Shown piece by piece: positions 1-59,460 of a stretch of DNA of 59,460 nucleotides. The notes under the pieces were generated by a model. It saw only the letters and a program-made list of their open reading frames with translations. It did no database searches and was not told where the DNA came from. This stretch comes from Deltaproteobacteria bacterium. GTDB taxonomy: Bacteria; Desulfobacterota; Binatia; DP-6. The position numbers and the translations under genes are program-made. The stretch spans positions 1 through 59,460 of the forward strand of contig VBKJ01000151.1 of assembly GCA_005879795.1 (NCBI GenBank), in the 5' to 3' direction. The first letter of the stretch is position 1. Every line of letters begins with the position of its first letter.

Positions 1-717
1 GCGGAAGGAGCCGAGCGCCCCGAACGCGGCCAGGGTCTGGAGCAGGATGACCGCGGTCATGGCGAAGCAGGCGAGGGTGAGTATGCTCGCGTAGGGGAGG
101 CGCTCGCGGCGGAGGAGATTCAGCACCAGGCCGAGGAGGCTGTACGCGAGGGCGGCGAGGAGCTTCCAGACGAAGAAGAAGACGAGGCACGCGACGAACG
201 CGAGCGGCGCCGCCAGCAGGCGCAGGCGGCCGTACATCCTCCTGACGCTCGCTCCGTTCACCACCAGGCCCTCCCAGCGGGCGCGCGCCTCGGGCGTCTG
301 CGACACCAGGTCGTACACGCGGCGCTGTCCCGCCCGCCCCTCGCTCACGACCACTTGCGTCCGGCTGACGAACACTGGGGCTCCACGCAGGTCATCCGCG
401 CTCGGCGTTTCCCTCCGCGTGTCGATGACGAGCAGCGTCCCGAGGGCGGGATGGGTGAGCACGAACGGCTGCGGGGCGTCCATGACCGCGCCGTGGTCCG
501 TGAGCTTCACCTCGGGAAGGTTCGGCGCGAGCCAGTCCACGAAGCGGTCGGCGGCCGGAAGCCAGAAGGCCAGGAGGGCGATCGCGATCGCTGCGGAGTA
601 GAGCGAGGAGAGGTAGACGAGGTAGGCGAGCCCCCGCCCGAGCCGCTGGCGCGCGACCCGGCGATAGAAGGCGAGGCTGCAAAGGCTGAGGACGGGGCCG
701 AGGACGATGTCCGTCAT
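1..717 (-). CDS. DUF1189-like membrane protein (3' end outside window)
   Basis: The frame is open for 239 codons from an ATG at 717 and runs off the left edge, so the C-terminus is missing. It begins MTDIVLGPVLSLCSLAFYRR, followed by a hydrophobic segment (about residues 30-55), a soluble loop of about 90 residues, and further hydrophobic segments near residues 165-190 and 200-235. This start-TM-loop-TM layout, with the short 'FYRRVARQRLGRGLAYL' entry, matches DUF1189 family membrane proteins, whose function is unknown. The ATG overlaps the TGA of the upstream dehydrogenase (ATGA at 714-717), so the two are probably translationally coupled. Family call by eye only. Confidence 0.6.
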   Translation of the reverse strand, partial: MTDIVLGPVLSLCSLAFYRRVARQRLGRGLAYLVYLSSLYSAAIAIALLAFWLPAADRFVDWLAPNLPEVKLTDHGAVMDAPQPFVLTHPALGTLLVIDTRRETPSADDLRGAPVFVSRTQVVVSEGRAGQRRVYDLVSQTPEARARWEGLVVNGASVRRMYGRLRLLAAPLAFVACLVFFFVWKLLAALAYSLLGLVLNLLRRERLPYASILTLACFAMTAVILLQTLAAFGALGSFR

Positions 718-1811
718 CGCGCCAGATCCGCCCCCAGGCGTGCGAGCTGCCGCGTGCCCGAGCCGAGCGTCAGCTCGATCTGCTTCGACCAGAGATAGTA
801 GCGGTGCAACGGGTAGTCGACGTCGACGCCGATCCCGCCGTGCAGGTGCTGCGCCGCGTACACGACCCGGTGCGCGGCCTCCGAGGCCCAGAACTTCGCG
901 ATCGCGACCTCGGTGGTCGCGGCGCGATCGGCGCAAAGGCGCCACGCCGCCTGCCAGGTCGTCAGCCGGATCGCCTCGGCGTCGATGTAGGCGTCGGCGG
1001 CCCGCTGCTGCACTGCCTGGAAGGACGCGATCGGCCGGCCGAACTGCTCTCGGCCCGTCGTGTACTCGGCCGTCATGCGGAGCGCCCGGTCCGTCACGCC
1101 GACCTGCATCGCGCAGAGCCCGACGGTCGCGTGCTCGACGAGCCAGGCAAGGGCGGCGGCGCCGCCCGGCAGCTCCTCGGCGTCCGCGCCGGCGAGGGCG
1201 AGATGACCGAGCGGCTCGCGGTTGGTCGCCGTCTGGCGCTCGACCCGGACGCCGGCGCCGCGGGGATCGACGAGGAAGAGCCCCGGCTCGCCCGCGGCGG
1301 TGCGTGCCGGCACGAGGACGCGCGCCGCCAGGTGGGCCGCCGGCACGCAGGTCTTCGTGCCGTCGAGGCGCCAGCGCGCGCCGTCGCGGCGCGCGGCCGT
1401 GGCGGGCTCGCGGGGATCGTCCGCGTCGGGCTCCACGAGCGCGGCGCCGAGCACGACCTCGCCCGACGCGACGCCGGGGAGGAACGCGGCGCGCTGCGCG
1501 CGCGTGCCGAAGCGCGCGAGCGGCAGCGCGCCCAGCACGAGCGTCGGCCATGCGGGGACCGGCGCCACGGCGCGCCCGACCTCCTCGAGCACGAGGCAGA
1601 GGTCGAGGAAGCCGAGGCCGCTGCCGCCGAACTCTTCCGGGATCGCCGTCCCGAGGAGGCGCGCGCCGGCGAGCGCCTCCCACGCCGCGCGGTCGAACCA
1701 GTCCGGCTCGGCCTCGACCAGCGCGAGGCGCTCCGGCGTCACGTGATCCGCGAGGATGCGGCGGGCCAGCTCGCGGAGCGCCTCCTGCTCGGGCGTGAGC
1801 GCGAAGTCCAT
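714..1811 (-). CDS. Acyl-CoA dehydrogenase, FadE28-like (partner subunit)
   Basis: A 365-residue acyl-CoA dehydrogenase fold protein: alpha-helical N-domain opening MDFALTPEQEALRELARRI, middle beta domain, and a C-domain with the FAD-contacting HGGIGVD at 324-330. The usual C-terminal GTSE signature is replaced by GSGTRQL (350-356), as in the partner chains of actinobacterial alpha2beta2 dehydrogenases such as FadE28 (ChsE1) used on CoA-activated steroid side chains. The gene directly follows a second dehydrogenase (stop to start gap 22 bp) and overlaps the DUF1189-like gene by 4 bp. Expected reaction: alpha,beta-dehydrogenation of a bulky acyl-CoA as a heteromer with the 1834-3006 product. 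The heteromer assignment is inferred from gene pairing and the degenerate signature. Confidence 0.85.
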   Translation of the reverse strand: MDFALTPEQEALRELARRILADHVTPERLALVEAEPDWFDRAAWEALAGARLLGTAIPEEFGGSGLGFLDLCLVLEEVGRAVAPVPAWPTLVLGALPLARFGTRAQRAAFLPGVASGEVVLGAALVEPDADDPREPATAARRDGARWRLDGTKTCVPAAHLAARVLVPARTAAGEPGLFLVDPRGAGVRVERQTATNREPLGHLALAGADAEELPGGAAALAWLVEHATVGLCAMQVGVTDRALRMTAEYTTGREQFGRPIASFQAVQQRAADAYIDAEAIRLTTWQAAWRLCADRAATTEVAIAKFWASEAAHRVVYAAQHLHGGIGVDVDYPLHRYYLWSKQIELTLGSGTRQLARLGADLAR

Positions 1812-1833
1812 CAGAAGTCTCCCGGGGTGACTC

Positions 1834-3006
1834 CTAGCGCGCCCGCGGCATGCCGAGGCCGGCCATCGCGATGATGTCGCGCTGCACCTCGTTGGTGCCG
1901 CCGCCGAAGGTGAGGATGAGCGTAGCGCGATACATGCGCTCGACGCGCCCCTTGAGCACCGCCCCCGGCGAGCCGGCCTTCAACGCCCCCGCCTCGCCCA
2001 TCACCTCGAGCAACAATTGATACGCCTGCACGTAGAACTCGCTGCCGTACACCTTGACCGCGGAAGCCTCGGCGTAGTTGAGCGTGCCGCGGGTCATGCT
2101 CCACGCCTGCTGCCAGTTGAGGAGCCGGAGCACCTCGAGCCCGGCGCGGACGCGCGCCAGGTGGAGCTGCACCCAGGGCCGGTCGATCACGCGCTCGCCG
2201 GAGGCGAGGCGCGTGGCGCGCGCCCAGGCGCATGCATCCTCGAAGATACGGTCCACGTAGCCGACGGCGGAGAGCGCGATGCGCTCGTGGTTCAGCTGCG
2301 TCGTGATCAGCCACCAGCCGCCGTTCTCGGGCCCGACCAGGCTCTCGGCCGGCACGCGCACGTCCTCGTAGTAGGTGGCGTTGGTGCGCACGTTGCCCAT
2401 CGTCCAGATGGGCGTGATCTTGTAGCCCGGCGCGCTGGTGGGGACGACGAACATGCTGATGCCCTTGTGCTTGGGCGCCTCGGGATGGGTGCGCGCGGCG
2501 AGCCAGATGTAGTCGGCGAACTCGGCCTGGCTGGTGAAGAGCTTCGCGCCGTCGATGACCCACGCGTCGCCATCGCGCGCGGCGCGGGTGCGGAGCGAGG
2601 CCAGGTCCGTGCCGGACGACGGCTCGGTGTAGCCGATCGCGAAGTGACACTCGCCGCGCAGGATCGCGGGCAGGAAGCGGGCCTTCTGCGCCGCCGTCCC
2701 GTGCTCCATGATGGCCGGGGCGACGGCGTTGATGGTGAGCGTCGGCAGCATGATCCCGGCGCGCGCCGCCTCGTCGAAGAAGATGAACTGCTCGATCGGC
2801 GTGCGGCCCTGCCCGCCGTACTCGCGCGGCCAGCCGATGCCGAGCCAGCCGTCGGCGCCGAGCTGGCGGACGGTCTTCAGGTAGAGCGGCCCGCCGCCCT
2901 CGGTCCCGGCCAGCTCGGCCTGATATTCGGGCGTCACCAGGCGCGCGAAGTACGCACGCAGCTCCTCGCGCAGCGCCTGCTGCTCGGGGGTGTAGTCGAG
3001 GTGCAC
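1834..3006 (-). CDS. Acyl-CoA dehydrogenase, FadE26/FadE29-like
   Basis: 390 residues with the complete dehydrogenase layout: N-terminal helices (MHLDYTPEQQALREELRAYF), the FAD-binding middle domain with IGYTEPSSGTDLASL near 123-137, and a C-terminal GGGTNEVQR (368-376) in place of the more common GGTSEIQR. The GGGTNE form is typical of FadE26/FadE29-type subunits that pair with a degenerate partner; the partner is probably encoded next door (714-1811). Start chosen at the ATG preceding MHLDYTPEQ, which matches family N-termini. It is divergent from an SDR with only 56 bp between starts, suggesting shared regulation. Substrate cannot be read from sequence. Confidence 0.88.
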   Translation of the reverse strand: MHLDYTPEQQALREELRAYFARLVTPEYQAELAGTEGGGPLYLKTVRQLGADGWLGIGWPREYGGQGRTPIEQFIFFDEAARAGIMLPTLTINAVAPAIMEHGTAAQKARFLPAILRGECHFAIGYTEPSSGTDLASLRTRAARDGDAWVIDGAKLFTSQAEFADYIWLAARTHPEAPKHKGISMFVVPTSAPGYKITPIWTMGNVRTNATYYEDVRVPAESLVGPENGGWWLITTQLNHERIALSAVGYVDRIFEDACAWARATRLASGERVIDRPWVQLHLARVRAGLEVLRLLNWQQAWSMTRGTLNYAEASAVKVYGSEFYVQAYQLLLEVMGEAGALKAGSPGAVLKGRVERMYRATLILTFGGGTNEVQRDIIAMAGLGMPRAR

Positions 3007-3030
3007 GCGCCCCTCTTAGCACGGTTTGAC

Positions 3031-3045
3031 GCCGCGAGGCGCGGC
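3031..3045. promoter_or_regulatory. Inverted repeat between divergent catabolic genes
   Basis: GCCGCG-AGG-CGCGGC, a perfect 6-bp inverted repeat with a 3-nt centre, sits between the divergent dehydrogenase (start 3006) and SDR (start 3063). A TTGACG hexamer at 3026-3031 reads toward the SDR. It could be a TetR-type operator, but no regulator gene lies next to it, and short GC palindromes are common by chance in this base composition. Confidence 0.25.
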
Positions 3046-3062
3046 CGACTAAAGGCTCGCGC

Positions 3063-3809
3063 ATGGGGCTCAGCGGACGGAACGCGATGGTGACCGGGGG
3101 CGCCTCGGGCATCGGGCGGGCGATCTGCCTTCGCCTGGCGCGCGAGGGGACAGACGTGGCGGTGCTCGACCTGGACCAGGCCGGCGGGCGGCAGGTGGCG
3201 GACGAGGTGGGCGCGCTCCACCGGCGAGCGGTTGCCGTCGAGGCGGACGTCGCGAGCGCCGCGAGCGTGGCGGCGGCCGTCGAGCGGGTCCACGCCGCGC
3301 TCGGGCCGGTCCACATCCTGGTGAACGACGCCGGCATCGCCGGACTGGTGCCGCTCCAGGACATGAGCGAGGAGCAGTGGGACCGGATGATCGCGGTCCA
3401 CCTGAAGGGGGCGTTCAACTGCACGCGCACCATCCTGGGCGACATGCTGGCCACGGGGTGGGGCCGGATCGTGAACGTCTCCTCGGTCGCCGGGCTGAGC
3501 GGCGCGCCCGAGCTCGTCCACTACTCGGCGGCGAAGGCGGGGCTCATCGGCTTCACCAAAGCGCTCTCCGCCGAGGTCGGGCCGCGCGGCATCACGGTGA
3601 ACGCGATCGCGCCCGGGCTGATCGACACGCCGCTGCTCCAGCGCTCGGGCTGGCCGGACTCGCTGACCCGGGTCATCATCGCGCAGAATCCGATCAAGCG
3701 GATCGGCACGCCGGAGGACATCGCGGCGGCGTGCGCCTACCTGGTCTCCGAGGAGGCGAGCTACGTCACCGGCCAGGTGTTGAGCCCGAACGGGGGCGGG
3801 TACCTGTGA
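3063..3809 (+). CDS. Short-chain dehydrogenase/reductase (SDR)
   Basis: Classical 248-residue SDR: cofactor loop TGGASGIG at 11-18, NDAG at 88-91 (the usual NNAG with N to D), catalytic Ser near 140-141, and YSAAK with Tyr154 and Lys158. The C-terminus GQVLSPNGGGYL resembles beta-hydroxyacyl or cyclic hydroxyacyl-CoA dehydrogenases (FabG/BadH-like group). It probably oxidises a 3-hydroxy or ring hydroxyl group of a CoA-bound substrate with NAD(P)+, fitting the divergent dehydrogenase pair. AAAGG at 3051-3055 serves as ribosome binding site, 7 nt before ATG. Exact substrate unknown. Confidence 0.9.
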   Translation: MGLSGRNAMVTGGASGIGRAICLRLAREGTDVAVLDLDQAGGRQVADEVGALHRRAVAVEADVASAASVAAAVERVHAALGPVHILVNDAGIAGLVPLQDMSEEQWDRMIAVHLKGAFNCTRTILGDMLATGWGRIVNVSSVAGLSGAPELVHYSAAKAGLIGFTKALSAEVGPRGITVNAIAPGLIDTPLLQRSGWPDSLTRVIIAQNPIKRIGTPEDIAAACAYLVSEEASYVTGQVLSPNGGGYL

Positions 3810-3859
3810 GGGCGCGGAGCGCGGCGACGAACCCGCCCAGCCCGAGCCCGACCCGTACG

Positions 3860-4294
3860 TCAGTTCTTCGGGCCGAGCACCGAGCAGCGATAGACCTCGG
3901 TCGTCGGCATCAGCGTGATCTGGCCGGCATCGGCGGCCTCGAGGATTTCGTCGTCCGCGGTGAACTGCTGCGGGGCGGTGTTGAAGACGATCTGCACTTC
4001 CAGCCAGAGCGGATTGAAGCCATCCCCCTGAATCGCGTCCAGCACGCTGACGAATGACTGTCCGCCGGGGAGCGCACCCTCGCAGGCGTCGCACATGTAG
4101 ATCGTGTTGATCGACTTGTTCTGGGCGAGAACAGCCGCCTCGCCATCCGGGGGCAGCTCCTTGAAGTTTATCGTGAAGAGCGTGCCGTCGTAGAAGGAGG
4201 GCATCGACCCCGCCCGCCCGTTCAGGCTTCCGGCCGAGGCGACACCTCCGAGTAGCGCGAACACGGCGACCAGTCCGATCACACGCGCAGTCAT
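3860..4294 (-). CDS. Secreted small protein of unknown function
   Basis: I do not recognise a family. The likely product is 144 residues from the ATG at 4294, preceded by GAAAGGA (4302-4308, opposite strand), rather than from an upstream in-frame ATG at 4441 that lacks a ribosome site. It opens with a signal peptide (MTARVIGLVAVFALLGGVASAG). The mature part of about 120 residues has a CDAC pair and one further Cys near the C-terminus, so a periplasmic or exported disulfide protein is plausible. It stands alone, convergent with the SDR and divergent from the histidine kinase. Confidence 0.7.
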   Translation of the reverse strand: MTARVIGLVAVFALLGGVASAGSLNGRAGSMPSFYDGTLFTINFKELPPDGEAAVLAQNKSINTIYMCDACEGALPGGQSFVSVLDAIQGDGFNPLWLEVQIVFNTAPQQFTADDEILEAADAGQITLMPTTEVYRCSVLGPKN

Positions 4295-4338
4295 CTCCGA
4301 GTCCTTTCTCCCCCGAGAGAATGCTTTCGCTCGGTGCG

Positions 4339-4368
4339 ATGATCGCCACACTCGGACGCCGCCGTCAA
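4339..4368 (-). promoter_or_regulatory. Candidate sigma70-type promoter for the secreted-protein gene
   Basis: Read on the minus strand: TTGACG (4368-4363), 18-bp spacer, GATCAT (4344-4339). The transcript would start about 40 nt before the ATG at 4294 and include the GAAAGGA site. The -10 matches consensus at four of six positions, so this is tentative. Confidence 0.35.
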
Positions 4369-4513
4369 TCACCCACCTACACGATCGGGCGGCGCGGAAA
4401 CCAAGGCCGCTACCGCCGGCCCTGGAGGGGTGCCCTTGCAAGATGAAAAGAAACCGCGATCATAGGAGGCGGGCTCCTGGAGTGGGGCGGGGCTGGAGGA
4501 GAGCGGGGGAGGC

Positions 4514-6982
4514 ATGCGGAGACGTCCAGGGGCCAAGCCGGCGCGCGAGCGGTGTCCAACGGAGCCGCCCCCTGCCGTCGACCGTCGACGCCGTAGCCGC
4601 CCCGCAGGGGTCGGGGCGGCGATCATCGAGGCCGGGGGCGCCGAGCGCTGGTTCCACGACCTGGTCGAATCGGCTCCCGACGCCATCGTCGGGGTGGACC
4701 GCGAAGGGCGCATCGCGTTCGCCAACGCGCAGGCCGAGAAGATATTCGGCTACCAGCGCGGCGAGCTCCTGAAGCAGCCGATCGAGCTCTTGCTGCCCGA
4801 GCGCGTACGCGGAGTGCACCTGCAGCACCGCTCCGGATACTTCGTCGATCCGCGGACACGGCCGATGGGCGCCAACCTCGACCTTGCCGGCCGGCGCAAG
4901 GACGGGAGCGAATTTCCGGCGGAGATCAGCCTGAGCCCCTTCCACACCCGTGACGGGCTGATCGTCACGAGCATCATCCGCGACATCTCCGAGCGCAGGA
5001 ACGCGGAGGACAGGTTCCGCGGCCTGATGGAGTCCGCGCCCGATGCGATGGTCATCGTCGACCAGGACGGACGGATCGTGCTCGTCAACGGACAGGTGGA
5101 GCGGCTGTTTGGGTATGGGCGCGACGAGCTGCTCGGCAAACCGGTGGAGGTGCTGGTCCCGGAGCGCTACCGGCGGCTCCATCCGGAGCACCGCAGCAGC
5201 TACTTCGGCGATCCGCAGACCCGGCCGATGGGTGTCGGGCTGGATCTCCGTGGCGTGCGCAAGGATGGCACCGAGTTCCCCGCCGAGATCAGCCTCTCCC
5301 CGATGCGCACGAAGGAGGGCGTCCTCGTCACGGCCGCGATCCGCGACGTGACGGAGCGGAAGAAGGTCGAGGGGAAGTTCCGCGGCCTCCTCGAAGCGGC
5401 GCCCGACGCGATGGTCATCGTCGAGCGCGCCGGAACAATCGTCCTGGTGAACTCGCAGGCCGAGCGGCTTTTCGGGTACGGGAGGGAGGAGCTGATCGGC
5501 CGGCCCGTGGAGATGCTCGTTCCCGAGCGCTTCCGTGCGCGGCACCCGGAGCACCGTTCCGGGTACTTCAACGAGCCCCGGTTCCGCGCCATGGGCTCGG
5601 CACTCGAGCTCTACGGGCTGCGCCGGGACGGCTCGGAGTTCCCGGTGGAGATGAGCCTGAGCCCGCTCGAGACCAAGGAGGGGATCCTGATCACGAGCGC
5701 CATCCGCGACGTGAGCGAGCGCCACGCCCTGGTGCGGGAGCAGGCGGCCCGCGCCTGCGCCGAGGCCGAGAAGCTGGCGCAGGAGAACGCGCGGCTCTAC
5801 GCCGAGGCGCAGGAAGCGCGCGCCAACGCGGAGGCGGCGAACCGCGCCAAGGACGAGTTCCTCTCCATCCTCTCCCACGAGCTGCGCACTCCGCTCACCC
5901 CCATCCTCGCGTGGACGCGGATGCTCCGCCGAGGGGGCGTACCGCCAAACGGCGTCGGACGGGCGCTCGAGGCGATCGAGCGCAACACGAAGTCCCAGGC
6001 GCGCCTCGTCGAGGATCTCCTCGACATATCGCGCATCATTTCCGGCAAGCTCCACCTCGATCGGCGCCCCGTCGAGCTGGCGGAGGTCATCGAGGCGGCC
6101 GTGGAAGCGGTTCGCCCTACCGCCGATGCCCGGCAGATCGTACTCCAGGTGTTCACCGATCCGCGCGCCGGGCTCGTGCTGGGGGACCCCCAGCGTCTGC
6201 AGCAGGTGGTCTGGAACCTCCTCACCAACGCCATCAAGTTCTCGTCCTCCGGCGGCCGTGTGGAGCTGGGGCTCGTGGCCGCGGGGTCGCACGTCGAGAT
6301 GACGGTGGGCGACGCCGGTCAGGGCATCCACCCCGCGTTCCTGCCGCATCTGTTCGAGCGCTTCCGCCAGGCCAACAGCTCCACCACGCGGGTGCACGGC
6401 GGCCTGGGCCTCGGCCTCGCGATCGTCCGCACCCTGGTCGAGCTGCACGGCGGCACCGTGGCGGCCGCAAGCCACGGCGAGGGGCGCGGAGCACGGTTCA
6501 CGGTGAAGCTCCCCGCTGTCGCACGGCGGGCGGACTTCGCGGCTACGGCGCGCCCGCGAGCGGCGGCGACGGCCTACCCCAGCCTGGACGGGCTGCGCGT
6601 CCTCATCGTGGAGGACGACGCCGACACTGCGAACGTGCTCGACGTCCTGATCGCGGGCTGCGGCGCCGAGACGCGGACGGTGATGTCCGTCGCGGACGCG
6701 CTCGAGCTGCTTGGGCAGTGGCCGGCAGACCTCCTGCTCTCCGACCTCGGGATGCCGGGTGAGGACGGCTACTCGCTGATCGAGACCGTGCGACGGCAGG
6801 AGAGCACACGGGGCGGGAGAGCCCTGCCGGCCATCGCGGTCACGGCATACGCGCGCAAGGAGGACCGCGAGCGCGCGCTCGCCGCCGGCTTCAATACGCA
6901 CGTCAGAAAGCCGGTCGAGCCCGAGGAGCTGCTCTCCGCCATCAGCGAGATCGCGGGACGCCACGCTTCGCGGGCGTCCTGA
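4514..6982 (+). CDS. Hybrid sensor histidine kinase with three PAS domains
   Basis: 822 residues, no membrane segment or signal peptide, hence a cytoplasmic sensor. Order: basic N-terminal tail; three PAS domains in tandem (about 45-160, 165-285, 290-410) that are close copies of one another, each with 'ESAPDA(I/M)V', 'ELPER'-like and 'F(P)AEISLSP' blocks; coiled coil (about 410-450); HisKA with phosphoacceptor His455 in SHELRTPL; HATPase_c with NAIKF and GLGLGLAIV; receiver domain with VEDD near 700 and phosphoacceptor Asp744 (SDLGMPG). It should autophosphorylate and relay to its own receiver. No partner regulator or DNA-binding output gene is adjacent, so its target is unknown. Convergent with the TPR gene, 11 bp away. 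Confidence 0.93.
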
Positions 6983-6993
6983 GCGGGCGGCCG

Positions 6994-8187
6994 TCAGTTC
7001 CTCGACCCGTTCGTGCGGATCGCCCGGGCGCGCGCCTCGAGCGGCGCCGCGTCCTGCTCGCGTCCCATCTGGTGCAGCAGCACGGCGTAGTTCTCGAGCA
7101 GCGAGGCCACCTCGGGGTGGTTCGCGCCGTAGGTCTTCTCGCCGATGGCGAGGGCGCGCCTGTAGAGCGACTCGGCCTCGCCGAACTTGCCCTCCCTGCG
7201 GCAGAGCTCGGCCAGGCTGTTGAGGCTCTTCGCCAGCTCGGGGTCGTTCGGGCCGTAGGTCTTCTCGTTGATGGCGAGCGCGCGGCGGTAGAGCGGCTCG
7301 GCGTCCGCGTACCGGCCCTGCGCCTGGTAGAAGAGCGCCGCCTGGTTGAGGGTCGGGATGAGTCCCGGGTTGTCGGCGCCGAGCGCCTTCTCCTTGATGG
7401 CGAGCGACTGCTTGTAGAGCGGCTCGGCCAGCGCGAACTTGCCCTGCCTGCGGTGGAGCTCGGCGAGCGCATCGAGCGCGGCCGCCACGTCGGGGTGATC
7501 CGGCCCGAGCGCGTTCTGCCGGATGGTCAGGATGCGGCGGTAGAGCGGCTCCGCCTCGGCGTAGCGGCCGAGGTCGGTGTAGAGCGCGGCGAGGTGCGCA
7601 AGGCTCACGGTGACGCCCGGGTGGCTCGGCCCGAGCGCACGCTCGCGGATGGCGAGCGCGCGGCGGTGGAGCTGGACGGCGTCCTGGAAGTGGTCCTCGT
7701 CGTGGTAGAGGAGCGCCAGGTTGTCGAGGCTCGCGGCGACGTCGAGGCTGTCGGGGCCGAGCGTCCGCTCGCGCAGGATGAGCGCGCGGCGGAACATGCG
7801 CTCGGCGGCGTCCATGCGACCGGTCGTCGCGTACAGGGTCGCCAGGTTGTTGACGATGCTCGCCACCTGCGGGTGATGCGATCCCTTCGCCTTCTTGGTG
7901 ATGCCGAGCGCGCGGCGATGGAGCCAGCCCGCCTGCGGGTACTTGCCCTGCCGGCGGTAGAGCTCCGCCAGGTTGGTGAGCGTGGCGGCGAGACGGATGT
8001 CGTTGGGGCCGAAGCTCGACTCGGCCTCCTTGCGCGCCGCGAGCCACATCTTCTCGGCCTCGGGGAGCTGCCCCTTGCCGAAGGACTCGGCGCCGGCCGC
8101 CATGTACTTCTCCCAGAGCGAGTCCTGGGCGCGCAGGAGCGCGGGCGAGAGGGCCAGCCAGAGGAGTACCAGGGCGAGCCGCCTCAT
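6994..8187 (-). CDS. Exported kinesin-light-chain-type TPR protein
   Basis: 397 residues. The N-terminus MRRLALVLLWLALSPALLRA is a signal peptide. The rest is a run of about eight 42-residue TPR_10/TPR_12 repeats of the form 'LG..HP.VA..L..LA.LY...G.Y.EAE.L..RAL.I', as in kinesin light chain and bacterial scaffold proteins. Start chosen at the ATG at 8187 because it gives the signal peptide and overlaps the TGA of the lactonase gene (ATGA). An envelope scaffold or adaptor is the family expectation. It is the last gene of the ligase operon; why a scaffold is coupled to a lactonase is not evident. Confidence 0.85.
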   Translation of the reverse strand: MRRLALVLLWLALSPALLRAQDSLWEKYMAAGAESFGKGQLPEAEKMWLAARKEAESSFGPNDIRLAATLTNLAELYRRQGKYPQAGWLHRRALGITKKAKGSHHPQVASIVNNLATLYATTGRMDAAERMFRRALILRERTLGPDSLDVAASLDNLALLYHDEDHFQDAVQLHRRALAIRERALGPSHPGVTVSLAHLAALYTDLGRYAEAEPLYRRILTIRQNALGPDHPDVAAALDALAELHRRQGKFALAEPLYKQSLAIKEKALGADNPGLIPTLNQAALFYQAQGRYADAEPLYRRALAINEKTYGPNDPELAKSLNSLAELCRREGKFGEAESLYRRALAIGEKTYGANHPEVASLLENYAVLLHQMGREQDAAPLEARARAIRTNGSRN

Positions 8188-9101
8188 GGGTAGTTGAGGC
8201 CGAGCCCCGGGCGCGGCCACGCGGTCGCGAGCAGGCGGCCCGTGCCCGAGGCCGTGATGTAGGCGGTGCCGAGCCCGCGGCCGCCGAAGCAGATGTTGGT
8301 GGTGAGCGGGTCCCCGGTCGGCACCTGCTCGACCACCTCGCCGGCGGGCGAGATCACCGTGATGGCGCCGGTCACGAGGGTCGCGACGCACACGTTGCCG
8401 GCGCCGTCGACGGCGAGCGAATCGAAGAGCTGGTAGCCGGGGAGCCCGGCGAGGAGCGTCCCGCCGGCGGGCCCGAAGCCGGGCCCGGCCACGATCTCCC
8501 CCGGCCCGGCGAGCTCCCAGTACCAGACGCGCCCGGTCCACGTCTCGGCGACGTAGAGCCGGCGCCCGTCGGGGGAGAGGCCGATGCCGTTCGGCGCATC
8601 GAGCGGGAAGATCGCCTCGCGGATGAGCGAGCCGTCGGCGCGCGCGTAGAAGACGCCCGTCCGGTCGCGGTCGCGCTCGCGCATCTTGCCGTGGTCGGTG
8701 AACCAGAAACCGCCGCTCGCGTCGAAGACGATGTCGTTCGGCCCGCGGAGCGCGCGCCCGTCGCACGCCGTGTAGAGGTCATCGACCCTGCCCGTCGCGA
8801 GGTCGACGCGCTGGATGCGGCCGCCCGAGTAGTCGCGCGGCTGGTTCCCCGGCACGAGGAGCCCGCCCAGCTCGTGCCACTCGAAGCCGCCGTTATTGCA
8901 GACGTAGACTCCGCCGTCGGGGCCGATGGCGGCGCCGTTCGGCCCGCCGCCGGTGAGGGCGACGACGGTCTGCCCGCCGTCCGGCGCGACGCGGGTCAGG
9001 GTGCCGCGCTTGATCTCGACCACCAGCACGCTGCCGTCGGCGAGGGCTACGGGTCCCTCGGGGAACTGGAGGCCGCTCGTGACCTCGCGCATCTCGGCCA
9101 T
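8184..9101 (-). CDS. SMP-30/gluconolactonase-family beta-propeller hydrolase
   Basis: 305 residues. Metal-site elements of SMP-30/LRE proteins are visible: Glu15 in FPEGP, Asn in RGPNDIVFD, APNGIGLSPDG, and DSLAVDGAGNVCVAT. These Ca/Zn enzymes hydrolyse lactones to hydroxy acids. No signal peptide, so cytoplasmic. It is followed by the TPR gene with a 4-bp overlap and preceded by a DUF7064-like gene 12 bp upstream. In this operon a role in opening a lactone from a degraded substrate is plausible but inferred. Confidence 0.88.
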   Translation of the reverse strand: MAEMREVTSGLQFPEGPVALADGSVLVVEIKRGTLTRVAPDGGQTVVALTGGGPNGAAIGPDGGVYVCNNGGFEWHELGGLLVPGNQPRDYSGGRIQRVDLATGRVDDLYTACDGRALRGPNDIVFDASGGFWFTDHGKMRERDRDRTGVFYARADGSLIREAIFPLDAPNGIGLSPDGRRLYVAETWTGRVWYWELAGPGEIVAGPGFGPAGGTLLAGLPGYQLFDSLAVDGAGNVCVATLVTGAITVISPAGEVVEQVPTGDPLTTNICFGGRGLGTAYITASGTGRLLATAWPRPGLGLNYP

Positions 9102-9113
9102 GGGGTCCGCTCC

Positions 9114-10097
9114 TCACTCGATGGGCACGACGGGCCGCCTGTCGCCGTCGAGCTGGTGCAGGTACTCGGCGATGCCGTAGCCGGTGCGGCCCTCGTAGGT
9201 CCAGCGCGCGAGCCCCTCGTTGATGAGCGTGCGCCGCCCGCCCACCTCGTGCGCCACCGGCGCCACGCGCAGGCAGTCGCCGCGCAGCGCGTGCACGCGC
9301 CCGCGCTTGTCGGTGGCGCGCACGTGCGTGACCGCGTGGGTGAGGCGGTCGGCCGCGAGCTCGGTGCGGACGGCCCACGCGCGGATGCTCGTCGCCTCGC
9401 CGTCGCGCCACACCCAGCCGCGGTGGAGATCGCCCGCCTCGGTGCCGATGCGGATGCCGCCGAAGTGCACCCCGTCGCCGACGTTGATCGAGAACCAGCG
9501 CCACATGGCTGATCCGCCCCAGCGCCGCGGTCCCCACGACTTGTCGCGGTTGCCGCGCGCCTCGCCGAGCGTGTGGTTCACCCCGTCGGCCTCGATCCAG
9601 CCGCGCCAGCGGCCGGCCTGCTCGAGGTGCCCCTTGCCGACGCTCGCGCGCGTGGCCGCGCTCGGCCCGGCGCCGGCGACGCCCTGGCCATCGCTCCCGA
9701 CCGCAGGCGTGAGCGCGCGGAAGACGAGGTCGAGGGCGACGTGGGCGGTACGGGTCGGGCGGCGTCCGGCCAGGTCCCGCACCGCCGCCTCGGCGTCGCA
9801 CGTGATGCGCCACTCCGCCATGGGCCGGAGGCGCTCGTAACGGACGCCGGCTGCCGCGAGGTCGCTGTCGGTCATCTCGGGCTGCGGGCGGACGCCGTGA
9901 ACGGTCGCCAGGTCCGTGCCCGGGAGCCACACCGAGAGCCCGACATCCATCGTGCCCTCGTTCGGCCGCACACCGATGCGCGTGAAGAGGCCGGTGTCGG
10001 TCACCGGGTCGTAGGCGTTGAAGTAGTAGGACTCGCTCCAGGCGGTGTCGGGCTCGACCGGGTGCGCGAAGTCATGCCGCTCATCCAGGATCGGCAT
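9114..10097 (-). CDS. DUF7064/DUF7065-like (hydratase/AttH-fold) protein
   Basis: 327 residues resembling the lipocalin-like two-domain proteins annotated DUF7064/DUF7065, distant relatives of CrtC/AttH. Landmarks: W-x-ESYYFNAYDP near 19-31, and RDKSWGPRRWGG near 184-195 followed by a W-rich strand. A paralogue with the same RD(K/R)SWG block lies at 26778-27866, also in a catabolic operon. The function of the family is unsettled. Its starting ATG is 3 bp after the PPOX gene. Confidence 0.6.
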   Translation of the reverse strand: MPILDERHDFAHPVEPDTAWSESYYFNAYDPVTDTGLFTRIGVRPNEGTMDVGLSVWLPGTDLATVHGVRPQPEMTDSDLAAAGVRYERLRPMAEWRITCDAEAAVRDLAGRRPTRTAHVALDLVFRALTPAVGSDGQGVAGAGPSAATRASVGKGHLEQAGRWRGWIEADGVNHTLGEARGNRDKSWGPRRWGGSAMWRWFSINVGDGVHFGGIRIGTEAGDLHRGWVWRDGEATSIRAWAVRTELAADRLTHAVTHVRATDKRGRVHALRGDCLRVAPVAHEVGGRRTLINEGLARWTYEGRTGYGIAEYLHQLDGDRRPVVPIE

Positions 10098-10100
10098 GGC

Positions 10101-10535
10101 TCAGAGCTCCCACTTGCCGTAGTCGACCGTGAGCCAGCGCTCGGGCCTCACGGTGACGAGCACCGAGGCGGCGTGATCGGCGGCTGTCGCCTGAAGGTAC
10201 GCCTCGCCCATCTGCGGGCCGAGGTAGCGGAGCGCCGTAGCCCGGATGTCGTGCTCGTGGTCGGGCGCGCCGATCGCCGCCGGCCCCTCGATGCTCACGT
10301 AGCGGTAGGGCGGCGTCTCGGTCTGCACGCAGACGCTGACGCGTCCGGCCTTCCGGATGAGGCGGGCCTTGCGCGAGGCGCCGCCGGTCACGAAGCGGAG
10401 GTCGCCGCCCGGCGCGTAGGCGTACCACACGGGGACGGCGAGCGGGGCGCACGCCCCGTCGGCGATGCTCACCACCGCGACGTGCGTGTCGGCGAGGAAC
10501 GCCTCGCGCTCGGCGTGGGTCATGGCGAGGGACAT
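10101..10535 (-). CDS. PPOX-class (pyridoxamine-phosphate-oxidase-like) flavin/F420 protein
   Basis: 144 residues from the ATG at 10535, chosen because GGAGGAG lies 5 nt upstream; a longer frame to 10586 has no such site. Split-barrel features: MTHAEREAFLADTHVAVVS at the N-terminus, PVWYAYAPGGDLRFVTG, then a C-terminal RPERWLTVDYGKWEL typical of PPOX-class F420- or FMN-binding oxidoreductases. Such proteins reduce or oxidise small molecules with F420 or flavin. It sits between the ligase pair and a DUF7064-like gene in one operon. Confidence 0.82.
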   Translation of the reverse strand: MSLAMTHAEREAFLADTHVAVVSIADGACAPLAVPVWYAYAPGGDLRFVTGGASRKARLIRKAGRVSVCVQTETPPYRYVSIEGPAAIGAPDHEHDIRATALRYLGPQMGEAYLQATAADHAASVLVTVRPERWLTVDYGKWEL

Positions 10536-10649
10536 GGGGGCTCCTCCTCCGGCGAGGACATACTGCTCGAGGCGGGCGCCCGGCAAGGCCGACGCGCCAC
10601 GGCCGTCGGCGACGACGCGGCGATCCTGAAGCCCCCGGCCAGCGTCGCG

Positions 10650-11924
10650 TCACGCGTCCACCACCCGCGCGGCCTTGTAGGCGAAGCGGGGCACGGCGCC
10701 CCGCGCGACCAGCTCGAGGTTGGCGGGAACGCCCAGGCGCTCGCGGACGCGCTCGGCGAGCCGGCGGGTGAGCGCGCCCGCATCGACACCCCCCGTCGCG
10801 TCGTACTCGATCCGTACGCGCAGCGCCTCGGAGCGTCCACGGCCGCGCACGATCTGGTACTCCACCGACGGCCGCGACACCTCCGGGAACTCGTAGAGGA
10901 CGAGCGCCACGTCGATGGGCAGGACCTCGACGTCACCAACCGGCACGAGGTCGCGCACCCGCCCCTCGTAGAACAGGCGCCGGTGAGTCTCGCCGCAGGG
11001 GCAGGGCTTCTCGTTCCAGCGCACCACGTCCTCGAGGTCGTAGCGGAGGAGGAAGTTGTCCTTCTCGAGCACCGTCACGACGAGGTTGCCGCGCTCGCCG
11101 TGGCCGCAGGGCCGCCCCGTGCGCCGGTCGATCACCTCGACGATCGCGAGGTCCTCGGCCAGGTGCGCCCCGTCGCGCTCCTCGCACGCGCTGCCGAGGA
11201 GCGGCAGCGCTTCGAGGCCGGAGCTCACCATCATATACTGTTCCGAGGGGTGGTCGCCGGCGATGGCGAGGTTGAGATCGCGCTCGGGGTCGAGCCCCAC
11301 CGCGCGCGCGGCGTCCGCGTACGTGCGCGCGACGTTGCCGAAGAGCCGGTACATGTCGGGCCGGACGCGCCGCCACACCTCGATCACGTCGCGCACGTGC
11401 TGCTCGCCGACGGGCGGTCCTGACGGGATGTTCAGCACGCCGAGCGCCTCGATGCCGTGGCTGAAGTGCCAGCCGCCCGCGTTCATGCCGAAGGGGTGCG
11501 CGTTGGCGAGGCTCATGCCGGGCCGGAGCCCCCAGCGCCAGCGGCCGCGCGCCGAGGCGGTGTGGTCCACCTCCAGGTCCTTCCGGGTCCACAGGATGAG
11601 CGTCGGGCGCCCGCTGGTGCCGGTGGACGCGCCGAGCCGCACGCAGGCCGAGAGCGGGGCACCGCGGTAGTCGCCGAAGGGTAGGTGCTCCTCCTCGCTC
11701 CGGCGGAGCTCCGCCTTCAGCGTCGGCGGGACGAGCGGCAGGTCGTCGAGCCCGCGCAGGTCGGCGCGACGGAGTCCGGCTCGCTCGAGCTTCCGGCGGA
11801 AGAACGGCACCGGGACCGACCACACCCGGTCGATCTGGCGGGCGAGGCGCTCCTCCTGCAGCCGGCGGAGCTCGTCCGGCGGCATCGTCTGGATCGCGGC
11901 GTGGTAGTAGCGGCGCTCGCTCAC
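10650..11924 (-). CDS. PaaK-type acyl/aryl-CoA ligase (intact)
   Basis: 424 residues, AMP-forming phenylacetate-CoA ligase family. The ATP-binding loop GASTGTSGRPT is intact, followed by a 'HPFGMNAGGWHFSHG' substrate region, and a Cys pair in 'KPCPCGE' as in PaaK. Start chosen at GTG 11924, which overlaps the TGA of the upstream ligase (GTGA); longer readings through that gene are antisense-like. Reaction: acid + ATP + CoA to acyl-CoA. Substrate unknown; the family takes aryl and alicyclic acids. Confidence 0.88.
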   Translation of the reverse strand: MSERRYYHAAIQTMPPDELRRLQEERLARQIDRVWSVPVPFFRRKLERAGLRRADLRGLDDLPLVPPTLKAELRRSEEEHLPFGDYRGAPLSACVRLGASTGTSGRPTLILWTRKDLEVDHTASARGRWRWGLRPGMSLANAHPFGMNAGGWHFSHGIEALGVLNIPSGPPVGEQHVRDVIEVWRRVRPDMYRLFGNVARTYADAARAVGLDPERDLNLAIAGDHPSEQYMMVSSGLEALPLLGSACEERDGAHLAEDLAIVEVIDRRTGRPCGHGERGNLVVTVLEKDNFLLRYDLEDVVRWNEKPCPCGETHRRLFYEGRVRDLVPVGDVEVLPIDVALVLYEFPEVSRPSVEYQIVRGRGRSEALRVRIEYDATGGVDAGALTRRLAERVRERLGVPANLELVARGAVPRFAYKAARVVDA

Positions 11925-13162
11925 CGCTTCACCAGCGCCTCCGCGAAGGCCGGCGGGCCGGCCGTCTCCGGGACGTCGCCCTCCGGGACCAGTGCGACCT
12001 CCATCTGGATCAGCACCGTCGCCTTGAGGCGCTCGGCAAGCGTGCGGCGCAGCGCATCGGCGTCGGCGGGCGGTCGCACCGTTCCCGCGCGCAAGGTCGC
12101 GCGCTCGTAGCGCTCGCCCGCCGGGTGCTCCACCACGACCTGGAAGCGACCGAGCTCGGGGAACTGGCTCGTGACGGCATGGATCTGGGCCGGGTGGACG
12201 AGCACGCCCTTGATCTTCTTGATCGCGCCCACCTGTCCGACGAACGCCACGCGCGGCGCCGGGCTGCCGCACGGGCACGCGCCGGGGAGGAGGCGATACG
12301 CGTCGCGCGGCGCGTAGCGGACCAGCGGGAGGGCGCGGCGCCCGAGCTGGGTCGCGACCAGCTCGCCCACGCCGCCCGGGCCGACCGGCGCGCCGCTCTC
12401 CGGATCGAGGAACTCGCAGAAGAGGTCGCGCGCGTGAAGGTGCATGCCGTCGTGCGCGCGGCACTCGCCCGCGACCGGACCGATCTGCGCCTCGCCGATG
12501 TGGTCGAAGAGCTCGATGCCGAGCGCCGCCTGAAGGCGTTGGCGGAGCGCCGGCGTCAGCGCCTCGGCGGTCGAGAAGCCGATGCGGTAGGGGAGCCGGA
12601 GCCCCATCTCGCACGCGGTGTCGGCGAGGTTCGCGAGGAAGCTCGGCGTGCCCGCGTACACGGTGGCGCCGTAGTCGTGCGCGATCTGGACCTGCAGGCG
12701 GCTCGCTCCGGTGCCGCCGTTGATGACCAGGCAGCCGTGCTCCTCGAAGGCGCGGTGCAGGCGGAGCCCGCCCGGCATGACGTGGTAGGAGAGCGTCACG
12801 TGCGCGACCTCGCGGGGCCTGACGCCCATGGCCGCGATGGCCTCCACGAGCACCGGCGTGCCGCCGCGCTCCTCGGCCAGGCGCGGGATGTAGATCGGCC
12901 CGGGTGAGGTGTGGAGCGAGGCGATCTCCTCGCGCGGCACGGCTAGGAACTCGCCGAAGGGCGGGTGGGCGCGCTGGTTGGCGGCCAGGTCCGCCTTCTG
13001 GGTGCGCGCCACGCGGGTGCGAAAGTCGTCGTAGGTGTGGAGCTCGCCCGGCCGCACGCCGGCGGCCGTGAAGAGACGGCGGTAGTACGGTGAACGCTCA
13101 GCCACCCAGGCCAGCGTGTCGCGCAGGCGGACGAAGTCCTCGGCGGCGAATGGCCAGTGCAT
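11921..13162 (-). CDS. PaaK-like ligase with non-canonical ATP loop
   Basis: 413 residues of PaaK-like architecture: N-terminal 'VAERSPYYRRLF', a central 'GGTGASRLQVQIAHDYGATVYAGTP' region cut here to its landmarks, FDHIGEAQIGP, a GELVATQLGRRALPLVRY block, PCGSP, and a C-terminal 'GQVGAIKKIKGVLVHP'. Where PaaK has SSGTTGxPT it reads LHTSPGPIYIPRL, so ATP binding may differ. It is first in the operon and overlaps the intact ligase by 4 bp, suggesting joint function. Either a divergent ligase or a partner subunit. Confidence 0.8.
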   Translation of the reverse strand: MHWPFAAEDFVRLRDTLAWVAERSPYYRRLFTAAGVRPGELHTYDDFRTRVARTQKADLAANQRAHPPFGEFLAVPREEIASLHTSPGPIYIPRLAEERGGTPVLVEAIAAMGVRPREVAHVTLSYHVMPGGLRLHRAFEEHGCLVINGGTGASRLQVQIAHDYGATVYAGTPSFLANLADTACEMGLRLPYRIGFSTAEALTPALRQRLQAALGIELFDHIGEAQIGPVAGECRAHDGMHLHARDLFCEFLDPESGAPVGPGGVGELVATQLGRRALPLVRYAPRDAYRLLPGACPCGSPAPRVAFVGQVGAIKKIKGVLVHPAQIHAVTSQFPELGRFQVVVEHPAGERYERATLRAGTVRPPADADALRRTLAERLKATVLIQMEVALVPEGDVPETAGPPAFAEALVKR

Positions 13163-13390
13163 CCGCTCGACGGCGCTAACAGACGCGGGACGGGACGGTC
13201 AAACCCGGGGCCCCGCCGACCCGCGTCAGCTGGAGCGGACCGGGCTCTCGAGAGGGTTGGCAGCGCGCGCCCTCGTCGCGCCAGCTGAGCCGCAAACGTC
13301 CGAGCTGGGCGATCCCGAGCCCCGCTTGAAGAACGACCTGATGACCATTCTCGTCGGGGACCCTGTGGTTCACGCCGTTCATCTTCAAAT

Positions 13391-13419
13391 TTGTCGCCCA
13401 GTATGAATCGGGTTATACT
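13391..13419 (+). promoter_or_regulatory. mazEF promoter
   Basis: TTGTCG (13391-13396), 17-bp spacer, TATACT (13414-13419; five of six match to TATAAT). It lies 33 bp before the antitoxin ATG. Confidence 0.6.
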
Positions 13420-13434
13420 CGGGCCATACCCGAT
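13407..13434 (+). promoter_or_regulatory. Inverted repeat overlapping the mazEF promoter (likely operator)
   Basis: ATCGGGT (13407-13413) and ACCCGAT (13428-13434) form a perfect 7-bp inverted repeat enclosing the -10 box. Ribbon-helix-helix antitoxins normally bind such sites to repress their own operon; the position fits that role. Confidence 0.55.
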
Positions 13435-13452
13435 AGCGAGCGTGAGGAGATC

Positions 13453-13710
13453 ATGCCCAGAGTCGCGACGAAGGTGGCGGTGAGCATCCCCGAGGATTTG
13501 TACCGAGCGGTCGAGAAGGCCCGGAAGAAGCACGGCAAGAGTCGCAGCGCAATCATGCAGGATGCGCTCCGCCACTGGCTTCGGCAGCAGGCGGAAGAGG
13601 TCTTGATGCGGGAATACGAGGCGGGGTATCGCCGTATGCCGGAGAGCCGGCGAGAGATCGAGGCCGCCCACGCGGCTGCCGTCCGGCTCCTGGCCGGCGT
13701 AGAGTGGTGA
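13453..13710 (+). CDS. Ribbon-helix-helix antitoxin of a MazEF/PemIK module
   Basis: 85 residues: an N-terminal ribbon-helix-helix fold (KVAVSIPEDLYRAVEKARK, then KSRSAIMQDALRHWL) and a charged, probably flexible C-terminal tail that would block the toxin. GAGGAG at 13444-13449 is the ribosome site. The stop codon overlaps the toxin start by one base. Predicted to bind the toxin and the operator just upstream. RHH rather than AbrB-type MazE. Confidence 0.88.
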   Translation: MPRVATKVAVSIPEDLYRAVEKARKKHGKSRSAIMQDALRHWLRQQAEEVLMREYEAGYRRMPESRREIEAAHAAAVRLLAGVEW

Positions 13711-14024
13711 TGCGACGTGGGGACGTCTGGTGGGCCGAGCTGCCCGGGCCGAGCGGACGCCGGCCGGTAGTGCTGCTGACGCGCAACGAGGCGTATGCGT
13801 TCCGCGAGCTCGTGACCGTCGCCCCGGTCACCACGCGCATCCGGCGGATTCCGACCGAGGTGGCCCTCGGCAAGAAGGACGGCCTGCCGCGACGGTGTGT
13901 CGCCAACCTCGACACCATCACCACCATCGACAAGAAGGCGCTGACGGCGCCGCTCACTGCGTTGATGCCCGAGAAGCTGGCGGCCGTAGACCGGGCGCTC
14001 AAGTTCGCGTTGGGCCTCCGCTGA
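13710..14024 (+). CDS. MazF/PemK-family mRNA interferase toxin
   Basis: 104 residues from ATG 13710 (TGATG junction with the antitoxin; two in-frame GTG codons at 13704 and 13707 are alternatives). Landmarks: RRGDVWWAELPG, RPVVLLTRNEAY, VTVAPVTTRIRRIPTEV, NLDTITTIDKKAL, all standard for MazF endoribonucleases that cut single-stranded mRNA. Length is normal, so probably active. The pair sits as a self-contained cassette between divergent catabolic genes. Confidence 0.93.
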   Translation: MRRGDVWWAELPGPSGRRPVVLLTRNEAYAFRELVTVAPVTTRIRRIPTEVALGKKDGLPRRCVANLDTITTIDKKALTAPLTALMPEKLAAVDRALKFALGLR

Positions 14025-14031
14025 GTCACGC

Positions 14032-15213
14032 ATGACCGACCCCCTCGACCGCGACCTCTTCCGCCGCCTCCAGGACCGGGTCGCGATCGTCGGCATCGGC
14101 CACCTGCCGTTCGCCAAGGACATCGGCCGCCCCATCTCCGACACCGCCGTCGAGGCGATCCAGCTCGCGCTCGACGACGCCGGCCTCCGGGCCGAGGACG
14201 TGGACGGCATGTGCATGCTCGAGATGGAGGCGACACACGAGGTCTCGATCGCGCGCCGGCTGGGCGTCGAAGGGCTCCGCTGGTGGAGCAAGATCTCGTA
14301 TGGCGGGGGCGCCTCGTGCGCGACCGTCATGCACGCCGCCGCCGCGATCGCGAGCGGGCTCGCGTCGACCGTCGTCTGCCACCGGGCCCGGAACCGGGGC
14401 GCGAAGACGGCGCGGCCCTGGGCGCAGGAGAGGGTCCTGGTGAGGGACGACAAGGCGCTCCACACCCCGTGGGGGCTCATCCGCCCCGTCGACGTGATCG
14501 GCATGTGGGCGCACCGCCACATGCACGAGTACGGGACCAGGCGCGAGCATTTCGGCAACGTGGCGATCGCCGCCCGCAAGCACGCGCAGCGAAATCCCCA
14601 TGCGCTCATGCGCGGCCGTCCGCTCGACATGGCGGCCTATCTCGCCGCGCGGCCGATCGGCCACCCGCTCCACCTCTACGACTGCTGCCTCGAGTCGGAC
14701 GGCGCGCTCGCCTGCGTCGTGACCTCGGTCGAGCGCGCGCGCGACCTCCGGCAGAAGCCCGCCCTCGTGCACGCGGTCGCGCAGGCCTCCGGCCCGAACC
14801 CCGTTCACCTCGCCAACTACAACAACACGCCAGCGATGCTGACCACCTCCGCCTTCTGTGCCGAGCTTCTCTGGGCGCGCTCCCAGCTCCGGCCGAAGGA
14901 CATGGCGTGCGCACAGATCTATGATGCGTTCACGCCCCTCGTCGTCATGGGGCTCGAGGACTACGGCTTCTGCAAGCGCGGTGAGGGCGGACCCTTCACC
15001 GAGGGCGGACGTCTCGAGCTGGGCGGCGCGCTCCCTGTCCTCACCTCGGGCGGGGGGCTCTCGGAGGCGTACGTGCACGGCTTCAACCTGATCCTCGAGG
15101 GGGTGCGCCAGATCCGCGGCACCTCGTCGAACCAGGTGCCCGGGTGCGGGGCGACGCTCGTGACCGGCGCCTCGGGCGTGGCGACGAGCGCGCTCGTGCT
15201 GCGCGGTGAGTGA
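14032..15213 (+). CDS. Ltp2-like thiolase-superfamily protein (lipid-transfer/aldolase type)
   Basis: 393 residues. The thiolase fold of the SCP-x/Ltp2 group is seen in RVAIVGIGHLPFAKD, YGGGASCATVMHAAAAI, Tyr297-Asp298 in IYDAFTP, and GGGLSEAYVHG. In Ltp2 the tyrosine-aspartate pair carries out retro-aldol cleavage of a CoA thioester instead of thiolysis, and a DUF35 protein is its obligate partner; here a DUF35 gene follows with overlapping codons. It would cleave a beta-hydroxyacyl-CoA. No MaoC-type hydratase lies beside it. Confidence 0.85.
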   Translation: MTDPLDRDLFRRLQDRVAIVGIGHLPFAKDIGRPISDTAVEAIQLALDDAGLRAEDVDGMCMLEMEATHEVSIARRLGVEGLRWWSKISYGGGASCATVMHAAAAIASGLASTVVCHRARNRGAKTARPWAQERVLVRDDKALHTPWGLIRPVDVIGMWAHRHMHEYGTRREHFGNVAIAARKHAQRNPHALMRGRPLDMAAYLAARPIGHPLHLYDCCLESDGALACVVTSVERARDLRQKPALVHAVAQASGPNPVHLANYNNTPAMLTTSAFCAELLWARSQLRPKDMACAQIYDAFTPLVVMGLEDYGFCKRGEGGPFTEGGRLELGGALPVLTSGGGLSEAYVHGFNLILEGVRQIRGTSSNQVPGCGATLVTGASGVATSALVLRGE

Positions 15214-15629
15214 CGATGGCGCTGCACCCCGACTACCCGTTGCCCGACGTCGACGATCCGGTCATGCGGCCGTTCTGGGAGGGCGCGCGGGAAGGGAAGC
15301 TGATGCTGCAGCGCGAGCGCGCGACGGGCCGCGTGCACTGGCCACCGAAGCCCGAGTACTGGAAGGGCGGCGGCCGGCTCGAGTGGTTCCAGGCGAGCGG
15401 GAGGGGCCGCGTCTACTCCTACGTGATCGGCTACGAGCCCTTCCTGCCCGCCTTCCGCGACCTGCTGCCGCTCATCATGGTGCTGGTCGAGGTCGAGGAG
15501 GGTCCGCGCCTGGTCGGCTACATGGTGCGCGCGACGCCGGCCGAGATGTCCTTCGGCATGGAGGTGCGTGTCGTCTTCGAGCGGCTCACCGAGCGGGTCA
15601 CGCTGCCCGTGTGGGAGCCCGCGCGCTGA
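15210..15629 (+). CDS. DUF35 OB-fold protein, partner of the Ltp2-like enzyme, lacking the zinc ribbon
   Basis: 139 residues from GTG 15210 (GTGA overlap with the thiolase stop); ATG 15216 is an equally good start. The C-terminal OB-fold is clear (GRGRVYSYVIGYEP, LIMVLVEVEEGPRLVGY). The N-terminal helix and ribbon region 'RPFWEGAREGKLMLQRERATGR' (shortened) is present in outline, but the protein contains no cysteine at all, whereas DUF35/ChsH2 proteins usually carry a four-cysteine zinc ribbon. It may have replaced zinc by packing, or need another metal-free mode. Confidence 0.82.
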   Translation: MTMALHPDYPLPDVDDPVMRPFWEGAREGKLMLQRERATGRVHWPPKPEYWKGGGRLEWFQASGRGRVYSYVIGYEPFLPAFRDLLPLIMVLVEVEEGPRLVGYMVRATPAEMSFGMEVRVVFERLTERVTLPVWEPAR

Positions 15630-15631
15630 GC

Positions 15632-16168
15632 ATGCCGAGGCCCGCGATCGCCGCGCTCGTGCTGCTCACGCTCGCGGCGCCGACCAGCGCCGAGCGGCAG
15701 GCGGACCGGGTCATCGTCCGCGGCGACGGCTTCACCTTCAGCGTGAAGGAGCCGCCCGCGTGGCGGGCGGACCTGGGCCACGCCTCGCGCTTCGGCGCGC
15801 ACGTGCTCTTCTACCAGACGAAGCACGCGCTCAGGGGCGGTGCCACCCTGATCATGGTGCGGCTCGGCACGAACGCGGCCAACGACGCGGCTCAGGACCT
15901 GCAGAGTGACATCGACGACTATCGCAAGCGCTTCGGCGGGGTCGCGTTCCGCGACCTCGAGGTGTCGCACCCCGAGTATCGCTGCGTCGCGAAGGAGTTC
16001 GCGGTCGAGAGCCTCTTCCACGAGTACCTGACCTACGTGAGCCCCGGGCGGGGGCGAACGGAGCGCTTCGCAGCGGCGCTCAACACGGAGGCGGCGGCGA
16101 GCCCTGAAGAGCTTGAAGCGTACCGCGCCATCGTCGGCTCGCTCGTGCTCTTCGCCGCCGAGCCCTGA
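15632..16168 (+). CDS. Exported protein of unknown function
   Basis: 178 residues; MPRPAIAALVLLTLAAPTSA is a signal peptide. The mature part, FTFSVKEPPAWRADL...GATLIMVRLGTN, looks like a small alpha/beta periplasmic domain with one Cys (EYRCVAKEF). No family recognised. It begins 2 bp after the DUF35 stop, so it is co-transcribed with the Ltp2-like pair. Ends 40 bp before the convergent ligase gene. Confidence 0.7.
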   Translation: MPRPAIAALVLLTLAAPTSAERQADRVIVRGDGFTFSVKEPPAWRADLGHASRFGAHVLFYQTKHALRGGATLIMVRLGTNAANDAAQDLQSDIDDYRKRFGGVAFRDLEVSHPEYRCVAKEFAVESLFHEYLTYVSPGRGRTERFAAALNTEAAASPEELEAYRAIVGSLVLFAAEP

Positions 16169-16208
16169 GCGCGCGCTCCCGTCCGGCGCACCCTTGGGCC
16201 GCGCGCGC

Positions 16209-17744
16209 TTAGCCCGCGAGCCGTGCCGCGGCCGCGCGCCGGAGCGCCGCCTTCTCGACCTTGCCCGTGCCGGTGCGCGGGAGCGCGGTGTCCTCGACCA
16301 CGAACACGTGCCGCGGGACCTTGTAGCTGGCGAGTGACGCGCGGCAGAAGTCACGCAGCTCCTCGGCGGCGGCCGCCGCGCCCGGCGCGAGGACGACGAA
16401 GGCCGCCACGTTCTCGCCGCGCACCGGGTCGGGCACGCCCACCACGTGCGCCGCGCGCACCGCGGGATGGCGCGCGAGCGCCTCCTCCACCTCGCTCGCG
16501 GCGACGTTGACGCCCGCCGTCTTGATGACGTCCTTCAGGCGGCTCGCGAAGTGAAGGCAGCCGGCGTCGTCCAGGTAGCCGAGGTCGCCGGTCGGAAAGA
16601 AGCCGTCGGCGTCGAAGGTCTCGGCGCGCGGAACCTTCAGGTAGCCCTCCATGAGGGTCGGACCGCGCACCAGGATCTCTCCGCTCTCGCCCGCGGCGAC
16701 GGGCGTGCGGGTCTCGGGGTCGACGATGCGCAGCTCCATGCCCGCGAGCGGCCGCCCGAACGTGCCGGTGCGGATCGGCTCGGGATCGTCCCAGCGCGCG
16801 CAGGTGATGCAGGTCGCGGTCTCGGTCATGCCGTACATGCCGACCGAGACGTGATCGGGGCCGAGGAGACGCGTGGCCAGCGGGTGGGTGCCGCCGGAGC
16901 CCTTCTTCAAGCGGAGCCTCCGGCGGGGGAAGTCGGGGTGCTCGAGGAGCGGCGCAGCCTGGTGCCACCCGAGCATGACCGTGCAGCCCTCGCGCTCGAG
17001 GAGGGCGAGCGAGGCGCCCGTCTCCACCACCTCCTGCAGCACGATGCGGCCGCCGGCCGCGACCTGCGCGAGGGCGCCCATCACGAAGCCGCCGCTCCAG
17101 AAGAGCGGCATGTGCCCCCACCAGGCGTCATCGGGCCCGAGGCCGAGGCAGTCCGCGATCCGCCGCGCCGAGGTGGTGAGCGCGCCGTGCGAGTGCACGA
17201 CGGCCTTTGCCTGCGCCGTCGTACCGGAGGTGAAGAAGACGACAGCGGGATCGCGCGGCGAGACGGCTGGATCGGACGCGTCGTGCGCTGCGGGCAGATC
17301 GTCCCAGCACGTCGTGCCCGGCGCGCTGCCGTCGAGGAGCGCGACGCTCCGGAGCAGCGGCGCCTCGATGCCGGCGAGGCTCGCCAGGTAGTCGTGCTTC
17401 AGGAACCCCGGCAGCATGATGAGCAGCTCGACGTCGGCGTGCGCGAGCGCGTAGGCCAGCTCGTCCCGCGTCCACAGGGTCGAGAGCGGCACCAGGATCG
17501 CGCCCAGGCGCGCGGCGCCGAAGGCGATGGGCAGCCACTCGGGACGGTTCGAGCAGAGGAGGGCGACGCGCGTCCCCCTGCCCGCGCCCGCGGCGCGGAG
17601 CCTGGCCGCCGCCCGGCGGCTCTCGGCGGCGAGCTCGCCCCAGGTGCGCCGCGCCGTCACCTCGCCGTGCGGCGCGTACGCCAGCGCCTCGCGCGCCGGG
17701 AAGCGCGTGACGGTCGCGTCGAGCAGCCCGGCGAGGGTCTCCAT
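16209..17744 (-). CDS. Class I acyl-CoA synthetase (AMP-forming)
   Basis: 511 residues with the ANL-superfamily core motifs: FFTSGTTAQAKAVVHSH (P-loop near 170-186), MYGMTETATCI, hinge TGDLGYLDDAGCLHFASRLKDVIK, and catalytic lysine in LPRTGTGKVEK at the C-terminus. Expected to activate a carboxylic acid to its CoA ester. It follows a second synthetase with a one-base overlap (TGATG at 17742-17746). The two may act on different chain lengths or successive acids of one substrate. Confidence 0.92.
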   Translation of the reverse strand: METLAGLLDATVTRFPAREALAYAPHGEVTARRTWGELAAESRRAAARLRAAGAGRGTRVALLCSNRPEWLPIAFGAARLGAILVPLSTLWTRDELAYALAHADVELLIMLPGFLKHDYLASLAGIEAPLLRSVALLDGSAPGTTCWDDLPAAHDASDPAVSPRDPAVVFFTSGTTAQAKAVVHSHGALTTSARRIADCLGLGPDDAWWGHMPLFWSGGFVMGALAQVAAGGRIVLQEVVETGASLALLEREGCTVMLGWHQAAPLLEHPDFPRRRLRLKKGSGGTHPLATRLLGPDHVSVGMYGMTETATCITCARWDDPEPIRTGTFGRPLAGMELRIVDPETRTPVAAGESGEILVRGPTLMEGYLKVPRAETFDADGFFPTGDLGYLDDAGCLHFASRLKDVIKTAGVNVAASEVEEALARHPAVRAAHVVGVPDPVRGENVAAFVVLAPGAAAAAEELRDFCRASLASYKVPRHVFVVEDTALPRTGTGKVEKAALRRAAAARLAG

Positions 17745-19249
17745 CAGCCGCCGAACCGCTGCCGGAGCAGGCCGGTCTCGACCTTGTTGGCGGCGTTCCG
17801 CGGCAGCGCGGTCACGAACTCGATGCGGCGCGGCTTCTTGAAGCCGGCCAGCCGCGTGCCGGCGAAGGCGGCGAGCACGGCGGGGTCGGGGGCGGCGCCC
17901 GCGCGCGGCACGACCACCGCCGTCACCTGCTCGCCCCAGCGGGGATGCCGCGTGCCGATCACCGCCACGTCGGCCACGTCGGGATGCGTGCGCAGCACGT
18001 CCTCCACCTCGGCGGGCGACACGTTCTCGCCCCCGGTGATGATGACGTCCTTCAGGCGCCCGGTGAGGAAGAACCAGCCATCCTCGTCGCGCCGCCCGAG
18101 GTCGCCGGTGCGCAGCCAGCCGTCACGCAGCGCCGCCGCCGTCGCGGCACGGTCGCGGTAGTAGCCCGCCATCACCGTCGGCCCGCCGATCACGATCTCG
18201 CCCTCCTCGCCGGGCGCCGCGAGCGTGCCGTCGCCGCGCGCCACCGCGACGGCGACGTAGGGGTTCATGCGGCCGACCGTGCCCTCGCGCTCGAAGACGC
18301 TCGGGCCGCGCGCCATCGTGACCCCGTCGGTCGACTCGGTCTGGCCGTAGGCCTCGATGATCTCGGCGCCGGCGAAGATGTCCGCGAGCGCGCGCTTGGC
18401 CTCCATCGGCGTGGGCGCCCCGCCGACGCTCACCTTGCGCACCGTCCGCCGCACGGCGGCGGGCACGCTCCCTGCGTGCACGACGTCGAACACCATGCCG
18501 CCGATGAGCGGCAGCTCGGTGATGCCGTGGCGCTCGACGGCGTCGAGGACCGTGGCGAGATCGAAGCGCTCGAACAGGACGGCGCCCGCGCCCGCGAGCA
18601 CGCGGCAGAGGAGGTGCGAGACGAGCACGGGCGTGTGGGTGAGTGGGCTCAGGCAGGCGCCGAGCGCGTCGGCCGCGTCGCCGCGCGCCTGGCCGCAGGC
18701 GAGCGTGGCCCAGAGGAGGTTCTCGTGCGTCAGCATGACGCCCTTGGGCGCGCCCGTGGTGCCCGAGGTGTAGGCGATCGCGGCGAGCCGCGAGCGCGGA
18801 GCCGGGCGCGCCGTCCCGCGGCGGAGGAGGCGCGGCGCGAGCGGCGGCGCGGGCGCGCAGGCCCAGGCCGGAATCCCGACCGCCGCCGCGGCCTCGCGCG
18901 CGAGCGCGGCGTGCGCCGAATCGGCCAGCAGGCTGCTCGCGCGCGCGTGCGCGAGCAGCCGCGCCGCCTCCGCGGCCGTCGCCCGCACGCCGATCGGCAC
19001 CGCAACCGCACCGAGGCCCCAGAGCGCGTAGAGCATCGCGACCAGCGCGGGCTCGTTGGCCGCCAGGACGCCCACGTGCTGCCCGGCGCCGACGCCGCGG
19101 CGCGCGAGCCAGCGCGCGAGGTCCTCGGCCGCCCGGGCGAGCTCGCCCCAGGACACGTGCCGGCCCGCGAAGAAGAGGCCGCCCGCCGGGCCGCGGCGCT
19201 CTGCCTGCAGGCGGAGGAGCGCCGGCGACGTCGGCAGGAGAGACACCAT
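17744..19249 (-). CDS. Class I acyl-CoA synthetase (AMP-forming)
   Basis: About 501 residues from the ATG at 19249 (MVSLLPTSPALLRLQ); an upstream in-frame start at 19288 adds 13 residues without family support. Motifs: AYTSGTTGAPKGVMLTHEN, AYGQTESTDGV, RTGDLGRRDEDGWFFLTGRLKD, and catalytic Lys in LPRNAANKVETG. Note NAANK instead of the usual xxTGK before the lysine, a mild divergence. Located downstream of a binding-protein gene in the 22.4-16.2 kb operon. Confidence 0.9.
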   Translation of the reverse strand: MVSLLPTSPALLRLQAERRGPAGGLFFAGRHVSWGELARAAEDLARWLARRGVGAGQHVGVLAANEPALVAMLYALWGLGAVAVPIGVRATAAEAARLLAHARASSLLADSAHAALAREAAAAVGIPAWACAPAPPLAPRLLRRGTARPAPRSRLAAIAYTSGTTGAPKGVMLTHENLLWATLACGQARGDAADALGACLSPLTHTPVLVSHLLCRVLAGAGAVLFERFDLATVLDAVERHGITELPLIGGMVFDVVHAGSVPAAVRRTVRKVSVGGAPTPMEAKRALADIFAGAEIIEAYGQTESTDGVTMARGPSVFEREGTVGRMNPYVAVAVARGDGTLAAPGEEGEIVIGGPTVMAGYYRDRAATAAALRDGWLRTGDLGRRDEDGWFFLTGRLKDVIITGGENVSPAEVEDVLRTHPDVADVAVIGTRHPRWGEQVTAVVVPRAGAAPDPAVLAAFAGTRLAGFKKPRRIEFVTALPRNAANKVETGLLRQRFGG

Positions 19250-19303
19250 CCGTGCAGGGCTGTAGCCGCCGCGCGCACGGACGGTCAAGAGAGCTTCGCT
19301 TCC

Positions 19304-20398
19304 CTACCCGAGCTCGTGCAATCCCACGAACACGGTCCGGCCGCCCTCGATCCGCCGGATCACCAGCCAGTCGCCCTTGTAGGCCTTGTGGTCGTACGGC
19401 CCGAGGCTCATGTGGGTGCGCGGCCCGCCGTTGACGGCCGGGAGCAGGCGCACCTTCTCGAGGCCCTCCTTCACGCCGCGCGGCGTGAGCAGCGGCGCGC
19501 GCGCGAGGCCCTCGGCGATCAGGCGCGCGGTGTCGTAGCTGAGGGCGGTGACGGTGTGGTCGCGGCGCTTGCCGTGGCGGGCGGCGAAGCGGTCGAGCAT
19601 CGGCTGCAGGCGCGGGTTCTGCTCGCACATCTGGTCGATGCCGTGCCAGCCCTCGAGCGCCGCCATCCACTCGGGCTTCGCGTAGCAGAACTGGAAGGCG
19701 CTGGTCATGATGCGCGGCGGGTTCCAGGCGAGACGCTCGAACATCGGACCCATCAGGATGGTCGGGTAGCCGTAGCCGAGATACGCGAGGCAGTCGGGGC
19801 GCTGGTCGCGAACCTTGCGCAGCAAGCCCTCCAGGTCCTCGGGCACCTGCGTCGTGTAGGCCTCGATCAGGACGTCCAGGCCCGCGCGCGCGGCGTAGTA
19901 GCGGAAGTTGGACGCGTACTCGACGCCGCCGGGGCTCAGCTCGTGGATCATGCCGACCGTCCGGTGGCCCTGGCGGCGGATCCACGCCGCCATCATCGCC
20001 GCCTCCTCGGCGAGCCCGCCGTTGCCCAGGTTGAAGCAGAACTCGCCGTGGTAGCGGTCGGTGCCCGTCCAGGTGACGGCGGGCACGCCGGCCTGGTCGA
20101 TGATCGGAGCGAGGGCAAGCGAATTATCCGTGATGAGCGGCCCGATGACGCAGAGCACGCCCTCCCGCACCAGCTCCAGGTAGCCGTCGATCGTGTTCTT
20201 CGCCTCGAGGCGGGGAAGCCCGATCGCTTCCTTTACCACCAGCTCGACGGCGCGGGTGACGACCCCCTCCTCGAGCGCCTCGTCGAAGCCCAGGCGCAGC
20301 GTGGCGAGGAAATCCTCCTTCGTGCCCATGTCGATGTCGATGAGCACGCCGACCTTGACGGGGGCGAAGGGGAGGCCGTGGGGGAGCGTGCGCTTCAT
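19304..20398 (-). CDS. LivK-type (Peripla_BP_6) ligand-binding protein without signal peptide
   Basis: 364 residues with the branched-chain amino acid/amide-type binding fold: VKVGVLIDIDMGTKEDFL, VIGPLITDNSLALAPI, GHRTVGMIHELSPGGVEYA, YLGYGYPTILMGP, ALSYDTARLIAEGL. Family members are normally exported with an ABC transporter; here the N-terminus (MKRTLPHGLPFAPVKVG) has no signal peptide and there are no permease or ATPase genes nearby. The start overlaps the upstream PaaK-like stop (ATGA at 20395-20398), which fixes the N-terminus. A cytoplasmic ligand sensor or chaperone of an aromatic or acyl substrate is possible. Confidence 0.82.
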   Translation of the reverse strand: MKRTLPHGLPFAPVKVGVLIDIDMGTKEDFLATLRLGFDEALEEGVVTRAVELVVKEAIGLPRLEAKNTIDGYLELVREGVLCVIGPLITDNSLALAPIIDQAGVPAVTWTGTDRYHGEFCFNLGNGGLAEEAAMMAAWIRRQGHRTVGMIHELSPGGVEYASNFRYYAARAGLDVLIEAYTTQVPEDLEGLLRKVRDQRPDCLAYLGYGYPTILMGPMFERLAWNPPRIMTSAFQFCYAKPEWMAALEGWHGIDQMCEQNPRLQPMLDRFAARHGKRRDHTVTALSYDTARLIAEGLARAPLLTPRGVKEGLEKVRLLPAVNGGPRTHMSLGPYDHKAYKGDWLVIRRIEGGRTVFVGLHELG

Positions 20399-21162
20399 GG
20401 GACCTCCAGGACGGTTCCGGCCGCGCCGCACGGGCAGGGCCCGGCAGCGAGGCGCGCCGGCACGTCGCTCGCGTAGCGCTGGAGCGACGTGTCGAGGCCC
20501 CGCGCCGTCAGCACGAGCACGCCGTCGGCGATCTCGGCCACCACCCCGTCGTCGACATGGAAGCGCCCGGCGGTGCACGTGCCCGCGACGAAGCTCGTCA
20601 CCTCGGGCACGGCGAGCCACTCGCGCTGCCAGCCGCAGAAGCCCGCCGCCGGCGCTGCGGCGGCGCGTGCGGTGCGGGCGCCGACGCGGAGCCACACGAT
20701 GCCGCGCCACCAGGGACGCTCCGCAGGCGGCGCGGCGGCGAGAAACGGCGCGGCCGAGGCGTCGTCGAGGACGGTCACGTCGGGCGTGACGCGGTCGATG
20801 AGCTCCCACGCCTGCCGCGCCGCCGCGGCGCCGTCGACTTGCCCGAGCGGCACGTCGAGCGCGCCCAGCTCCTCGACCACGTCGCCGAGGAGGAGCGAGC
20901 CCGGGGTGGCGAGCGCGCCCGGGAGTGTGTTCGCGACCCGCATGCCGGGGGCCACGCCGAGCCGGGTGAGAAGCCGCGTCCCCGCCGCGCGCTCGCGTGC
21001 GAGGTCGGCGGCCGACCAGGCGAGGACGAGGAGCTCGACGCCGCTGCCGCTCACGCCGAGGCGGACGGGCGGCGCGGTGCCGGGCGGCCGGCGCGTGCCG
21101 TGCGGCGGGTGGGCGAGCTGGTCCCGCACGAGATCCGCGCGGCGCGTGAGCGGCGCGCTCAT
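20395..21162 (-). CDS. Short PaaK-like protein, probably not a functional ligase
   Basis: 255 residues, much shorter than the 400+ of PaaK. The C-terminal half follows the family order (FHVDDGVVAEI, GVLVLTARGLDTSLQRY, then PCPCG near the end). The N-terminal half has PaaK-like helical content, but neither a GTTG ATP loop nor a catalytic region can be seen. It is coupled by 4-bp overlaps on both sides (redoxin remnant and binding protein), so it is still translated in phase. It could be a substrate-binding or partner chain, or a decaying ligase. Confidence 0.6.
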   Translation of the reverse strand: MSAPLTRRADLVRDQLAHPPHGTRRPPGTAPPVRLGVSGSGVELLVLAWSAADLARERAAGTRLLTRLGVAPGMRVANTLPGALATPGSLLLGDVVEELGALDVPLGQVDGAAAARQAWELIDRVTPDVTVLDDASAAPFLAAAPPAERPWWRGIVWLRVGARTARAAAAPAAGFCGWQREWLAVPEVTSFVAGTCTAGRFHVDDGVVAEIADGVLVLTARGLDTSLQRYASDVPARLAAGPCPCGAAGTVLEVP

Positions 21163-21496
21163 GCGAGCGCATCGATCGCCCGCAGGACGTCCCGGGCGGG
21201 AGCGCGGACGCGGTAGGTGTCGGGCCGGTGGACCCAGCGGATCACACCCTCCTCGTCGAGGAGGAAGGTCGTCGACAGGAGGTCGCGGCCGTCGGTCGGC
21301 CGGCCGGTCACGAACGGCGGCGGCATGCCGTCACAGTGGCGGACGTGGAGGGCGTCCATGAGCGTCCCGTGGGGGTCGGAGAGAAAATGCGTCGATAGCG
21401 CGCGAGGCGAAAGGAGGTGAGGAAGTACAGCCCGAAGCCGCCGGCCGCGATGAGGGGAGGCAGGACCGCCGCCATCGTCGGCGCGTGTCTTAGCAC
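21159..21496 (-). pseudogene. Remnant of a membrane-anchored redoxin (frameshifted, core missing)
   Basis: Two pieces in different frames. From ATG 21496 one reads a membrane anchor (MAAVLPPLIAAGGFGLYFLTS, then FRLARYRR), as found at the N-terminus of some AhpC/TSA-type redoxins. From about 21390 the next frame gives a redoxin C-terminal half: HFLSDPHGTLMDALHVRHC, LLSTTFLLDEEGVIRWVHR, YRVRAPARDVLRAID. The thioredoxin core that would carry the active cysteine is absent between them. This looks like an internal deletion that also shifted the frame. The stop still overlaps the downstream start (ATGA). Confidence 0.6.
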
Positions 21497-21508
21497 GGTG
21501 ACGGGGGG

Positions 21509-22357
21509 TCAGCCGAGGAAGCCCGCGATCGCGTCGCCGACCTCCGCCGGCCGCTCCATGGGCGCGAAGTGGCCCGCGCCGGCGACGGTGCGGAGCGTGC
21601 CCGCCGGTAGCCGGCGGATCGCCTCGTCGGCCTCGGTGGCACCGAAGCCGGGGCTCCGCTCGCCGCGGATGACGAGCGTCGGCACGGCCAGGCGCTCGAG
21701 CAACGCGAAGCCGTCGGTCATGGGCGCGTGCGCGTAGACCTGCGCCTCGATCTCGCCCGGACAGCGGAGCTCGACCTGGCCGTCGGGACGGTCCGCCACG
21801 CCGTGATCGACGTAGAGGCGGACGAACTCCTCCTCCCAGGTCTCGAAGGGCATGCGCCCTCGCAGCGAGGCGAACATCACCTCCCGGCTCGGCCACACGT
21901 TGCGACGCTTGCGCGCGCCCGCGGCGAGCGGGTTGTCCCACGCGGGCTCGGTGACGTGAGGGGCGGAGACGAGCACCGGCTCGATCAGGACGGCGCGCGC
22001 GAGCCGCCGCGTCCCGGCGGCGGCTGACGCCGCCATCGCGGTGGCGCCCTTCGAGTGGCCGACGGCACGCACACCGTCCAGGCCGAGCACATCGAGGAAG
22101 CCCTTCAGGTCGGCGCCGAACGCCTCCCAGCGGTAGCCCGTCGGCGGCTTGTCGCTCTCGCCATGGCCGCGCTGGTCGAGGGCGAGGACATGATGGGTCG
22201 CCGCGAAGCGGCGGGCGTACGGCAGCCAGAGCCAGGCGTGGAAGCCGGTCGCGTGGAGGAAGACGAGCGGCGGACCGTCCCCGGCGAACTCGAGGTAGTG
22301 GAAGCGGAGGTCGCCGACGCGCACGTAGCGGTCGGCAGGCTGGGGCTCGCTCGGCAC
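21509..22357 (-). CDS. Alpha/beta-hydrolase
   Basis: 282 residues from GTG 22357 (no ATG fits; the start is provisional). Fold landmarks: PLVFLHATGFHAWLW (oxyanion region), VLALDQRGHGESDKP, the nucleophile elbow GHSKGATAM with Ser in G-H-S-K-G, late Asp/Glu region RGERSPGF, and catalytic His in GAGHFAPMERP. Typical of epoxide-hydrolase/esterase-like enzymes. It is the first gene of the 22.4-16.2 kb operon and divergent from a dehydrogenase 69 bp away. Confidence 0.88.
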   Translation of the reverse strand: MPSEPQPADRYVRVGDLRFHYLEFAGDGPPLVFLHATGFHAWLWLPYARRFAATHHVLALDQRGHGESDKPPTGYRWEAFGADLKGFLDVLGLDGVRAVGHSKGATAMAASAAAGTRRLARAVLIEPVLVSAPHVTEPAWDNPLAAGARKRRNVWPSREVMFASLRGRMPFETWEEEFVRLYVDHGVADRPDGQVELRCPGEIEAQVYAHAPMTDGFALLERLAVPTLVIRGERSPGFGATEADEAIRRLPAGTLRTVAGAGHFAPMERPAEVGDAIAGFLG

Positions 22358-22426
22358 CGCTCGGCGCTTAACCGGACCCCGCAGCTGTGTCAAAACGCGG
22401 GCGCGAATGCTACCAAGCAGGGCCGC

Positions 22427-23590
22427 ATGGACTTCTCGTTCTCCGCGCGCGAGCTCGCTTTCGCCGAGGAGGCGCGTGCCTGGCTCGAGGCGAACGTGCC
22501 GCCCGCCTGGCGCCGTGACCACTGCTGGTCGCGCGGCGACGATTCGCTCTGGCTCGCGATCGCGCGCGCCTGGCAGCGGAGGCTCCACGAGGGCGGCTGG
22601 GCGGCGATCTCCTGGCCGCGCGAGCACGGCGGCCGCGGCGCGACGGTCATCGAGCGCTGGCTCTTCGAGGAGGCGCTCGACCGCGTGGGCGCGCCGCGGC
22701 CCGCCGCCGGCGCCTACGTCGACCTGATCGGGCCGGCCATCCTCCGCCACGGGACGGAAGCGCAGCGCCGACGCTTCCTCACGCGACTCCTCTCCGGCGA
22801 CGACCTCTGGTGCCAGGGTTTCTCCGAGCCCGGCGCCGGCTCGGACCTGGGCGCGCTGCGCACGCGGGGCGAGCGGCGGGGCGACGCCTTCGTCGTGAAC
22901 GGCCAGAAGGTGTGGACCAGCTACGCCGACGTCGCCGACTGGTGCTTCCTCCTCTGCCGCACCGAGCCCGAGGCGCCGAAGCACCACGGCCTGAGCCTGC
23001 TCCTCGTCGACATGAGGAGCCCGGGCATCACCGTACGCCCCTTGAAGCAGATCACGGGCGACGCGGAGTTCTCGGAGGTCTTCTTCGAGGACGTGCCCGT
23101 GCCGGCCGAGATGATGGTGGGCGCGCCCGGCGCCGGCTGGCAGATCGCGATGGGCATCCTCGCGCACGAGCGCGGCCCGGTGTGGACCTTCACCTTCCAG
23201 CGCCAGATCCGGCGGAGCCTCGAGCGGCTGGTGAGGGACGCGCGCGCGCACCCGGCCGCGCGCCGGGCGCTCGCGGACCCGGGATACCGCCAGCGGCTCG
23301 CGCAGGCGCACATCGAGGTGGAGCTGCTCCGCCTGGTCGGCTACCGGAGCCTGACGCGCCTCCTGCGCACGGGGCAGCCGGGTGTGGAGAGCTCGATCGA
23401 GAAGGTGCTCGGCAGCGAGACCGACCAGCGCCTCCAGGAGCTGGCGATGGAGGTGCTCGGGCCGTGGGCAGTGCTCGACGACGAGCGCCGCCGCGCCTAC
23501 CTCTACTCCCGCTCGGAGACGATCATGGGCGGGACCTCCGAGATCCAGCGCAACCTGATCGCCCAGCGCATGCTCGGGCTGCCGCGGTGA
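22427..23590 (+). CDS. Acyl-CoA dehydrogenase
   Basis: 387 residues, complete: MDFSFSARELAFAEEARAWL, GFSEPGAGSDLGALRT in the FAD-binding middle domain, and GGTSEIQRNLI with Glu372. It is a standard homomeric-type dehydrogenase of the FadE group. The downstream membrane gene begins inside its stop codon (GTGA at 23587-23590), an odd partner for a dehydrogenase. ATG 22427 gives the family N-terminus; longer upstream readings are antisense to the hydrolase. Confidence 0.92.
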   Translation: MDFSFSARELAFAEEARAWLEANVPPAWRRDHCWSRGDDSLWLAIARAWQRRLHEGGWAAISWPREHGGRGATVIERWLFEEALDRVGAPRPAAGAYVDLIGPAILRHGTEAQRRRFLTRLLSGDDLWCQGFSEPGAGSDLGALRTRGERRGDAFVVNGQKVWTSYADVADWCFLLCRTEPEAPKHHGLSLLLVDMRSPGITVRPLKQITGDAEFSEVFFEDVPVPAEMMVGAPGAGWQIAMGILAHERGPVWTFTFQRQIRRSLERLVRDARAHPAARRALADPGYRQRLAQAHIEVELLRLVGYRSLTRLLRTGQPGVESSIEKVLGSETDQRLQELAMEVLGPWAVLDDERRRAYLYSRSETIMGGTSEIQRNLIAQRMLGLPR

Positions 23591-25161
23591 CTTCGGGCGC
23601 GCGCGGTCGGCCCGCGCAGCCGTCGCCGCTCCGCCGCTGGCTGGCGCCTCCGTTCACGGTGTTCGTGTTCCTGATCCACCCGTCGCTCGGCCTCTGGCGG
23701 CCCGGCGGGCTGCTCCAGGACCCCGGCACCGGGTGGCACCTCGTGACCGGCCGCTACATCCTCGACACGGGCTCGGTTCCGGCGCGCGACCTCTTCTCGT
23801 ACACCGCCGCCGGCCACCCGTGGATCGACCAGTCCTGGCTCTTCGACGCGACGAGTGCGCTCCTCGTCCGGCTGGGCGGCCTGCCGCTCTTCGCAACCGT
23901 CTCCGCGCTCGTCTACGCGTTCATCCCTGCGCTCGTCTTCCGCCGCGCGCTGCGCATCGGTGCGGGCCTGGCGCCGGCGCTCGGGCTCACGGTGCTCGCG
24001 TACCTGGTGCTCTGCTCGCACGCGATCGCGCGCCCCCACATCGTGACCTACGTGTTCTTCGCGCTCGTCCTCGAGCGGCTGGACGACTTCCAGACCGGGC
24101 GCCTGCCGGCGCGAGCCCTCTGGTGGCTGCCGCTCCTCGCGCTCGTGTGGGCGAACGTGCACGGCGGCTTCCTCGTCGGCTTCGCGCTGGGCGGGACGTT
24201 CGCGGGCGTGGCGGCGCTGCGCGCCGTCGTGCTCCGCGATCGCGAGGAACGGCGGCGGGCGCTCGTCCTCGCCGCCCTGCTGGCGGCGATGGGGCTCGCG
24301 ACGCTCGTGAACCCCCACGGCCCGCGGCTCTACACCGCCGTCCGGGAGTACCTCGGCCTGCGCTCGATTCGCTACTTCCACGAGTTCCAGAGCCCGGACT
24401 TCCTGGGCGGCAGCGTGCCCGTGCTCTCCTTCGAGGCGCTCGCCCTGATGCTCCTCGTCGTCCTCGGGCTCGGGGGGAGGAGGCTCGCGTGGGTGGAGGT
24501 GACGCTGCTCGTCTTCTTCCTGCACCAGGCGCTGCACTCCGTGCGGCACATGAACCTCTTCGCCATCGTGGCCGCACCGATCATCGCTCGGGAGCTCACG
24601 CCCTGGCTCGAGAGCCGTAAGCCGGCGCTCCGTGAGCGCTGGCGGGAGATCGCGCGCGAGCAGGCGGCGCTGCGCTCGCCGCTCGTCTACTTTCCCGCCG
24701 TGTGCGCGCTCTTCGTGGCGCTTGCCCTGGCGGGCGTCCTGCGGCTTCCGCACACGCTCGATGACCTCCAGCTCAGCCGTGGGGCGGCGGAGTTCATCGC
24801 GGCGCACAGAGACCGGTTCGGCCGGTCGTTCAACACCGACGACCTGGGCGGCTCGCTCATCTATCGCTTCTGGCCGGGGCTGCGGGTCTTCGTCGACGAC
24901 CGCAATGCCGTCTACGGCGACGACTTCATGATGGGCCGGTACTTTCGCGTCTTCTACGGGCAGAGGGGCTGGAGGAAGGTTCTCGAGAAGTACGGCGTGA
25001 CGGCCGCCGTGGTCGACCTGGGCGCCCAGTGCACGGCACTGCTGCGCACCGCGCCCGACTGGCAGCTCGTCTACGAGGACCGGCTGAACGCGATCTTTCT
25101 CCGGCGCGACGCGTCGGGAGCTATCCTCCCCAGCTCGACACGTCCACCCCGAGCGCCTTGA
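23587..25161 (+). CDS. Polytopic membrane protein (glycosyltransferase-like, unknown)
   Basis: 524 residues from GTG 23587. About nine to eleven hydrophobic segments fill residues 20-400, followed by a soluble tail of about 120 residues (FNTDDLGGSLIYRFWPG, VFVDDRNAVYG). The first extramembrane loop reads DPGTGWHLVTGRYILD then SYTAAGHPWIDQSWL. The same loop plan (D..W..vr.G..SYTAAGHPWI) recurs in the protein at 47466, so these are paralogues. The layout resembles GT-C membrane glycosyltransferases (lipid-linked sugar donors) but no named family is certain. The 3' end overlaps the convergent MerB-like gene by 41 bp. Confidence 0.7.
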   Translation: MTSGARGRPAQPSPLRRWLAPPFTVFVFLIHPSLGLWRPGGLLQDPGTGWHLVTGRYILDTGSVPARDLFSYTAAGHPWIDQSWLFDATSALLVRLGGLPLFATVSALVYAFIPALVFRRALRIGAGLAPALGLTVLAYLVLCSHAIARPHIVTYVFFALVLERLDDFQTGRLPARALWWLPLLALVWANVHGGFLVGFALGGTFAGVAALRAVVLRDREERRRALVLAALLAAMGLATLVNPHGPRLYTAVREYLGLRSIRYFHEFQSPDFLGGSVPVLSFEALALMLLVVLGLGGRRLAWVEVTLLVFFLHQALHSVRHMNLFAIVAAPIIARELTPWLESRKPALRERWREIAREQAALRSPLVYFPAVCALFVALALAGVLRLPHTLDDLQLSRGAAEFIAAHRDRFGRSFNTDDLGGSLIYRFWPGLRVFVDDRNAVYGDDFMMGRYFRVFYGQRGWRKVLEKYGVTAAVVDLGAQCTALLRTAPDWQLVYEDRLNAIFLRRDASGAILPSSTRPPRAP

Positions 25162-25846
25162 TGCCGGCGATGATGCGCTCGGGCTGGACGCGCGCGGGCG
25201 GCCAGTCGTAGCGCCACATGCGGTTCGCCGCCGTGTCGGCGACGAAACGCCGCGCCTGCTCGAGCGTGAAGAGGACGCCGCGGCGGCAGATCTGCCGCTC
25301 GTAGGCGTCGGCGTGCGCGGCGTCGGCCACGTAGTTCATGCTGTCGCACATGGAGATGATGTTGGTCGTGTTCCACTCGCGCGGGCTCGTGCTCACGTGG
25401 ATCAGGACGGACGGGGGTGTGTGCGACAGCACCTCGCCGTCGCGCGTGACGAGCGTGACCGGCGCGAGGCAGCACGCGCAGTAGGACTCGAGGCGCACCT
25501 CCTTGCCCGCGAAGGGCGGCATGCGCGAGAGCGCGACCGACTCCATGGCGCAGCCGGCGAAGCCGTGGAACCTGCCGTCGACGAACACCTCGACCTGGCT
25601 CGGGTAGCTCGAGAAGGGCTGCAGTTTCAAGAGGTTGCAGCTCTGGGTGGCGTGGTCGACGGTGCAGATGAGGCCCAGGTCGAGCTCGCGGTAGACCTCG
25701 ATCAGCCGCACGCGCGGGAGGCCCGTCGCCGCGTGGGCCGCGCGCAGGTTCGGGCCGTGGCCGTGCGCGCACCAGTACTCGTAGAGGAACTGGCGGAGCC
25801 GGAGGGCGTCGTCGCTGAACCGGAACTCGGGCACCTGCTGCGGCAT
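25121..25846 (-). CDS. MerB-like (alkylmercury lyase family) protein
   Basis: 241 residues. An N-terminal winged-helix-like part (about 10-60) precedes a MerB-like core: GCAMES places Cys99 and Glu102 where MerB has Cys96 and Asp99; SYCACC (121-126) gives three extra cysteines; SMCDSMN gives Cys167 as counterpart of MerB Cys159. In MerB the Cys-Asp-Cys triad splits carbon-mercury bonds. The Asp-to-Glu change and the lack of merA, merT or merR nearby argue for a different substrate. Last gene of the seven-gene operon. Assignment by motif spacing only. Confidence 0.6.
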   Translation of the reverse strand: MPQQVPEFRFSDDALRLRQFLYEYWCAHGHGPNLRAAHAATGLPRVRLIEVYRELDLGLICTVDHATQSCNLLKLQPFSSYPSQVEVFVDGRFHGFAGCAMESVALSRMPPFAGKEVRLESYCACCLAPVTLVTRDGEVLSHTPPSVLIHVSTSPREWNTTNIISMCDSMNYVADAAHADAYERQICRRGVLFTLEQARRFVADTAANRMWRYDWPPARVQPERIIAGIKALGVDVSSWGG

Positions 25847-25860
25847 GGCGTTTCCCTCCG

Positions 25861-26781
25861 TCAGGGAAGGCGCGGGAGGACGTCGTCGCCGTAGCGCGCG
25901 ATGCGCTCGGCGTGCTCGGCGCGCGAGGCGGCGGGGAGGTTGACGTTCAGGTAGGTGACGCCGGCGGCGCCGAGCTCGGCCACGTCGGCCAGGAACGCGT
26001 CACGGTCGAAGCGCGGAGTGCCGAAGGCGCCGAGGCCGCGGGCCGTGATGGCGACCTCGAGCGGCCGGGTGCGGCCGGCGGCGCGCGCGACCTGGGCCGC
26101 GTAGGCGAGCCGCTCGCGCACGTCGGCCGCCGACTCGATGGCCGGCGTGCGCCGCCGGCTCGCGTGCGCGGCGGGGTTGAAGATCGGCATCCAGCCGTCG
26201 CCCAGCAGGACGGCGCGCCGGATGGCGCGCCGGCTGTTGCCCCCGACCCAGATGGGCGGGTGCGGCTCCTGCACCGGGCGCGGCAGCGCCGTGTGGCCCC
26301 GGGCGACGAAGTGCCTCCCCTCGAAGTGGACGTGCTCCACGCTCCACGCGGCCTTCATGGCGCGGATCGCCTCGTCGGCGAGGTCGTCGCGCTCCTCGAA
26401 GGGCACGCCGAGCGCCGCGAACTCGGGCTCCAGGTAGCCCGCGGCCACGCCGAAGACGAAGCGGCCGCCGGAGAGGACGTCGAGGCTCGCGGCCGCCTTC
26501 GCCGAGAGGAAGGGGTTCCGGTACGGCAGCACGTAGATGAAGGTGAGGAGCCGGATGCGCGCCGTCGCCGCGGCGGCGAAGGAGAGGGCGACGAAGGGAT
26601 CGAGCGCGTGATGGCCACCCGAACGCATCCACTCGTCGTGCGGGAAGGGATGGTCGGTCACCGCGACCGCGTCGAAGCCGGCATGCTCGGCGGCGCGCGC
26701 GATCTCGGCCACCCCCGGGGCGCTCACGAACTCGGCGCCCAGGTCCACACGCTGGGTGTGGAGGAGGAGCGCGCACCTCAT
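25861..26781 (-). CDS. LLM-class flavin/F420-dependent oxidoreductase
   Basis: 306 residues, luciferase-like TIM barrel of the TIGR03619-type F420 group: ARAAEHAGFDAVAVTDHPF, RIRLLTFIYVLPYRNP, SGGRFVFGVAAGYLEPEF, RPVQEPHPPIWVGGNSRRA. Such enzymes use F420 or FMN for hydride transfer or monooxygenation. The ATG overlaps the upstream DUF7064-like stop (ATGA 26778-26781). Probably acts in the same pathway as the operon's dehydrogenase and amidohydrolase. Confidence 0.9.
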   Translation of the reverse strand: MRCALLLHTQRVDLGAEFVSAPGVAEIARAAEHAGFDAVAVTDHPFPHDEWMRSGGHHALDPFVALSFAAAATARIRLLTFIYVLPYRNPFLSAKAAASLDVLSGGRFVFGVAAGYLEPEFAALGVPFEERDDLADEAIRAMKAAWSVEHVHFEGRHFVARGHTALPRPVQEPHPPIWVGGNSRRAIRRAVLLGDGWMPIFNPAAHASRRRTPAIESAADVRERLAYAAQVARAAGRTRPLEVAITARGLGAFGTPRFDRDAFLADVAELGAAGVTYLNVNLPAASRAEHAERIARYGDDVLPRLP

Positions 26782-27866
26782 GCGGCGGGGTCCAGGATCG
26801 ACGTGAAGCCCGAGGGCAGGTGCGGGCCGAGCACGAGCTGCTCGAGGACGCCGATCCCCTGGCGCTCCCCCAATCGCGCGCGGCAGACCTGCTGCACGTG
26901 GAGATGGCGCGGCTCCATGGGGTCCAGGTCGGTGAGGGGCCAGCTCTCACCCCCGACCGCGAGCTCGCCCTTCCACATGCCGTGGCCCCACTCGGGGTGG
27001 AGGTAACCGAGGCCGCACATCTGCGCGGTCAAGAGGGGCTCGAGCGAGATCTCGAGCCGCTCGCCGCGGTGGGGGGTGAGGATGATCTCCGCCGCGGCCG
27101 CCCGGCGCGTGCCGGGCTGCCAGCGCACGCGGTGCGCGACGGCGGCGACGGGCTCGACGGCGCCGTCGCCCAGGCGGAGCACGCTGCCGGCGGCGTGCGA
27201 CGGCCGCCCCTCCGCATCCTCGTTGACGCCGCAGTGCGTGCACAGGTCGTCGAAGTGGAGCGGGGCCCAGAGCCAGAAGAACTGCGGCGGCAGGCCCGGC
27301 GCGCCGCCCTCGGGCTCGCCCACCGGGCGTACGCCCCACGAGCGGTCGCGCACGCCGAGCGCGCGCAGGGGCGCGAGCGCGAGCCGGGCGCCGGCGGCGT
27401 TGATCGTCCCTTCCCAGAGGCCGAACTGCGTGAGGCGCGTCGTGTCTATGAAGAGCCGGCTCTCGACCCGCGCGGTGAAGCGCGGCTCCTCGAGCACCGG
27501 GCCGCGGGCGCGGAAGACCAGGTCCGCCTCGAGGCCGAAGTCGTTCGGCGCGACGCGCACGCGGAGCGTGCGGAGTGCCTCCACCACCTCGATCGCGATC
27601 GGCCCGACCCGCGTCTCGCCGCGCTCGGCGGGCGCGAGACGCGAGGCGTGCACCGACTGCTGGCGACCGTCGCGGATCACGGTGAAGGCCGCGTCCATGA
27701 CGCGCCGGTTCGGGTAGAGGCCGAGGGCGGCGCCGAAGAAGAGGTCGCCCTCGCGCGAGAACCCGTTGAAGAAATGGCGGTCGTAGAAGTTCCGGTCGCC
27801 GGTCCCGGGGTGCGCAACCGGCTCGGGCGTCTGGTGGATGAGGTAGTCGTCGAAGGCGGTGAGCAT
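26778..27866 (-). CDS. DUF7064/DUF7065-like protein, paralogue of 9114-10097
   Basis: 362 residues. Landmarks: DRNFYDRHFFNGFSREGD, RDRSWGVRPVGEP near 177-189, FWLWAPLHFDDLCTHCG, and a C-terminal EPRHLHVQQVCRA. The first domain would bind a hydrophobic ligand if the lipocalin/CrtC-like assignment is right. Coupled to the LLM gene by a 4-bp overlap and starting 4 bp after the 152-residue protein. Function unknown; repeated association with acyl-CoA catabolism suggests a hydratase or carrier role. Confidence 0.6.
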   Translation of the reverse strand: MLTAFDDYLIHQTPEPVAHPGTGDRNFYDRHFFNGFSREGDLFFGAALGLYPNRRVMDAAFTVIRDGRQQSVHASRLAPAERGETRVGPIAIEVVEALRTLRVRVAPNDFGLEADLVFRARGPVLEEPRFTARVESRLFIDTTRLTQFGLWEGTINAAGARLALAPLRALGVRDRSWGVRPVGEPEGGAPGLPPQFFWLWAPLHFDDLCTHCGVNEDAEGRPSHAAGSVLRLGDGAVEPVAAVAHRVRWQPGTRRAAAAEIILTPHRGERLEISLEPLLTAQMCGLGYLHPEWGHGMWKGELAVGGESWPLTDLDPMEPRHLHVQQVCRARLGERQGIGVLEQLVLGPHLPSGFTSILDPAA

Positions 27867-27870
27867 GGCG

Positions 27871-28329
27871 TCAGCCTTTCGAGATCTCGCCGAGGAGCGA
27901 TGGTTTGAGGACCGCGACGTCGCGCATCGTCTGGGCGGCCAGGTGCTCGGCGACGGCGGTGCGCGGGGCGACCGCCGTGTCGGGCGGGAGGGCGTCGATC
28001 GCCTCGAGCGCGGTGACGAGCGCGGCGCGCAGCGCCGCGGCGCGCGCGGCCGGCGGGCCGGCGGGCGCCGCGGCGAGCGCCGCGGCGATGCGCGCCGCCG
28101 CGGCGCCCTGCCCGAGCGCGGCCGCCGCGCGCTCGAGCGCCGCCGCGGCCGAGGCCGCCTCCGCCTCGTGGAGTACGGCCTTCACCTCGACGCGGTCGCG
28201 CAGGTTGCGCAGCACGTCGACGACGGCGAAGAGCTGGCCGCGCGCGAAGCGGCTCGTCACGTCGGGCAGGACGGCGTCGGTCAGCGTCCTGACCAGGCCG
28301 TCGATCAGGGTCTCGACGGGGATCGTCAT
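27871..28329 (-). CDS. Small alanine-rich helical protein next to APH-like kinase (LvaB/DUF6285-like?)
   Basis: 152 residues from ATG 28329, overlapping the kinase stop (ATGA). Mostly helical: LIDGLVRTLTDAVLPDVTSRFARGQ, AVVDVLRNLRDRVEV, then an Ala-rich middle, then VAEHLAAQTMRDVAVL. A small helical protein fused in phase to an APH-like kinase recalls LvaB, which activates the 4-hydroxyacyl-CoA kinase LvaA in Pseudomonas and belongs to the DUF6285-type proteins. The sequence match is weak by eye, so the assignment rests mainly on position. Confidence 0.5.
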   Translation of the reverse strand: MTIPVETLIDGLVRTLTDAVLPDVTSRFARGQLFAVVDVLRNLRDRVEVKAVLHEAEAASAAAALERAAAALGQGAAAARIAAALAAAPAGPPAARAAALRAALVTALEAIDALPPDTAVAPRTAVAEHLAAQTMRDVAVLKPSLLGEISKG

Positions 28330-29366
28330 GCCGGCGCTCCGGCGAGCCAGCCGCGCGTCATGCCGAGGAGGAGATGCAGAAAGGGAAGCTGGTGGTCGAA
28401 GATCGCCAGGCGCAGATCGGTCGTACGGCCGCTCGCGAAGACGTCCAGGCCGCTCAGCATGATGGCGATCATCTTGACGAAGGTGAGCACCTCGTAGTAG
28501 CGCAGGCGCTCGGGGTCGGCCGCGCGGCCCGAGGCCGCGGCCCAGCGCGCCACGAACTCCTCGGGCGGGAGCAGCGCGGAGGCGTACGGCGTCCCCGCAC
28601 GCCAGAGCGGCGACGCGCACCAGGCGACGTCCTCGAGCGGGTCGCCCAGGTGGACGAGCTCCCAGTCGAGGATGCCGGCGAGATGCGCGCCATCGGCCCC
28701 GCGCACGACGAGGAAGTTCCCCAGGCGGTAGTCGCCGTGCACGAGCGTGATCTCGTCGGTCGCGGGCGCGTGGCGGCGACACCAGAGGAGCGCCTCGGCG
28801 AGCGGCGGGTCGACGGGAAGCCCGCTCCGCCGGGCGCGCTCCTCCCAGCGTGCGAGCTCGCGCTCGGCGACCTCGCGGCCGCGGCGCGGCGCGCCCAGGA
28901 ACTGGAAGCCGTGCGCCCGCCAGTCGATCGCATGGAGGCGCGCGAGCGCACGCGCGACCTGGGGACCGAGCGCCGCGCGCTCGGCGTCGTCGAACGGACC
29001 CGAGCCGTCGGCGCGCGCGGCGGGGATCGGCACCTCGCCGGGGAGGCGCTCCATCACGTAGAAGGGCCGCCCGAGCACGGCCGGGTCGCGGGTGAACCAC
29101 GGGGTGGGCGGGGACGGCAGCGGGTCGTCGGAGAGCGCGTGCAGGACGCGGAACTCGGGCTCGAGGTCGTAGGGCTCGAGCACGCCGGCCACGGGCTCCC
29201 GCTTGGCGACGTAGCCGCGCCGCTCGCGTCCCACCTCGACGTCGAAGACGAAGGTCTCCTGCGAGAAGCCCTCGGTCGAGCGCTCGAGGTGCGTCACGCG
29301 CACGGGCGCGCCGAGCCGCTCGCCGACGAAGCGCTCGAGCCGGGCGCCGAGGTCGTCGTCCGCCAT
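28326..29366 (-). CDS. APH-like phosphotransferase (LvaA/ACAD10-type)
   Basis: 346 residues, aminoglycoside-phosphotransferase fold: N-lobe Lys55 in YVAKRE, YVMERLPGE hinge, catalytic Asp212 and Asn217 in HGDYRLGN (210-217), metal Asp234 in LDWE. In ACAD10/ACAD11 and in LvaA this kinase type phosphorylates 4-hydroxyacyl-CoA so that a dehydrogenase-fold partner can remove phosphate and move the double bond. Here a dehydrogenase (30465-31640) and a small helper (27871-28329) are in the same operon. ATG 29366 chosen; it lies 2 bp after the amidohydrolase stop. Confidence 0.88.
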   Translation of the reverse strand: MADDDLGARLERFVGERLGAPVRVTHLERSTEGFSQETFVFDVEVGRERRGYVAKREPVAGVLEPYDLEPEFRVLHALSDDPLPSPPTPWFTRDPAVLGRPFYVMERLPGEVPIPAARADGSGPFDDAERAALGPQVARALARLHAIDWRAHGFQFLGAPRRGREVAERELARWEERARRSGLPVDPPLAEALLWCRRHAPATDEITLVHGDYRLGNFLVVRGADGAHLAGILDWELVHLGDPLEDVAWCASPLWRAGTPYASALLPPEEFVARWAAASGRAADPERLRYYEVLTFVKMIAIMLSGLDVFASGRTTDLRLAIFDHQLPFLHLLLGMTRGWLAGAPA

Positions 29367-29368
29367 GC

Positions 29369-30448
29369 TCAGGCCGGCAGCCGGTAGAATTCGGCCGCGT
29401 TCGCGCCCATGATGCGTGCCTTCACCTCGGGTGCCAGGTCGGTGCGCTCGCGGAGCCCCCGCGTCGAGTTCGGGAAGTCGCTGTCCCAGTGCGGATAGTC
29501 GCTCGCGTACATGACGAAGTGCGCCCCGAGCGCCTGGGTGACGAAGGGAAGCGCGCTCTCCTCGGGCTCGCAGCTCACGTAGAGCTGCCCGCGCGCCAGG
29601 TACTCGCGCGGCTCGCGCCTGCACTCGGGCGTCAAGCGGCCACGCTTCTCCACGTGCTCGTCCATCCGGTCGAAGAAGTAGGGCACCCAGCCCACGCCCG
29701 ACTCGAGGAGCGCGACGCGCAGCCGCGGGTGCCGCTCGAAGACGCCCCCCAGGACGAGCGCGGTGGTCGCGACCATCATGTCGAAGGGGAAGCTCACCAC
29801 GTGCACCTGGAGGTAGTTGTCGAAGCGCTCGGCCCCGAGCGGCGGGAGGTGGATGCCGGGAGCGCCGTGGATGCCGAGCGGTATCTCCAGCTCCGCGGCG
29901 GCGGCGTAGAAGGGCTCCAGGTCGGCATGGTCCAGGTTCCGGGTGCGGAGGACGGCGGGGACCATGATCGCGACCAGGCCGAGCTCCCGGGCCTCGCGCA
30001 TGATGCGGACGGACGTCGCCACGTCCTCGATCGGGACCAGACCGACGCCGAACATGCGGTGCGGGAACTGCCGGCAGTAACCGGCGAGCCAGCGGTTGTA
30101 GAGGCGCGCGAACTCGGCGGCGAAGGCGTGGTCGGTGAAGGCCGGCAGGCCGAGCGCGGCGCTCGGGAAGAAGACCATGGCGTCGATCCCCTCGCGGTCG
30201 GCGTCGCGCATCACGCCCTCGGCGCTGAAGGGGTTGGCGCCCCGGTCGACGCACAGGCCGTGCTTCGCGTGGCAGCCCGCCCCGGGCCCGGACGCGTTGG
30301 GGTAACGCCGGCCCTCGATCACGAGCGCCGCGCCCTCCTCGTCCGGGCGCGCCATGCGGATCTTTTCGGGGAAGCGGGCGAGGAGCTCGGCCATCAGCTC
30401 CGGGCCCTCGATCACGTGGGCGTCGCTGTCGACGACTCGCGTTGCCAT
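29369..30448 (-). CDS. Amidohydrolase-2 family enzyme (ACMSD-like)
   Basis: 359 residues, metal-dependent TIM barrel: N-terminal VVDSDAHVIE with His11, His194 in GIHGAPG, HVVSFPFDMM, and Asp317/His320 in ASDYPHWD. The family includes decarboxylases and C-C or C-O hydrolases of aromatic and cyclic acids (ACMSD, gamma-resorcylate decarboxylase). Typical of degradation operons in actinobacteria. It begins 16 bp after the dehydrogenase gene. Substrate unknown. Confidence 0.88.
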   Translation of the reverse strand: MATRVVDSDAHVIEGPELMAELLARFPEKIRMARPDEEGAALVIEGRRYPNASGPGAGCHAKHGLCVDRGANPFSAEGVMRDADREGIDAMVFFPSAALGLPAFTDHAFAAEFARLYNRWLAGYCRQFPHRMFGVGLVPIEDVATSVRIMREARELGLVAIMVPAVLRTRNLDHADLEPFYAAAAELEIPLGIHGAPGIHLPPLGAERFDNYLQVHVVSFPFDMMVATTALVLGGVFERHPRLRVALLESGVGWVPYFFDRMDEHVEKRGRLTPECRREPREYLARGQLYVSCEPEESALPFVTQALGAHFVMYASDYPHWDSDFPNSTRGLRERTDLAPEVKARIMGANAAEFYRLPA

Positions 30449-30464
30449 GGGAACTCCTCCGCTG

Positions 30465-31640
30465 TCAGCTGCCGCGGGGCAGGCCGAGGGCCTGCTCGGC
30501 GAGCAGGTTGCGCAGCACCTCCGAGGTGCCCGACGAGATGGTGACCGAGCGCGAGTAGAGATAGGCCTCCGCGCAGCTGCCCCGGCCCGGCGCGCGGGGA
30601 TCGTGCCCGAGCTGTGCGTAGGGACCCGTGAGCGCCAGCATGAGCTCCGCCGCGCGCTGCTGGATCTCGCTCCCGAAGAGCTTCTGGAGCGCGGCCTCGG
30701 GCGGCGCGTCGCCCGCGGCGTGGAGGCGCGGCAGGATGCGGAGGGTGTGCGCGCCGAACACCTCCGCCTCGATCCAGGCCTGCGCGACCCGCTGGCGGAA
30801 GGCAGCGAGGTCGGCCCGTCCCCGCTCGCGGCCGCCCCGGTAGAGGTCGGCGAGCGCGCGCGAGCCGTTCTGGAGCCGCACCTTGAAGTCGAAGGCCCAG
30901 AGCGTGCCGCGCTCGTGGGCGAGTGCGCCGCGGATGATCGGCCAGCCGCCGTTGATCGGGCCGACGACGTTCTCGGCCGGCACGCGCACCTCCTCGAGAA
31001 AGAGCTCGTTGAACTCCGAGCGGCCGCTCAGCTGCACGAGCGGCCGCCAGGTGATGCCCGGCGTGCGCATGTCGGCGACCAGGCAGCTGATGCCCCTGTG
31101 CCTGGGCGCCTCGGGGTCGGTGCGCACGAGGAGCAGGCCCCAGTCGGCGAAGTGCGCCTTGCTCGACCACACCTTCTGCCCGCTCACCACCCAGGCGTTC
31201 CCGTCGCGCACCGCCCTGCAGCGGAGCGAGGCCAGGTCGGAGCCCGCATTCGGCTCCGAGAAGCCGAGGCACCAGACCTGGTCGGCGGGGAGGATGGGCG
31301 GCAGCCAGCGGGCCTGCTGCGCCGGGGTGCCGAAGCGGATGAGCGTGGGGCCGACGATGTTGACGCTCACCGGATCGAGGATGTCCGGCGCGCGCGCGCG
31401 CGCCATCTCCTCGGTGAAGATGACCTGCTCGCGGAGGGTCGCGCCCCGCCCGCCGTGCGCGCGCGGCCACTGGATGCCGACCCAGCCGCCCGCCGCGAGC
31501 GCGCGCTGCCAGGTGCGCTGGAAGCGGCGCCGCTCCGCGTCGTCCTCGGGGACCGCCTCGCGCGGCAGGTGGGCCGCGAGCCAGGCGCGCAGTTCGGCGC
31601 GGAAGGCCTCCTCGGCCGGGGTGTAAGCGAGCCCGAACAT
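30465..31640 (-). CDS. Acyl-CoA dehydrogenase
   Basis: 391 residues from the ATG at 31640 (MFGLAYTPAEEAFRAELR); a longer in-frame start at 31706 adds 22 residues with no homology. Middle domain GFSEPNAGSDLASLRC; C-terminal GTSEVLRNLLAEQALGLPRG with Glu374. First gene of the operon with the APH-like kinase. In an Lva-type scheme it would be the dehydrogenase-fold enzyme that handles the 4-phosphoacyl-CoA; in a plain scheme it oxidises an acyl-CoA. Confidence 0.92.
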   Translation of the reverse strand: MFGLAYTPAEEAFRAELRAWLAAHLPREAVPEDDAERRRFQRTWQRALAAGGWVGIQWPRAHGGRGATLREQVIFTEEMARARAPDILDPVSVNIVGPTLIRFGTPAQQARWLPPILPADQVWCLGFSEPNAGSDLASLRCRAVRDGNAWVVSGQKVWSSKAHFADWGLLLVRTDPEAPRHRGISCLVADMRTPGITWRPLVQLSGRSEFNELFLEEVRVPAENVVGPINGGWPIIRGALAHERGTLWAFDFKVRLQNGSRALADLYRGGRERGRADLAAFRQRVAQAWIEAEVFGAHTLRILPRLHAAGDAPPEAALQKLFGSEIQQRAAELMLALTGPYAQLGHDPRAPGRGSCAEAYLYSRSVTISSGTSEVLRNLLAEQALGLPRGS

Positions 31641-31752
31641 GGCCTGGCAGGTCACGCCCGCGCTGCTCGAGGGCGGGCGGGATCCCGTACTCCAAACTCG
31701 CCGCACACGGCAAGAACGGGCGCGCGGGACGACGGGGCTCGAGTCGATGCCT

Positions 31753-31806
31753 CCGGCCAGCGCCAGGAAGGCCCGCGTGACCGGGAGTGGCGTGCTTCCA
31801 GGTCAC
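31753..31806 (-). pseudogene. 5' fragment of a gene-B copy (frameshifted)
   Basis: Begins with GTG at 31806 overlapping gene A's stop, just as the intact gene B starts at 33162. It has one extra base compared with gene B after the TWK codons, so the frame breaks within about ten codons. Similarity ends near 31753. The rest of the gene is missing. Confidence 0.6.
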
Positions 31807-31874
31807 CTCTCGGTCACTGGGGTGACCGTGATGCCGTGCTGGTCGGGGCCGCTGTCCAGGCGATACGTCGTCTC
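31753..31874. repeat. Long direct repeat, copy 1 (end of membrane gene A, start of gene-B remnant)
   Basis: 122 bp matching 33110-33229 in the same orientation, with about 11 mismatches and two single-base gaps counted by eye. On the minus strand it spans the last codons of gene A (ETTYRLDSGPDQHG), the GTGA junction, and the first codons of a gene-B copy (GTGACCTGGAAG). Confidence 0.85.
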
Positions 31875-32330
31875 GACCACCGTGCCCCTGTAGGCGCTCC
31901 GGAAGTGCACCCACGCAGGCAGGGGACACTGGCGGAAGCGCACGCGACAGTTGAAGAGCGCGATGCGGTTGTAAACATGGTGGTTGACGAATCCGTTGGT
32001 CGTCCGAGGGCACGCCCCGTCCGCGTGGGTGCGGACGACCTCCCACCGGTTCTCGAAGTTGTACATCGACGGGGCAGGCTGAAACAGCATCCACGCGGCA
32101 AGCGGCCATCCCGTCAGCTGGAAGCGCCGTAGCCCCGCCCGCCGCACTGTCTCGCTCAGCGGGAGTAGCAGGATGAAGCAGGCGAAAAACAGGACCGCGG
32201 ACAGAAGGAACAGGGCTGCCCGGTCTGGCTTCTCGGCGTTCGCCGCGATGAAGTCCACGATCGGGAGTCGCCCCCGGGCCGAGCCCGCACCGCTGGACGG
32301 AGCGGCCGCCCGCCGCTCGGCGACGGGCAT
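31803..32330 (-). CDS. Membrane protein A of a repeated membrane gene pair
   Basis: 175 residues from ATG 32330 with AAGGG upstream; an ATG at 32366 would add 12 residues but lacks a ribosome site. Two hydrophobic segments (AALFLLSAVLFFACFILLLPL and GWPLAAWMLF), then a soluble C-terminal part beginning PAPSMYNFENRWEVV, with Cys residues in ALFNCRVRFRQCPLPAW. 'W.LF.PAPSMYN' is reminiscent of the C-terminal half of HTTM/vitamin-K-carboxylase-like membrane proteins. Follows gene B at short distance; A and B may form one complex. Family uncertain. Confidence 0.6.
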   Translation of the reverse strand: MPVAERRAAAPSSGAGSARGRLPIVDFIAANAEKPDRAALFLLSAVLFFACFILLLPLSETVRRAGLRRFQLTGWPLAAWMLFQPAPSMYNFENRWEVVRTHADGACPRTTNGFVNHHVYNRIALFNCRVRFRQCPLPAWVHFRSAYRGTVVETTYRLDSGPDQHGITVTPVTER

Positions 32331-32367
32331 TAGCAGACACCCTTCTCCATGAGGACCGGTCTGCATT

Positions 32368-33162
32368 TCATGGGGTCGCGGGGGGCGGCGTGGCTCCGCT
32401 CAGGATCCGGCCCGCCAGCGCGGTCCCGATGATGGGCCATGCAACGTCGAACAGATCCCCGGCGGACAGCCACATGCCGAGAGCGACGACGATGGTGATG
32501 GCCGACGCGGTACGTGCGGGCAGGAAGACCGTGAACACCATGGCGGTCTCGATCACCACCACCGACCGACTGACCCACGTCGCGATGGCGCGAAGCGCGC
32601 CTGCATCGACCCAGACCCGCAGCAGCGCGTACACCACGTAGGGATGGTGGGCGAAGAACAGATCGTAGAATGGTTCGCCCGCCCAGTACGCCGCCGTCCA
32701 TTTTCCGACCGCTCCTCCGAGGAACCAGAAGCTGATGAGCGCCTGAGCCAGCAGTGGGCCGTTGCTGCACGCGCGCTGCGGCTCGTCGAGTGCGCTGCCC
32801 GCCATCCACATGAGGAACAATCCCGCCCAGAACACGACGACCCAGGTGGCGAAGAAGTAGCTGGCCTGGTGGACGAGCAGGATGCCTGCGCACAGCGTCA
32901 CCATGATTGCGTGGCGGCGCATGCGGCGCTCCGAGGGTCGAAGCAGCACCGGCAGCTCGCTGCAGAACGGCGCGAAGTAGGCGGCTGCCAGGAGGGAAGG
33001 CTCCCTGAGCACCCAGGGGAAGAAGTGGTCGCGGAGGGGAACCGAGGCCTGAATCCCCGTGGTCAGGAGGTACTGCCGGGCGAGCGCCACGCGTACCGCG
33101 AAGATGGAGCCGGTCAGCGCCAGGAACGCCCGCGTGATCGGAGGAGCGTCCTTCCAGGTCAC
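32368..33162 (-). CDS. Membrane protein B of a repeated membrane gene pair (HTTM-like?)
   Basis: 264 residues from GTG 33162. About six hydrophobic segments; landmarks VHQASYFFATWVVVFWAGLF, SFWFLGGAVGKWTAAYWAG, HHPYVVYALL, VVVIETAMVF. The helix-rich plan with 'GG.GK....W' resembles HTTM-domain proteins (vitamin K-dependent carboxylase superfamily) without their soluble C-terminal part, which protein A might supply. Its start codon overlaps a leftover stop of a gene-A copy (GTGA), evidence that an intact A once preceded it. Function unknown. Confidence 0.6.
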   Translation of the reverse strand: MTWKDAPPITRAFLALTGSIFAVRVALARQYLLTTGIQASVPLRDHFFPWVLREPSLLAAAYFAPFCSELPVLLRPSERRMRRHAIMVTLCAGILLVHQASYFFATWVVVFWAGLFLMWMAGSALDEPQRACSNGPLLAQALISFWFLGGAVGKWTAAYWAGEPFYDLFFAHHPYVVYALLRVWVDAGALRAIATWVSRSVVVIETAMVFTVFLPARTASAITIVVALGMWLSAGDLFDVAWPIIGTALAGRILSGATPPPATP

Positions 33163-33229
33163 GGCTCGGTCACCGGGGCGACCGTGATGCCGTGCTGGTC
33201 GGGGTCGCTGTCAGGCGATACGTCGTCTC
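33110..33229. repeat. Long direct repeat, copy 2 (gene-A remnant and start of gene B)
   Basis: 120 bp, partner of 31753-31874. On the minus strand it joins the C-terminal codons of a lost gene A (33229-33159) to the intact start of gene B. A one-base deletion relative to copy 1 sits in the gene-A part (CTGACAGC instead of CTGGACAGC). Confidence 0.85.
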
Positions 33230-34411
33230 ATCGGTTCGTGCGAGTAGGTCGACCGCCTCGCATACGAGCCAGATCGCGATCAGCGCGCCCGCCCAGTTGA
33301 TCCCTTCGGAGGTGAGGAAGATCCTCAGGTAGCCGACGACGAAGATCCCGAGCAGACAGGCGCCGATGAGCGTGTGGCGCCAGCGCGACCGATACTCGTC
33401 GCGCAGCACCCACCAGACGATACCCGGGACGAGGAGCACGAGGCCGTCGTAGAAGTAGACGTACATGTTGGCGCTGACCGCGAGAAGGACCGTCAGGCCG
33501 AAGAGGCGCGGGAGAGCGGCCTCCGAGTCACGCCTGCGCCACCATGCGAGCATGGTCACCCCGAGCACGACGGCGACGCTCGCGAGCCATGGCGCCACGA
33601 CCGCGAGGTCAGAGCTCGTACCGCCGGTCGCGGTGCGCCAGAAGGCGTACAGGGTGAGCTGCTTCCACATCAGGGTCTTGTTCTGGACGACGCTCACGTA
33701 GTCGCGCGAGGTGTGCACGTACTCGTGCCAGCGCTCCAGACCGAGGGGCAGCGAGGCGAGCACCATCGTCGCGCCTCCCAGGCCCATGCCGGCCAGCACC
33801 CGCCACTGGCGTGCCAGCAGGCTCGCCGCCACGAAGAAGATGGCGAGGTTCGGCTTGATGAACAGCAGCGAGAGAAGCAGCCCGGCCACGAGCGTGCGGC
33901 GCCGGCGCCACGCCCACAGGCTGGCGGCAAGGATCAGGGACAGCATGCCACTGATCTGGCCGATGACGACGCTGGTGTTGAACGGCATGCTGGCGAGGAT
34001 GACGATCGCCGCGGTGGTGTGATCCTCGCCGCGTGCGGGGAGCGTGGCCCGGAGCAACGCGAGGGCACCGGCGACCGCGAGGACCTCGACGACGACGCAG
34101 AGAGCGTAGGCCCACCATTCCGGCAGCATGCCCAGCGGCGCCGTCAGGTAGATGCAGTATGGCGGGTACAGCCAGAAGTAGCCGCTCTCGAACGTGCGCG
34201 GGTAGATCGCGCTCAGGTCCCCGGCCACGAGCTGATGTCCGGTCTGGAAGAACTGGTGCCAGTCGCGCCGTACGATGGCATACGGGTCCGGGGACACGGC
34301 CAGGCTCCCGAACCAGCTGAACTGCATGAAGCCGGTGATCGTGAGCGGCGCGAGGCGCAGCAGCGCCCGGACCGTCCTCCGCGCCTTGGCGGCGAGCCGG
34401 GGGCCGGTCAC
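33170..34411 (-). CDS. GT87 (DUF2029) polyprenyl-phosphate-sugar transferase, chimeric 3' end
   Basis: 413 residues from GTG 34411, about ten hydrophobic segments. The first periplasmic loop DWHQFFQTGHQLVAGDLSAIYP carries an Asp typical of GT87 enzymes such as mycobacterial PimE, which take mannose from a polyprenyl-phosphate donor; NTSVVIGQISGMLSLILA and FIKPNLAIF are further family landmarks. Its last residues (DETTYRL then TATPTSTASRSPR) lie in the repeat copy 2: six codons in frame with a former gene A, then a frameshift. The natural C-terminus has therefore been replaced; probably little effect on the membrane core. Confidence 0.85.
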   Translation of the reverse strand: MTGPRLAAKARRTVRALLRLAPLTITGFMQFSWFGSLAVSPDPYAIVRRDWHQFFQTGHQLVAGDLSAIYPRTFESGYFWLYPPYCIYLTAPLGMLPEWWAYALCVVVEVLAVAGALALLRATLPARGEDHTTAAIVILASMPFNTSVVIGQISGMLSLILAASLWAWRRRRTLVAGLLLSLLFIKPNLAIFFVAASLLARQWRVLAGMGLGGATMVLASLPLGLERWHEYVHTSRDYVSVVQNKTLMWKQLTLYAFWRTATGGTSSDLAVVAPWLASVAVVLGVTMLAWWRRRDSEAALPRLFGLTVLLAVSANMYVYFYDGLVLLVPGIVWWVLRDEYRSRWRHTLIGACLLGIFVVGYLRIFLTSEGINWAGALIAIWLVCEAVDLLARTDETTYRLTATPTSTASRSPR

Positions 34412-34471
34412 GTCTGCCGCAAGGCCGACGGTGCGCGGTGATGGCGGCGGTCCGCGCCTCCCCTCATGCCG

Positions 34472-35299
34472 CTAACGCTTCACCCGAAGGCGCTCGTGAT
34501 CGCGCTCCGGGGTCGCCGCGGAGGCGAGCGTCTCGTCGCGCGCTACGGCCGGCAGCCTTCGGCTGCGCGTGCCCCGGGCGAGCCGAATGCGCAGGGCATC
34601 ACGCAGCATGGCGAGGCCGTCGCGCATGGGACGGACGCGGCTCTCCTCCACGTGCCGCCACTCGACGGGCACCTCCTCGACCCGCAGGCCAAGGTCCTCG
34701 GCGAGCAGCAAGAGCTCGACGTCGAATGCGAAGCCGGTGACGGAGAGCTGCTCGAACAGGCGAAGGGCGGCCTCGCGCGTGAACACCTTGAGGCCGCACT
34801 GCGTGTCGCGGAAGCGGGTCAGGCCGAGGAACCGGAGCGCGAGGTTGAACGCCTTGCCCGAGAGCTCCCGCAGCCGGGGCTGTCGCACCGGAATGACGCT
34901 GGTGGCCATGGCCCGCGACGAGCACACCACCTGAGCGCGCCCGCTCTCGACCACCGCGAAGCACTTCGCGATCTCCGTGACGCCGGCCGAGAGATCGGCG
35001 TCGGAGAAGGCGACCACGCGGCCCGCCGAGGCGAGCACGCCTACGCGCACAGCTCCTCCCTTGCCCTGGTTGCGCTCCAGGCGAAGGATCGACGCCTTCA
35101 ACGCTGTGGCCGCGAGAGCGGCACGGGCTACCGCGCCCGTGTCGTCGTCGCTGGCGTCGTCGACCAGGATGATGTCGGTGCCAGGATCGTTGAGGGAGGA
35201 GGCCGCGAGGGTGCGAATGGTCCCGGCGATGCGCGCCGCCTCCCGATACATCGGGATGACCAGCGTCCGGGCGCACGATGCGCGATCCGCGTTCGACAT
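34472..35299 (-). CDS. Dolichyl-phosphate-sugar synthase-like glycosyltransferase (GT2)
   Basis: 275 residues from ATG 35299 (a longer reading to 35419 is unsupported). GT-A fold: RTLVIPMYREAARI, ILVDDASDDDTG (44-55), RNQGKGGAVRVG, DXD-type SDADLSAG with Asp100/Asp102, DTQCGLKVFTREAA, and FDVELLLLAEDLGLRV. Resembles ALG5/DPM1-type enzymes that load glucose or mannose onto a polyprenyl phosphate at the membrane. It would make the donor that the neighbouring GT87 enzymes use. No membrane anchor seen. Confidence 0.88.
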   Translation of the reverse strand: MSNADRASCARTLVIPMYREAARIAGTIRTLAASSLNDPGTDIILVDDASDDDTGAVARAALAATALKASILRLERNQGKGGAVRVGVLASAGRVVAFSDADLSAGVTEIAKCFAVVESGRAQVVCSSRAMATSVIPVRQPRLRELSGKAFNLALRFLGLTRFRDTQCGLKVFTREAALRLFEQLSVTGFAFDVELLLLAEDLGLRVEEVPVEWRHVEESRVRPMRDGLAMLRDALRIRLARGTRSRRLPAVARDETLASAATPERDHERLRVKR

Positions 35300-35498
35300 G
35301 GGGAGCAGCGGTCCACTGCTCTCCTGACTCTTGACAGGTCCGGGTCGAGAAGAGAAGCAGTGGCCGTCGCGGCCGGGCCCGCGCGCCGGCTCTGTGCCTT
35401 GCGCCGGCGCGCTTCGCACCCCGAGTCCGCGGCGGCCCGTTCAGGATGTCGATGGCATTCGCTGAGAACGCTCCCGGAGGCGACCCCGTGAGGCGCGG

Positions 35499-36713
35499 GT
35501 GACCGCGGCCACGAAACGCCTTCGGGCGGCGCAGACCGGCGTGGCCGGGTTCGCACTCGGCCTGCTGCTCTTCGCGAGCCTGTCCGAGACGGCATACTGG
35601 AAGGACATCCAGGTCGAGTATCTGACGGCGAAGGCGCTGCGAGACGGCGTCGACGTATTCACGCCGCTCAACGAGCTGTCGGCCCGCTACTTCCCGATCG
35701 CGACCGACAATTTTCCACATCCGAGCCCCCATCCACCGGTACTGGCCGTGCTGGCCCTTCCCATGACGCTGCTACCCTTCCGCGTCGTCGTGCCGCTCTG
35801 GCTGGCCTTCAATGTCTGGTTGCTGATCGTCGTGGGGCGGTGGCTCGGCATCTCGCTACCGGGAGCGCTCGCCCTCGCGGCGTGGCCGCCGCTCTGGTAC
35901 CTGCTGCTCGTCGGCCAGCTCGAGCTGATCATCCTGGCGCTTGCGATGCTCGGCTGGAGGGCTGCCAGGGCCGGGCGAGATTGGTCGGCCGGGCTCTGGT
36001 TGGGTCTTGCAGCGGCAATCAAGCTGTATCCGGTGCTGTTGGTGGTCCCGTTTCTCATTCGGCGACGGCCGTGCGTCGTTCTGGCAGCTGGCGCGGTGCT
36101 CGTCCTGAGTCAGGCGGTGGGCTTCGCCGCCATCGGCACGTCCGGCTTCTGGCGCTACTATCTCGAAGTGTTGCCCTCCGTTTCGGCGCATTACGCTCGC
36201 GTGGGGCTCAACGTGTCCCCTTACGGCGCACTCCTGCGCCTCTTCGGCGGCGCGAGCGACGTCCTTCCCGTGATAGACGCTCCGCACTTGGTCATCCCGC
36301 TGACTCTGGCTTTCTCCGGTTTCGCGTTCGTGTCCCTCGCGCGCATGGCGCCGGAAGCAGGTCCCGCGGCTATCCTGGTCGGTCTGCCAAACGTCTGGTA
36401 CACGTATCCTGTCCTGGCCCTCCCGCAGGTCGTCGTCCTCCTACGCTCCAGGCTCAGGCGTGCCGCTCTCGTCGCCATCGTCGCCTCGTCGTTCGTGCTC
36501 CCACTGGCGAACCTGCTGCTGACGCGCGTGATACTCGTCTGGATGGGGTGGCGCGGTGGCGTCGCTCCTCCGGTGGCGGCCGTCATGACGGCAGTGCAGC
36601 CCGCCGGCTTCGTTGCCTTGTTGATCTTGTCGGTCGCCCTCGGTCGCACCGGCGCCGAAGGGACGGGGAACTCGCGTGCCCTCGGGGCCTTGCCCGCGGT
36701 GCCGGGGGTGTGA
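35499..36713 (+). CDS. GT87 (DUF2029) membrane glycosyltransferase
   Basis: 404 residues from GTG 35499. N-terminal TM then loop YWKDIQVEYLTAKALRDG with the family Asp, then FPHPSPHPPVLAVLALPMTLLP, LLVGQLELIILALAMLGW, GLAAAIKLYPVLLVVPF. Close paralogue of the 53542-54789 protein over the whole length (KD-loop, ARYFPIA, SPHPPVLAVL, LAAWPPLW all shared). Expected to add a sugar from polyprenyl phosphate on the outer face. The hemD gene follows 4 bp later. Confidence 0.87.
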   Translation: MTAATKRLRAAQTGVAGFALGLLLFASLSETAYWKDIQVEYLTAKALRDGVDVFTPLNELSARYFPIATDNFPHPSPHPPVLAVLALPMTLLPFRVVVPLWLAFNVWLLIVVGRWLGISLPGALALAAWPPLWYLLLVGQLELIILALAMLGWRAARAGRDWSAGLWLGLAAAIKLYPVLLVVPFLIRRRPCVVLAAGAVLVLSQAVGFAAIGTSGFWRYYLEVLPSVSAHYARVGLNVSPYGALLRLFGGASDVLPVIDAPHLVIPLTLAFSGFAFVSLARMAPEAGPAAILVGLPNVWYTYPVLALPQVVVLLRSRLRRAALVAIVASSFVLPLANLLLTRVILVWMGWRGGVAPPVAAVMTAVQPAGFVALLILSVALGRTGAEGTGNSRALGALPAVPGV

Positions 36714-36717
36714 GGCC

Positions 36718-37551
36718 GTGGGACCCGGGACGCTCGACCGACTCCGCGTGCTGAGCTTCGAGGCACGCCGCGCCGACGAGCTCGCCGCCATGCTCGCCCG
36801 GCACGGGGCGGAGGTACGCTGCGCGCCCGCGCTACGGGAAACGTCGCTCGGGGTTCGCCCTGAGGCGCTCGAGCTGGTACGCGGGCTCGAGGCGGGCGAG
36901 GTCGACCTGGTCGTTTTGCTGACCGGGGTCGGCACGCGGGCGCTGGCGCGGGCGGTGGCCGAGGCCTGCCCGCACCTGGGCGCGCTCCTCGCGCGCACCC
37001 GGATCGTAGCGCGCGGCCCGAAGCCGCTGGCCGCCCTGCGCGAGCTGGGTGTTCCGGGCGCCCACCCGGTGCCCGAGCCCTTCACGTGGCGGCAGGTGCT
37101 GGCGGTGGTCGACGGGCTGGATCTGCCGCGCGGCGGGCTCGCAGCCGTGCAGGAGTATGGGGCGCCGGTGCCCGGACTGGTGGAAGGCCTCACCCAGCGC
37201 GGGTTCCGCGTCCTCAGCGTGCCGGTCTACCGCTGGGCCCTCCCCGAGGATGTGGGTCCGCTCGAGGCAGCGGCGGCAGCCCTGGCGCGCGGTGAGGTGG
37301 ACATCGCGCTGTTCACGAACTCCGCCCACGTGGAGCATCTCTTCCGCGCTGGCGACCCCGAGAGCCTGCGCCGCGGCCTCGCGCGGGTCGTGGTTGCGTC
37401 GGTCGGCCCGGTGTGCACGGAGACGCTCGAAGCGTACGGCGTCCCCCCGGACCTGGAGGCGTCGCCGCCCAAGATGGGGCCCCTGGTGGCCGTCATCGCA
37501 GCCCGCGCGCGCGAACTCCTCACGGCCAAGCGGGACGCCGGGCCCCGGTGA
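36718..37551 (+). CDS. hemD: Uroporphyrinogen-III synthase-like protein
   Basis: 277 residues from GTG 36718. Two-domain HemD plan: LRVLSFEARRADELAAML, VVLLTGVGTRALARAV, then in domain two EVDIALFTNSAHVEHLF and VASVGPVCTETLEAYGV followed by 'PKMGPLVAVIA'. HemD closes and flips ring D of hydroxymethylbilane on the way to heme and corrins. Sequence identity to canonical HemD is modest in this family, so symbol is provisional. No other heme genes lie here; it is appended to a GT87 gene. Confidence 0.72.
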   Translation: MGPGTLDRLRVLSFEARRADELAAMLARHGAEVRCAPALRETSLGVRPEALELVRGLEAGEVDLVVLLTGVGTRALARAVAEACPHLGALLARTRIVARGPKPLAALRELGVPGAHPVPEPFTWRQVLAVVDGLDLPRGGLAAVQEYGAPVPGLVEGLTQRGFRVLSVPVYRWALPEDVGPLEAAAAALARGEVDIALFTNSAHVEHLFRAGDPESLRRGLARVVVASVGPVCTETLEAYGVPPDLEASPPKMGPLVAVIAARARELLTAKRDAGPR

Positions 37552-38465
37552 AGCGGCGCCCCCCCCCTCGGTTTAGCCGTCCCTTGGTCGTGCGGCGGAT
37601 AGCCTTTGCGGGCGTCATGCTTGCGACGCTTGCGCACGGCCTTGTAGAGGATGCATGAAGCGGTAGCGTGCGCTTGAGCGTCTCGGTGCGCCGACAGCGT
37701 GGCATCGACTAGCCCGCACACGCCAGGCGTGGGGTAAGAGGGCGATCCATCTGAAGGTGGGCCCGCTGACAACGGGCATGCGTGGCGCGCCAGAGCGCGA
37801 TCCTCCGAGGGCGGTAGCTGCGTGCGGCTGGTGCCGAGCGTGTGCCGAGCCGGCACGGCATCGACGCCACCAGCGCCCGTTGGGGCATTCGATCGAGTAA
37901 CGGGGAGCCCGTCCAAGACCTCTCCCTACGCGGCGCCCTCGACAGCGTCCCCCCCAGCACGTGCAGTGCGGTGAGCGGGTCCCCGCAGAGTCCCCCATTG
38001 CCAATGATGGGGCAGGGGCCCGTGCGGATGGGCAACGTCTGAAGGCAGGTTCCGGTGAAGGCCGCCCTGGGCCGAAAAATAGGATACCCCCCCGAGAGGG
38101 CTTCGAACCCGCCTCGTTAGAAGTGGGGTAACCCACGGTCAAACAAGAAAAAAATACCGTGATGTCTCCGTAGCTAGCCAGGATCCCCCCCGACCGCTTG
38201 CGCGACCCCCCAAAAGTCTTTTCAAACCAGGGGCAGTCATGCGAGGATGCAACTAAAGAAGGAGACAGCGCGCCCGTGCAAGGACCACAACATCAGAACA
38301 TCCACCTTTCGGAGGATGAAATGGGCACCGAAGTTGCACCTAAGCCTCGCGCCTGGAGCGCGGATGGAATTCCCCATGCTGAGAGCTGAGCGGTTGGCGT
38401 GCGAGTCGCGCACCAGGGATTGGACCGGTCCGGTCCTCCCGAGGCGCAGCAAGAGAGGGGGAAGG
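37552..38465. other. Non-coding stretch before the Flp pilin genes
   Basis: Over 900 bp without a convincing gene. Short frames on both strands have no ribosome site and no protein-like composition. Base composition is locally less GC-rich around 38080-38260. Visible elements: hairpin GTGGG-GTAA-CCCAC at 38123-38136; CACGGT (38134-38139) pairing with ACCGTG (38156-38161) across an A-rich loop; C-runs at 38087-38094 and 38183-38191; a 37-codon frame from GTG 38276 after AAGGAGA; and GGAGG at 38311-38315 before an ATG in frame with the first pilin. Probably a long leader or control region for the tad operon. Confidence 0.55.
38123..38161 (+). promoter_or_regulatory. Overlapping hairpins in the tad leader
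   Basis: GTGGG (38123-38127), GTAA, CCCAC (38132-38136) is a perfect 5-bp hairpin. CACGGT (38134-38139) can instead pair with ACCGTG (38156-38161). The two stems share bases 38134-38136 and exclude each other, a switch-like arrangement. No known riboswitch consensus recognised. Confidence 0.35.
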
Positions 38466-38651
38466 ATGGTGCAGCTTCTCCAGAGGTTGACGTGCGAGGA
38501 GACCGCCCAGGATCTCGCGGAGTACGGGATCGCCTTGGCGACTATCAGCATTCTGGCCGGGATCGCAGCGGTGATCATGGCCAAGGACGTCGGCACGCTC
38601 TGGAGCAAGGCCCAGAGTGTGATCGACAGCGCTCAGAGCAGCAGCTCCTGA
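38466..38651 (+). CDS. flp: Flp/Fap-type type IVb pilin, copy 1
   Basis: 61 residues: short leader MVQLLQRLTCEETA, then the class III pilin core QDLAEYGIAL with Glu at +5 and Tyr at +6 of the mature chain, a hydrophobic segment ATISILAGIAAVIMA, and a tail KDVGTLWSKAQSVIDSAQS. Cleavage by the prepilin peptidase would be after Ala14 instead of the usual Gly. AGGGGGAAGG precedes the ATG. Major subunit of a Tad pilus; the adjacent copy 2 has an almost identical tail. First gene of the tad locus. Confidence 0.9.
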   Translation: MVQLLQRLTCEETAQDLAEYGIALATISILAGIAAVIMAKDVGTLWSKAQSVIDSAQSSSS

Positions 38652-38746
38652 GAGACCAGGCATCGGTGATGAAGTGGCGTTCATGTGTGCTCCAACGGGC
38701 CGACGCGCAGCGAGACCCGTGGCAGCGAACTCGGGGGCGACCCCAG

Positions 38747-38754
38747 AAAGGAGG
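38747..38754 (+). promoter_or_regulatory. Strong ribosome binding site of pilin copy 2
   Basis: AAAGGAGG, 4 nt before ATG 38759; the best Shine-Dalgarno match in the window, fitting high pilin output. Confidence 0.8.
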
Positions 38755-38758
38755 AAAC

Positions 38759-38938
38759 ATGACAGCGCTGGTGAAGAAATTGGCCGCCGATGAGGCCGGC
38801 CAGGATCTGGCCGAGTACGGCATCGCACTCGCGGTCATCGGTACCATTGCCGCCGCGGCGGCGATCGTGATCGCCAAGGACGTCGGCACACTCTGGAGCA
38901 AGGCCCAGAGCGTGATCGACAGTGCTCAGAGTTCCTGA
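38759..38938 (+). CDS. flp: Flp-type type IVb pilin, copy 2
   Basis: 59 residues: leader MTALVKKLAADEAG, cleavage after Gly14 (canonical), core QDLAEYGIAL, hydrophobic segment AVIGTIAAAAAIVIA, tail KDVGTLWSKAQSVIDSAQS shared with copy 1. Lies 107 bp after copy 1 and has a much stronger ribosome site, so it may be the major subunit. A stem-loop follows before the peptidase gene. Confidence 0.92.
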   Translation: MTALVKKLAADEAGQDLAEYGIALAVIGTIAAAAAIVIAKDVGTLWSKAQSVIDSAQSS

Positions 38939-38975
38939 GCCGAGGCCCGACAACGTCGGGAAGAACCGGCTGTGA

Positions 38976-39001
38976 GAGGGGGGCGGATCGCCGCCCCCCT
39001 C
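38976..39001 (+). terminator. Stem-loop after the pilin genes (attenuator or mRNA stabiliser)
   Basis: GAGGGGGGCGG (38976-38986), ATCG loop, CCGCCCCCCTC (38991-39001): an 11-bp perfect stem. No T-run follows, so it is not a clean intrinsic terminator; it would fit reduced read-through or 3'-end protection that keeps pilin mRNA above the rest of the operon. Confidence 0.55.
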
Positions 39002-39011
39002 ATGTCCGGTC

Positions 39012-39041
39012 ATCGTTTTGCCGAGAATCGTTTTGCCGAGA
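39012..39041 (+). repeat. Tandem 15-bp duplication before the prepilin peptidase
   Basis: ATCGTTTTGCCGAGA occurs twice head to tail (39012-39026 and 39027-39041), ending 6 bp before the ATG at 39048. A recent slip or a feature affecting translation start. Confidence 0.8.
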
Positions 39042-39047
39042 AATGAC

Positions 39048-39581
39048 ATGATGTCATCCCTCATCGCCGCCACCGCAGTGGCCTTCGTCGCGTTATGCGT
39101 GACCATCGACGTGCGGACACGGCGCATTCCAAACGCGGTCTCCGGCACGGCGATGCTCCTGGGGATCACCCTCAACACGGCCCACGAGGGGGCGGCCGGC
39201 CTGCTCGACAGCGTGGCGGGTCTGGGCCTGACGACGGGCGCGCTCCTCTGGCCGTTTGCCATGGGCGGGATCGGGGGCGGGGATGTGAAGATGATGGCTG
39301 CGATCGGAGCCCTGCTCGGGCCGCGGCTTGCCTTTATGGGTTTGGGCGCCGGTATGATATTGGGCGGGGCCATTATGTTTTGGCACCTGGCGCGGCGGGG
39401 GCGCCTGCGCGAGAAGTTGATGGCGACGGCCACCATGTTCCGGGTGGCTGCCCTGACCCGCTCGCTGGACCCTCTGCGGGTCTCGGCTGCCGACCAGGGT
39501 GCCGTGGCGCTGCCCTACAGCGTGCCCCTCGGCCTGGGGACGCTCGCCGCGCTCACCTGGGCGGGACACCTGGGGGTTTGA
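39048..39581 (+). CDS. cpaA: Prepilin peptidase of the Tad system (TadV/CpaA)
   Basis: 177 residues from ATG 39048 (ATG 39051 also possible). A24-type aspartic peptidase: Asp21 in TIDVRTRRIPN and Asp79 in GGGDVKMMAAIG (GxGD), with four to five hydrophobic segments. Removes the short leader of Flp pilins. The methyltransferase domain of larger type IV enzymes is absent, as usual for TadV. The duplication just upstream has no effect on its frame. Confidence 0.9.
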   Translation: MMSSLIAATAVAFVALCVTIDVRTRRIPNAVSGTAMLLGITLNTAHEGAAGLLDSVAGLGLTTGALLWPFAMGGIGGGDVKMMAAIGALLGPRLAFMGLGAGMILGGAIMFWHLARRGRLREKLMATATMFRVAALTRSLDPLRVSAADQGAVALPYSVPLGLGTLAALTWAGHLGV

Positions 39582-39739
39582 TCGTGACACATGTGATCAT
39601 GACACGGCGTCGAAGGAAACAGGGTCAGGCCCTCGATTACCTTGTGATTCTCGACTCGAGCGCGTTCGATTTCTCGCGCCTGGAAGGGGTTCTGTAACGA
39701 CGGGCGGCACGCGCCCGAGGATGGAAGGGTGGTGGGAAA

Positions 39740-40558
39740 ATGAAGCCCGGCAACGTTTTTCTTCTGGCGATCCTCGTGGGGGCGCTGGCGGCCGCCATGG
39801 TCGTCCGGCATGTGCGCAACCTGCAGCAGCAGATCGCTGAGATCCGTAACTCGGGGAACCGTACGACGGTCGACGTCGTGGTCGCCGCCGACCAGATCCC
39901 GATCGGCTCCCGCATCGAGGCCAACCAGGTGAAGCTGGTCGCGTGGCCGGTCGAGGCGCAACCCGAGGGCACGCTGCGCGCCACGAAGGACGTTCTAGGC
40001 AGCATCGCCCGCACCACGATAGAGAGGAACCAGCCCGTCCTGCAGGTCCAAATCGTCGCCCAGGGCGCCGGCCTGCTGCCGCTCATGATCCCCGAGGGGA
40101 GGCGCGGTATGTCGGTCCGGGTCGACAACGTGACCGGGGTGAGCGGCTTCATCACGCCGAACAGCCGGGTCGACGTCCTGATCGCGGGTCAGCCCGAGGG
40201 CGACCAGGACCAGAAGAGCAAGGTGGTCCTGCAGAACGTCAAGGTGCTCGCGACGGGCAAGAGCATCGAGCAGAAGGACGAGAAGCCGGTCGAGGTGCCC
40301 ACCGTGACGCTGCTGGTCTCCCCCGAGGAGGCGGAGCGGCTCACGCTCGCGGCGCGCTTCGAGCCGGTTCGCCTCGCACTCAGAAACTATCGAGATGAGG
40401 AGGTCGTCAAGACGTCGGGCATCGCCACCAGGGCACTCTTCGAGGGGGATGGCCATCCGACCCAGGTCCCGACCAAGGTCGCTCGGGAAAGGGGGCCCAC
40501 ACCCTACTCGGTGGAGATCCTCTTGGGGGAAAAGGTGACCCGACAGCCGCTGTTCTAA
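39740..40558 (+). CDS. cpaB: Flp pilus assembly protein CpaB/RcpC
   Basis: 272 residues: N-terminal anchor NVFLLAILVGALAAAMVV, then SAF-like domain (VVVAADQIPIGSRIEANQVKL, RTTIERNQPVLQ), then RRGMSVRVDNVTGVSGFITP and VDVLIAG, and VTLLVSPEEAERLTLAA. CpaB proteins sit in the periplasm and help the secretin, possibly by binding peptidoglycan. A 158-bp gap with no gene recognised separates it from the peptidase. Ends 48 bp before the secretin start. Confidence 0.92.
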   Translation: MKPGNVFLLAILVGALAAAMVVRHVRNLQQQIAEIRNSGNRTTVDVVVAADQIPIGSRIEANQVKLVAWPVEAQPEGTLRATKDVLGSIARTTIERNQPVLQVQIVAQGAGLLPLMIPEGRRGMSVRVDNVTGVSGFITPNSRVDVLIAGQPEGDQDQKSKVVLQNVKVLATGKSIEQKDEKPVEVPTVTLLVSPEEAERLTLAARFEPVRLALRNYRDEEVVKTSGIATRALFEGDGHPTQVPTKVARERGPTPYSVEILLGEKVTRQPLF

Positions 40559-40606
40559 CCCGGTCCCGTGACTCGAACCGGCACCAGGGGAAGAAGGGAG
40601 GAGTTC

Positions 40607-41944
40607 ATGGGGGGTTGGCGTCCGGGGCCTACCATCAGTGCGGTTGCGGCCTCGATGCTCTTCGTCTCGTCGTGCAGCGTGAACAGGAACGCGCCCGTCG
40701 CCAAGGAGTTCGACGAGGCGTCTGGCCGTCCGGGTGCCACGAGCACCGTCTCGGAAGGCGTCCAGAAGGAGACCATTCCGGTGCAGGAGGCGGCCCCGCC
40801 GAGCCGGGGCGGAGCCATGCTCGAGCCGGGCGAGGCGATCTGGGTGCGCAGCGGCAAGAGCCGTGTGCTCCAGCTGAAGACCTCCATCCGGCGTGTGTCG
40901 ATCGGTGATCCCTCGCTCGCCGGCATCGTGGTGCTCGGGCCGCGCACCATCATGATCAACGCCAAGGAGGCCCCCCCACCCGTTGGCGGCGCCGAGGGCG
41001 GTGGAATGCGGACCGTCGGGCAGCTGACCGCAAAGACGTTCACGCCCGAGCCCAGGGCCGGGGAGACGACCCTCATCCTGTGGGACGGGAGCCAGACGCC
41101 GGACATCCACTCGCTGTTCATCGCGGACTTCGTCGATCGGCAGATCCTGCTCGAGGTCACCGTGGCCGAGCTCAACCGGACGGCGATGGAGGAGCATGGC
41201 ATCGACTTCCGGAACGCCGCCAACTCGTTCATATCGGCCTACTTCATGGGGGGCGGCGCGCTGCCGCTGGGGACCTTTGACGCCACGGCAAAGAGGCCCA
41301 CGTACGCCTTCAACCTGCCGAACAACGAAAACATCACGGCGGTCATCCAGATCCTCCAGAGCGAGGGGCTCGCCACGATCCTGGCGCAGCCGAAGCTACT
41401 GGCGATGAGCGGGCAGAACGCCGTCATCCAGTCGGGCGGCGAGATCCCGATCCGGATCGCGACCGGCTTCGCCACCGACGTCGTGTTCAAGCCCTTCGGC
41501 ACCGTCGTCAACTTCATCGCGCGCATCTCGGACGAGGGCGACATCATGCTGACGGTCTCACCGGAGGTGAGCCAGCCCGACTTCGTCAACCGGGTGGAGG
41601 GCATCCCGACCTTCCGCACCCGGCGCGCGTCCACCGCCACGCGCCTGCGCTACGGGGAGACCCTCGTGATCGGTGGCCTACTGCAGCGCATGCGTAACGA
41701 GGTTGCCGACGGTGTCCCGTACCTCCAGGACATCCCCGTCGTCGGGTATCTCTTCCGTCACACCACGTACTCGGACGAGGTGACGGAGCTCATGATCGTC
41801 GTGACCCCGCGCCTGGTGGCGCCGATGAAGCCCGGCACCGAGGTGGCGCTTCCGACCGACCGCCCGCCGCTCTCGAACGAGGACATCCGGACCAAGGCAG
41901 ACCCGGCCGAGGTGACGCGGCCGCGCATCCCGGGGCTGCCCTAG
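40607..41944 (+). CDS. cpaC: Tad secretin CpaC/RcpA, probable lipoprotein
   Basis: 445 residues from ATG 40607, chosen because AGGGAGGAG (40595-40603) lies just upstream; a longer reading from 40568 has none. The signal peptide ends in a lipobox-like VSSC with Cys23. Pilus-and-secretin N-domain ([34 protein letters not shown]), then secretin core ([81 protein letters not shown] cut here to landmarks). Forms the outer-membrane pore for Flp pili. Confidence 0.92.
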
Positions 41945-41977
41945 GGCCCGCGGCGAGCTCGACATCGGACCAAGCGC

Positions 41978-43171
41978 ATGGCCCCGCACGAGATGAACAC
42001 CGAGGGCACGCTCGTCTGGGCGGCCCCCGGCTCCTCCGCGAGCCGCCCGATCGTGGAGACGGCCGCCAGCGAGCTCAACCTCGCGGTACACTTCTGCGCC
42101 TACAAGGAGCTGCTCGAGCTGCTCCGCACCGAGCGCTGCCACGTGGCGTGCATCGAGCTCGGCTTCGACGTGCACCCCGGCCTCACGCTGCTGAAGAGCG
42201 TCAGCGAGCGGATGCCCCGCCTGACCACGGTGGTCGCCTCCAGCGACTCGAGCGTCTCCATGATCCGCGGCGTCCTCGAAGGGGGCGCCGCCGACTTCCT
42301 CTCCCTGCCGCTCAATCCCCAGGAGCTCAGCAAGACGCTCATCAAGCTCTCCCAGACCGCCATGAAGAGCGCCGCGAGCCGGGGGCAGACGGCCGGCACC
42401 GTCATCACCGTGTGCGGCGCGCGCGGCGGGCTCGGCGCGACCACGCTCGCCGTCAACCTGGCCTTCTCGCTCACCACCGTGTCGCGCGCGGACGTCGCGC
42501 TCGTCGACCTCGACCTGCAGCGCGGCGACGTGTCGGCGTTCTTGAACCTGACTCCGCTCAACTCGATCGCCACCATCGCCGAAGCGAAGGGCCCGGTCGA
42601 CGACATCTTCCTCGCCGGCACGCTGACGCGTCATCCGCGCGGCGTCTTCGTGCTGCCGGCGCCCGCACAGGTCGAGGAGGGGGACGCGGTCGGCCACGAC
42701 CACGTCGAGCTGGCGCTTCAGCTCATGCGTGCCCAGTTCGCCCACACGGTGGTCGACACCGCGCGCACGGTGAACGGCGCCATGCTGGCCGCGCTCGAGC
42801 AGTCGGACCACATCCTCATCCTGACCGATCTCTCGGTGCCGGGGGTGCGGGCGGCCCGGCGCATGATCGAGCTGTTGCTGCGCGGCAACGTGTCTGCCCA
42901 GCTGATCGAGCCCGTGTTCTCGCACGTGATCCCCGGTCCCGTGAGCCCGCAGGACGCAGTGCGCGCGCTCGGCAAGGAGCCGCTCCTCGTGTTGCCCCGC
43001 GACGACGCCGCCGCGTGCGGCGCGATGAACGACGGTACCCCACTCAACGGCAAGCAGTCGCCCCTCTCGTTCGCGATCGCCGAGCTGGCAGCGAAGCTGG
43101 CCGGCGTCGCCCTGCCGCTCAAGCCGAAGGGGCTCCTGCAGCGCGTGTTCAGCAAGGAGGCTCGGAAATGA
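41978..43171 (+). CDS. cpaE: Tad localisation ATPase CpaE/TadZ
   Basis: 397 residues: receiver-like N-domain (about 10-130) without the phospho-Asp cluster of real response regulators, then a ParA/MinD-type ATPase starting [11 protein letters not shown] (147-157). The P-loop has Ala where ParA has Lys, which is usual in the CpaE branch. [17 protein letters not shown] is the second conserved block. Positions the pilus machine in the cell. Stop and next start overlap (ATGA 43168-43171). Confidence 0.9.
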
Positions 43172-44535
43172 AGCTGAGAGACCGCCTGAGTCTCAACAAC
43201 AAGCCGGTTCCCGCCACTGGCCGCGAACCGGCGCCGCGCCTCGCGGCCGCCGGCCGGCTCACGCCCGTCGACCGGGCCTACCAGGACCTGAAGCTCCGCA
43301 TCCATCGCGAGCTGCTCGACCGTGTCGACCTGACCAACCTGGCGCGCGTCGAGATGGACCAGGCCACCGCGGAGCTGAAGAGCGCGGTCGCCATGCTCAT
43401 CGAGGAGCAGGCGGTCCCGCTCAGCCTGCGTGACCGCGAGCGGCTCGCCGAGGAGATCCTGCACGAGGTCTATGGCCTCGGGCCGATCGAGCCGCTCATG
43501 CGCGACCCGGACATCTCCGACATCCTGGTCAACACCTCGCGCCAGGTCTACATCGAGCGGCTCGGCAAGCTCGAGCCCACACCGGTCATCTTCCGCGACG
43601 ACCAGCACCTCATGCAGATCATCGATCGCATCGTGTCGAAGGTGGGCCGCCGCATCGACGAGAGCTCGCCCATGGTGGACGCGCGCCTGCCCGACGGCTC
43701 GCGCGTGAACGCCGTCATCCCCCCGCTCGCACTCGACGGGCCGCTGCTCTCCATCCGTCGCTTCGGCCGCGGCGCGCTCACGGTCGAGGATATGATGCGC
43801 CTGGGTACGCTCACGCCCGAGATGGGGGCGGTGCTGCGCGCCATGGTGCGCTCGCGGCTCAACATCCTCATCTCCGGCGGCACCGGCTCGGGGAAGACGA
43901 CGCTCTTGAACTGCCTGTCCTCGTTCATCCCGGACCAGGAGCGCATCGTCACCATCGAGGACTCGGCCGAGCTCCAGCTCCAGCAGCCCCACGTGTGCCG
44001 GCTGGAGACCCGCCCGCCCAACATCGAGGGACGCGGCGAGGTGACGCAGCGCGACCTCGTGCGCAACTGCCTGCGCATGCGCCCCGACCGCATCATCGTC
44101 GGCGAGGTCCGCGGCGCGGAATCGCTCGACATGCTCCAGGCGATGAACACGGGCCACGACGGGTCGATCTCGACCATCCACGCCAACACGCCGCGCGACT
44201 CGCTCTCCCGGCTCGAGATGATGATGCAGATGTCGGGCTTCACTCTGCCGAACCGCGCCATGCGGCAGCAGATCAGCTCGGCGCTGGACCTGATCGTCAG
44301 CACCGCGCGCCTGCCCGACGGCTCGCGCAAGGTGACCAGCGTCTCCGAGGTGGCGGGGATGGAGGGAGATACCGTGATGCTGCAAGAGCTGTTCGCCTAT
44401 CAGCGTGAGGGGACGGACGCGCAGGGCAACATCGTCGGCCGGTTCGTTGCGACCGGCATCCGCCCGCGCTTCGCGGAGAAGGTCAAGGCGTCGAGCCACG
44501 ACATCGATCCGCGCATCTTTGACTACCTCGGCTGA
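43168..44535 (+). CDS. cpaF: Tad pilus ATPase CpaF/TadA
   Basis: 455 residues from ATG 43168, with AAGGAGG at 43154-43160. Type II/IV secretion ATPase: Walker [10 protein letters not shown] (237-245), Asp box and Walker [13 protein letters not shown] (305-316), His box GSISTIHAN (332-340), GLGPIEPLM at 103-111. Provides energy for pilus extension and, in some TadA systems, retraction. Full length and intact. Confidence 0.95.
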
Positions 44536-44552
44536 AGGGGGGAGGTGAGCCG

Positions 44553-45515
44553 ATGTTCGGTATGGTCGCGCTGCTCCTGTTCGCGGCGTTCGCGCTGGTC
44601 GGCTACGCGATTTCCGGATGGGCGCAGGAGCGTGAGGAAGCCAAGGAGGCGCTCGGCCGCCGCCTGACCACCATGACCGGTACGCCGGTCGCCGGACCGT
44701 CCGGGGGGGTCCTGAAGGACCAGCGCCTGTCGCGCATCGGGTTCTTGAACGCAATCCTGCAGCGGCTCGCCCTCACGAAGAACCTGATGCGGGTGATCCG
44801 GCAGGCGGGTCTCAAGCGGCGCGTGGGCGAGGTGCTGCTCTACATGCCGCTACTCGCCGCGGCGGCGTTCCTCCTCGTCACGTTCCTGCTCGGCAAGCCG
44901 CTCTTCGCCGTGGTGGCGGCCGTGATCGCCGGGCTGACCCCCCTGATGATCGTGCTGCAGCTGCGCCGCAAGCGCCTGGCGCTCTTTTCCGAGCAGCTGC
45001 CCGACGGGCTCGACCTGATCCGCGCTGCGCTGCAGGCGGGACACGGGTTCCTCTCCGCGCTCCAGGTGGTGGCGGAAGAGTTCCCCGACCCGATCGCGGG
45101 CGAGTTCACCGAGGTCGCGGAGGAGATCCGCCTCGGGCTCACCGTCCGCGAGGCGCTCCAGCATCTGATAGAGCGCGTGGAAGATCCCAACCTGCCCATC
45201 CTCGCGGCCGGCGTGGTGATCACGCAGGAGGTGGGCGGCAATCTGGCCGAGGTGCTCGACAACATCAGCTACACCATCCGGGAGCGGTTCAAGCTCCTGC
45301 GCGAGGTGCGGGTGCTCACGGCGCAGGGCCGCCTCTCCGGGCTGGTGCTGACCGCGCTCCCCTTCCTCGTGGCCACCTGCCTGCTTCTCTTCAACGCCGA
45401 GTACTTCAGGCCGATGATCGAGACCAAGACCGGCATCTACATGATGGGCTACGGGATCTTGAGCATCGCGCTCGGTCACCTCGTAATCCAGCGCATCGTG
45501 CGCATCAAGGTGTGA
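44553..45515 (+). CDS. tadB: Tad inner-membrane platform protein TadB
   Basis: 320 residues, T2SSF domain: N-terminal TM (MVALLLFAAFALVGYAI), TM pair 95-140, cytoplasmic LPDGLDLIRAALQAGHGFLSAL and EVGGNLAEVLDNIS, then two C-terminal TMs. GGGGAGG-type ribosome site precedes the ATG. Pairs with TadC to anchor the ATPase. Next gene starts 1 bp after the stop. Confidence 0.93.
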   Translation: MFGMVALLLFAAFALVGYAISGWAQEREEAKEALGRRLTTMTGTPVAGPSGGVLKDQRLSRIGFLNAILQRLALTKNLMRVIRQAGLKRRVGEVLLYMPLLAAAAFLLVTFLLGKPLFAVVAAVIAGLTPLMIVLQLRRKRLALFSEQLPDGLDLIRAALQAGHGFLSALQVVAEEFPDPIAGEFTEVAEEIRLGLTVREALQHLIERVEDPNLPILAAGVVITQEVGGNLAEVLDNISYTIRERFKLLREVRVLTAQGRLSGLVLTALPFLVATCLLLFNAEYFRPMIETKTGIYMMGYGILSIALGHLVIQRIVRIKV

Positions 45516-45516
45516 C

Positions 45517-46437
45517 ATGGTGATCGTCCTCATCCTCACGCTGCTCACGTTCGGGATCGTGACCATCGCCGTCGTCTCGGGGTACTACTGGGTGTCGGCG
45601 GAGTCGCCGGTCGCGCAACGCTTGAAGACGCTCGTGCCGGAGCTGGACGCCCGGGCGAAGGCCAGGAAGAAGGCCCCGAGTCTGGGGGCAAGCCTGCTTG
45701 CCCTGCTCGGCAGCTACAGCTTCGGGGGGAGCGAGAACTCGCTCGCCAAGCGGCTCGCCTACGCGGGCATTCGGGGCCCGCGCGCGGTGGTGCTCTTCCT
45801 CGGCGTGCGCACGCTCCTGAGCTTCGGCCCGGCGCTCCTCGTGCTGGTGCCCCGCATCTCCTCCGGCAAGCCGCTCGGGTACTCCTTGCTCATGGCTGGC
45901 TTCGCGTGGGCATGGGGCCACGTGCTGATGAACCTGTGGCTGCGCGCGAAGGTCACGCGGCGCGTGCGGGAGATCATGACCGCGCTTCCCGACACGCTCG
46001 ATCTCATGGTCACCTGTCTCGAAGCCGGCCTCGGCCTCAACGCCACCATCGCCCGCATCGGCGAGGAGCGGGCCTCCATCGCGGACGCCCTCGGCAGGGA
46101 GTTCTCGCAGGTCGCCTTCGAGCTGCGCAGCGGGCGGACGCGCGAGGACGCGCTGCGCGGGCTGGGCGACCGCAACGGCGTCGAGGATCTGAAGGCGCTG
46201 GCCGGCCTCGTCATCCAGAGCGACCGGCTGGGCGCAAGTATGGCGCAGACGCTGCGCGCGCACGCCGACCTGCTGCGCACCAAGCGGCGGCAGCGTGCGG
46301 AGGAGGCGGCGCGCAAGCTGCCGGTCAAGATGCTCTTCCCCCTCGCCTTCTTCATCCTGCCGGCGCTCTTCATCGTGGTCGGCGGGCCGGCCATGCTGCG
46401 GATGAAGGATCTGGTCGACCTGGTCGTCAATCAGTGA
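45517..46437 (+). CDS. tadC: Tad inner-membrane platform protein TadC
   Basis: 306 residues, second T2SSF protein: N-terminal TM, TM pair near 90-150, MTALPDTLDLMVTCLEAGLGLNATI, SDRLGASMAQTLRAHAD, and TM MLFPLAFFILPALFIVV at the C-terminus. Homologous to TadB in plan. No TadD (TPR) or pseudopilin genes (TadE/F/G) follow, unlike most tad loci. Confidence 0.93.
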   Translation: MVIVLILTLLTFGIVTIAVVSGYYWVSAESPVAQRLKTLVPELDARAKARKKAPSLGASLLALLGSYSFGGSENSLAKRLAYAGIRGPRAVVLFLGVRTLLSFGPALLVLVPRISSGKPLGYSLLMAGFAWAWGHVLMNLWLRAKVTRRVREIMTALPDTLDLMVTCLEAGLGLNATIARIGEERASIADALGREFSQVAFELRSGRTREDALRGLGDRNGVEDLKALAGLVIQSDRLGASMAQTLRAHADLLRTKRRQRAEEAARKLPVKMLFPLAFFILPALFIVVGGPAMLRMKDLVDLVVNQ

Positions 46438-46456
46438 GCGCGCGGCCCGGGCGCCC

Positions 46457-47452
46457 ATGAGGGGAGCCGTCCACCGCGCGCACGTCGCGACCAGCGGGGC
46501 CGTGCTCGCCGAGCGGCTGCACCTCGCGCACACGCACTGGACGCGGCTCCGGGGGCTCCTCGGCACCCGGCGTCTCGATCCCGGCGACGGCCTCTGGCTG
46601 CGACCCTGCCGGCAGATCCACATGTTCGGCATGCGCTACGCCGTCGATGCCGTCTTCCTCGACCAGCGCCAGCGCGTGGTGCGCGCGCTCCCCCGTCTCG
46701 CCCCGGGGCGCATCTCGCCGCGCGTGCCCGACGCGGAGAGCGTGCTCGAGCTGCCCGCCGGGACGGTGGAGCGCGCCGGGCTTGCCGAGGGCGCGCAGGT
46801 CGTGATCGAGGGCGACCCGGTTGCGTCGCGCGCCGGCGCCGGCCGCCGGCTGGGCTCGGCGCTGTGCAACCTCACCCTCGCGGCCCTCTACGCCCTGTTC
46901 GTGGCGGCGCACGCCTCGCGCGCGCGGGGGGACGTCGACGTTGCGCTGGCCGTGCGCCTCGCGATCGTCGTCCAGCTGACCATCCTGGTCGTCCTGTTCG
47001 TGGTGCGCCGCCCGAGCGCCGAGACCTCCGACCGCCCCGTCGACTGGGTGCTCGGCATCGTGGGGACCTTCCTCCCGCTGCTGCTGCGCCGCACCGTTGC
47101 GCCGGGGGCGCTCGCCTGGCTCGGCGGGCCGATCCAGGTGGTCGGCGCGTCGGCGGCGGCGGTGGCCGCCGTCTTCCTCGGGCGGAGCTTCGGCCTCGTG
47201 GCTGCGAACCGCGGCCTCAAGCTGGGCGGCGCCTACGGCGTGGTACGCCATCCGATGTACACGGCGCACCTGCTCGGCTACCTCGGGTATGTCCTCACCT
47301 ACCCGAGCGCGGCGAACGTCGCCATCGCGATCGCGAGCGCGTTCGCGCTCAACGCCCGTGCCGTCGCGGAGGAGCGGATTCTCGGGCGCGATCCGGCCTA
47401 TCGAGAGTACCTGGGACGGTTGCGCTGGCGCTTCTTCCCTCACCTCTACTAG
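46457..47452 (+). CDS. DUF192 domain fused to isoprenylcysteine-methyltransferase-like membrane domain
   Basis: 331 residues with two modules. Residues about 15-118 are DUF192: RLRGLLGTRRLDPGDGLWLRP, PCRQIHMFGMR (50-60), DAVFLDQRQRVV, LELPAGTVERAGL. DUF192 proteins frequently accompany tad genes; function unknown. Residues about 135-331 hold four to five TMs ending in an ICMT/PEMT-type catalytic block: AYGVVRHPMYTAHLLGYLGY (RHPMY 264-268), EERIL (305-309), YREYLGRLRWRFFPHLY. Such enzymes methylate carboxyl groups, amines or other small targets with SAM. The fusion is in one continuous frame. It may modify lipids or a pilus protein. Confidence 0.88.
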   Translation: MRGAVHRAHVATSGAVLAERLHLAHTHWTRLRGLLGTRRLDPGDGLWLRPCRQIHMFGMRYAVDAVFLDQRQRVVRALPRLAPGRISPRVPDAESVLELPAGTVERAGLAEGAQVVIEGDPVASRAGAGRRLGSALCNLTLAALYALFVAAHASRARGDVDVALAVRLAIVVQLTILVVLFVVRRPSAETSDRPVDWVLGIVGTFLPLLLRRTVAPGALAWLGGPIQVVGASAAAVAAVFLGRSFGLVAANRGLKLGGAYGVVRHPMYTAHLLGYLGYVLTYPSAANVAIAIASAFALNARAVAEERILGRDPAYREYLGRLRWRFFPHLY

Positions 47453-47465
47453 GCTCCGCGCGCCC

Positions 47466-49388
47466 ATGAGCGAGGGACGGGCCGGGCTGGCCCGCGCCGG
47501 CGGTCAGGGCGAGCCGGCGAGCCCGGTCCCCGCCGCGGTCGGACCCGCAGCGCCCGATCCGCTCGCGCGCGCGTTCCGCGCGTTCCTTCTGGTCGGCTGC
47601 CTGGTCGTGCTCTCGATTTCGCACCGGGTCGACCCGGATCTCTGGGGTCACGTGCGCTACGGGCAGGACGTGCTCGCGGCGCACGCCCTGCCCTCCACGG
47701 CGACGCACACGTACACGGCGGCAGGGCATCCCTGGATCAACCACGAGAACCTGGCCGAGATCACCTTCGGGTGGATCGAGACCCATCTCGGCGCGGCCGG
47801 GCTCAACGCCTTCACGAGCCTGCTGGGCCTCCTCGTGCTCGGCCTGATGGTGCGGAACGCGACGCGCCAGCGGGTGAGCTTCCTCGTCCTCTCGGTCGCC
47901 GTCCTGCTCGCCACGTGCGCCGTCGGGCCCGGGTGGACGGTCCGGCCCCAGGTGTTCACCTACACGTTCTTCGCGCTGCTGGTCGTGATGCTGGGACGCT
48001 GCTTCCGCGACGGCGAGAGCCCACCGGACACGCGCGTCCTGTGGCTCGCGCCGCCGCTCTTCGCGCTCTGGGTCAACACGCATGGCGGCTTCCTCGCCGG
48101 CCTGGCCGTCCTGGCCCTCTACCTCGGCTGCCGCGCGCTCGTGGCGCTGTGGCGGAAGGGGCTGAGCGGCTGGGGCGAGGTGCGCGCGTATGTCGTCGTC
48201 CTCGCCGCCTGCGGGCTGGCGACGCTCGCCAACCCCTACGGCCCGCGTCTCGTCGCCTGGCTGATCGCCGATCTCCTCCCGCCGCGCCCCGAGATCGGCG
48301 AGTGGCACCCGCTCGCCTGGCCGGACCCGCTGCTCATCGTCACCGCCGCCCTGGCGGGACTCACGGTGGCCGCATTCATCGCGAGCCGCCGGCCGCGCGA
48401 CCTCGGACAGGTCGTGGTGCTCGCGGTCACGGCCTGGCAGTCGTTCCTCCACGCACGCCACCCGCCGTTCCTCGGCATCCTCGCGGGCTTCTGGCTGCCC
48501 CTCCACCTGGAGGGGCTCCGGAACCGTCTCGGGAGGGCGAAGCCCGCGCGCGCGGGGACCCCGCCGTCGGCGCGGGCGGTCCGCGTGGTGCTCGGCGCGA
48601 CCTGGGCGATCGCGCTCGCGCTCTTCGTGACCCTGGCCTTCCAGTCGCGCGCCCTGTGGGTGAATCGCAGCCGCTCGCCCGTCGACGCTCTCCAGTACAT
48701 GGCCGATCGACAGCTCGCCGGGAAGCTGGTCGTGCACTTCGACTGGGCGCAGTACGCGCTCGCCGCGCTCGCCCCCGAGACGACCGTCGCCTTCGACGGG
48801 CGACTGCGGACGTGCTACCCGCAGGCGGTCGCCGACCTGTACTTCGACTTCCTGCTCGGCAACCGCCCCGCCATCCGCTGGCGGAGCCCGACCTCGCCGC
48901 CGCTCGACGACACGGCCATCCTGCGCCTCGGCGACCCGGATATGGTCCTGCTGAGCCGGCGCTTCAAGCACAGCGTCAAGGTGATGCGGCGGAAGTCGGG
49001 CTGGGTGCTGCTCTACCAGGACCGGCTCGCGCAGCTGTGGGGACGATCGGAGCGGTACGGCGATCCGGCCGGTCCGGACTACGTTCCGCCCGCTATGCGG
49101 TCGCTCACAGATCGGCGGCCGCGCGGCTGGGTAGCCTGGCCGGCGTTCCCGACCAGGCCGGCGGCGACGGGAGCAACACCGTCGGCGAGCAGGCAGTACC
49201 CTGCCGCCGCGACGACCGGCACCGAGAGCTGGAGGCTCGGCCCGAGCGCGGCACGAAGCCACTGGGCGAGCGGCTGGGAGACGATCGTCATCGCCCAGAT
49301 GGCTGCCACGCCGCCTCGCCAGAGCGCCTCGTCGCGTCGCTCGCCGCGCAGGAGCAGGGCGGGCAGCACGAGCAGCGAGAGGTCGTAG
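47466..49388 (+). CDS. Polytopic membrane protein, paralogue of 23587-25161, with antisense C-terminal extension
   Basis: 640 residues from ATG 47466. Ten or so TMs; loop DPDLWGHVRYGQDVL and TYTAAGHPWINHENLAEI match the paralogue, as does ATLANPYGPRLVAW and the tail VVHFDWAQYALAALAP, FDGRLRTCYP. The paralogue ends shortly after LVYEDRLNAIFLRR; here the equivalent is LLYQDRLAQLWG near 49035, but the frame continues about 110 codons through low-complexity sequence that is the reverse complement of the convergent GT87 gene. The true product may end the same way with a useless tail. Probable GT-C type transferase. Confidence 0.7.
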   Translation: MSEGRAGLARAGGQGEPASPVPAAVGPAAPDPLARAFRAFLLVGCLVVLSISHRVDPDLWGHVRYGQDVLAAHALPSTATHTYTAAGHPWINHENLAEITFGWIETHLGAAGLNAFTSLLGLLVLGLMVRNATRQRVSFLVLSVAVLLATCAVGPGWTVRPQVFTYTFFALLVVMLGRCFRDGESPPDTRVLWLAPPLFALWVNTHGGFLAGLAVLALYLGCRALVALWRKGLSGWGEVRAYVVVLAACGLATLANPYGPRLVAWLIADLLPPRPEIGEWHPLAWPDPLLIVTAALAGLTVAAFIASRRPRDLGQVVVLAVTAWQSFLHARHPPFLGILAGFWLPLHLEGLRNRLGRAKPARAGTPPSARAVRVVLGATWAIALALFVTLAFQSRALWVNRSRSPVDALQYMADRQLAGKLVVHFDWAQYALAALAPETTVAFDGRLRTCYPQAVADLYFDFLLGNRPAIRWRSPTSPPLDDTAILRLGDPDMVLLSRRFKHSVKVMRRKSGWVLLYQDRLAQLWGRSERYGDPAGPDYVPPAMRSLTDRRPRGWVAWPAFPTRPAATGATPSASRQYPAAATTGTESWRLGPSAARSHWASGWETIVIAQMAATPPRQSASSRRSPRRSRAGSTSSERS

Positions 49389-50398
49389 ACCGGCACGTGC
49401 GGGCTCACCAGGACGCTCCCCCAGATGGCGACGGCGAACCAGCGGTGGAGCGTGTCGGGGCGATAGGGCGGCTGCAGGGTGCGGACGGCGAGCAGGACGC
49501 CGAGCGCGGAGATTGCGGCCAACCCCGCCGCGACCGCGAGGTGCCGCGGCAGGAGCAGGACGAAAAAGCTGTAGAGCGAGTGCATCTTCCAGGTCGGGAA
49601 GGCCGGGTCGGCGAGCATGGTCGGAAACGAGCGGGCGAGCCGGGCGTACGAGCGGGCGGCGGGAACGCTCATCCACAGAGAGACGGCCGCGAGGACGCCT
49701 CCCATCGCGCCGAGGCCGAGGAGCGCGCGCCAGCGTCGCTCGAGCAGGAGGAGCAGGGCGAGCACGAGGACCAGCTGGGGCTTGTAGAGAAGGCAGCCCA
49801 GGACGACCCCGGCGAGGCCGTCCCGCTCGCGGCGCAGGAGCGCGAACACGCCGGCGAGGATGAAGAGCGAGAGGAGGCTGTTCTGGCCGTACGAGACGGC
49901 CGCGAAGACGGGCACGAAGCCGAGCGCCCAGAGCGCCGCCGCGCGCCGGCCTCTGCCCGCGTCCCCCACCTGCCGGCCGAGCAGCGAAAGAGTGGCGAGC
50001 AAGAACAGGATGCCGAGCCCGCTCCAGAGCGCGAACGCCGCGAGGTAGGGCAGGGTTGCCAGCGGCACGAAGGGCAGCGCGAAGAAGGGCGGGGTGATGA
50101 AGGCGTGGAAGCCGGACCACCGCTCGGGCGCAGTGATCTCGTGCTCGATCCGCGCCTGGACGTCGAGGTCGTAGAGGTGCTCGGTCTGGTGCGCGGCCAC
50201 GATACGCCCCGCGGCGTAGAACTCGAGGAAGTCGGTGCCCTTGACGTTGCCCGCGAGATCGAGGAGTCCCGGGCGGGCGAGCAGCGAGATGAGCCAGACG
50301 ACCCACACCGCGACGCCGATCGCGGCCGCGAGCAGCACACCATACCGCCCGCGCCCGGAGGCGAGGAGATGGCCGAGGGTGACGAGGAGCGCCCGCAT
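49079..50398 (-). CDS. GT87 (DUF2029) membrane glycosyltransferase
   Basis: 439 residues from ATG 50398. Loop KGTDFLEFYAAGRIVAAHQTEHLYD holds the family Asp (landmarks shortened); AVSYGQNSLLSLFILAGVFALL and LYKPQLVLVLALLLLL are GT87 blocks; VSPHVPVYDLSLLVLPALL near the end. Ten or more TMs. 310 bp of its 3' end lie under the convergent frame of the previous gene. Divergent from another GT87 gene with 12 bp between the start codons. Confidence 0.85.
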   Translation of the reverse strand: MRALLVTLGHLLASGRGRYGVLLAAAIGVAVWVVWLISLLARPGLLDLAGNVKGTDFLEFYAAGRIVAAHQTEHLYDLDVQARIEHEITAPERWSGFHAFITPPFFALPFVPLATLPYLAAFALWSGLGILFLLATLSLLGRQVGDAGRGRRAAALWALGFVPVFAAVSYGQNSLLSLFILAGVFALLRRERDGLAGVVLGCLLYKPQLVLVLALLLLLERRWRALLGLGAMGGVLAAVSLWMSVPAARSYARLARSFPTMLADPAFPTWKMHSLYSFFVLLLPRHLAVAAGLAAISALGVLLAVRTLQPPYRPDTLHRWFAVAIWGSVLVSPHVPVYDLSLLVLPALLLRGERRDEALWRGGVAAIWAMTIVSQPLAQWLRAALGPSLQLSVPVVAAAGYCLLADGVAPVAAGLVGNAGQATQPRGRRSVSDRIAGGT

Positions 50399-50410
50399 GG
50401 GTCCCGCCTT

Positions 50411-51673
50411 ATGAACGGCGGTGCCGGCGCGAGTCAACGCGCCGCGCGCTGGCTGACGCTGCCCCGAGCTCGAGCCCACGCCGTGGTGGTGGTCGGGATC
50501 TTCGCCGCCGTCTACGCGTTCGGCATCCTGCGACACCGGGGATTGATCGACGCCTTCGGTCACATCATCGGCGTCGACCTGCTCACCATGCGCACGGGCG
50601 CGCGGATCGTGCTCGACGGACGCGGCGCCGACCTCTACGACGTCGCGCTGCAGGAGACGTACTGGCGGACGGCACTCGGGGTGGAGCGGCTCCCCGGGAT
50701 GAGCCTCTTCACCTCGCCGCCCTTCGTTGCGCTCCTCTACGTGCCGTGGGCACTCATCCCGCAGGCGCCGGCCCTCCTCCTGTGGACAGGGGCGTGTCTC
50801 GCCGCCCTCGCGGCGGCGCTGCGGATCATGGCCCGCTGCGCGCCGCTCACCGGACGCCACTGGCCGGACACCCTCGTCCTGTCGCTCTCCTTCTACCCGA
50901 TCCTCGAAGGGCTGATGGCCGGGAGCAACTCGCTGCTCGCCGTGCCCATCTTCGCGCTCGTGCTGGTCGCGTTGCGCGCGGGGCGCGAGGCGAGTGCCGG
51001 CGCGCTCCTGGGCCTCCTCTTCTACCGGCCGCAGCTCGCCCTCGCGCCCGTCGTCGTGTTCGCGGCCAAGGGGCGCTGGCGGGTGATCGCGGCCGCCGCG
51101 GCCGTGGGCGCCGGGTGGGCGGCGGCGAGCGTGCTCTTCGTCGGCTGGCGGACGCCCCGCGATTTCCTCGCGCTCGGGCCCCTGCTCAGCCGGATGATCT
51201 TCGAGCCGGGCATGCCGTCTGCGCTCTTCTGCTCGATCTACGCCTTCTTCCTGCTGCCGCTCGGCCCAGCGCGCTTCGGCCTGGCGATGGCGCTGGGCAG
51301 CGTGGTGAGCCTCGGGCTGCTCGCGCTCGTGCTCTGGGTGTGGAGAGGACCGTGGGATGCGCGCGCCGGCTGGCTCGACCTCCGCTTCGCGGCGCTCCTC
51401 GTGGTCACGCCGCTCGTGAGCCCCTACCTCCAACTGCACGACGTGGCCGTCCTCGTCCTCCCCGCGCTGCTCGTGTCCGAGTACTGGCTGGGTCACGGGG
51501 CGGGCGCGGGCTGGGCGCGCATCCGCCTCGTCCTCGCGATCCTCTGGCTCACCTGCCTGGTCGGTCCGCCGATCATCACCCGGCTCGCGCCGCTGCCCCT
51601 CGTGCCGGTGGCGGTGTCGCTGCTGGGATGGGCGGTGCTGGACACCTGGCGCGCCGCCGAGGCCCGCGCGTGA
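50411..51673 (+). CDS. GT87 (DUF2029) membrane glycosyltransferase
   Basis: 420 residues from ATG 50411. Loop IGVDLLTMRTGARIVLDGRG with the family Asp, then FTSPPFVALLYVPWALIP, LEGLMAGSNSLLAVPIFALV, LLFYRPQLALAPVVVFAA, and VSPYLQLHDVAVLVLPALL. Similar in plan to its divergent neighbour (50398). Only 12 bp separate the two starts, so their promoters must overlap the coding ends or both be read from elsewhere. Confidence 0.85.
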   Translation: MNGGAGASQRAARWLTLPRARAHAVVVVGIFAAVYAFGILRHRGLIDAFGHIIGVDLLTMRTGARIVLDGRGADLYDVALQETYWRTALGVERLPGMSLFTSPPFVALLYVPWALIPQAPALLLWTGACLAALAAALRIMARCAPLTGRHWPDTLVLSLSFYPILEGLMAGSNSLLAVPIFALVLVALRAGREASAGALLGLLFYRPQLALAPVVVFAAKGRWRVIAAAAAVGAGWAAASVLFVGWRTPRDFLALGPLLSRMIFEPGMPSALFCSIYAFFLLPLGPARFGLAMALGSVVSLGLLALVLWVWRGPWDARAGWLDLRFAALLVVTPLVSPYLQLHDVAVLVLPALLVSEYWLGHGAGAGWARIRLVLAILWLTCLVGPPIITRLAPLPLVPVAVSLLGWAVLDTWRAAEARA

Positions 51674-51675
51674 AG

Positions 51676-52779
51676 ATGGACAACCTGACTCATGCGTTCG
51701 CCGCCATCACCTGCAGCCACGCGATCAGCCGGGAGCGGCCCTCCGGCCTCACCCTGGCCGCTGCCGTGCTGGCCGCCAACGTGCAGGACGTGGACTGGCT
51801 GCCCTTCGTGTCCTCGCCCGCCGCCGGCCTGGAGGTGCATCGCGGGACGATGCACTCACTGCTCGCGGTGCCCCTGCTGGCGCTCGTCGTCGCCGCCGGC
51901 GTTCACCTCGCGGCGCGCCAGCGCGGAAACGGCGCCGCGCCCCTGCCCTTCCGTCCCCTGCTGGGTGTGTGCCTGGCGGCGGCGGCGTCGCATCCGCTCC
52001 TCGACCTGCTCAACCCGTACGGTCTGCGTCCGCTCCTGCCCTTCGACGGGACCTGGTGCTACGGGGACCTGGCCGGCATCCGCGACCCGTGGATGTGGCT
52101 CATTCTGGGCGGCAGCGCGCTTCTCCTGAGCGGGCGGCACGCGGCCTCGGTCTCGACCTGGACGGTGCTCGGCAGCCTGATCGTCGTGGCCGCACTCCGC
52201 ATGATCCCCGCGCAGGGCACCTTCGGCGTCGTGGCCGGCCTCGTCTGGATTGCCGGGGCGGGCGCGCTGCTGATCACCTGGCTGCGGGGGGTCGACCCGC
52301 ACGCGCGGCGCGCGATCGCGCGGGGCGGGCTCGCCGTCACCGTGCTCTACGTCGGCTGCCTCGTTGTGCTGCACCAGCGCGCCATGTCCCGCGCGTACAC
52401 GATAGCCGAGCGTACGGCGGGCGAACACGCGGAGCGGGCGGTGCGCGTCGCCGCGATTCCGACGGTCGGCGACCTCTCCACCTGGCGGGGGCTCGCCGAG
52501 ACCGAGCGGAGCGTCTACCGCTTCGCCATTCCCCTCGGGGCCGCGTCAGAGGGGCTCGTCGAGCGCTTCCGGAGTATCCGCGATCCCACTGTCGGCGCGC
52601 TCGCGCAGGCGGATGCGACGCGCCTCACGCGCGCCTTCCTGTCGTTCGCGCGCTTCGCCGCGGCCGAGGTCGGCACGGAGGACGGACGGCGGGTGCTCCT
52701 CCTCGCCGATCCGCGCTACGACAAGGCCCAGCCCGACCAGCCGAGGACGTGGCCGGTTCGGGAGCCGCTCGACCCATGA
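51676..52779 (+). CDS. DUF457 (YdjM-like) membrane metal-dependent hydrolase
   Basis: 367 residues from ATG 51676; GTG 51670 overlapping the previous stop is an alternative. MDNLTHAFAAI, NVQDVDWLP, HRGTMHSLLAVP and SHPLLDLLNPYG are the DUF457 His/Asp landmarks. Several TMs in the middle, then a soluble C-terminal region of about 130 residues (FSFARFAAAEVGTEDGRRVLLLADPRY shortened). Family members are annotated as inner-membrane metal-dependent hydrolases of unknown substrate. Coupled to the CPBP gene by an ATGA overlap. Confidence 0.82.
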   Translation: MDNLTHAFAAITCSHAISRERPSGLTLAAAVLAANVQDVDWLPFVSSPAAGLEVHRGTMHSLLAVPLLALVVAAGVHLAARQRGNGAAPLPFRPLLGVCLAAAASHPLLDLLNPYGLRPLLPFDGTWCYGDLAGIRDPWMWLILGGSALLLSGRHAASVSTWTVLGSLIVVAALRMIPAQGTFGVVAGLVWIAGAGALLITWLRGVDPHARRAIARGGLAVTVLYVGCLVVLHQRAMSRAYTIAERTAGEHAERAVRVAAIPTVGDLSTWRGLAETERSVYRFAIPLGAASEGLVERFRSIRDPTVGALAQADATRLTRAFLSFARFAAAEVGTEDGRRVLLLADPRYDKAQPDQPRTWPVREPLDP

Positions 52780-53471
52780 CGCCCGAGCCGCGCACCGCCT
52801 CGCTCGGCCGGCCGGACGCCCTCTTCATCGCCGTCGCATGCGGGATCGTCCCGCTCGTGAGCCTGGTGATGGCGGTACAGGCCTTCGAGGCGATCGCCCA
52901 TGCGAACCTGACCGCCTACCTCGCGTCGATCGTCAAGTGGACGGCCCTCGGCGGCGGCGCGCTCGCGCTCGGCCGCCGAGGCGGCATGTCGTGGGCCGAG
53001 CTCTATCTCGACCCACGCGGCTCCTTCATCGTGCGCCGCCCGGCGTCGACCTGCGTGGTCGTTATCCTCTTCATCGCGGTGGTGAACTTCGGCGTGCTGC
53101 CCCGCTTCACGGCGGCGTGGGAGGCGCTCGGGCTCTCGTGCGCGCGCGCGTCCTACCTCGCCATGCCGGTGTCGGTCCTCGGCCGTGCGCTGGGTGTGGT
53201 GTGTGCGTTGGCGGCGGCGGCGGGCTCCGAGATACTCTATCGTGGCTATCTCCGCGTAGTGGCCGAGCGCGTCTTCCGCGCCTGGTGGACGGCGGCGATC
53301 GTGGTGTCCGCCGTGTTCGGCTGGGCGCACGGCTTCTACGGCTGGTGCGGGGCACTCTACACCGGGCTCAACGGTCTCGCCTTCGCGCTCCTGGCCCACG
53401 CGACGGGCTCCCTCTACGTCGTCATCCTGGCCCACATGTGCTTCGACGCCCTGGTCTTCGCGGCGGGATGA
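52776..53471 (+). CDS. CPBP-family intramembrane protease homologue
   Basis: 231 residues, six or more TMs. Motif 1 reads SEILYRGY with Glu152 and Arg156 (the first Glu of the usual EExxxR is Ser), motif 2 FGWAHGFYG with His185, motif 3 HMCFD with His220 and Asp224. The Rce1-like active residues other than the first Glu are present, so it may still be a peptidase. Some CPBP proteins process prenylated or lipid-linked targets. Start overlaps the previous stop. Confidence 0.8.
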   Translation: MTPEPRTASLGRPDALFIAVACGIVPLVSLVMAVQAFEAIAHANLTAYLASIVKWTALGGGALALGRRGGMSWAELYLDPRGSFIVRRPASTCVVVILFIAVVNFGVLPRFTAAWEALGLSCARASYLAMPVSVLGRALGVVCALAAAAGSEILYRGYLRVVAERVFRAWWTAAIVVSAVFGWAHGFYGWCGALYTGLNGLAFALLAHATGSLYVVILAHMCFDALVFAAG

Positions 53472-53541
53472 GCTCGGTTGCCAGGCAGGGCGGGGTGGGG
53501 CGGGTGCGGCCTCGATGTCGACCTCCGGTGCGCTGGCGCCA

Positions 53542-54789
53542 ATGACCCGCCGTGTTCGCATGACGCAGGCGTGTCTCGCCGGCATCGCGCTGGGCTCGCT
53601 GATCGCCGGCAGTCTGCCGCCGCGATCGTACACCAAGGACCTGCAGGAACCGTATCTCGCGGCCCGGGCGTTGCGGGAGGGGATCGACATCTATACGCCC
53701 GTGAACGAGCTCGCGGCGCGCTACTTCCCGATCGCGGCCGACACCTTCCCCCACCCCGACCCGCACCCTCCGGTGCTCGCGGTCTTGAGCCTGCCGCTCA
53801 CGCTGCTCCCGTTCCCGGTGGTCGTACCGCTGTGGCTGGCGGTCAACCTCGTGATGCTGGTGATGGTCGGGCGCTGGCTCGGCGTCTCCATCCGAATGAG
53901 CCTCGCCCTCGCGGCGTGGCCGCCGCTCTGGTGCCTCCTCTACATCGGCCAGCTCGAGCTCCTCATCTTGACGCTCGCGGTGCTCGGCTGGCGCTCGGCC
54001 GCCGCGGGCCGCGACGGTCGCGCCGGGGTGTGGTTCGGCGTGGCTGCCGTCCTGAAGCTCTACCCCGTGCTCCTGCTCGTACCCTTCGCGGCTCGCGGGC
54101 GGATCCGGCTTCTGCTCGCCGCGGGCGCGGTCGTCGCCGCCGGCCAGCTGGTGAATCTGGCCACGGTCGGCCCGGCTGGCTTCGTCCGCTACTATTTCGA
54201 TGTCCTGCCGAGCGTGGCCGTCCTCTACGAACACCTGGGGCTCAACAGCTCGCCCCACGGAGCGCTGCTGCGGGTGTTTGGCGGCGCGGGCGATGTCTCC
54301 CCGATCGTCCACGCGCCCAACGTCGTCCTGCCCGCCACGATCGCGATCGCGCTCGTGGCGATGGCCGCCCTTGCTTTCCTCGATCCCGAGGCGTCCCCCG
54401 TTGCCGCCCTGGTGGGTCTGCCTGTCGTCTGGTACTACTACGCGCCCCTGGCCCTCCCGCAGATTCTCATTCTCCTGCGCTCTGCGGCCTTCAGGCGTGC
54501 AACCCTCGTCGCTGTGGCTGCGATGTCGTTCTCGCTGCCGCTGGTGAACGTGCTCGTCCAGTGGTGCGGTAGCGCGGCGCCTCCCATGGCCGCGTTGCTG
54601 GCCGTCCAACCCGCCGGCCTGCTCGCAGTGCTGGCGCTCTCGGTCGCCCAGCGTGCGAGCGCCCGCACGATCCCGCCCCTGCCGACCACCATGCTCCGGA
54701 GCAGCGATCCGGCGGCTGCTGCGGGAAGTCCCCCGACGACGTCGCGTGCTCGTGGTGCAGCGCGGCGAGGGGGAGAGACTCCGACTTGA
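53542..54789 (+). CDS. GT87 (DUF2029) membrane glycosyltransferase, paralogue of 35499-36713
   Basis: About 415 residues from ATG 53542, chosen by alignment with the paralogue's N-terminus; ATG 53515 would add nine residues. TKDLQEPYLAARALREG carries the family Asp; ELAARYFPIAADTFPHPDPH, LAAWPPLWCLLYIGQLELL, LKLYPVLLLVPF follow in the same order as the paralogue. C-terminal tail (about 40 residues) is Pro/Ser-rich and extra. The next GT87 gene starts inside its stop (TTGA). Confidence 0.85.
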   Translation: MTRRVRMTQACLAGIALGSLIAGSLPPRSYTKDLQEPYLAARALREGIDIYTPVNELAARYFPIAADTFPHPDPHPPVLAVLSLPLTLLPFPVVVPLWLAVNLVMLVMVGRWLGVSIRMSLALAAWPPLWCLLYIGQLELLILTLAVLGWRSAAAGRDGRAGVWFGVAAVLKLYPVLLLVPFAARGRIRLLLAAGAVVAAGQLVNLATVGPAGFVRYYFDVLPSVAVLYEHLGLNSSPHGALLRVFGGAGDVSPIVHAPNVVLPATIAIALVAMAALAFLDPEASPVAALVGLPVVWYYYAPLALPQILILLRSAAFRRATLVAVAAMSFSLPLVNVLVQWCGSAAPPMAALLAVQPAGLLAVLALSVAQRASARTIPPLPTTMLRSSDPAAAAGSPPTTSRARGAARRGGETPT

Positions 54790-56081
54790 GCGCGGCGCCC
54801 CGCGGTCTGGCGCGCCGCGCGCTTCGGCGGGGAGTGGCTTCACGCCGCCTCACGGCGAGGCTCCTGCTGCTCGCCGGTGTCATCGGGCTGGGACTCGGGA
54901 CCACGGTGAGCGCGCTCAGGACGGAGCCTTTCGGCGTCGTGGTCGCGGACGGGCGGCCCGAGCTGCTCATGGACTTCGCCTCGCATCGGGGTGTTGCTTG
55001 CGCCGCGTGGTCGGGGGGCCTGGCGCGCGCGGGCGGCACGTCGATCTACACGCTCGAGGCCCACCTGAAGGCCACCGAGAGATGGACGGGGCTGCCCGCG
55101 TCGATCGCGCTCCCCTTCGGCTACTCGCCCACCATGCTGTGGATGCTGGGGCCGCTCTGCATGCTGCCGGCGCGATGGGCCTACGGGGTCTGGTGCCTCG
55201 CCTGCGTCCTGGCGACCGGCTGGATGATCTTGCGCGCGCGCGTCCACTGGATGGTGCTCCTTGCCCTCGTCACGCCGGTCACGGTTCACACCTTCGCGCT
55301 CGGCCAGACCGCCTTGCTCACCACCGCTGCCCTCTTCTTCCTGATGGTGCGGGACGGGGAGGGCGAGGGCACGCCGTCACGCGGCTCGTGGCAGGAGAGC
55401 CTCGTCCTCTGGCTCCTCACCGCCAAGCCTCCCATTGCGGCCACGGGAGGTCTGGCGCTGCTGGTGCGCGGCCGCGGCAGGAGCGTCGCTCGCGCGGCCG
55501 GCCTGACCCTCGTCACCACGCTGGCGCTCACTCCCTGGCTCGGCGCCGGCTGGGTGCGCGACTACCTGCACCTTGTCGGCAGCTACGATCGCGTCGGGTT
55601 GCCCTCTGCCTTCGCCTGGTCGATCGTCCCGCAATACATGAGCAACCTCCGTGCCGCCCTTCATCCCGACCTCGGGCTCGGCGACGACCTGGCGGCGCGG
55701 CTGAGCACCATCGTCTGGAGCGCGAGCCTCCTCGCCATCCTCCTCGCCGCATGGCAGCGACCGCTCCCCGCAGGGCCCACCTGGGCTCTTTGCATCATGA
55801 CCTATCTTCTCCTCTGCCCGCACGTGAGCTCTACCGAGGACGTTGCGCTCTTCTGCGTGCTGGCCGGCATGGAAGCCGACCGCGTCCCGAAGAGGCTTCG
55901 GATCGGCGCCGCGACGCTCGCCTTGGTCGGCCTTCTCCTCACGCCCGCCATCGGGCCGGCGGCCGGGCGGCGACCGTCCGTGCTGTTCTTCGCGAAGCTC
56001 GGTCTCATGGCCTACGTCCTCGTTGGCGGGCGCTTCCTCACCGCGCGAGGAGCCAGCGGCTCACGACCCGCTCCCGGCTGA
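54786..56081 (+). CDS. GT87 (DUF2029) membrane glycosyltransferase, divergent
   Basis: 431 residues from TTG 54786, overlapping the previous stop (TTGA); the next in-frame ATG is about 60 codons later and would cut the first TM. Loop MDFASHRGVACAAWSGG with Asp; FGYSPTMLWMLGPLCMLP; FALGQTALLTTAALFFLMV; LTAKPPIAATGGLALLV. Ten TMs. Among the seven GT87 proteins this is the least similar to the others. A TTG start lowers expression. Confidence 0.8.
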   Translation: MSAAPRGLARRALRRGVASRRLTARLLLLAGVIGLGLGTTVSALRTEPFGVVVADGRPELLMDFASHRGVACAAWSGGLARAGGTSIYTLEAHLKATERWTGLPASIALPFGYSPTMLWMLGPLCMLPARWAYGVWCLACVLATGWMILRARVHWMVLLALVTPVTVHTFALGQTALLTTAALFFLMVRDGEGEGTPSRGSWQESLVLWLLTAKPPIAATGGLALLVRGRGRSVARAAGLTLVTTLALTPWLGAGWVRDYLHLVGSYDRVGLPSAFAWSIVPQYMSNLRAALHPDLGLGDDLAARLSTIVWSASLLAILLAAWQRPLPAGPTWALCIMTYLLLCPHVSSTEDVALFCVLAGMEADRVPKRLRIGAATLALVGLLLTPAIGPAAGRRPSVLFFAKLGLMAYVLVGGRFLTARGASGSRPAPG

Positions 56082-56162
56082 CCTCCTCGAGGGGCTTCGC
56101 TGCTGGCCAGAGCGACTCCGTGCCCATTGTCCGGCCCGGCGGACCCGACTACACTCGCCGCC

Positions 56163-57284
56163 ATGCGCGTCGGCATGGGGACCGTCTTCCAGAACCCGCA
56201 CGATCGGCGGCCGGACCACGAGGTCTACACCAACGAACTCCGCCTGACCGACCTGGCCGAGCCGCTCGGCTTCGACTCGGTGTGGGGCGTCGAGCACCAC
56301 TTCACCGACTACACCATGTGCCCCGACGTCCTGCAGTTCCTGACCTACGTGGCCGGGCGCACCCGGAGCGTGCAGCTCGGCTCCATGGTGGTGGTGCTCC
56401 CGTGGCACGATCCCCTGCGCGTCGCCGAGCAGGTCTCGGTCCTCGACCACATGAGCGGCGGCCGCTTCATCCTGGGCATCGGGCGCGGCCTCGGGCGGGT
56501 CGAGTTCGCCGGCTTCCGCGTCGGCATGGAGGAGTCGCGCGGGCGTTTCGTCGAGAGTGCGGAGATGCTGCTCCGCGGCCTCGAGGACGGCTGGTGCGCC
56601 TACGACGGCGAGTTCGTGAAACAGCCGCGCACGCCCATCCGCCCGAAGCCGTTCAAGTCCTTCCGCGGCCGCACCTACGCCGCGGCAGTGTCGCCCGAGT
56701 CGGCGCGCATCATGGCCCGGCTCGGCGTCGGCATCCTCATCATCCCGCAGAAGCCGTGGGACGTGGTCGCGGCCGAGCTCGCCGAGTACCGGGCCGCCTA
56801 CCGCGAGGTGAACGGTACGGACGCGCCGCCCACGGTGTGCGCCGGCTGGACCTTCTGCGACGAGGACCCGGCGCGCGCGCGCGAGATGGCGGTGCGCTGG
56901 ATCGGCGGCTACTGGGACAGCGTGCTACGCCACTACGAGCTGGCGAGCGGGCACCTCAAGCACACCAAGGGCTACGAGTACTACGGCCGCATGTCCGAGA
57001 TCGCGCGCGAGAAGGGCGGCACCGATGCCCTCAGCGAGTTCTTCCTGAACCTCCAGGTGTGGGGTACCCCCGCGCAGTGCATCGAGAAGATCCTCGACAT
57101 CCGCACGCGCATGGGCTGCGACACCTTCGTCGGCGTGTTCAGCTACGCCGGCATGCCGTGGGAGGAGGCGGAGCGGAACGTGCGCCTGTTCGCGCGCGAG
57201 GTGATGCCCGCGCTGCAGGCGCTGGATGCCGAGGCGCGCGCGGGCGTCCCCGGGGCCGCCGATGCGGCAGCCCGCCAGGGTTGA
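56163..57284 (+). CDS. LLM-class flavin-dependent oxidoreductase
   Basis: 373 residues from ATG 56163 (MRVGMGTVFQNPHDRRPDHE); a start at 56127 adds an unrelated dozen residues. Bacterial luciferase-like barrel: GFDSVWGVEHHFTDYTMCP, VQLGSMVVVLPWHDPLRVAE, SGGRFILGIGRGLGRVEFAG, SPESARIMARLGVGILIIPQ. Probably FMN- or F420-dependent monooxygenase/dehydrogenase. The nitroreductase reading frame begins inside its 3' end. Confidence 0.9.
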   Translation: MRVGMGTVFQNPHDRRPDHEVYTNELRLTDLAEPLGFDSVWGVEHHFTDYTMCPDVLQFLTYVAGRTRSVQLGSMVVVLPWHDPLRVAEQVSVLDHMSGGRFILGIGRGLGRVEFAGFRVGMEESRGRFVESAEMLLRGLEDGWCAYDGEFVKQPRTPIRPKPFKSFRGRTYAAAVSPESARIMARLGVGILIIPQKPWDVVAAELAEYRAAYREVNGTDAPPTVCAGWTFCDEDPARAREMAVRWIGGYWDSVLRHYELASGHLKHTKGYEYYGRMSEIAREKGGTDALSEFFLNLQVWGTPAQCIEKILDIRTRMGCDTFVGVFSYAGMPWEEAERNVRLFAREVMPALQALDAEARAGVPGAADAAARQG

Positions 57285-57947
57285 GCCCGCTGTGGATGTC
57301 GCGCTCGCCGATCAGCTCCTCAGCACCACGCGCTCGGTCCGCAAGCGGCTCGACCTCCTCCGTCCGGTCGAGCCGGCCCTGATCGAGCGCGCGATCGAGG
57401 TCGCGCTCCAGGCGCCGACGGGCTCCAACTCGCAGGGCTGGCACTTCGTGGTCGTGACCGACGCGGAGAAGCGCGCCGGCCTGGCCGCGCTCTACCGGCG
57501 CGCGTTCCACGCCTACGTGAACCAGCAGATCCCCGGGCGGCCCGAGCTCCCGCCCGACGATCCGCGCGCCAGGCAGCTGCCGCGCATCCTCGACTCCGCG
57601 ACCTACCTGGCCGAACACCTGCACCAGGTCCCCGTGCACGCGATTCCATGCGTCGAGGGCCGGGTCGAGAACGCCGGCCCGCTTGCGCAGGCGTCGGTGT
57701 ACGGGTCGATCCTGCCCGCCGTCTGGTCGTTCATGCTGGCGCTCCGCGCGCGCGGTGTGGGCTCGGCGTGGACCACGCTGCACATCATGTTCGAGCAGGA
57801 GGCGGCGGCGCTCCTCGGCATCCCGCCGACCTGACCCAGGCCGCGCTGCTGCCGGTCGCCTACTTTACCGGCGCCGGGTTCAGGCCCGCCAAGCGCCTCC
57901 CCGCGCCCGCCCAGACGCACTGGAACCGCTGGGGAGCGCGGCGCTAG
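57262..57947 (+). pseudogene. Nitroreductase-family gene with a frameshift near its 3' end
   Basis: The first frame gives STTRSVRKRLD, QAPTGSNSQGWHFVVVTD, and GVGSAWTTLHIMFEQEAAALLGIPPT then stops at 57834. The +2 frame continues at once with DLTQAALLPVAYFTGAGFRPAKRLPAPAQ to 57947, which is the normal nitroreductase C-terminus. One missing base in the C-rich ATCCCGCCGACC (about 57821-57832) explains it. FMN-binding Arg and the 'APTGSNSQGW' site are intact. Either a sequencing error in a C run or a real loss of the last 35 residues. Start is provisional (GTG 57292 possible). Confidence 0.7.
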
Positions 57948-59269
57948 GTAGGCGGCCGGAAAGCTCGCGTGCGCACGAGCGCGCGGCACACGATCCCGAA
58001 GGCGAGAAGCAGCGCGAAGTTGGGCAGCGAGAGCACGAGAGCTGCGGGCCCCGGGAGCGGAGCGCCCGGGGCCCGCGCCCCGATGTTCGCCAGGGCCCCG
58101 GCGGCCGATACGAGCGTCTCGGCCGGGACCGCCACCGCCACCAGCACGAGCAGGTGCGTTACACCGAGCCTGCCCGCAAATGCCCGGTGCTCGAGGAAGC
58201 CGCGCGCGAAGACGGCGATCGGCAGGAGCAGGAGCACGCAGGACATGGGCCAGGTGACCGGGCTCAGGAGGAGCATGGCGACGACCAGCACGCTCCAGCC
58301 GAGATCGAAGGTGTCGTGTTCCGAGCGGCCACCGTACACCGCCGCCAGCCCCAAGGCCGCGAGCAGCACGATCGCGTCGGCGAGCCCGACCACGAGGTGG
58401 GTTGGTGCCGCGACGAGCGGGCGGGCGAAGGAGTAGCCGACGGTGTGCCGGACGATCAGCCCGTAGAGCGAGAGGTTCAGCATCTTGTCCTGGTACGCGG
58501 CGGCCACCTGGGGGGCCACGCGCAGCACGTAGTCGGGCCAGAGCCCCGGGCCCAGGCGAAGCACCGGGGGCAGATTGAGGAGCGCGAAGAGAGCGGCTGC
58601 GACCGCGACGGTGCGCCAGCGGCGCTCCAGCAGGAGCCACGGGACGAGCAGGAGGGGCAGGAGCTTGAGCGCTGCGCCGAGCCCCAGCCAGAGGCCGGCG
58701 AGCGTCGTGCGTTCCGCTTTGAGAGCGCTCCAGCTCCCCACGATGCAGACCAGCAGCGCCACCGTGAGCTGCCCGTGTACCAGATCGCTCATCACGGGGG
58801 GCCACAGGAGCGCGCCGCTCGTCAGCAGCGCGAAGGCTCCGGGCTTCACGCGCCAGCCGAGCGCGCGTGTCAGGAGGCGCAGCGCGTATCCCAGGAGGGC
58901 GAGGTTGACGAGGAGCCAGATGGCCGTCGCGGCGCGGTACGGAAGCAGCGCCAAGGGAACGAAGAGGGTGGCCACGGACGGCGGGTGAGCGCTTGGCGAG
59001 GGCAACGGCGCGACGTCGCTGCCGACGTATCGCCGTGCCTGCTCGACGAGCGGCTCGTAGAGCGGACTGCCGTCGAGAAGCGACCGCGAGAGGCAGTACT
59101 CCTGCCGGAAGTCCTTGCCGTAGACATGGGGCGGCGCGAGCGACCCGGCCAGCCGTACGAGCTGGACGAGTGCGAGAGCGAGGAGCGCGACGCGCGCCGG
59201 AGGCGAGGCGAGCAAGCTCGCCGCACGCCGAACGCCGCGGCGCAGCGGAGCGGAGCGGGGCCGCTCCAA
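57944..59269 (-). CDS. GT87 (DUF2029) membrane glycosyltransferase
   Basis: 441 residues from ATG 59269. Loop YGKDFRQEYCLSRSLLDG with the family Asp, VGSDVAPLPSPSAHPPSVAT, DLVHGQLTVALLVCIVGSW, LGAALKLLPLLLVPWLLL. About eleven TMs. Related to the 35499 and 53542 proteins by the KD....Y loop and the SxHPP motif. Converges with the nitroreductase frame; the two stop codons share a CTAG palindrome at 57944-57947. Confidence 0.85.
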   Translation of the reverse strand: MERPRSAPLRRGVRRAASLLASPPARVALLALALVQLVRLAGSLAPPHVYGKDFRQEYCLSRSLLDGSPLYEPLVEQARRYVGSDVAPLPSPSAHPPSVATLFVPLALLPYRAATAIWLLVNLALLGYALRLLTRALGWRVKPGAFALLTSGALLWPPVMSDLVHGQLTVALLVCIVGSWSALKAERTTLAGLWLGLGAALKLLPLLLVPWLLLERRWRTVAVAAALFALLNLPPVLRLGPGLWPDYVLRVAPQVAAAYQDKMLNLSLYGLIVRHTVGYSFARPLVAAPTHLVVGLADAIVLLAALGLAAVYGGRSEHDTFDLGWSVLVVAMLLLSPVTWPMSCVLLLLPIAVFARGFLEHRAFAGRLGVTHLLVLVAVAVPAETLVSAAGALANIGARAPGAPLPGPAALVLSLPNFALLLAFGIVCRALVRTRAFRPPT

Positions 59270-59396
59270 GGTTACCGCGCCTTCTTCGCGCTCCCCTTCA
59301 GCGCCTCGTCGGCGGGGTCTCGTCGTCGTCCTCGAGTACGTAACGAGCGTCCAACACGCCGCCGGTCACCCCCAACGGGACGGACTCGTCTCCGGC

Positions 59397-59460
59397 CTAG
59401 TCGAGCAGATGCCTCTCGACCAGGAAGCCGAGCAGACCGTGGAGCGTCGCCTTGCTGAAG
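59397..59460 (-). CDS. C-terminal fragment of an unknown gene (5' end outside window)
   Basis: The last 20 codons of a frame entering from the right edge: FSKATLHGLLGFLVERHLLD and TAG at 59397-59399. Composition looks protein-like but no family can be named from 20 residues. The 127 bp between it and the GT87 start hold only short frames. Confidence 0.4.
   Translation of the reverse strand, partial: FSKATLHGLLGFLVERHLLD

What the first reader, a model, noticed from the sequence alone, without database searches (positions are those of the whole stretch)
25121..31640. Seven-gene coupled operon joining an Lva-type kinase/helper/dehydrogenase trio with an amidohydrolase, LLM oxidoreductase, DUF7064-like and MerB-like protein
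All seven genes run on the minus strand with gaps of 16 bp or less or 4-bp overlaps. APH-like kinase (HGDYRLGN), small helical protein and acyl-CoA dehydrogenase parallel LvaA-LvaB-LvaC, where 4-hydroxyacyl-CoA is phosphorylated and then dephosphorylated with double-bond migration. The extra amidohydrolase, flavin enzyme and MerB-like protein suggest an undescribed route for a substrate with a gamma-hydroxy group or a lactone.
Basis: partly seen in the sequence, partly recalled or inferred. Interest (0 to 1): 0.8.

Follow-up and report, generated by a model that had tools for sequence, protein, structure and literature searches.

The report
Kinase-helper-lyase module removing water from alcohols
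Three of the seven genes look like a module that uses ATP to phosphorylate an alcohol and then expels the phosphate to leave a double bond, combining parts of two known pathways in a way that also turns up in distantly related bacteria.

Summary
In detail: seven minus-strand genes, 25121-31640, with junctions of 16, 2, -4, 4, -4 and 14 bp. The 152-residue helper is a remote relative of DUF6285/LvaB, and the kinase lies on the LvaA side of the tree. The acyl-CoA dehydrogenase is not LvaC: it lacks the phosphate-binding residues. The likely elimination enzyme is the 'DUF7064-like' protein, which matches solved 25-phosphosteroid lyase (E 3.5e-55) and keeps the Asp that a deposited variant changes to Asn. 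Best reading: kinase + helper phosphorylate an alcohol and the lyase eliminates phosphate to give an alkene, as in 25-HSK/25-PSL but with a Lva-type kinase-helper pair. The trio recurs in three gene orders: in 11 class genomes (this one included; five with weak helper matches), in Myxococcota and, with weaker helpers, on Rhodococcus plasmids. Helper and lyase lie within 6 kb in 11 of 57 helper hits, 0.17 expected. The seven-gene order was not seen elsewhere among 148 class genomes. Substrate and activity are untested; no S25DH-type hydroxylase reached its cut-off. New variant of a known kind.

The parts
28326..29366 (-). APH-fold small-molecule kinase (346 aa), HGDYRLGN and LDWE motifs; module step 1
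   Evidence: Pfam APH 122.8 bits; PDB 9o56, 3dxp, ACAD11, 3ats; clade with kinases of other helper-lyase trios 100/99
27871..28329 (-). 152-aa all-helical protein, probable kinase partner, remote LvaB/DUF6285 relative
   Evidence: no Pfam hit over cut-off; hhalign 91-92% vs DUF6285; AF2 pLDDT 90.9; kinase beside it in 18 of 18 loci, this one included
26778..27866 (-). Rv3169-family / 25-phosphosteroid-lyase-like protein (362 aa), RDRSWG motif with D174; predicted phosphate-eliminating lyase, step 2
   Evidence: PDB 9fzn/9g2i/9g4c E 3.5e-55; NCBIfam Rv3169_fam 410 bits; Asp present in 76 of 76 loci compared
30465..31640 (-). acyl-CoA dehydrogenase, Tcur3483/4x28-like, not LvaC-like
29369..30448 (-). 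Amidohydro_2 family protein
   Evidence: its closest class relatives (68-73%) are on other contigs than the lyase and MerB hits
25861..26781 (-). LLM-class F420-type oxidoreductase (TIGR03619)
   Evidence: an LLM gene lies next to the MerB-like gene in four other genomes
25121..25846 (-). MerB-like protein, distant from true MerB
   Evidence: Pfam MerB 55.5 bits; NCBIfam MerB 22.4 of 200 needed; 16 of 148 class genomes
9114..10097 (-). second DUF7065/DUF7064 protein in the window, RDKSWG motif
22427..23590 (+). second acyl-CoA dehydrogenase, near the MerB-like gene here and in G001 and G003

Best explanation
The core is the middle three genes. The kinase P0005, probably bound by the small helper P0004, transfers phosphate from ATP to a hydroxyl group that beta-oxidation cannot handle (a tertiary or gamma/delta alcohol). 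The lyase P0003 then removes that phosphate together with a neighbouring hydrogen and leaves a C=C bond; net, one ATP pays for one dehydration. The flanking dehydrogenase, amidohydrolase, LLM oxidoreductase and MerB-like protein are ordinary pathway or accessory enzymes recruited around this core in this lineage. Shown by sequence: gene order, family memberships, the conserved Asp of the lyase family, the helper-DUF6285 relationship, repeated linkage of the three genes. Inferred: the kinase and lyase activities, the catalytic role of the Asp, the physical pairing of kinase and helper, and the substrate, most likely a branched isoprenoid or sterol-like alcohol or its CoA ester.
For: P0003 matches solved 25-phosphosteroid lyase over residues 2-303, 46% identical over the first 198 aligned positions. 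PDB 9g4c has Asn where 9fzn has Asp in RDRSWG; P0003 keeps Asp174, as do 76 of 76 loci, some of them the same region fetched twice. The published reaction pair is an ATP-dependent 25-hydroxysteroid kinase plus a phosphate lyase giving an alkene (PMC8449060, parts 1-3 of 5). Trio linkage: kinase-helper-lyase with mostly unrelated flanks in L019-L022, L068, L070, L092 and in G093; helper-kinase-lyase in five f9 genomes; lyase-kinase-small protein in Rhodococcus plasmids L153 and L157, and in L160 a kinase-small protein pair starting 3.5 kb from the lyase; helper-profile scores 10.0 (L153), 23.2 (L157), 46.9 bits (L160). Helper and lyase within 6 kb: 11 of 57 helper hits, 0.17 expected, all same strand. 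A kinase or phosphotransferase gene adjoins the lyase homologue in 6 of 8 annotated plasmid regions and lies beside it in 10 of 27 named loci. LvaB is reported to interact with LvaA by pull-down (Rand 2017, as cited in PMC6692424, passages).
Against: No activity is known for any protein here. The kinase is not in the 25-HSK/Rv3168 clade, so its substrate class may differ from steroids. 25-HSK was active alone as a monomer (PMC8449060) and recombinant ACAD10/11 were active in assays described without an LvaB (PMC12440821, passages), so a helper is not always needed. Most lyase homologues read in the class have no kinase within 1.5 kb: 7 of 29 did; 17 of 27 named loci had none close by with P0005 as query, several of them short contigs. 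In the five f9 genomes the helper matches are weak (E 5e-7 to 9.5e-4). The Rhodococcus kinases fall outside the window's kinase clade on long branches, and L153's small protein is a weak match (10.0 bits). Helper homologues also sit beside kinases with no lyase nearby. No S25DH-type hydroxylase reached its cut-off (best 63.8 of 984.75 bits). Five fetched plasmid stretches carry no annotation and were not counted.
Confidence: 0.7

Rival explanations
1. A Lva-type route: the kinase makes a 4-phosphoacyl-CoA and the acyl-CoA dehydrogenase P0007 eliminates phosphate and shifts the double bond.
For: LvaB-like helper; kinase on the LvaA side of the tree; acyl-CoA dehydrogenase first in the same run.
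Against: P0007 reads A-R-L-gap where 4 of 4 LvaC-type enzymes read R-R-H-R, and Ser in the column where they have the Asp of their Y/V-D-G motif (that this is the catalytic Asp is inferred). A separate kinase-DUF6285 pair exists elsewhere in the genome. Limited scans of trio loci showed no dehydrogenase with the signature, but recognised few dehydrogenases.
Confidence: 0.05
2. A true 25-hydroxysteroid dehydration step, the Sterolibacterium pathway, in this genome.
For: Lyase homology; dehydrogenase nearest Tcur3483 and 4x28, recalled as sterol side-chain enzymes; thiolase plus ChsH2-like OB-fold pair at 14032-15629.
Against: Kinase outside the HSK clade; no S25DH-type molybdenum hydroxylase over its cut-off. 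Steroid ring-degradation genes were not searched.
Confidence: 0.12
3. The DUF7064-like protein is a relative of the lyase with another reaction (isomerase, hydratase or phosphohydrolase), and the kinase step serves detoxification rather than dehydration.
For: The family is broad: 121 places at E 1e-20 or better in 75 of 148 class genomes, many without a neighbouring kinase.
Against: Asp present in 76 of 76 loci compared; repeated kinase linkage.
Confidence: 0.13

Closest known systems
25-hydroxysteroid kinase / 25-phosphosteroid lyase (25-HSK/25-PSL) of Sterolibacterium denitrificans
   Same: Lyase homologous (E 3.5e-55) with the same Asp motif; expected two-step ATP-dependent dehydration
   Different: Kinase from another clade; a helper gene is present; the genes are adjacent, whereas the 2021 paper saw no lyase candidate near the 25-HSK gene (PMC8449060); no S25DH over cut-off in the genome
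LvaA-LvaB-LvaC (levulinate catabolism)
   Same: APH-like kinase with a small DUF6285-related partner gene
   Different: LvaC-type dehydrogenase signature absent; a lyase of an unrelated family stands in the trio; helper gives no Pfam DUF6285 match
ACAD10/ACAD11
   Same: kinase homology; phosphorylation followed by phosphate loss
   Different: separate proteins; no R/H/R phosphate pocket in the dehydrogenase; kinase in a different clade
Rv3168-Rv3169 pair of mycobacteria and similar actinobacterial pairs
   Same: kinase next to an Rv3169-family protein (PMC5340868, passages; L086-L088, L093)
   Different: kinase of the HSK/Rv3168 clade; no helper found with P0004 in L086-L088 and L093; mycobacterial genomes were not searched for one

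Membership tests
Lva system | LvaA-type kinase | tested here: inconclusive
   P0005 is on the LvaA side of the tree but in a helper-linked clade, 100/98, outside the DUF6285+lva clade, 100/99
Lva system | LvaB/DUF6285 partner | tested here: inconclusive
   No Pfam DUF6285 match; remote homology by profile comparison, 91-92%
Lva system | LvaC-type dehydrogenase with R/H/R pocket | tested here: not met
   Signature in 4 of 4 lva-type and 0 of 7 other dehydrogenases, P0007 among them
25-phosphosteroid lyase / Rv3169 family | full-length homology above curated cut-off | tested here: met
   410.2 bits, cut-off 150; 9fzn E 3.5e-55
25-phosphosteroid lyase / Rv3169 family | the Asp changed in the deposited variant | tested here: met
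   Asp174 in RDRSWG; that it is catalytic is inferred
25-phosphosteroid lyase / Rv3169 family | phosphate elimination from a tertiary phosphoester | not testable with these tools
   needs an enzyme assay
25-HSK/25-PSL pathway | kinase of the 25-HSK clade | tested here: not met
   HSK/Rv3168 clade 100/99 excludes P0005; 9fsg is taken as 25-HSK from its length and neighbouring accession only
25-HSK/25-PSL pathway | S25DH-type molybdenum hydroxylase | tested here: not met
   TIGR03479 best 63.8 bits of 984.75 in own genome, 99.56% complete
ACAD10/ACAD11 | kinase and dehydrogenase fused in one chain | tested here: not met
   separate genes
Organomercurial lyase MerB | NCBIfam MerB cut-off | tested here: not met
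   P0001 22.4 bits of 200; the Pfam MerB domain cut-off is met, 55.5 of 27 bits

The most novel reading that the evidence does not exclude
A third, widespread and unrecognised ATP-dependent dehydration system: a Lva-type kinase with an LvaB-like partner feeding a 25-phosphosteroid-lyase-type enzyme, acting on hydroxylated branched or isoprenoid substrates other than 25-hydroxysteroids, with the LvaB-like family being a general partner of this branch of kinases.
Probability: 0.45. Interest if true: 0.72.

Novelty: new variant of a known kind. Interest (0 to 1): 0.56.

Why it matters
Removing water from an unreactive alcohol is hard, and PMC8449060 names only one other known ATP-dependent dehydration. 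If the prediction holds, a large family named only 'Rv3169 family' or DUF7064, found in 75 of 148 class genomes at E 1e-20 or better, gains a likely reaction. The small LvaB-like proteins gain a general role as partners of one kinase branch, and pairs annotated as phosphotransferase plus hypothetical protein can be read as catabolic rather than drug-resistance genes.

Tried and rejected
Tried without result: Foldseek of the helper model against the PDB gave nothing better than E 0.9. The VIA second looks gave best Z 6.2 for the helper (85 residues, 3.4 A) and 6.2 for DUF6285 (47 residues, 2.2 A), within the noise that the tool states for helical bundles; inconclusive. A plasmid search with P0004 found nothing. 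PDB sequence search with the helper found nothing up to E 1. Terminator/promoter scan uninformative. The regex hunt for LvaC-type signatures in other trio loci recognised only three dehydrogenases; a second look at L194 and L195 printed none.

Considered and rejected: the dehydrogenase as LvaC; the kinase as drug resistance (APH(3') equivalog 41.7 bits of 205); the MerB-like gene as mercury resistance (22.4 of 200); the seven genes as a conserved unit. MerB-like (E 1e-10) in 16, LLM (E 1e-60) in 19 and amidohydrolase (E 1e-60) in 73 of 148 genomes. In one search I compared 55 of 121 lyase places, all 17 MerB, all 22 LLM and 28 of the listed amidohydrolase places: outside this genome the nearest pairs were MerB-amidohydrolase 2.8 kb (G002) and 11.7 kb (G013), lyase-MerB 9.7 kb (G001), lyase-LLM 11.1 kb (G087) and 21.8 kb (G119). 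For LLM and amidohydrolase only the best 13-15 candidates per genome were scored and the amidohydrolase list was cut, so distant linked copies could be missed; one search shows weaker LLM and amidohydrolase relatives beside or near the MerB-like gene.

Rows dropped: one DUF6285 sequence with a stop (L064; 29 of 30 used); hhalign kept 19 of 21 helper rows. The kinase tree left out matches under 200 residues or with a stop, among them L005, L046, L051 and L104, and L052 gave no kinase match; the second tree used 44 rows. Kinases with a helper but no lyase needed 4 changes in the first tree and 2 in the second, so they are not one clade; the first tree warned of long branches meeting. The helper profile's 52 genomes include weak hits that are DUF6285 proteins (G014:C61 at least). 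Of 25 plasmid records with a lyase match I opened 13, of which 8 had annotation. The co-location expectation (0.17) assumes random placement in 4.4-Mb genomes and ignores relatedness among the 11 genomes.
Full report
1. Observation. The seven genes are real and placed as stated. They run on the minus strand from 31640 down to 25121 with junctions of 16, 2, -4, 4, -4 and 14 bp; all start with ATG and have third-position GC of 0.95-0.98. The genome is G000 of the search tool: 4,106,821 bases in 280 contigs, 99.56% complete, 3.91% contaminated. A same-class genome, G044, has a contig of the same length (138,199) as the record of 'Polyangiaceae bacterium UTPRO1'; from memory, UTPRO1 belongs to GTDB class Binatia, so the window probably does too.

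2. The key protein is the 'DUF7064-like' one. P0003 scores 410 bits against NCBIfam Rv3169_fam (cut-off 150) and matches PDB 9fzn/9g2i/9g4c, named 25-phosphosteroid lyase, at E 3.5e-55. The printed alignments show Asn in 9g4c where 9fzn has Asp, in the motif RDRSWG; P0003 has Asp174 there. In the 76 homologous loci where the motif could be read, the Asp is present in all 76, with R or K before it and WG after it (some loci are the same region fetched twice). That this Asp is catalytic is my inference from its replacement in a deposited structure.

3. Published chemistry. In Sterolibacterium denitrificans the tertiary 25-hydroxyl of the sterol side chain is phosphorylated by ATP (25-HSK) and the phosphate is then eliminated to give an alkene; in 2021 the lyase gene was unknown and no candidate lay near the kinase gene (PMC8449060, parts 1-3 of 5 read; passages of PMC7411048). 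A 2024 paper still calls the lyase putative (PMC11061730, passages). In the held library I found no paper describing the lyase gene or this trio (searches, judged from listings); the PDB entries show that the protein has since been solved.

4. The helper. P0004 has no Pfam match over a cut-off and no DUF6285 match; the one DUF6285 match in the genome lies on another contig, next to its own kinase. Profile-profile comparison still links the two families: hhalign probability 91.3%, E 9.6e-07, score 43.3 over 110 columns. Reversed profiles scored 18-19, and the best of 100 column-shuffled and 100 block-shuffled profiles scored 22.9. A second alignment of overlapping rows gave 92.1% and E 6.4e-07. 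A profile search with the helper alignment over the class also returned a DUF6285 locus, G014:C61, at E 1.2e-5. Predicted structures of helper and DUF6285 are confident and all-helical with six helices each (pLDDT 90.9 and 92.5), but I did not superpose them. In a Stutzerimonas plasmid DUF6285 follows a phosphotransferase and is followed by a histidine phosphatase, an acyl-CoA dehydrogenase, an SDR and an acyl-CoA synthetase, i.e. an lva-like operon. LvaB is reported to interact with LvaA by pull-down (Rand 2017, not held; cited so in PMC6692424, passages). Against a general need for a helper: 25-HSK works alone.

5. The kinase. In a tree of 44 kinases the window kinase is in a clade with six kinases of other helper-lyase trios (100/99), inside a larger helper-linked clade (100/98). 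The kinases next to DUF6285, including four from lva-type clusters, form another clade (100/99). 25-HSK/Rv3168-type kinases (100/99) and the ACAD11 group (100/98) are set apart by a branch with 96/91 support. So the kinase is closer to LvaA than to 25-HSK, but is its own branch. Several PDB rows are fragments with unusual composition, which the program flags. Some helper-linked kinases (L015, L016) and the three Rhodococcus plasmid kinases fall on the LvaA side outside the window's clade, so helper linkage is not confined to one clade.

6. The dehydrogenase is not LvaC. ACAD10/11 and LvaC share R626, H634 and R637 around the phosphate, beside a catalytic Asp (PMC12440821, section 7). Four of four dehydrogenases beside kinase-DUF6285 pairs carry R-x4-R-x2-H-x2-R; none of seven others does, and P0007 reads A-R-L-gap, with Ser in the column of the Asp in their Y/V-D-G motif. 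P0007's best solved relatives are Tcur3483 (6wy8/6wy9) and 4x28. From memory these are sterol side-chain dehydrogenases, and the Glu in its AHER motif is the base used by that type.

7. The trio is conserved; the seven are not. Helper homologues were found in 18 of 58 genomes, this one included, each with a kinase beside it (18 of 18). Kinase-helper-lyase in that order is in the window, G024, G031, G044, G001 (lyase frameshifted in the assembly) and named records L068, L070 and L092, in several different gene neighbourhoods; L069 is cut at the contig end. Across 148 class genomes the lyase family is in 75 at E 1e-20 or better and the helper profile in 52 at E 1e-3 or better, weak DUF6285 hits included. 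Of 57 helper hits, 11 lie within 6 kb of a lyase hit, all on the same strand, against 0.17 expected by random placement. Five of the 11 have helper-kinase-lyase order, with weak helper matches (E 5e-7 to 9.5e-4), and G093 has kinase-helper-lyase. In L023 the gene after kinase and helper is a shorter protein that resembles the window's second DUF7064 protein (29% identity) and has an RDHSWG motif. In Rhodococcus plasmids L153 and L157 the order is lyase, kinase, small protein; in L160 kinase and small protein start 3.5 kb from the lyase. The small proteins score 10.0, 23.2 and 46.9 bits with the helper profile. A cytochrome P450 is among the neighbours in L153 and L160, and CoA-ligase-type genes in all three. 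Of 8 annotated plasmid regions, 6 have a kinase or phosphotransferase directly beside the lyase homologue; L158 (Variovorax) has none and L160 has it 3.5 kb away. Of 27 named loci, 10 have a kinase beside the lyase (L067, L068, L070, L079 on the other strand, L085-L088, L092, L093). Against this, of 29 class loci read with 1.5 kb flanks only 7 had a kinase, and none lay beside the lyase in the seven loci titled Chloroflexi, Chloroflexota or Dehalococcoidia (L074 has a weak match 4.8 kb off) nor in L075, L076 and L078; some of these contigs are short.

8. The other four genes. A MerB-like gene is in 16 of 148 class genomes. It sits next to an LLM gene in G005, G002, G032 and G087, with amidohydrolase relatives (37-38%) nearby in G005 and G002, and near a relative of the window's second dehydrogenase (22427) in G001 and G003. 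Two cysteines of MerB align with cysteines of P0001, but similarity is weak (best E 2.2e-05). The amidohydrolase's eight closest relatives (68-73%) are on contigs without a listed lyase or MerB hit; the nearest lyase-LLM pairs outside this genome are 11.1 kb (G087) and 21.8 kb (G119) apart, and the nearest lyase-MerB pair 9.7 kb (G001). So the seven-gene run looks like a local assembly of an older trio with other catabolic genes, some of which associate loosely with one another.

9. Mechanism and substrate. Shown: homology, motif, linkage. Inferred: kinase plus helper phosphorylate a hydroxyl, lyase eliminates phosphate to an alkene. The lyase's known relative acts on a tertiary steroid phosphoester; LvaA and ACAD10/11 act on hydroxyacyl-CoAs. 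The window also has two AMP-binding CoA-ligase-type genes, a thiolase with a ChsH2-like OB-fold partner and further dehydrogenases, which fits a branched, CoA-activated substrate but does not identify it. No S25DH-type hydroxylase reached its cut-off (63.8 of 984.75 bits), so the anaerobic sterol route as published is unlikely here.

10. Verdict. A new variant of a known kind: an ATP-dependent dehydration module that joins a Lva-type kinase-helper pair to a 25-PSL-type lyase.

Noticed in passing
window 9114-10097 (-): A second DUF7065/DUF7064 protein with an RDKSWG motif, between an SMP-30/gluconolactonase and a PNPOx-like gene: a further possible phosphate lyase about 17 kb from the first.
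   Followed up: partly
window 14032-15629 (+): Thiolase-like gene followed at once by a ChsH2-type OB-fold protein, a pair recalled from sterol side-chain breakdown.
   Followed up: no
window 25121-26781 and L140, L143, L144, L147: A MerB-like gene and an LLM oxidoreductase are neighbours in several class genomes, in both orders: a possible two-gene unit of unknown purpose.
   Followed up: partly
window about 31640-31890 and 33170-33290: Similar short stretches (translations with TSTASRSP) recur about 1.3 kb apart upstream of the operon.
   Followed up: no
window 56163-57834 and L019/L020 left ends: LLM oxidoreductase next to a nitroreductase-like gene in the window, and a similar-looking pair some kilobases from the trio in G024/G031 (the second gene judged by eye).
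   Followed up: no
PMC8449060: A 30-kDa band identified as luciferase-type protein co-enriched with 25-HSK in S. denitrificans; an LLM gene follows the lyase gene here. Possibly coincidence.
   Followed up: no
L155 8918-11119 and L154 7018-9110: In two Rhodococcus plasmids the lyase homologue is next to a kinase annotated 'ecdysteroid 22-kinase family' or aminoglycoside phosphotransferase family, with PEP-utilizing or dikinase and tyrosine phosphatase genes nearby.
   Followed up: no
L079 (record titled Klebsiella pneumoniae MAG): A lyase homologue 56% identical to P0003 with a kinase 0.6 kb away on the other strand; the organism title looks doubtful for such genes.
   Followed up: no
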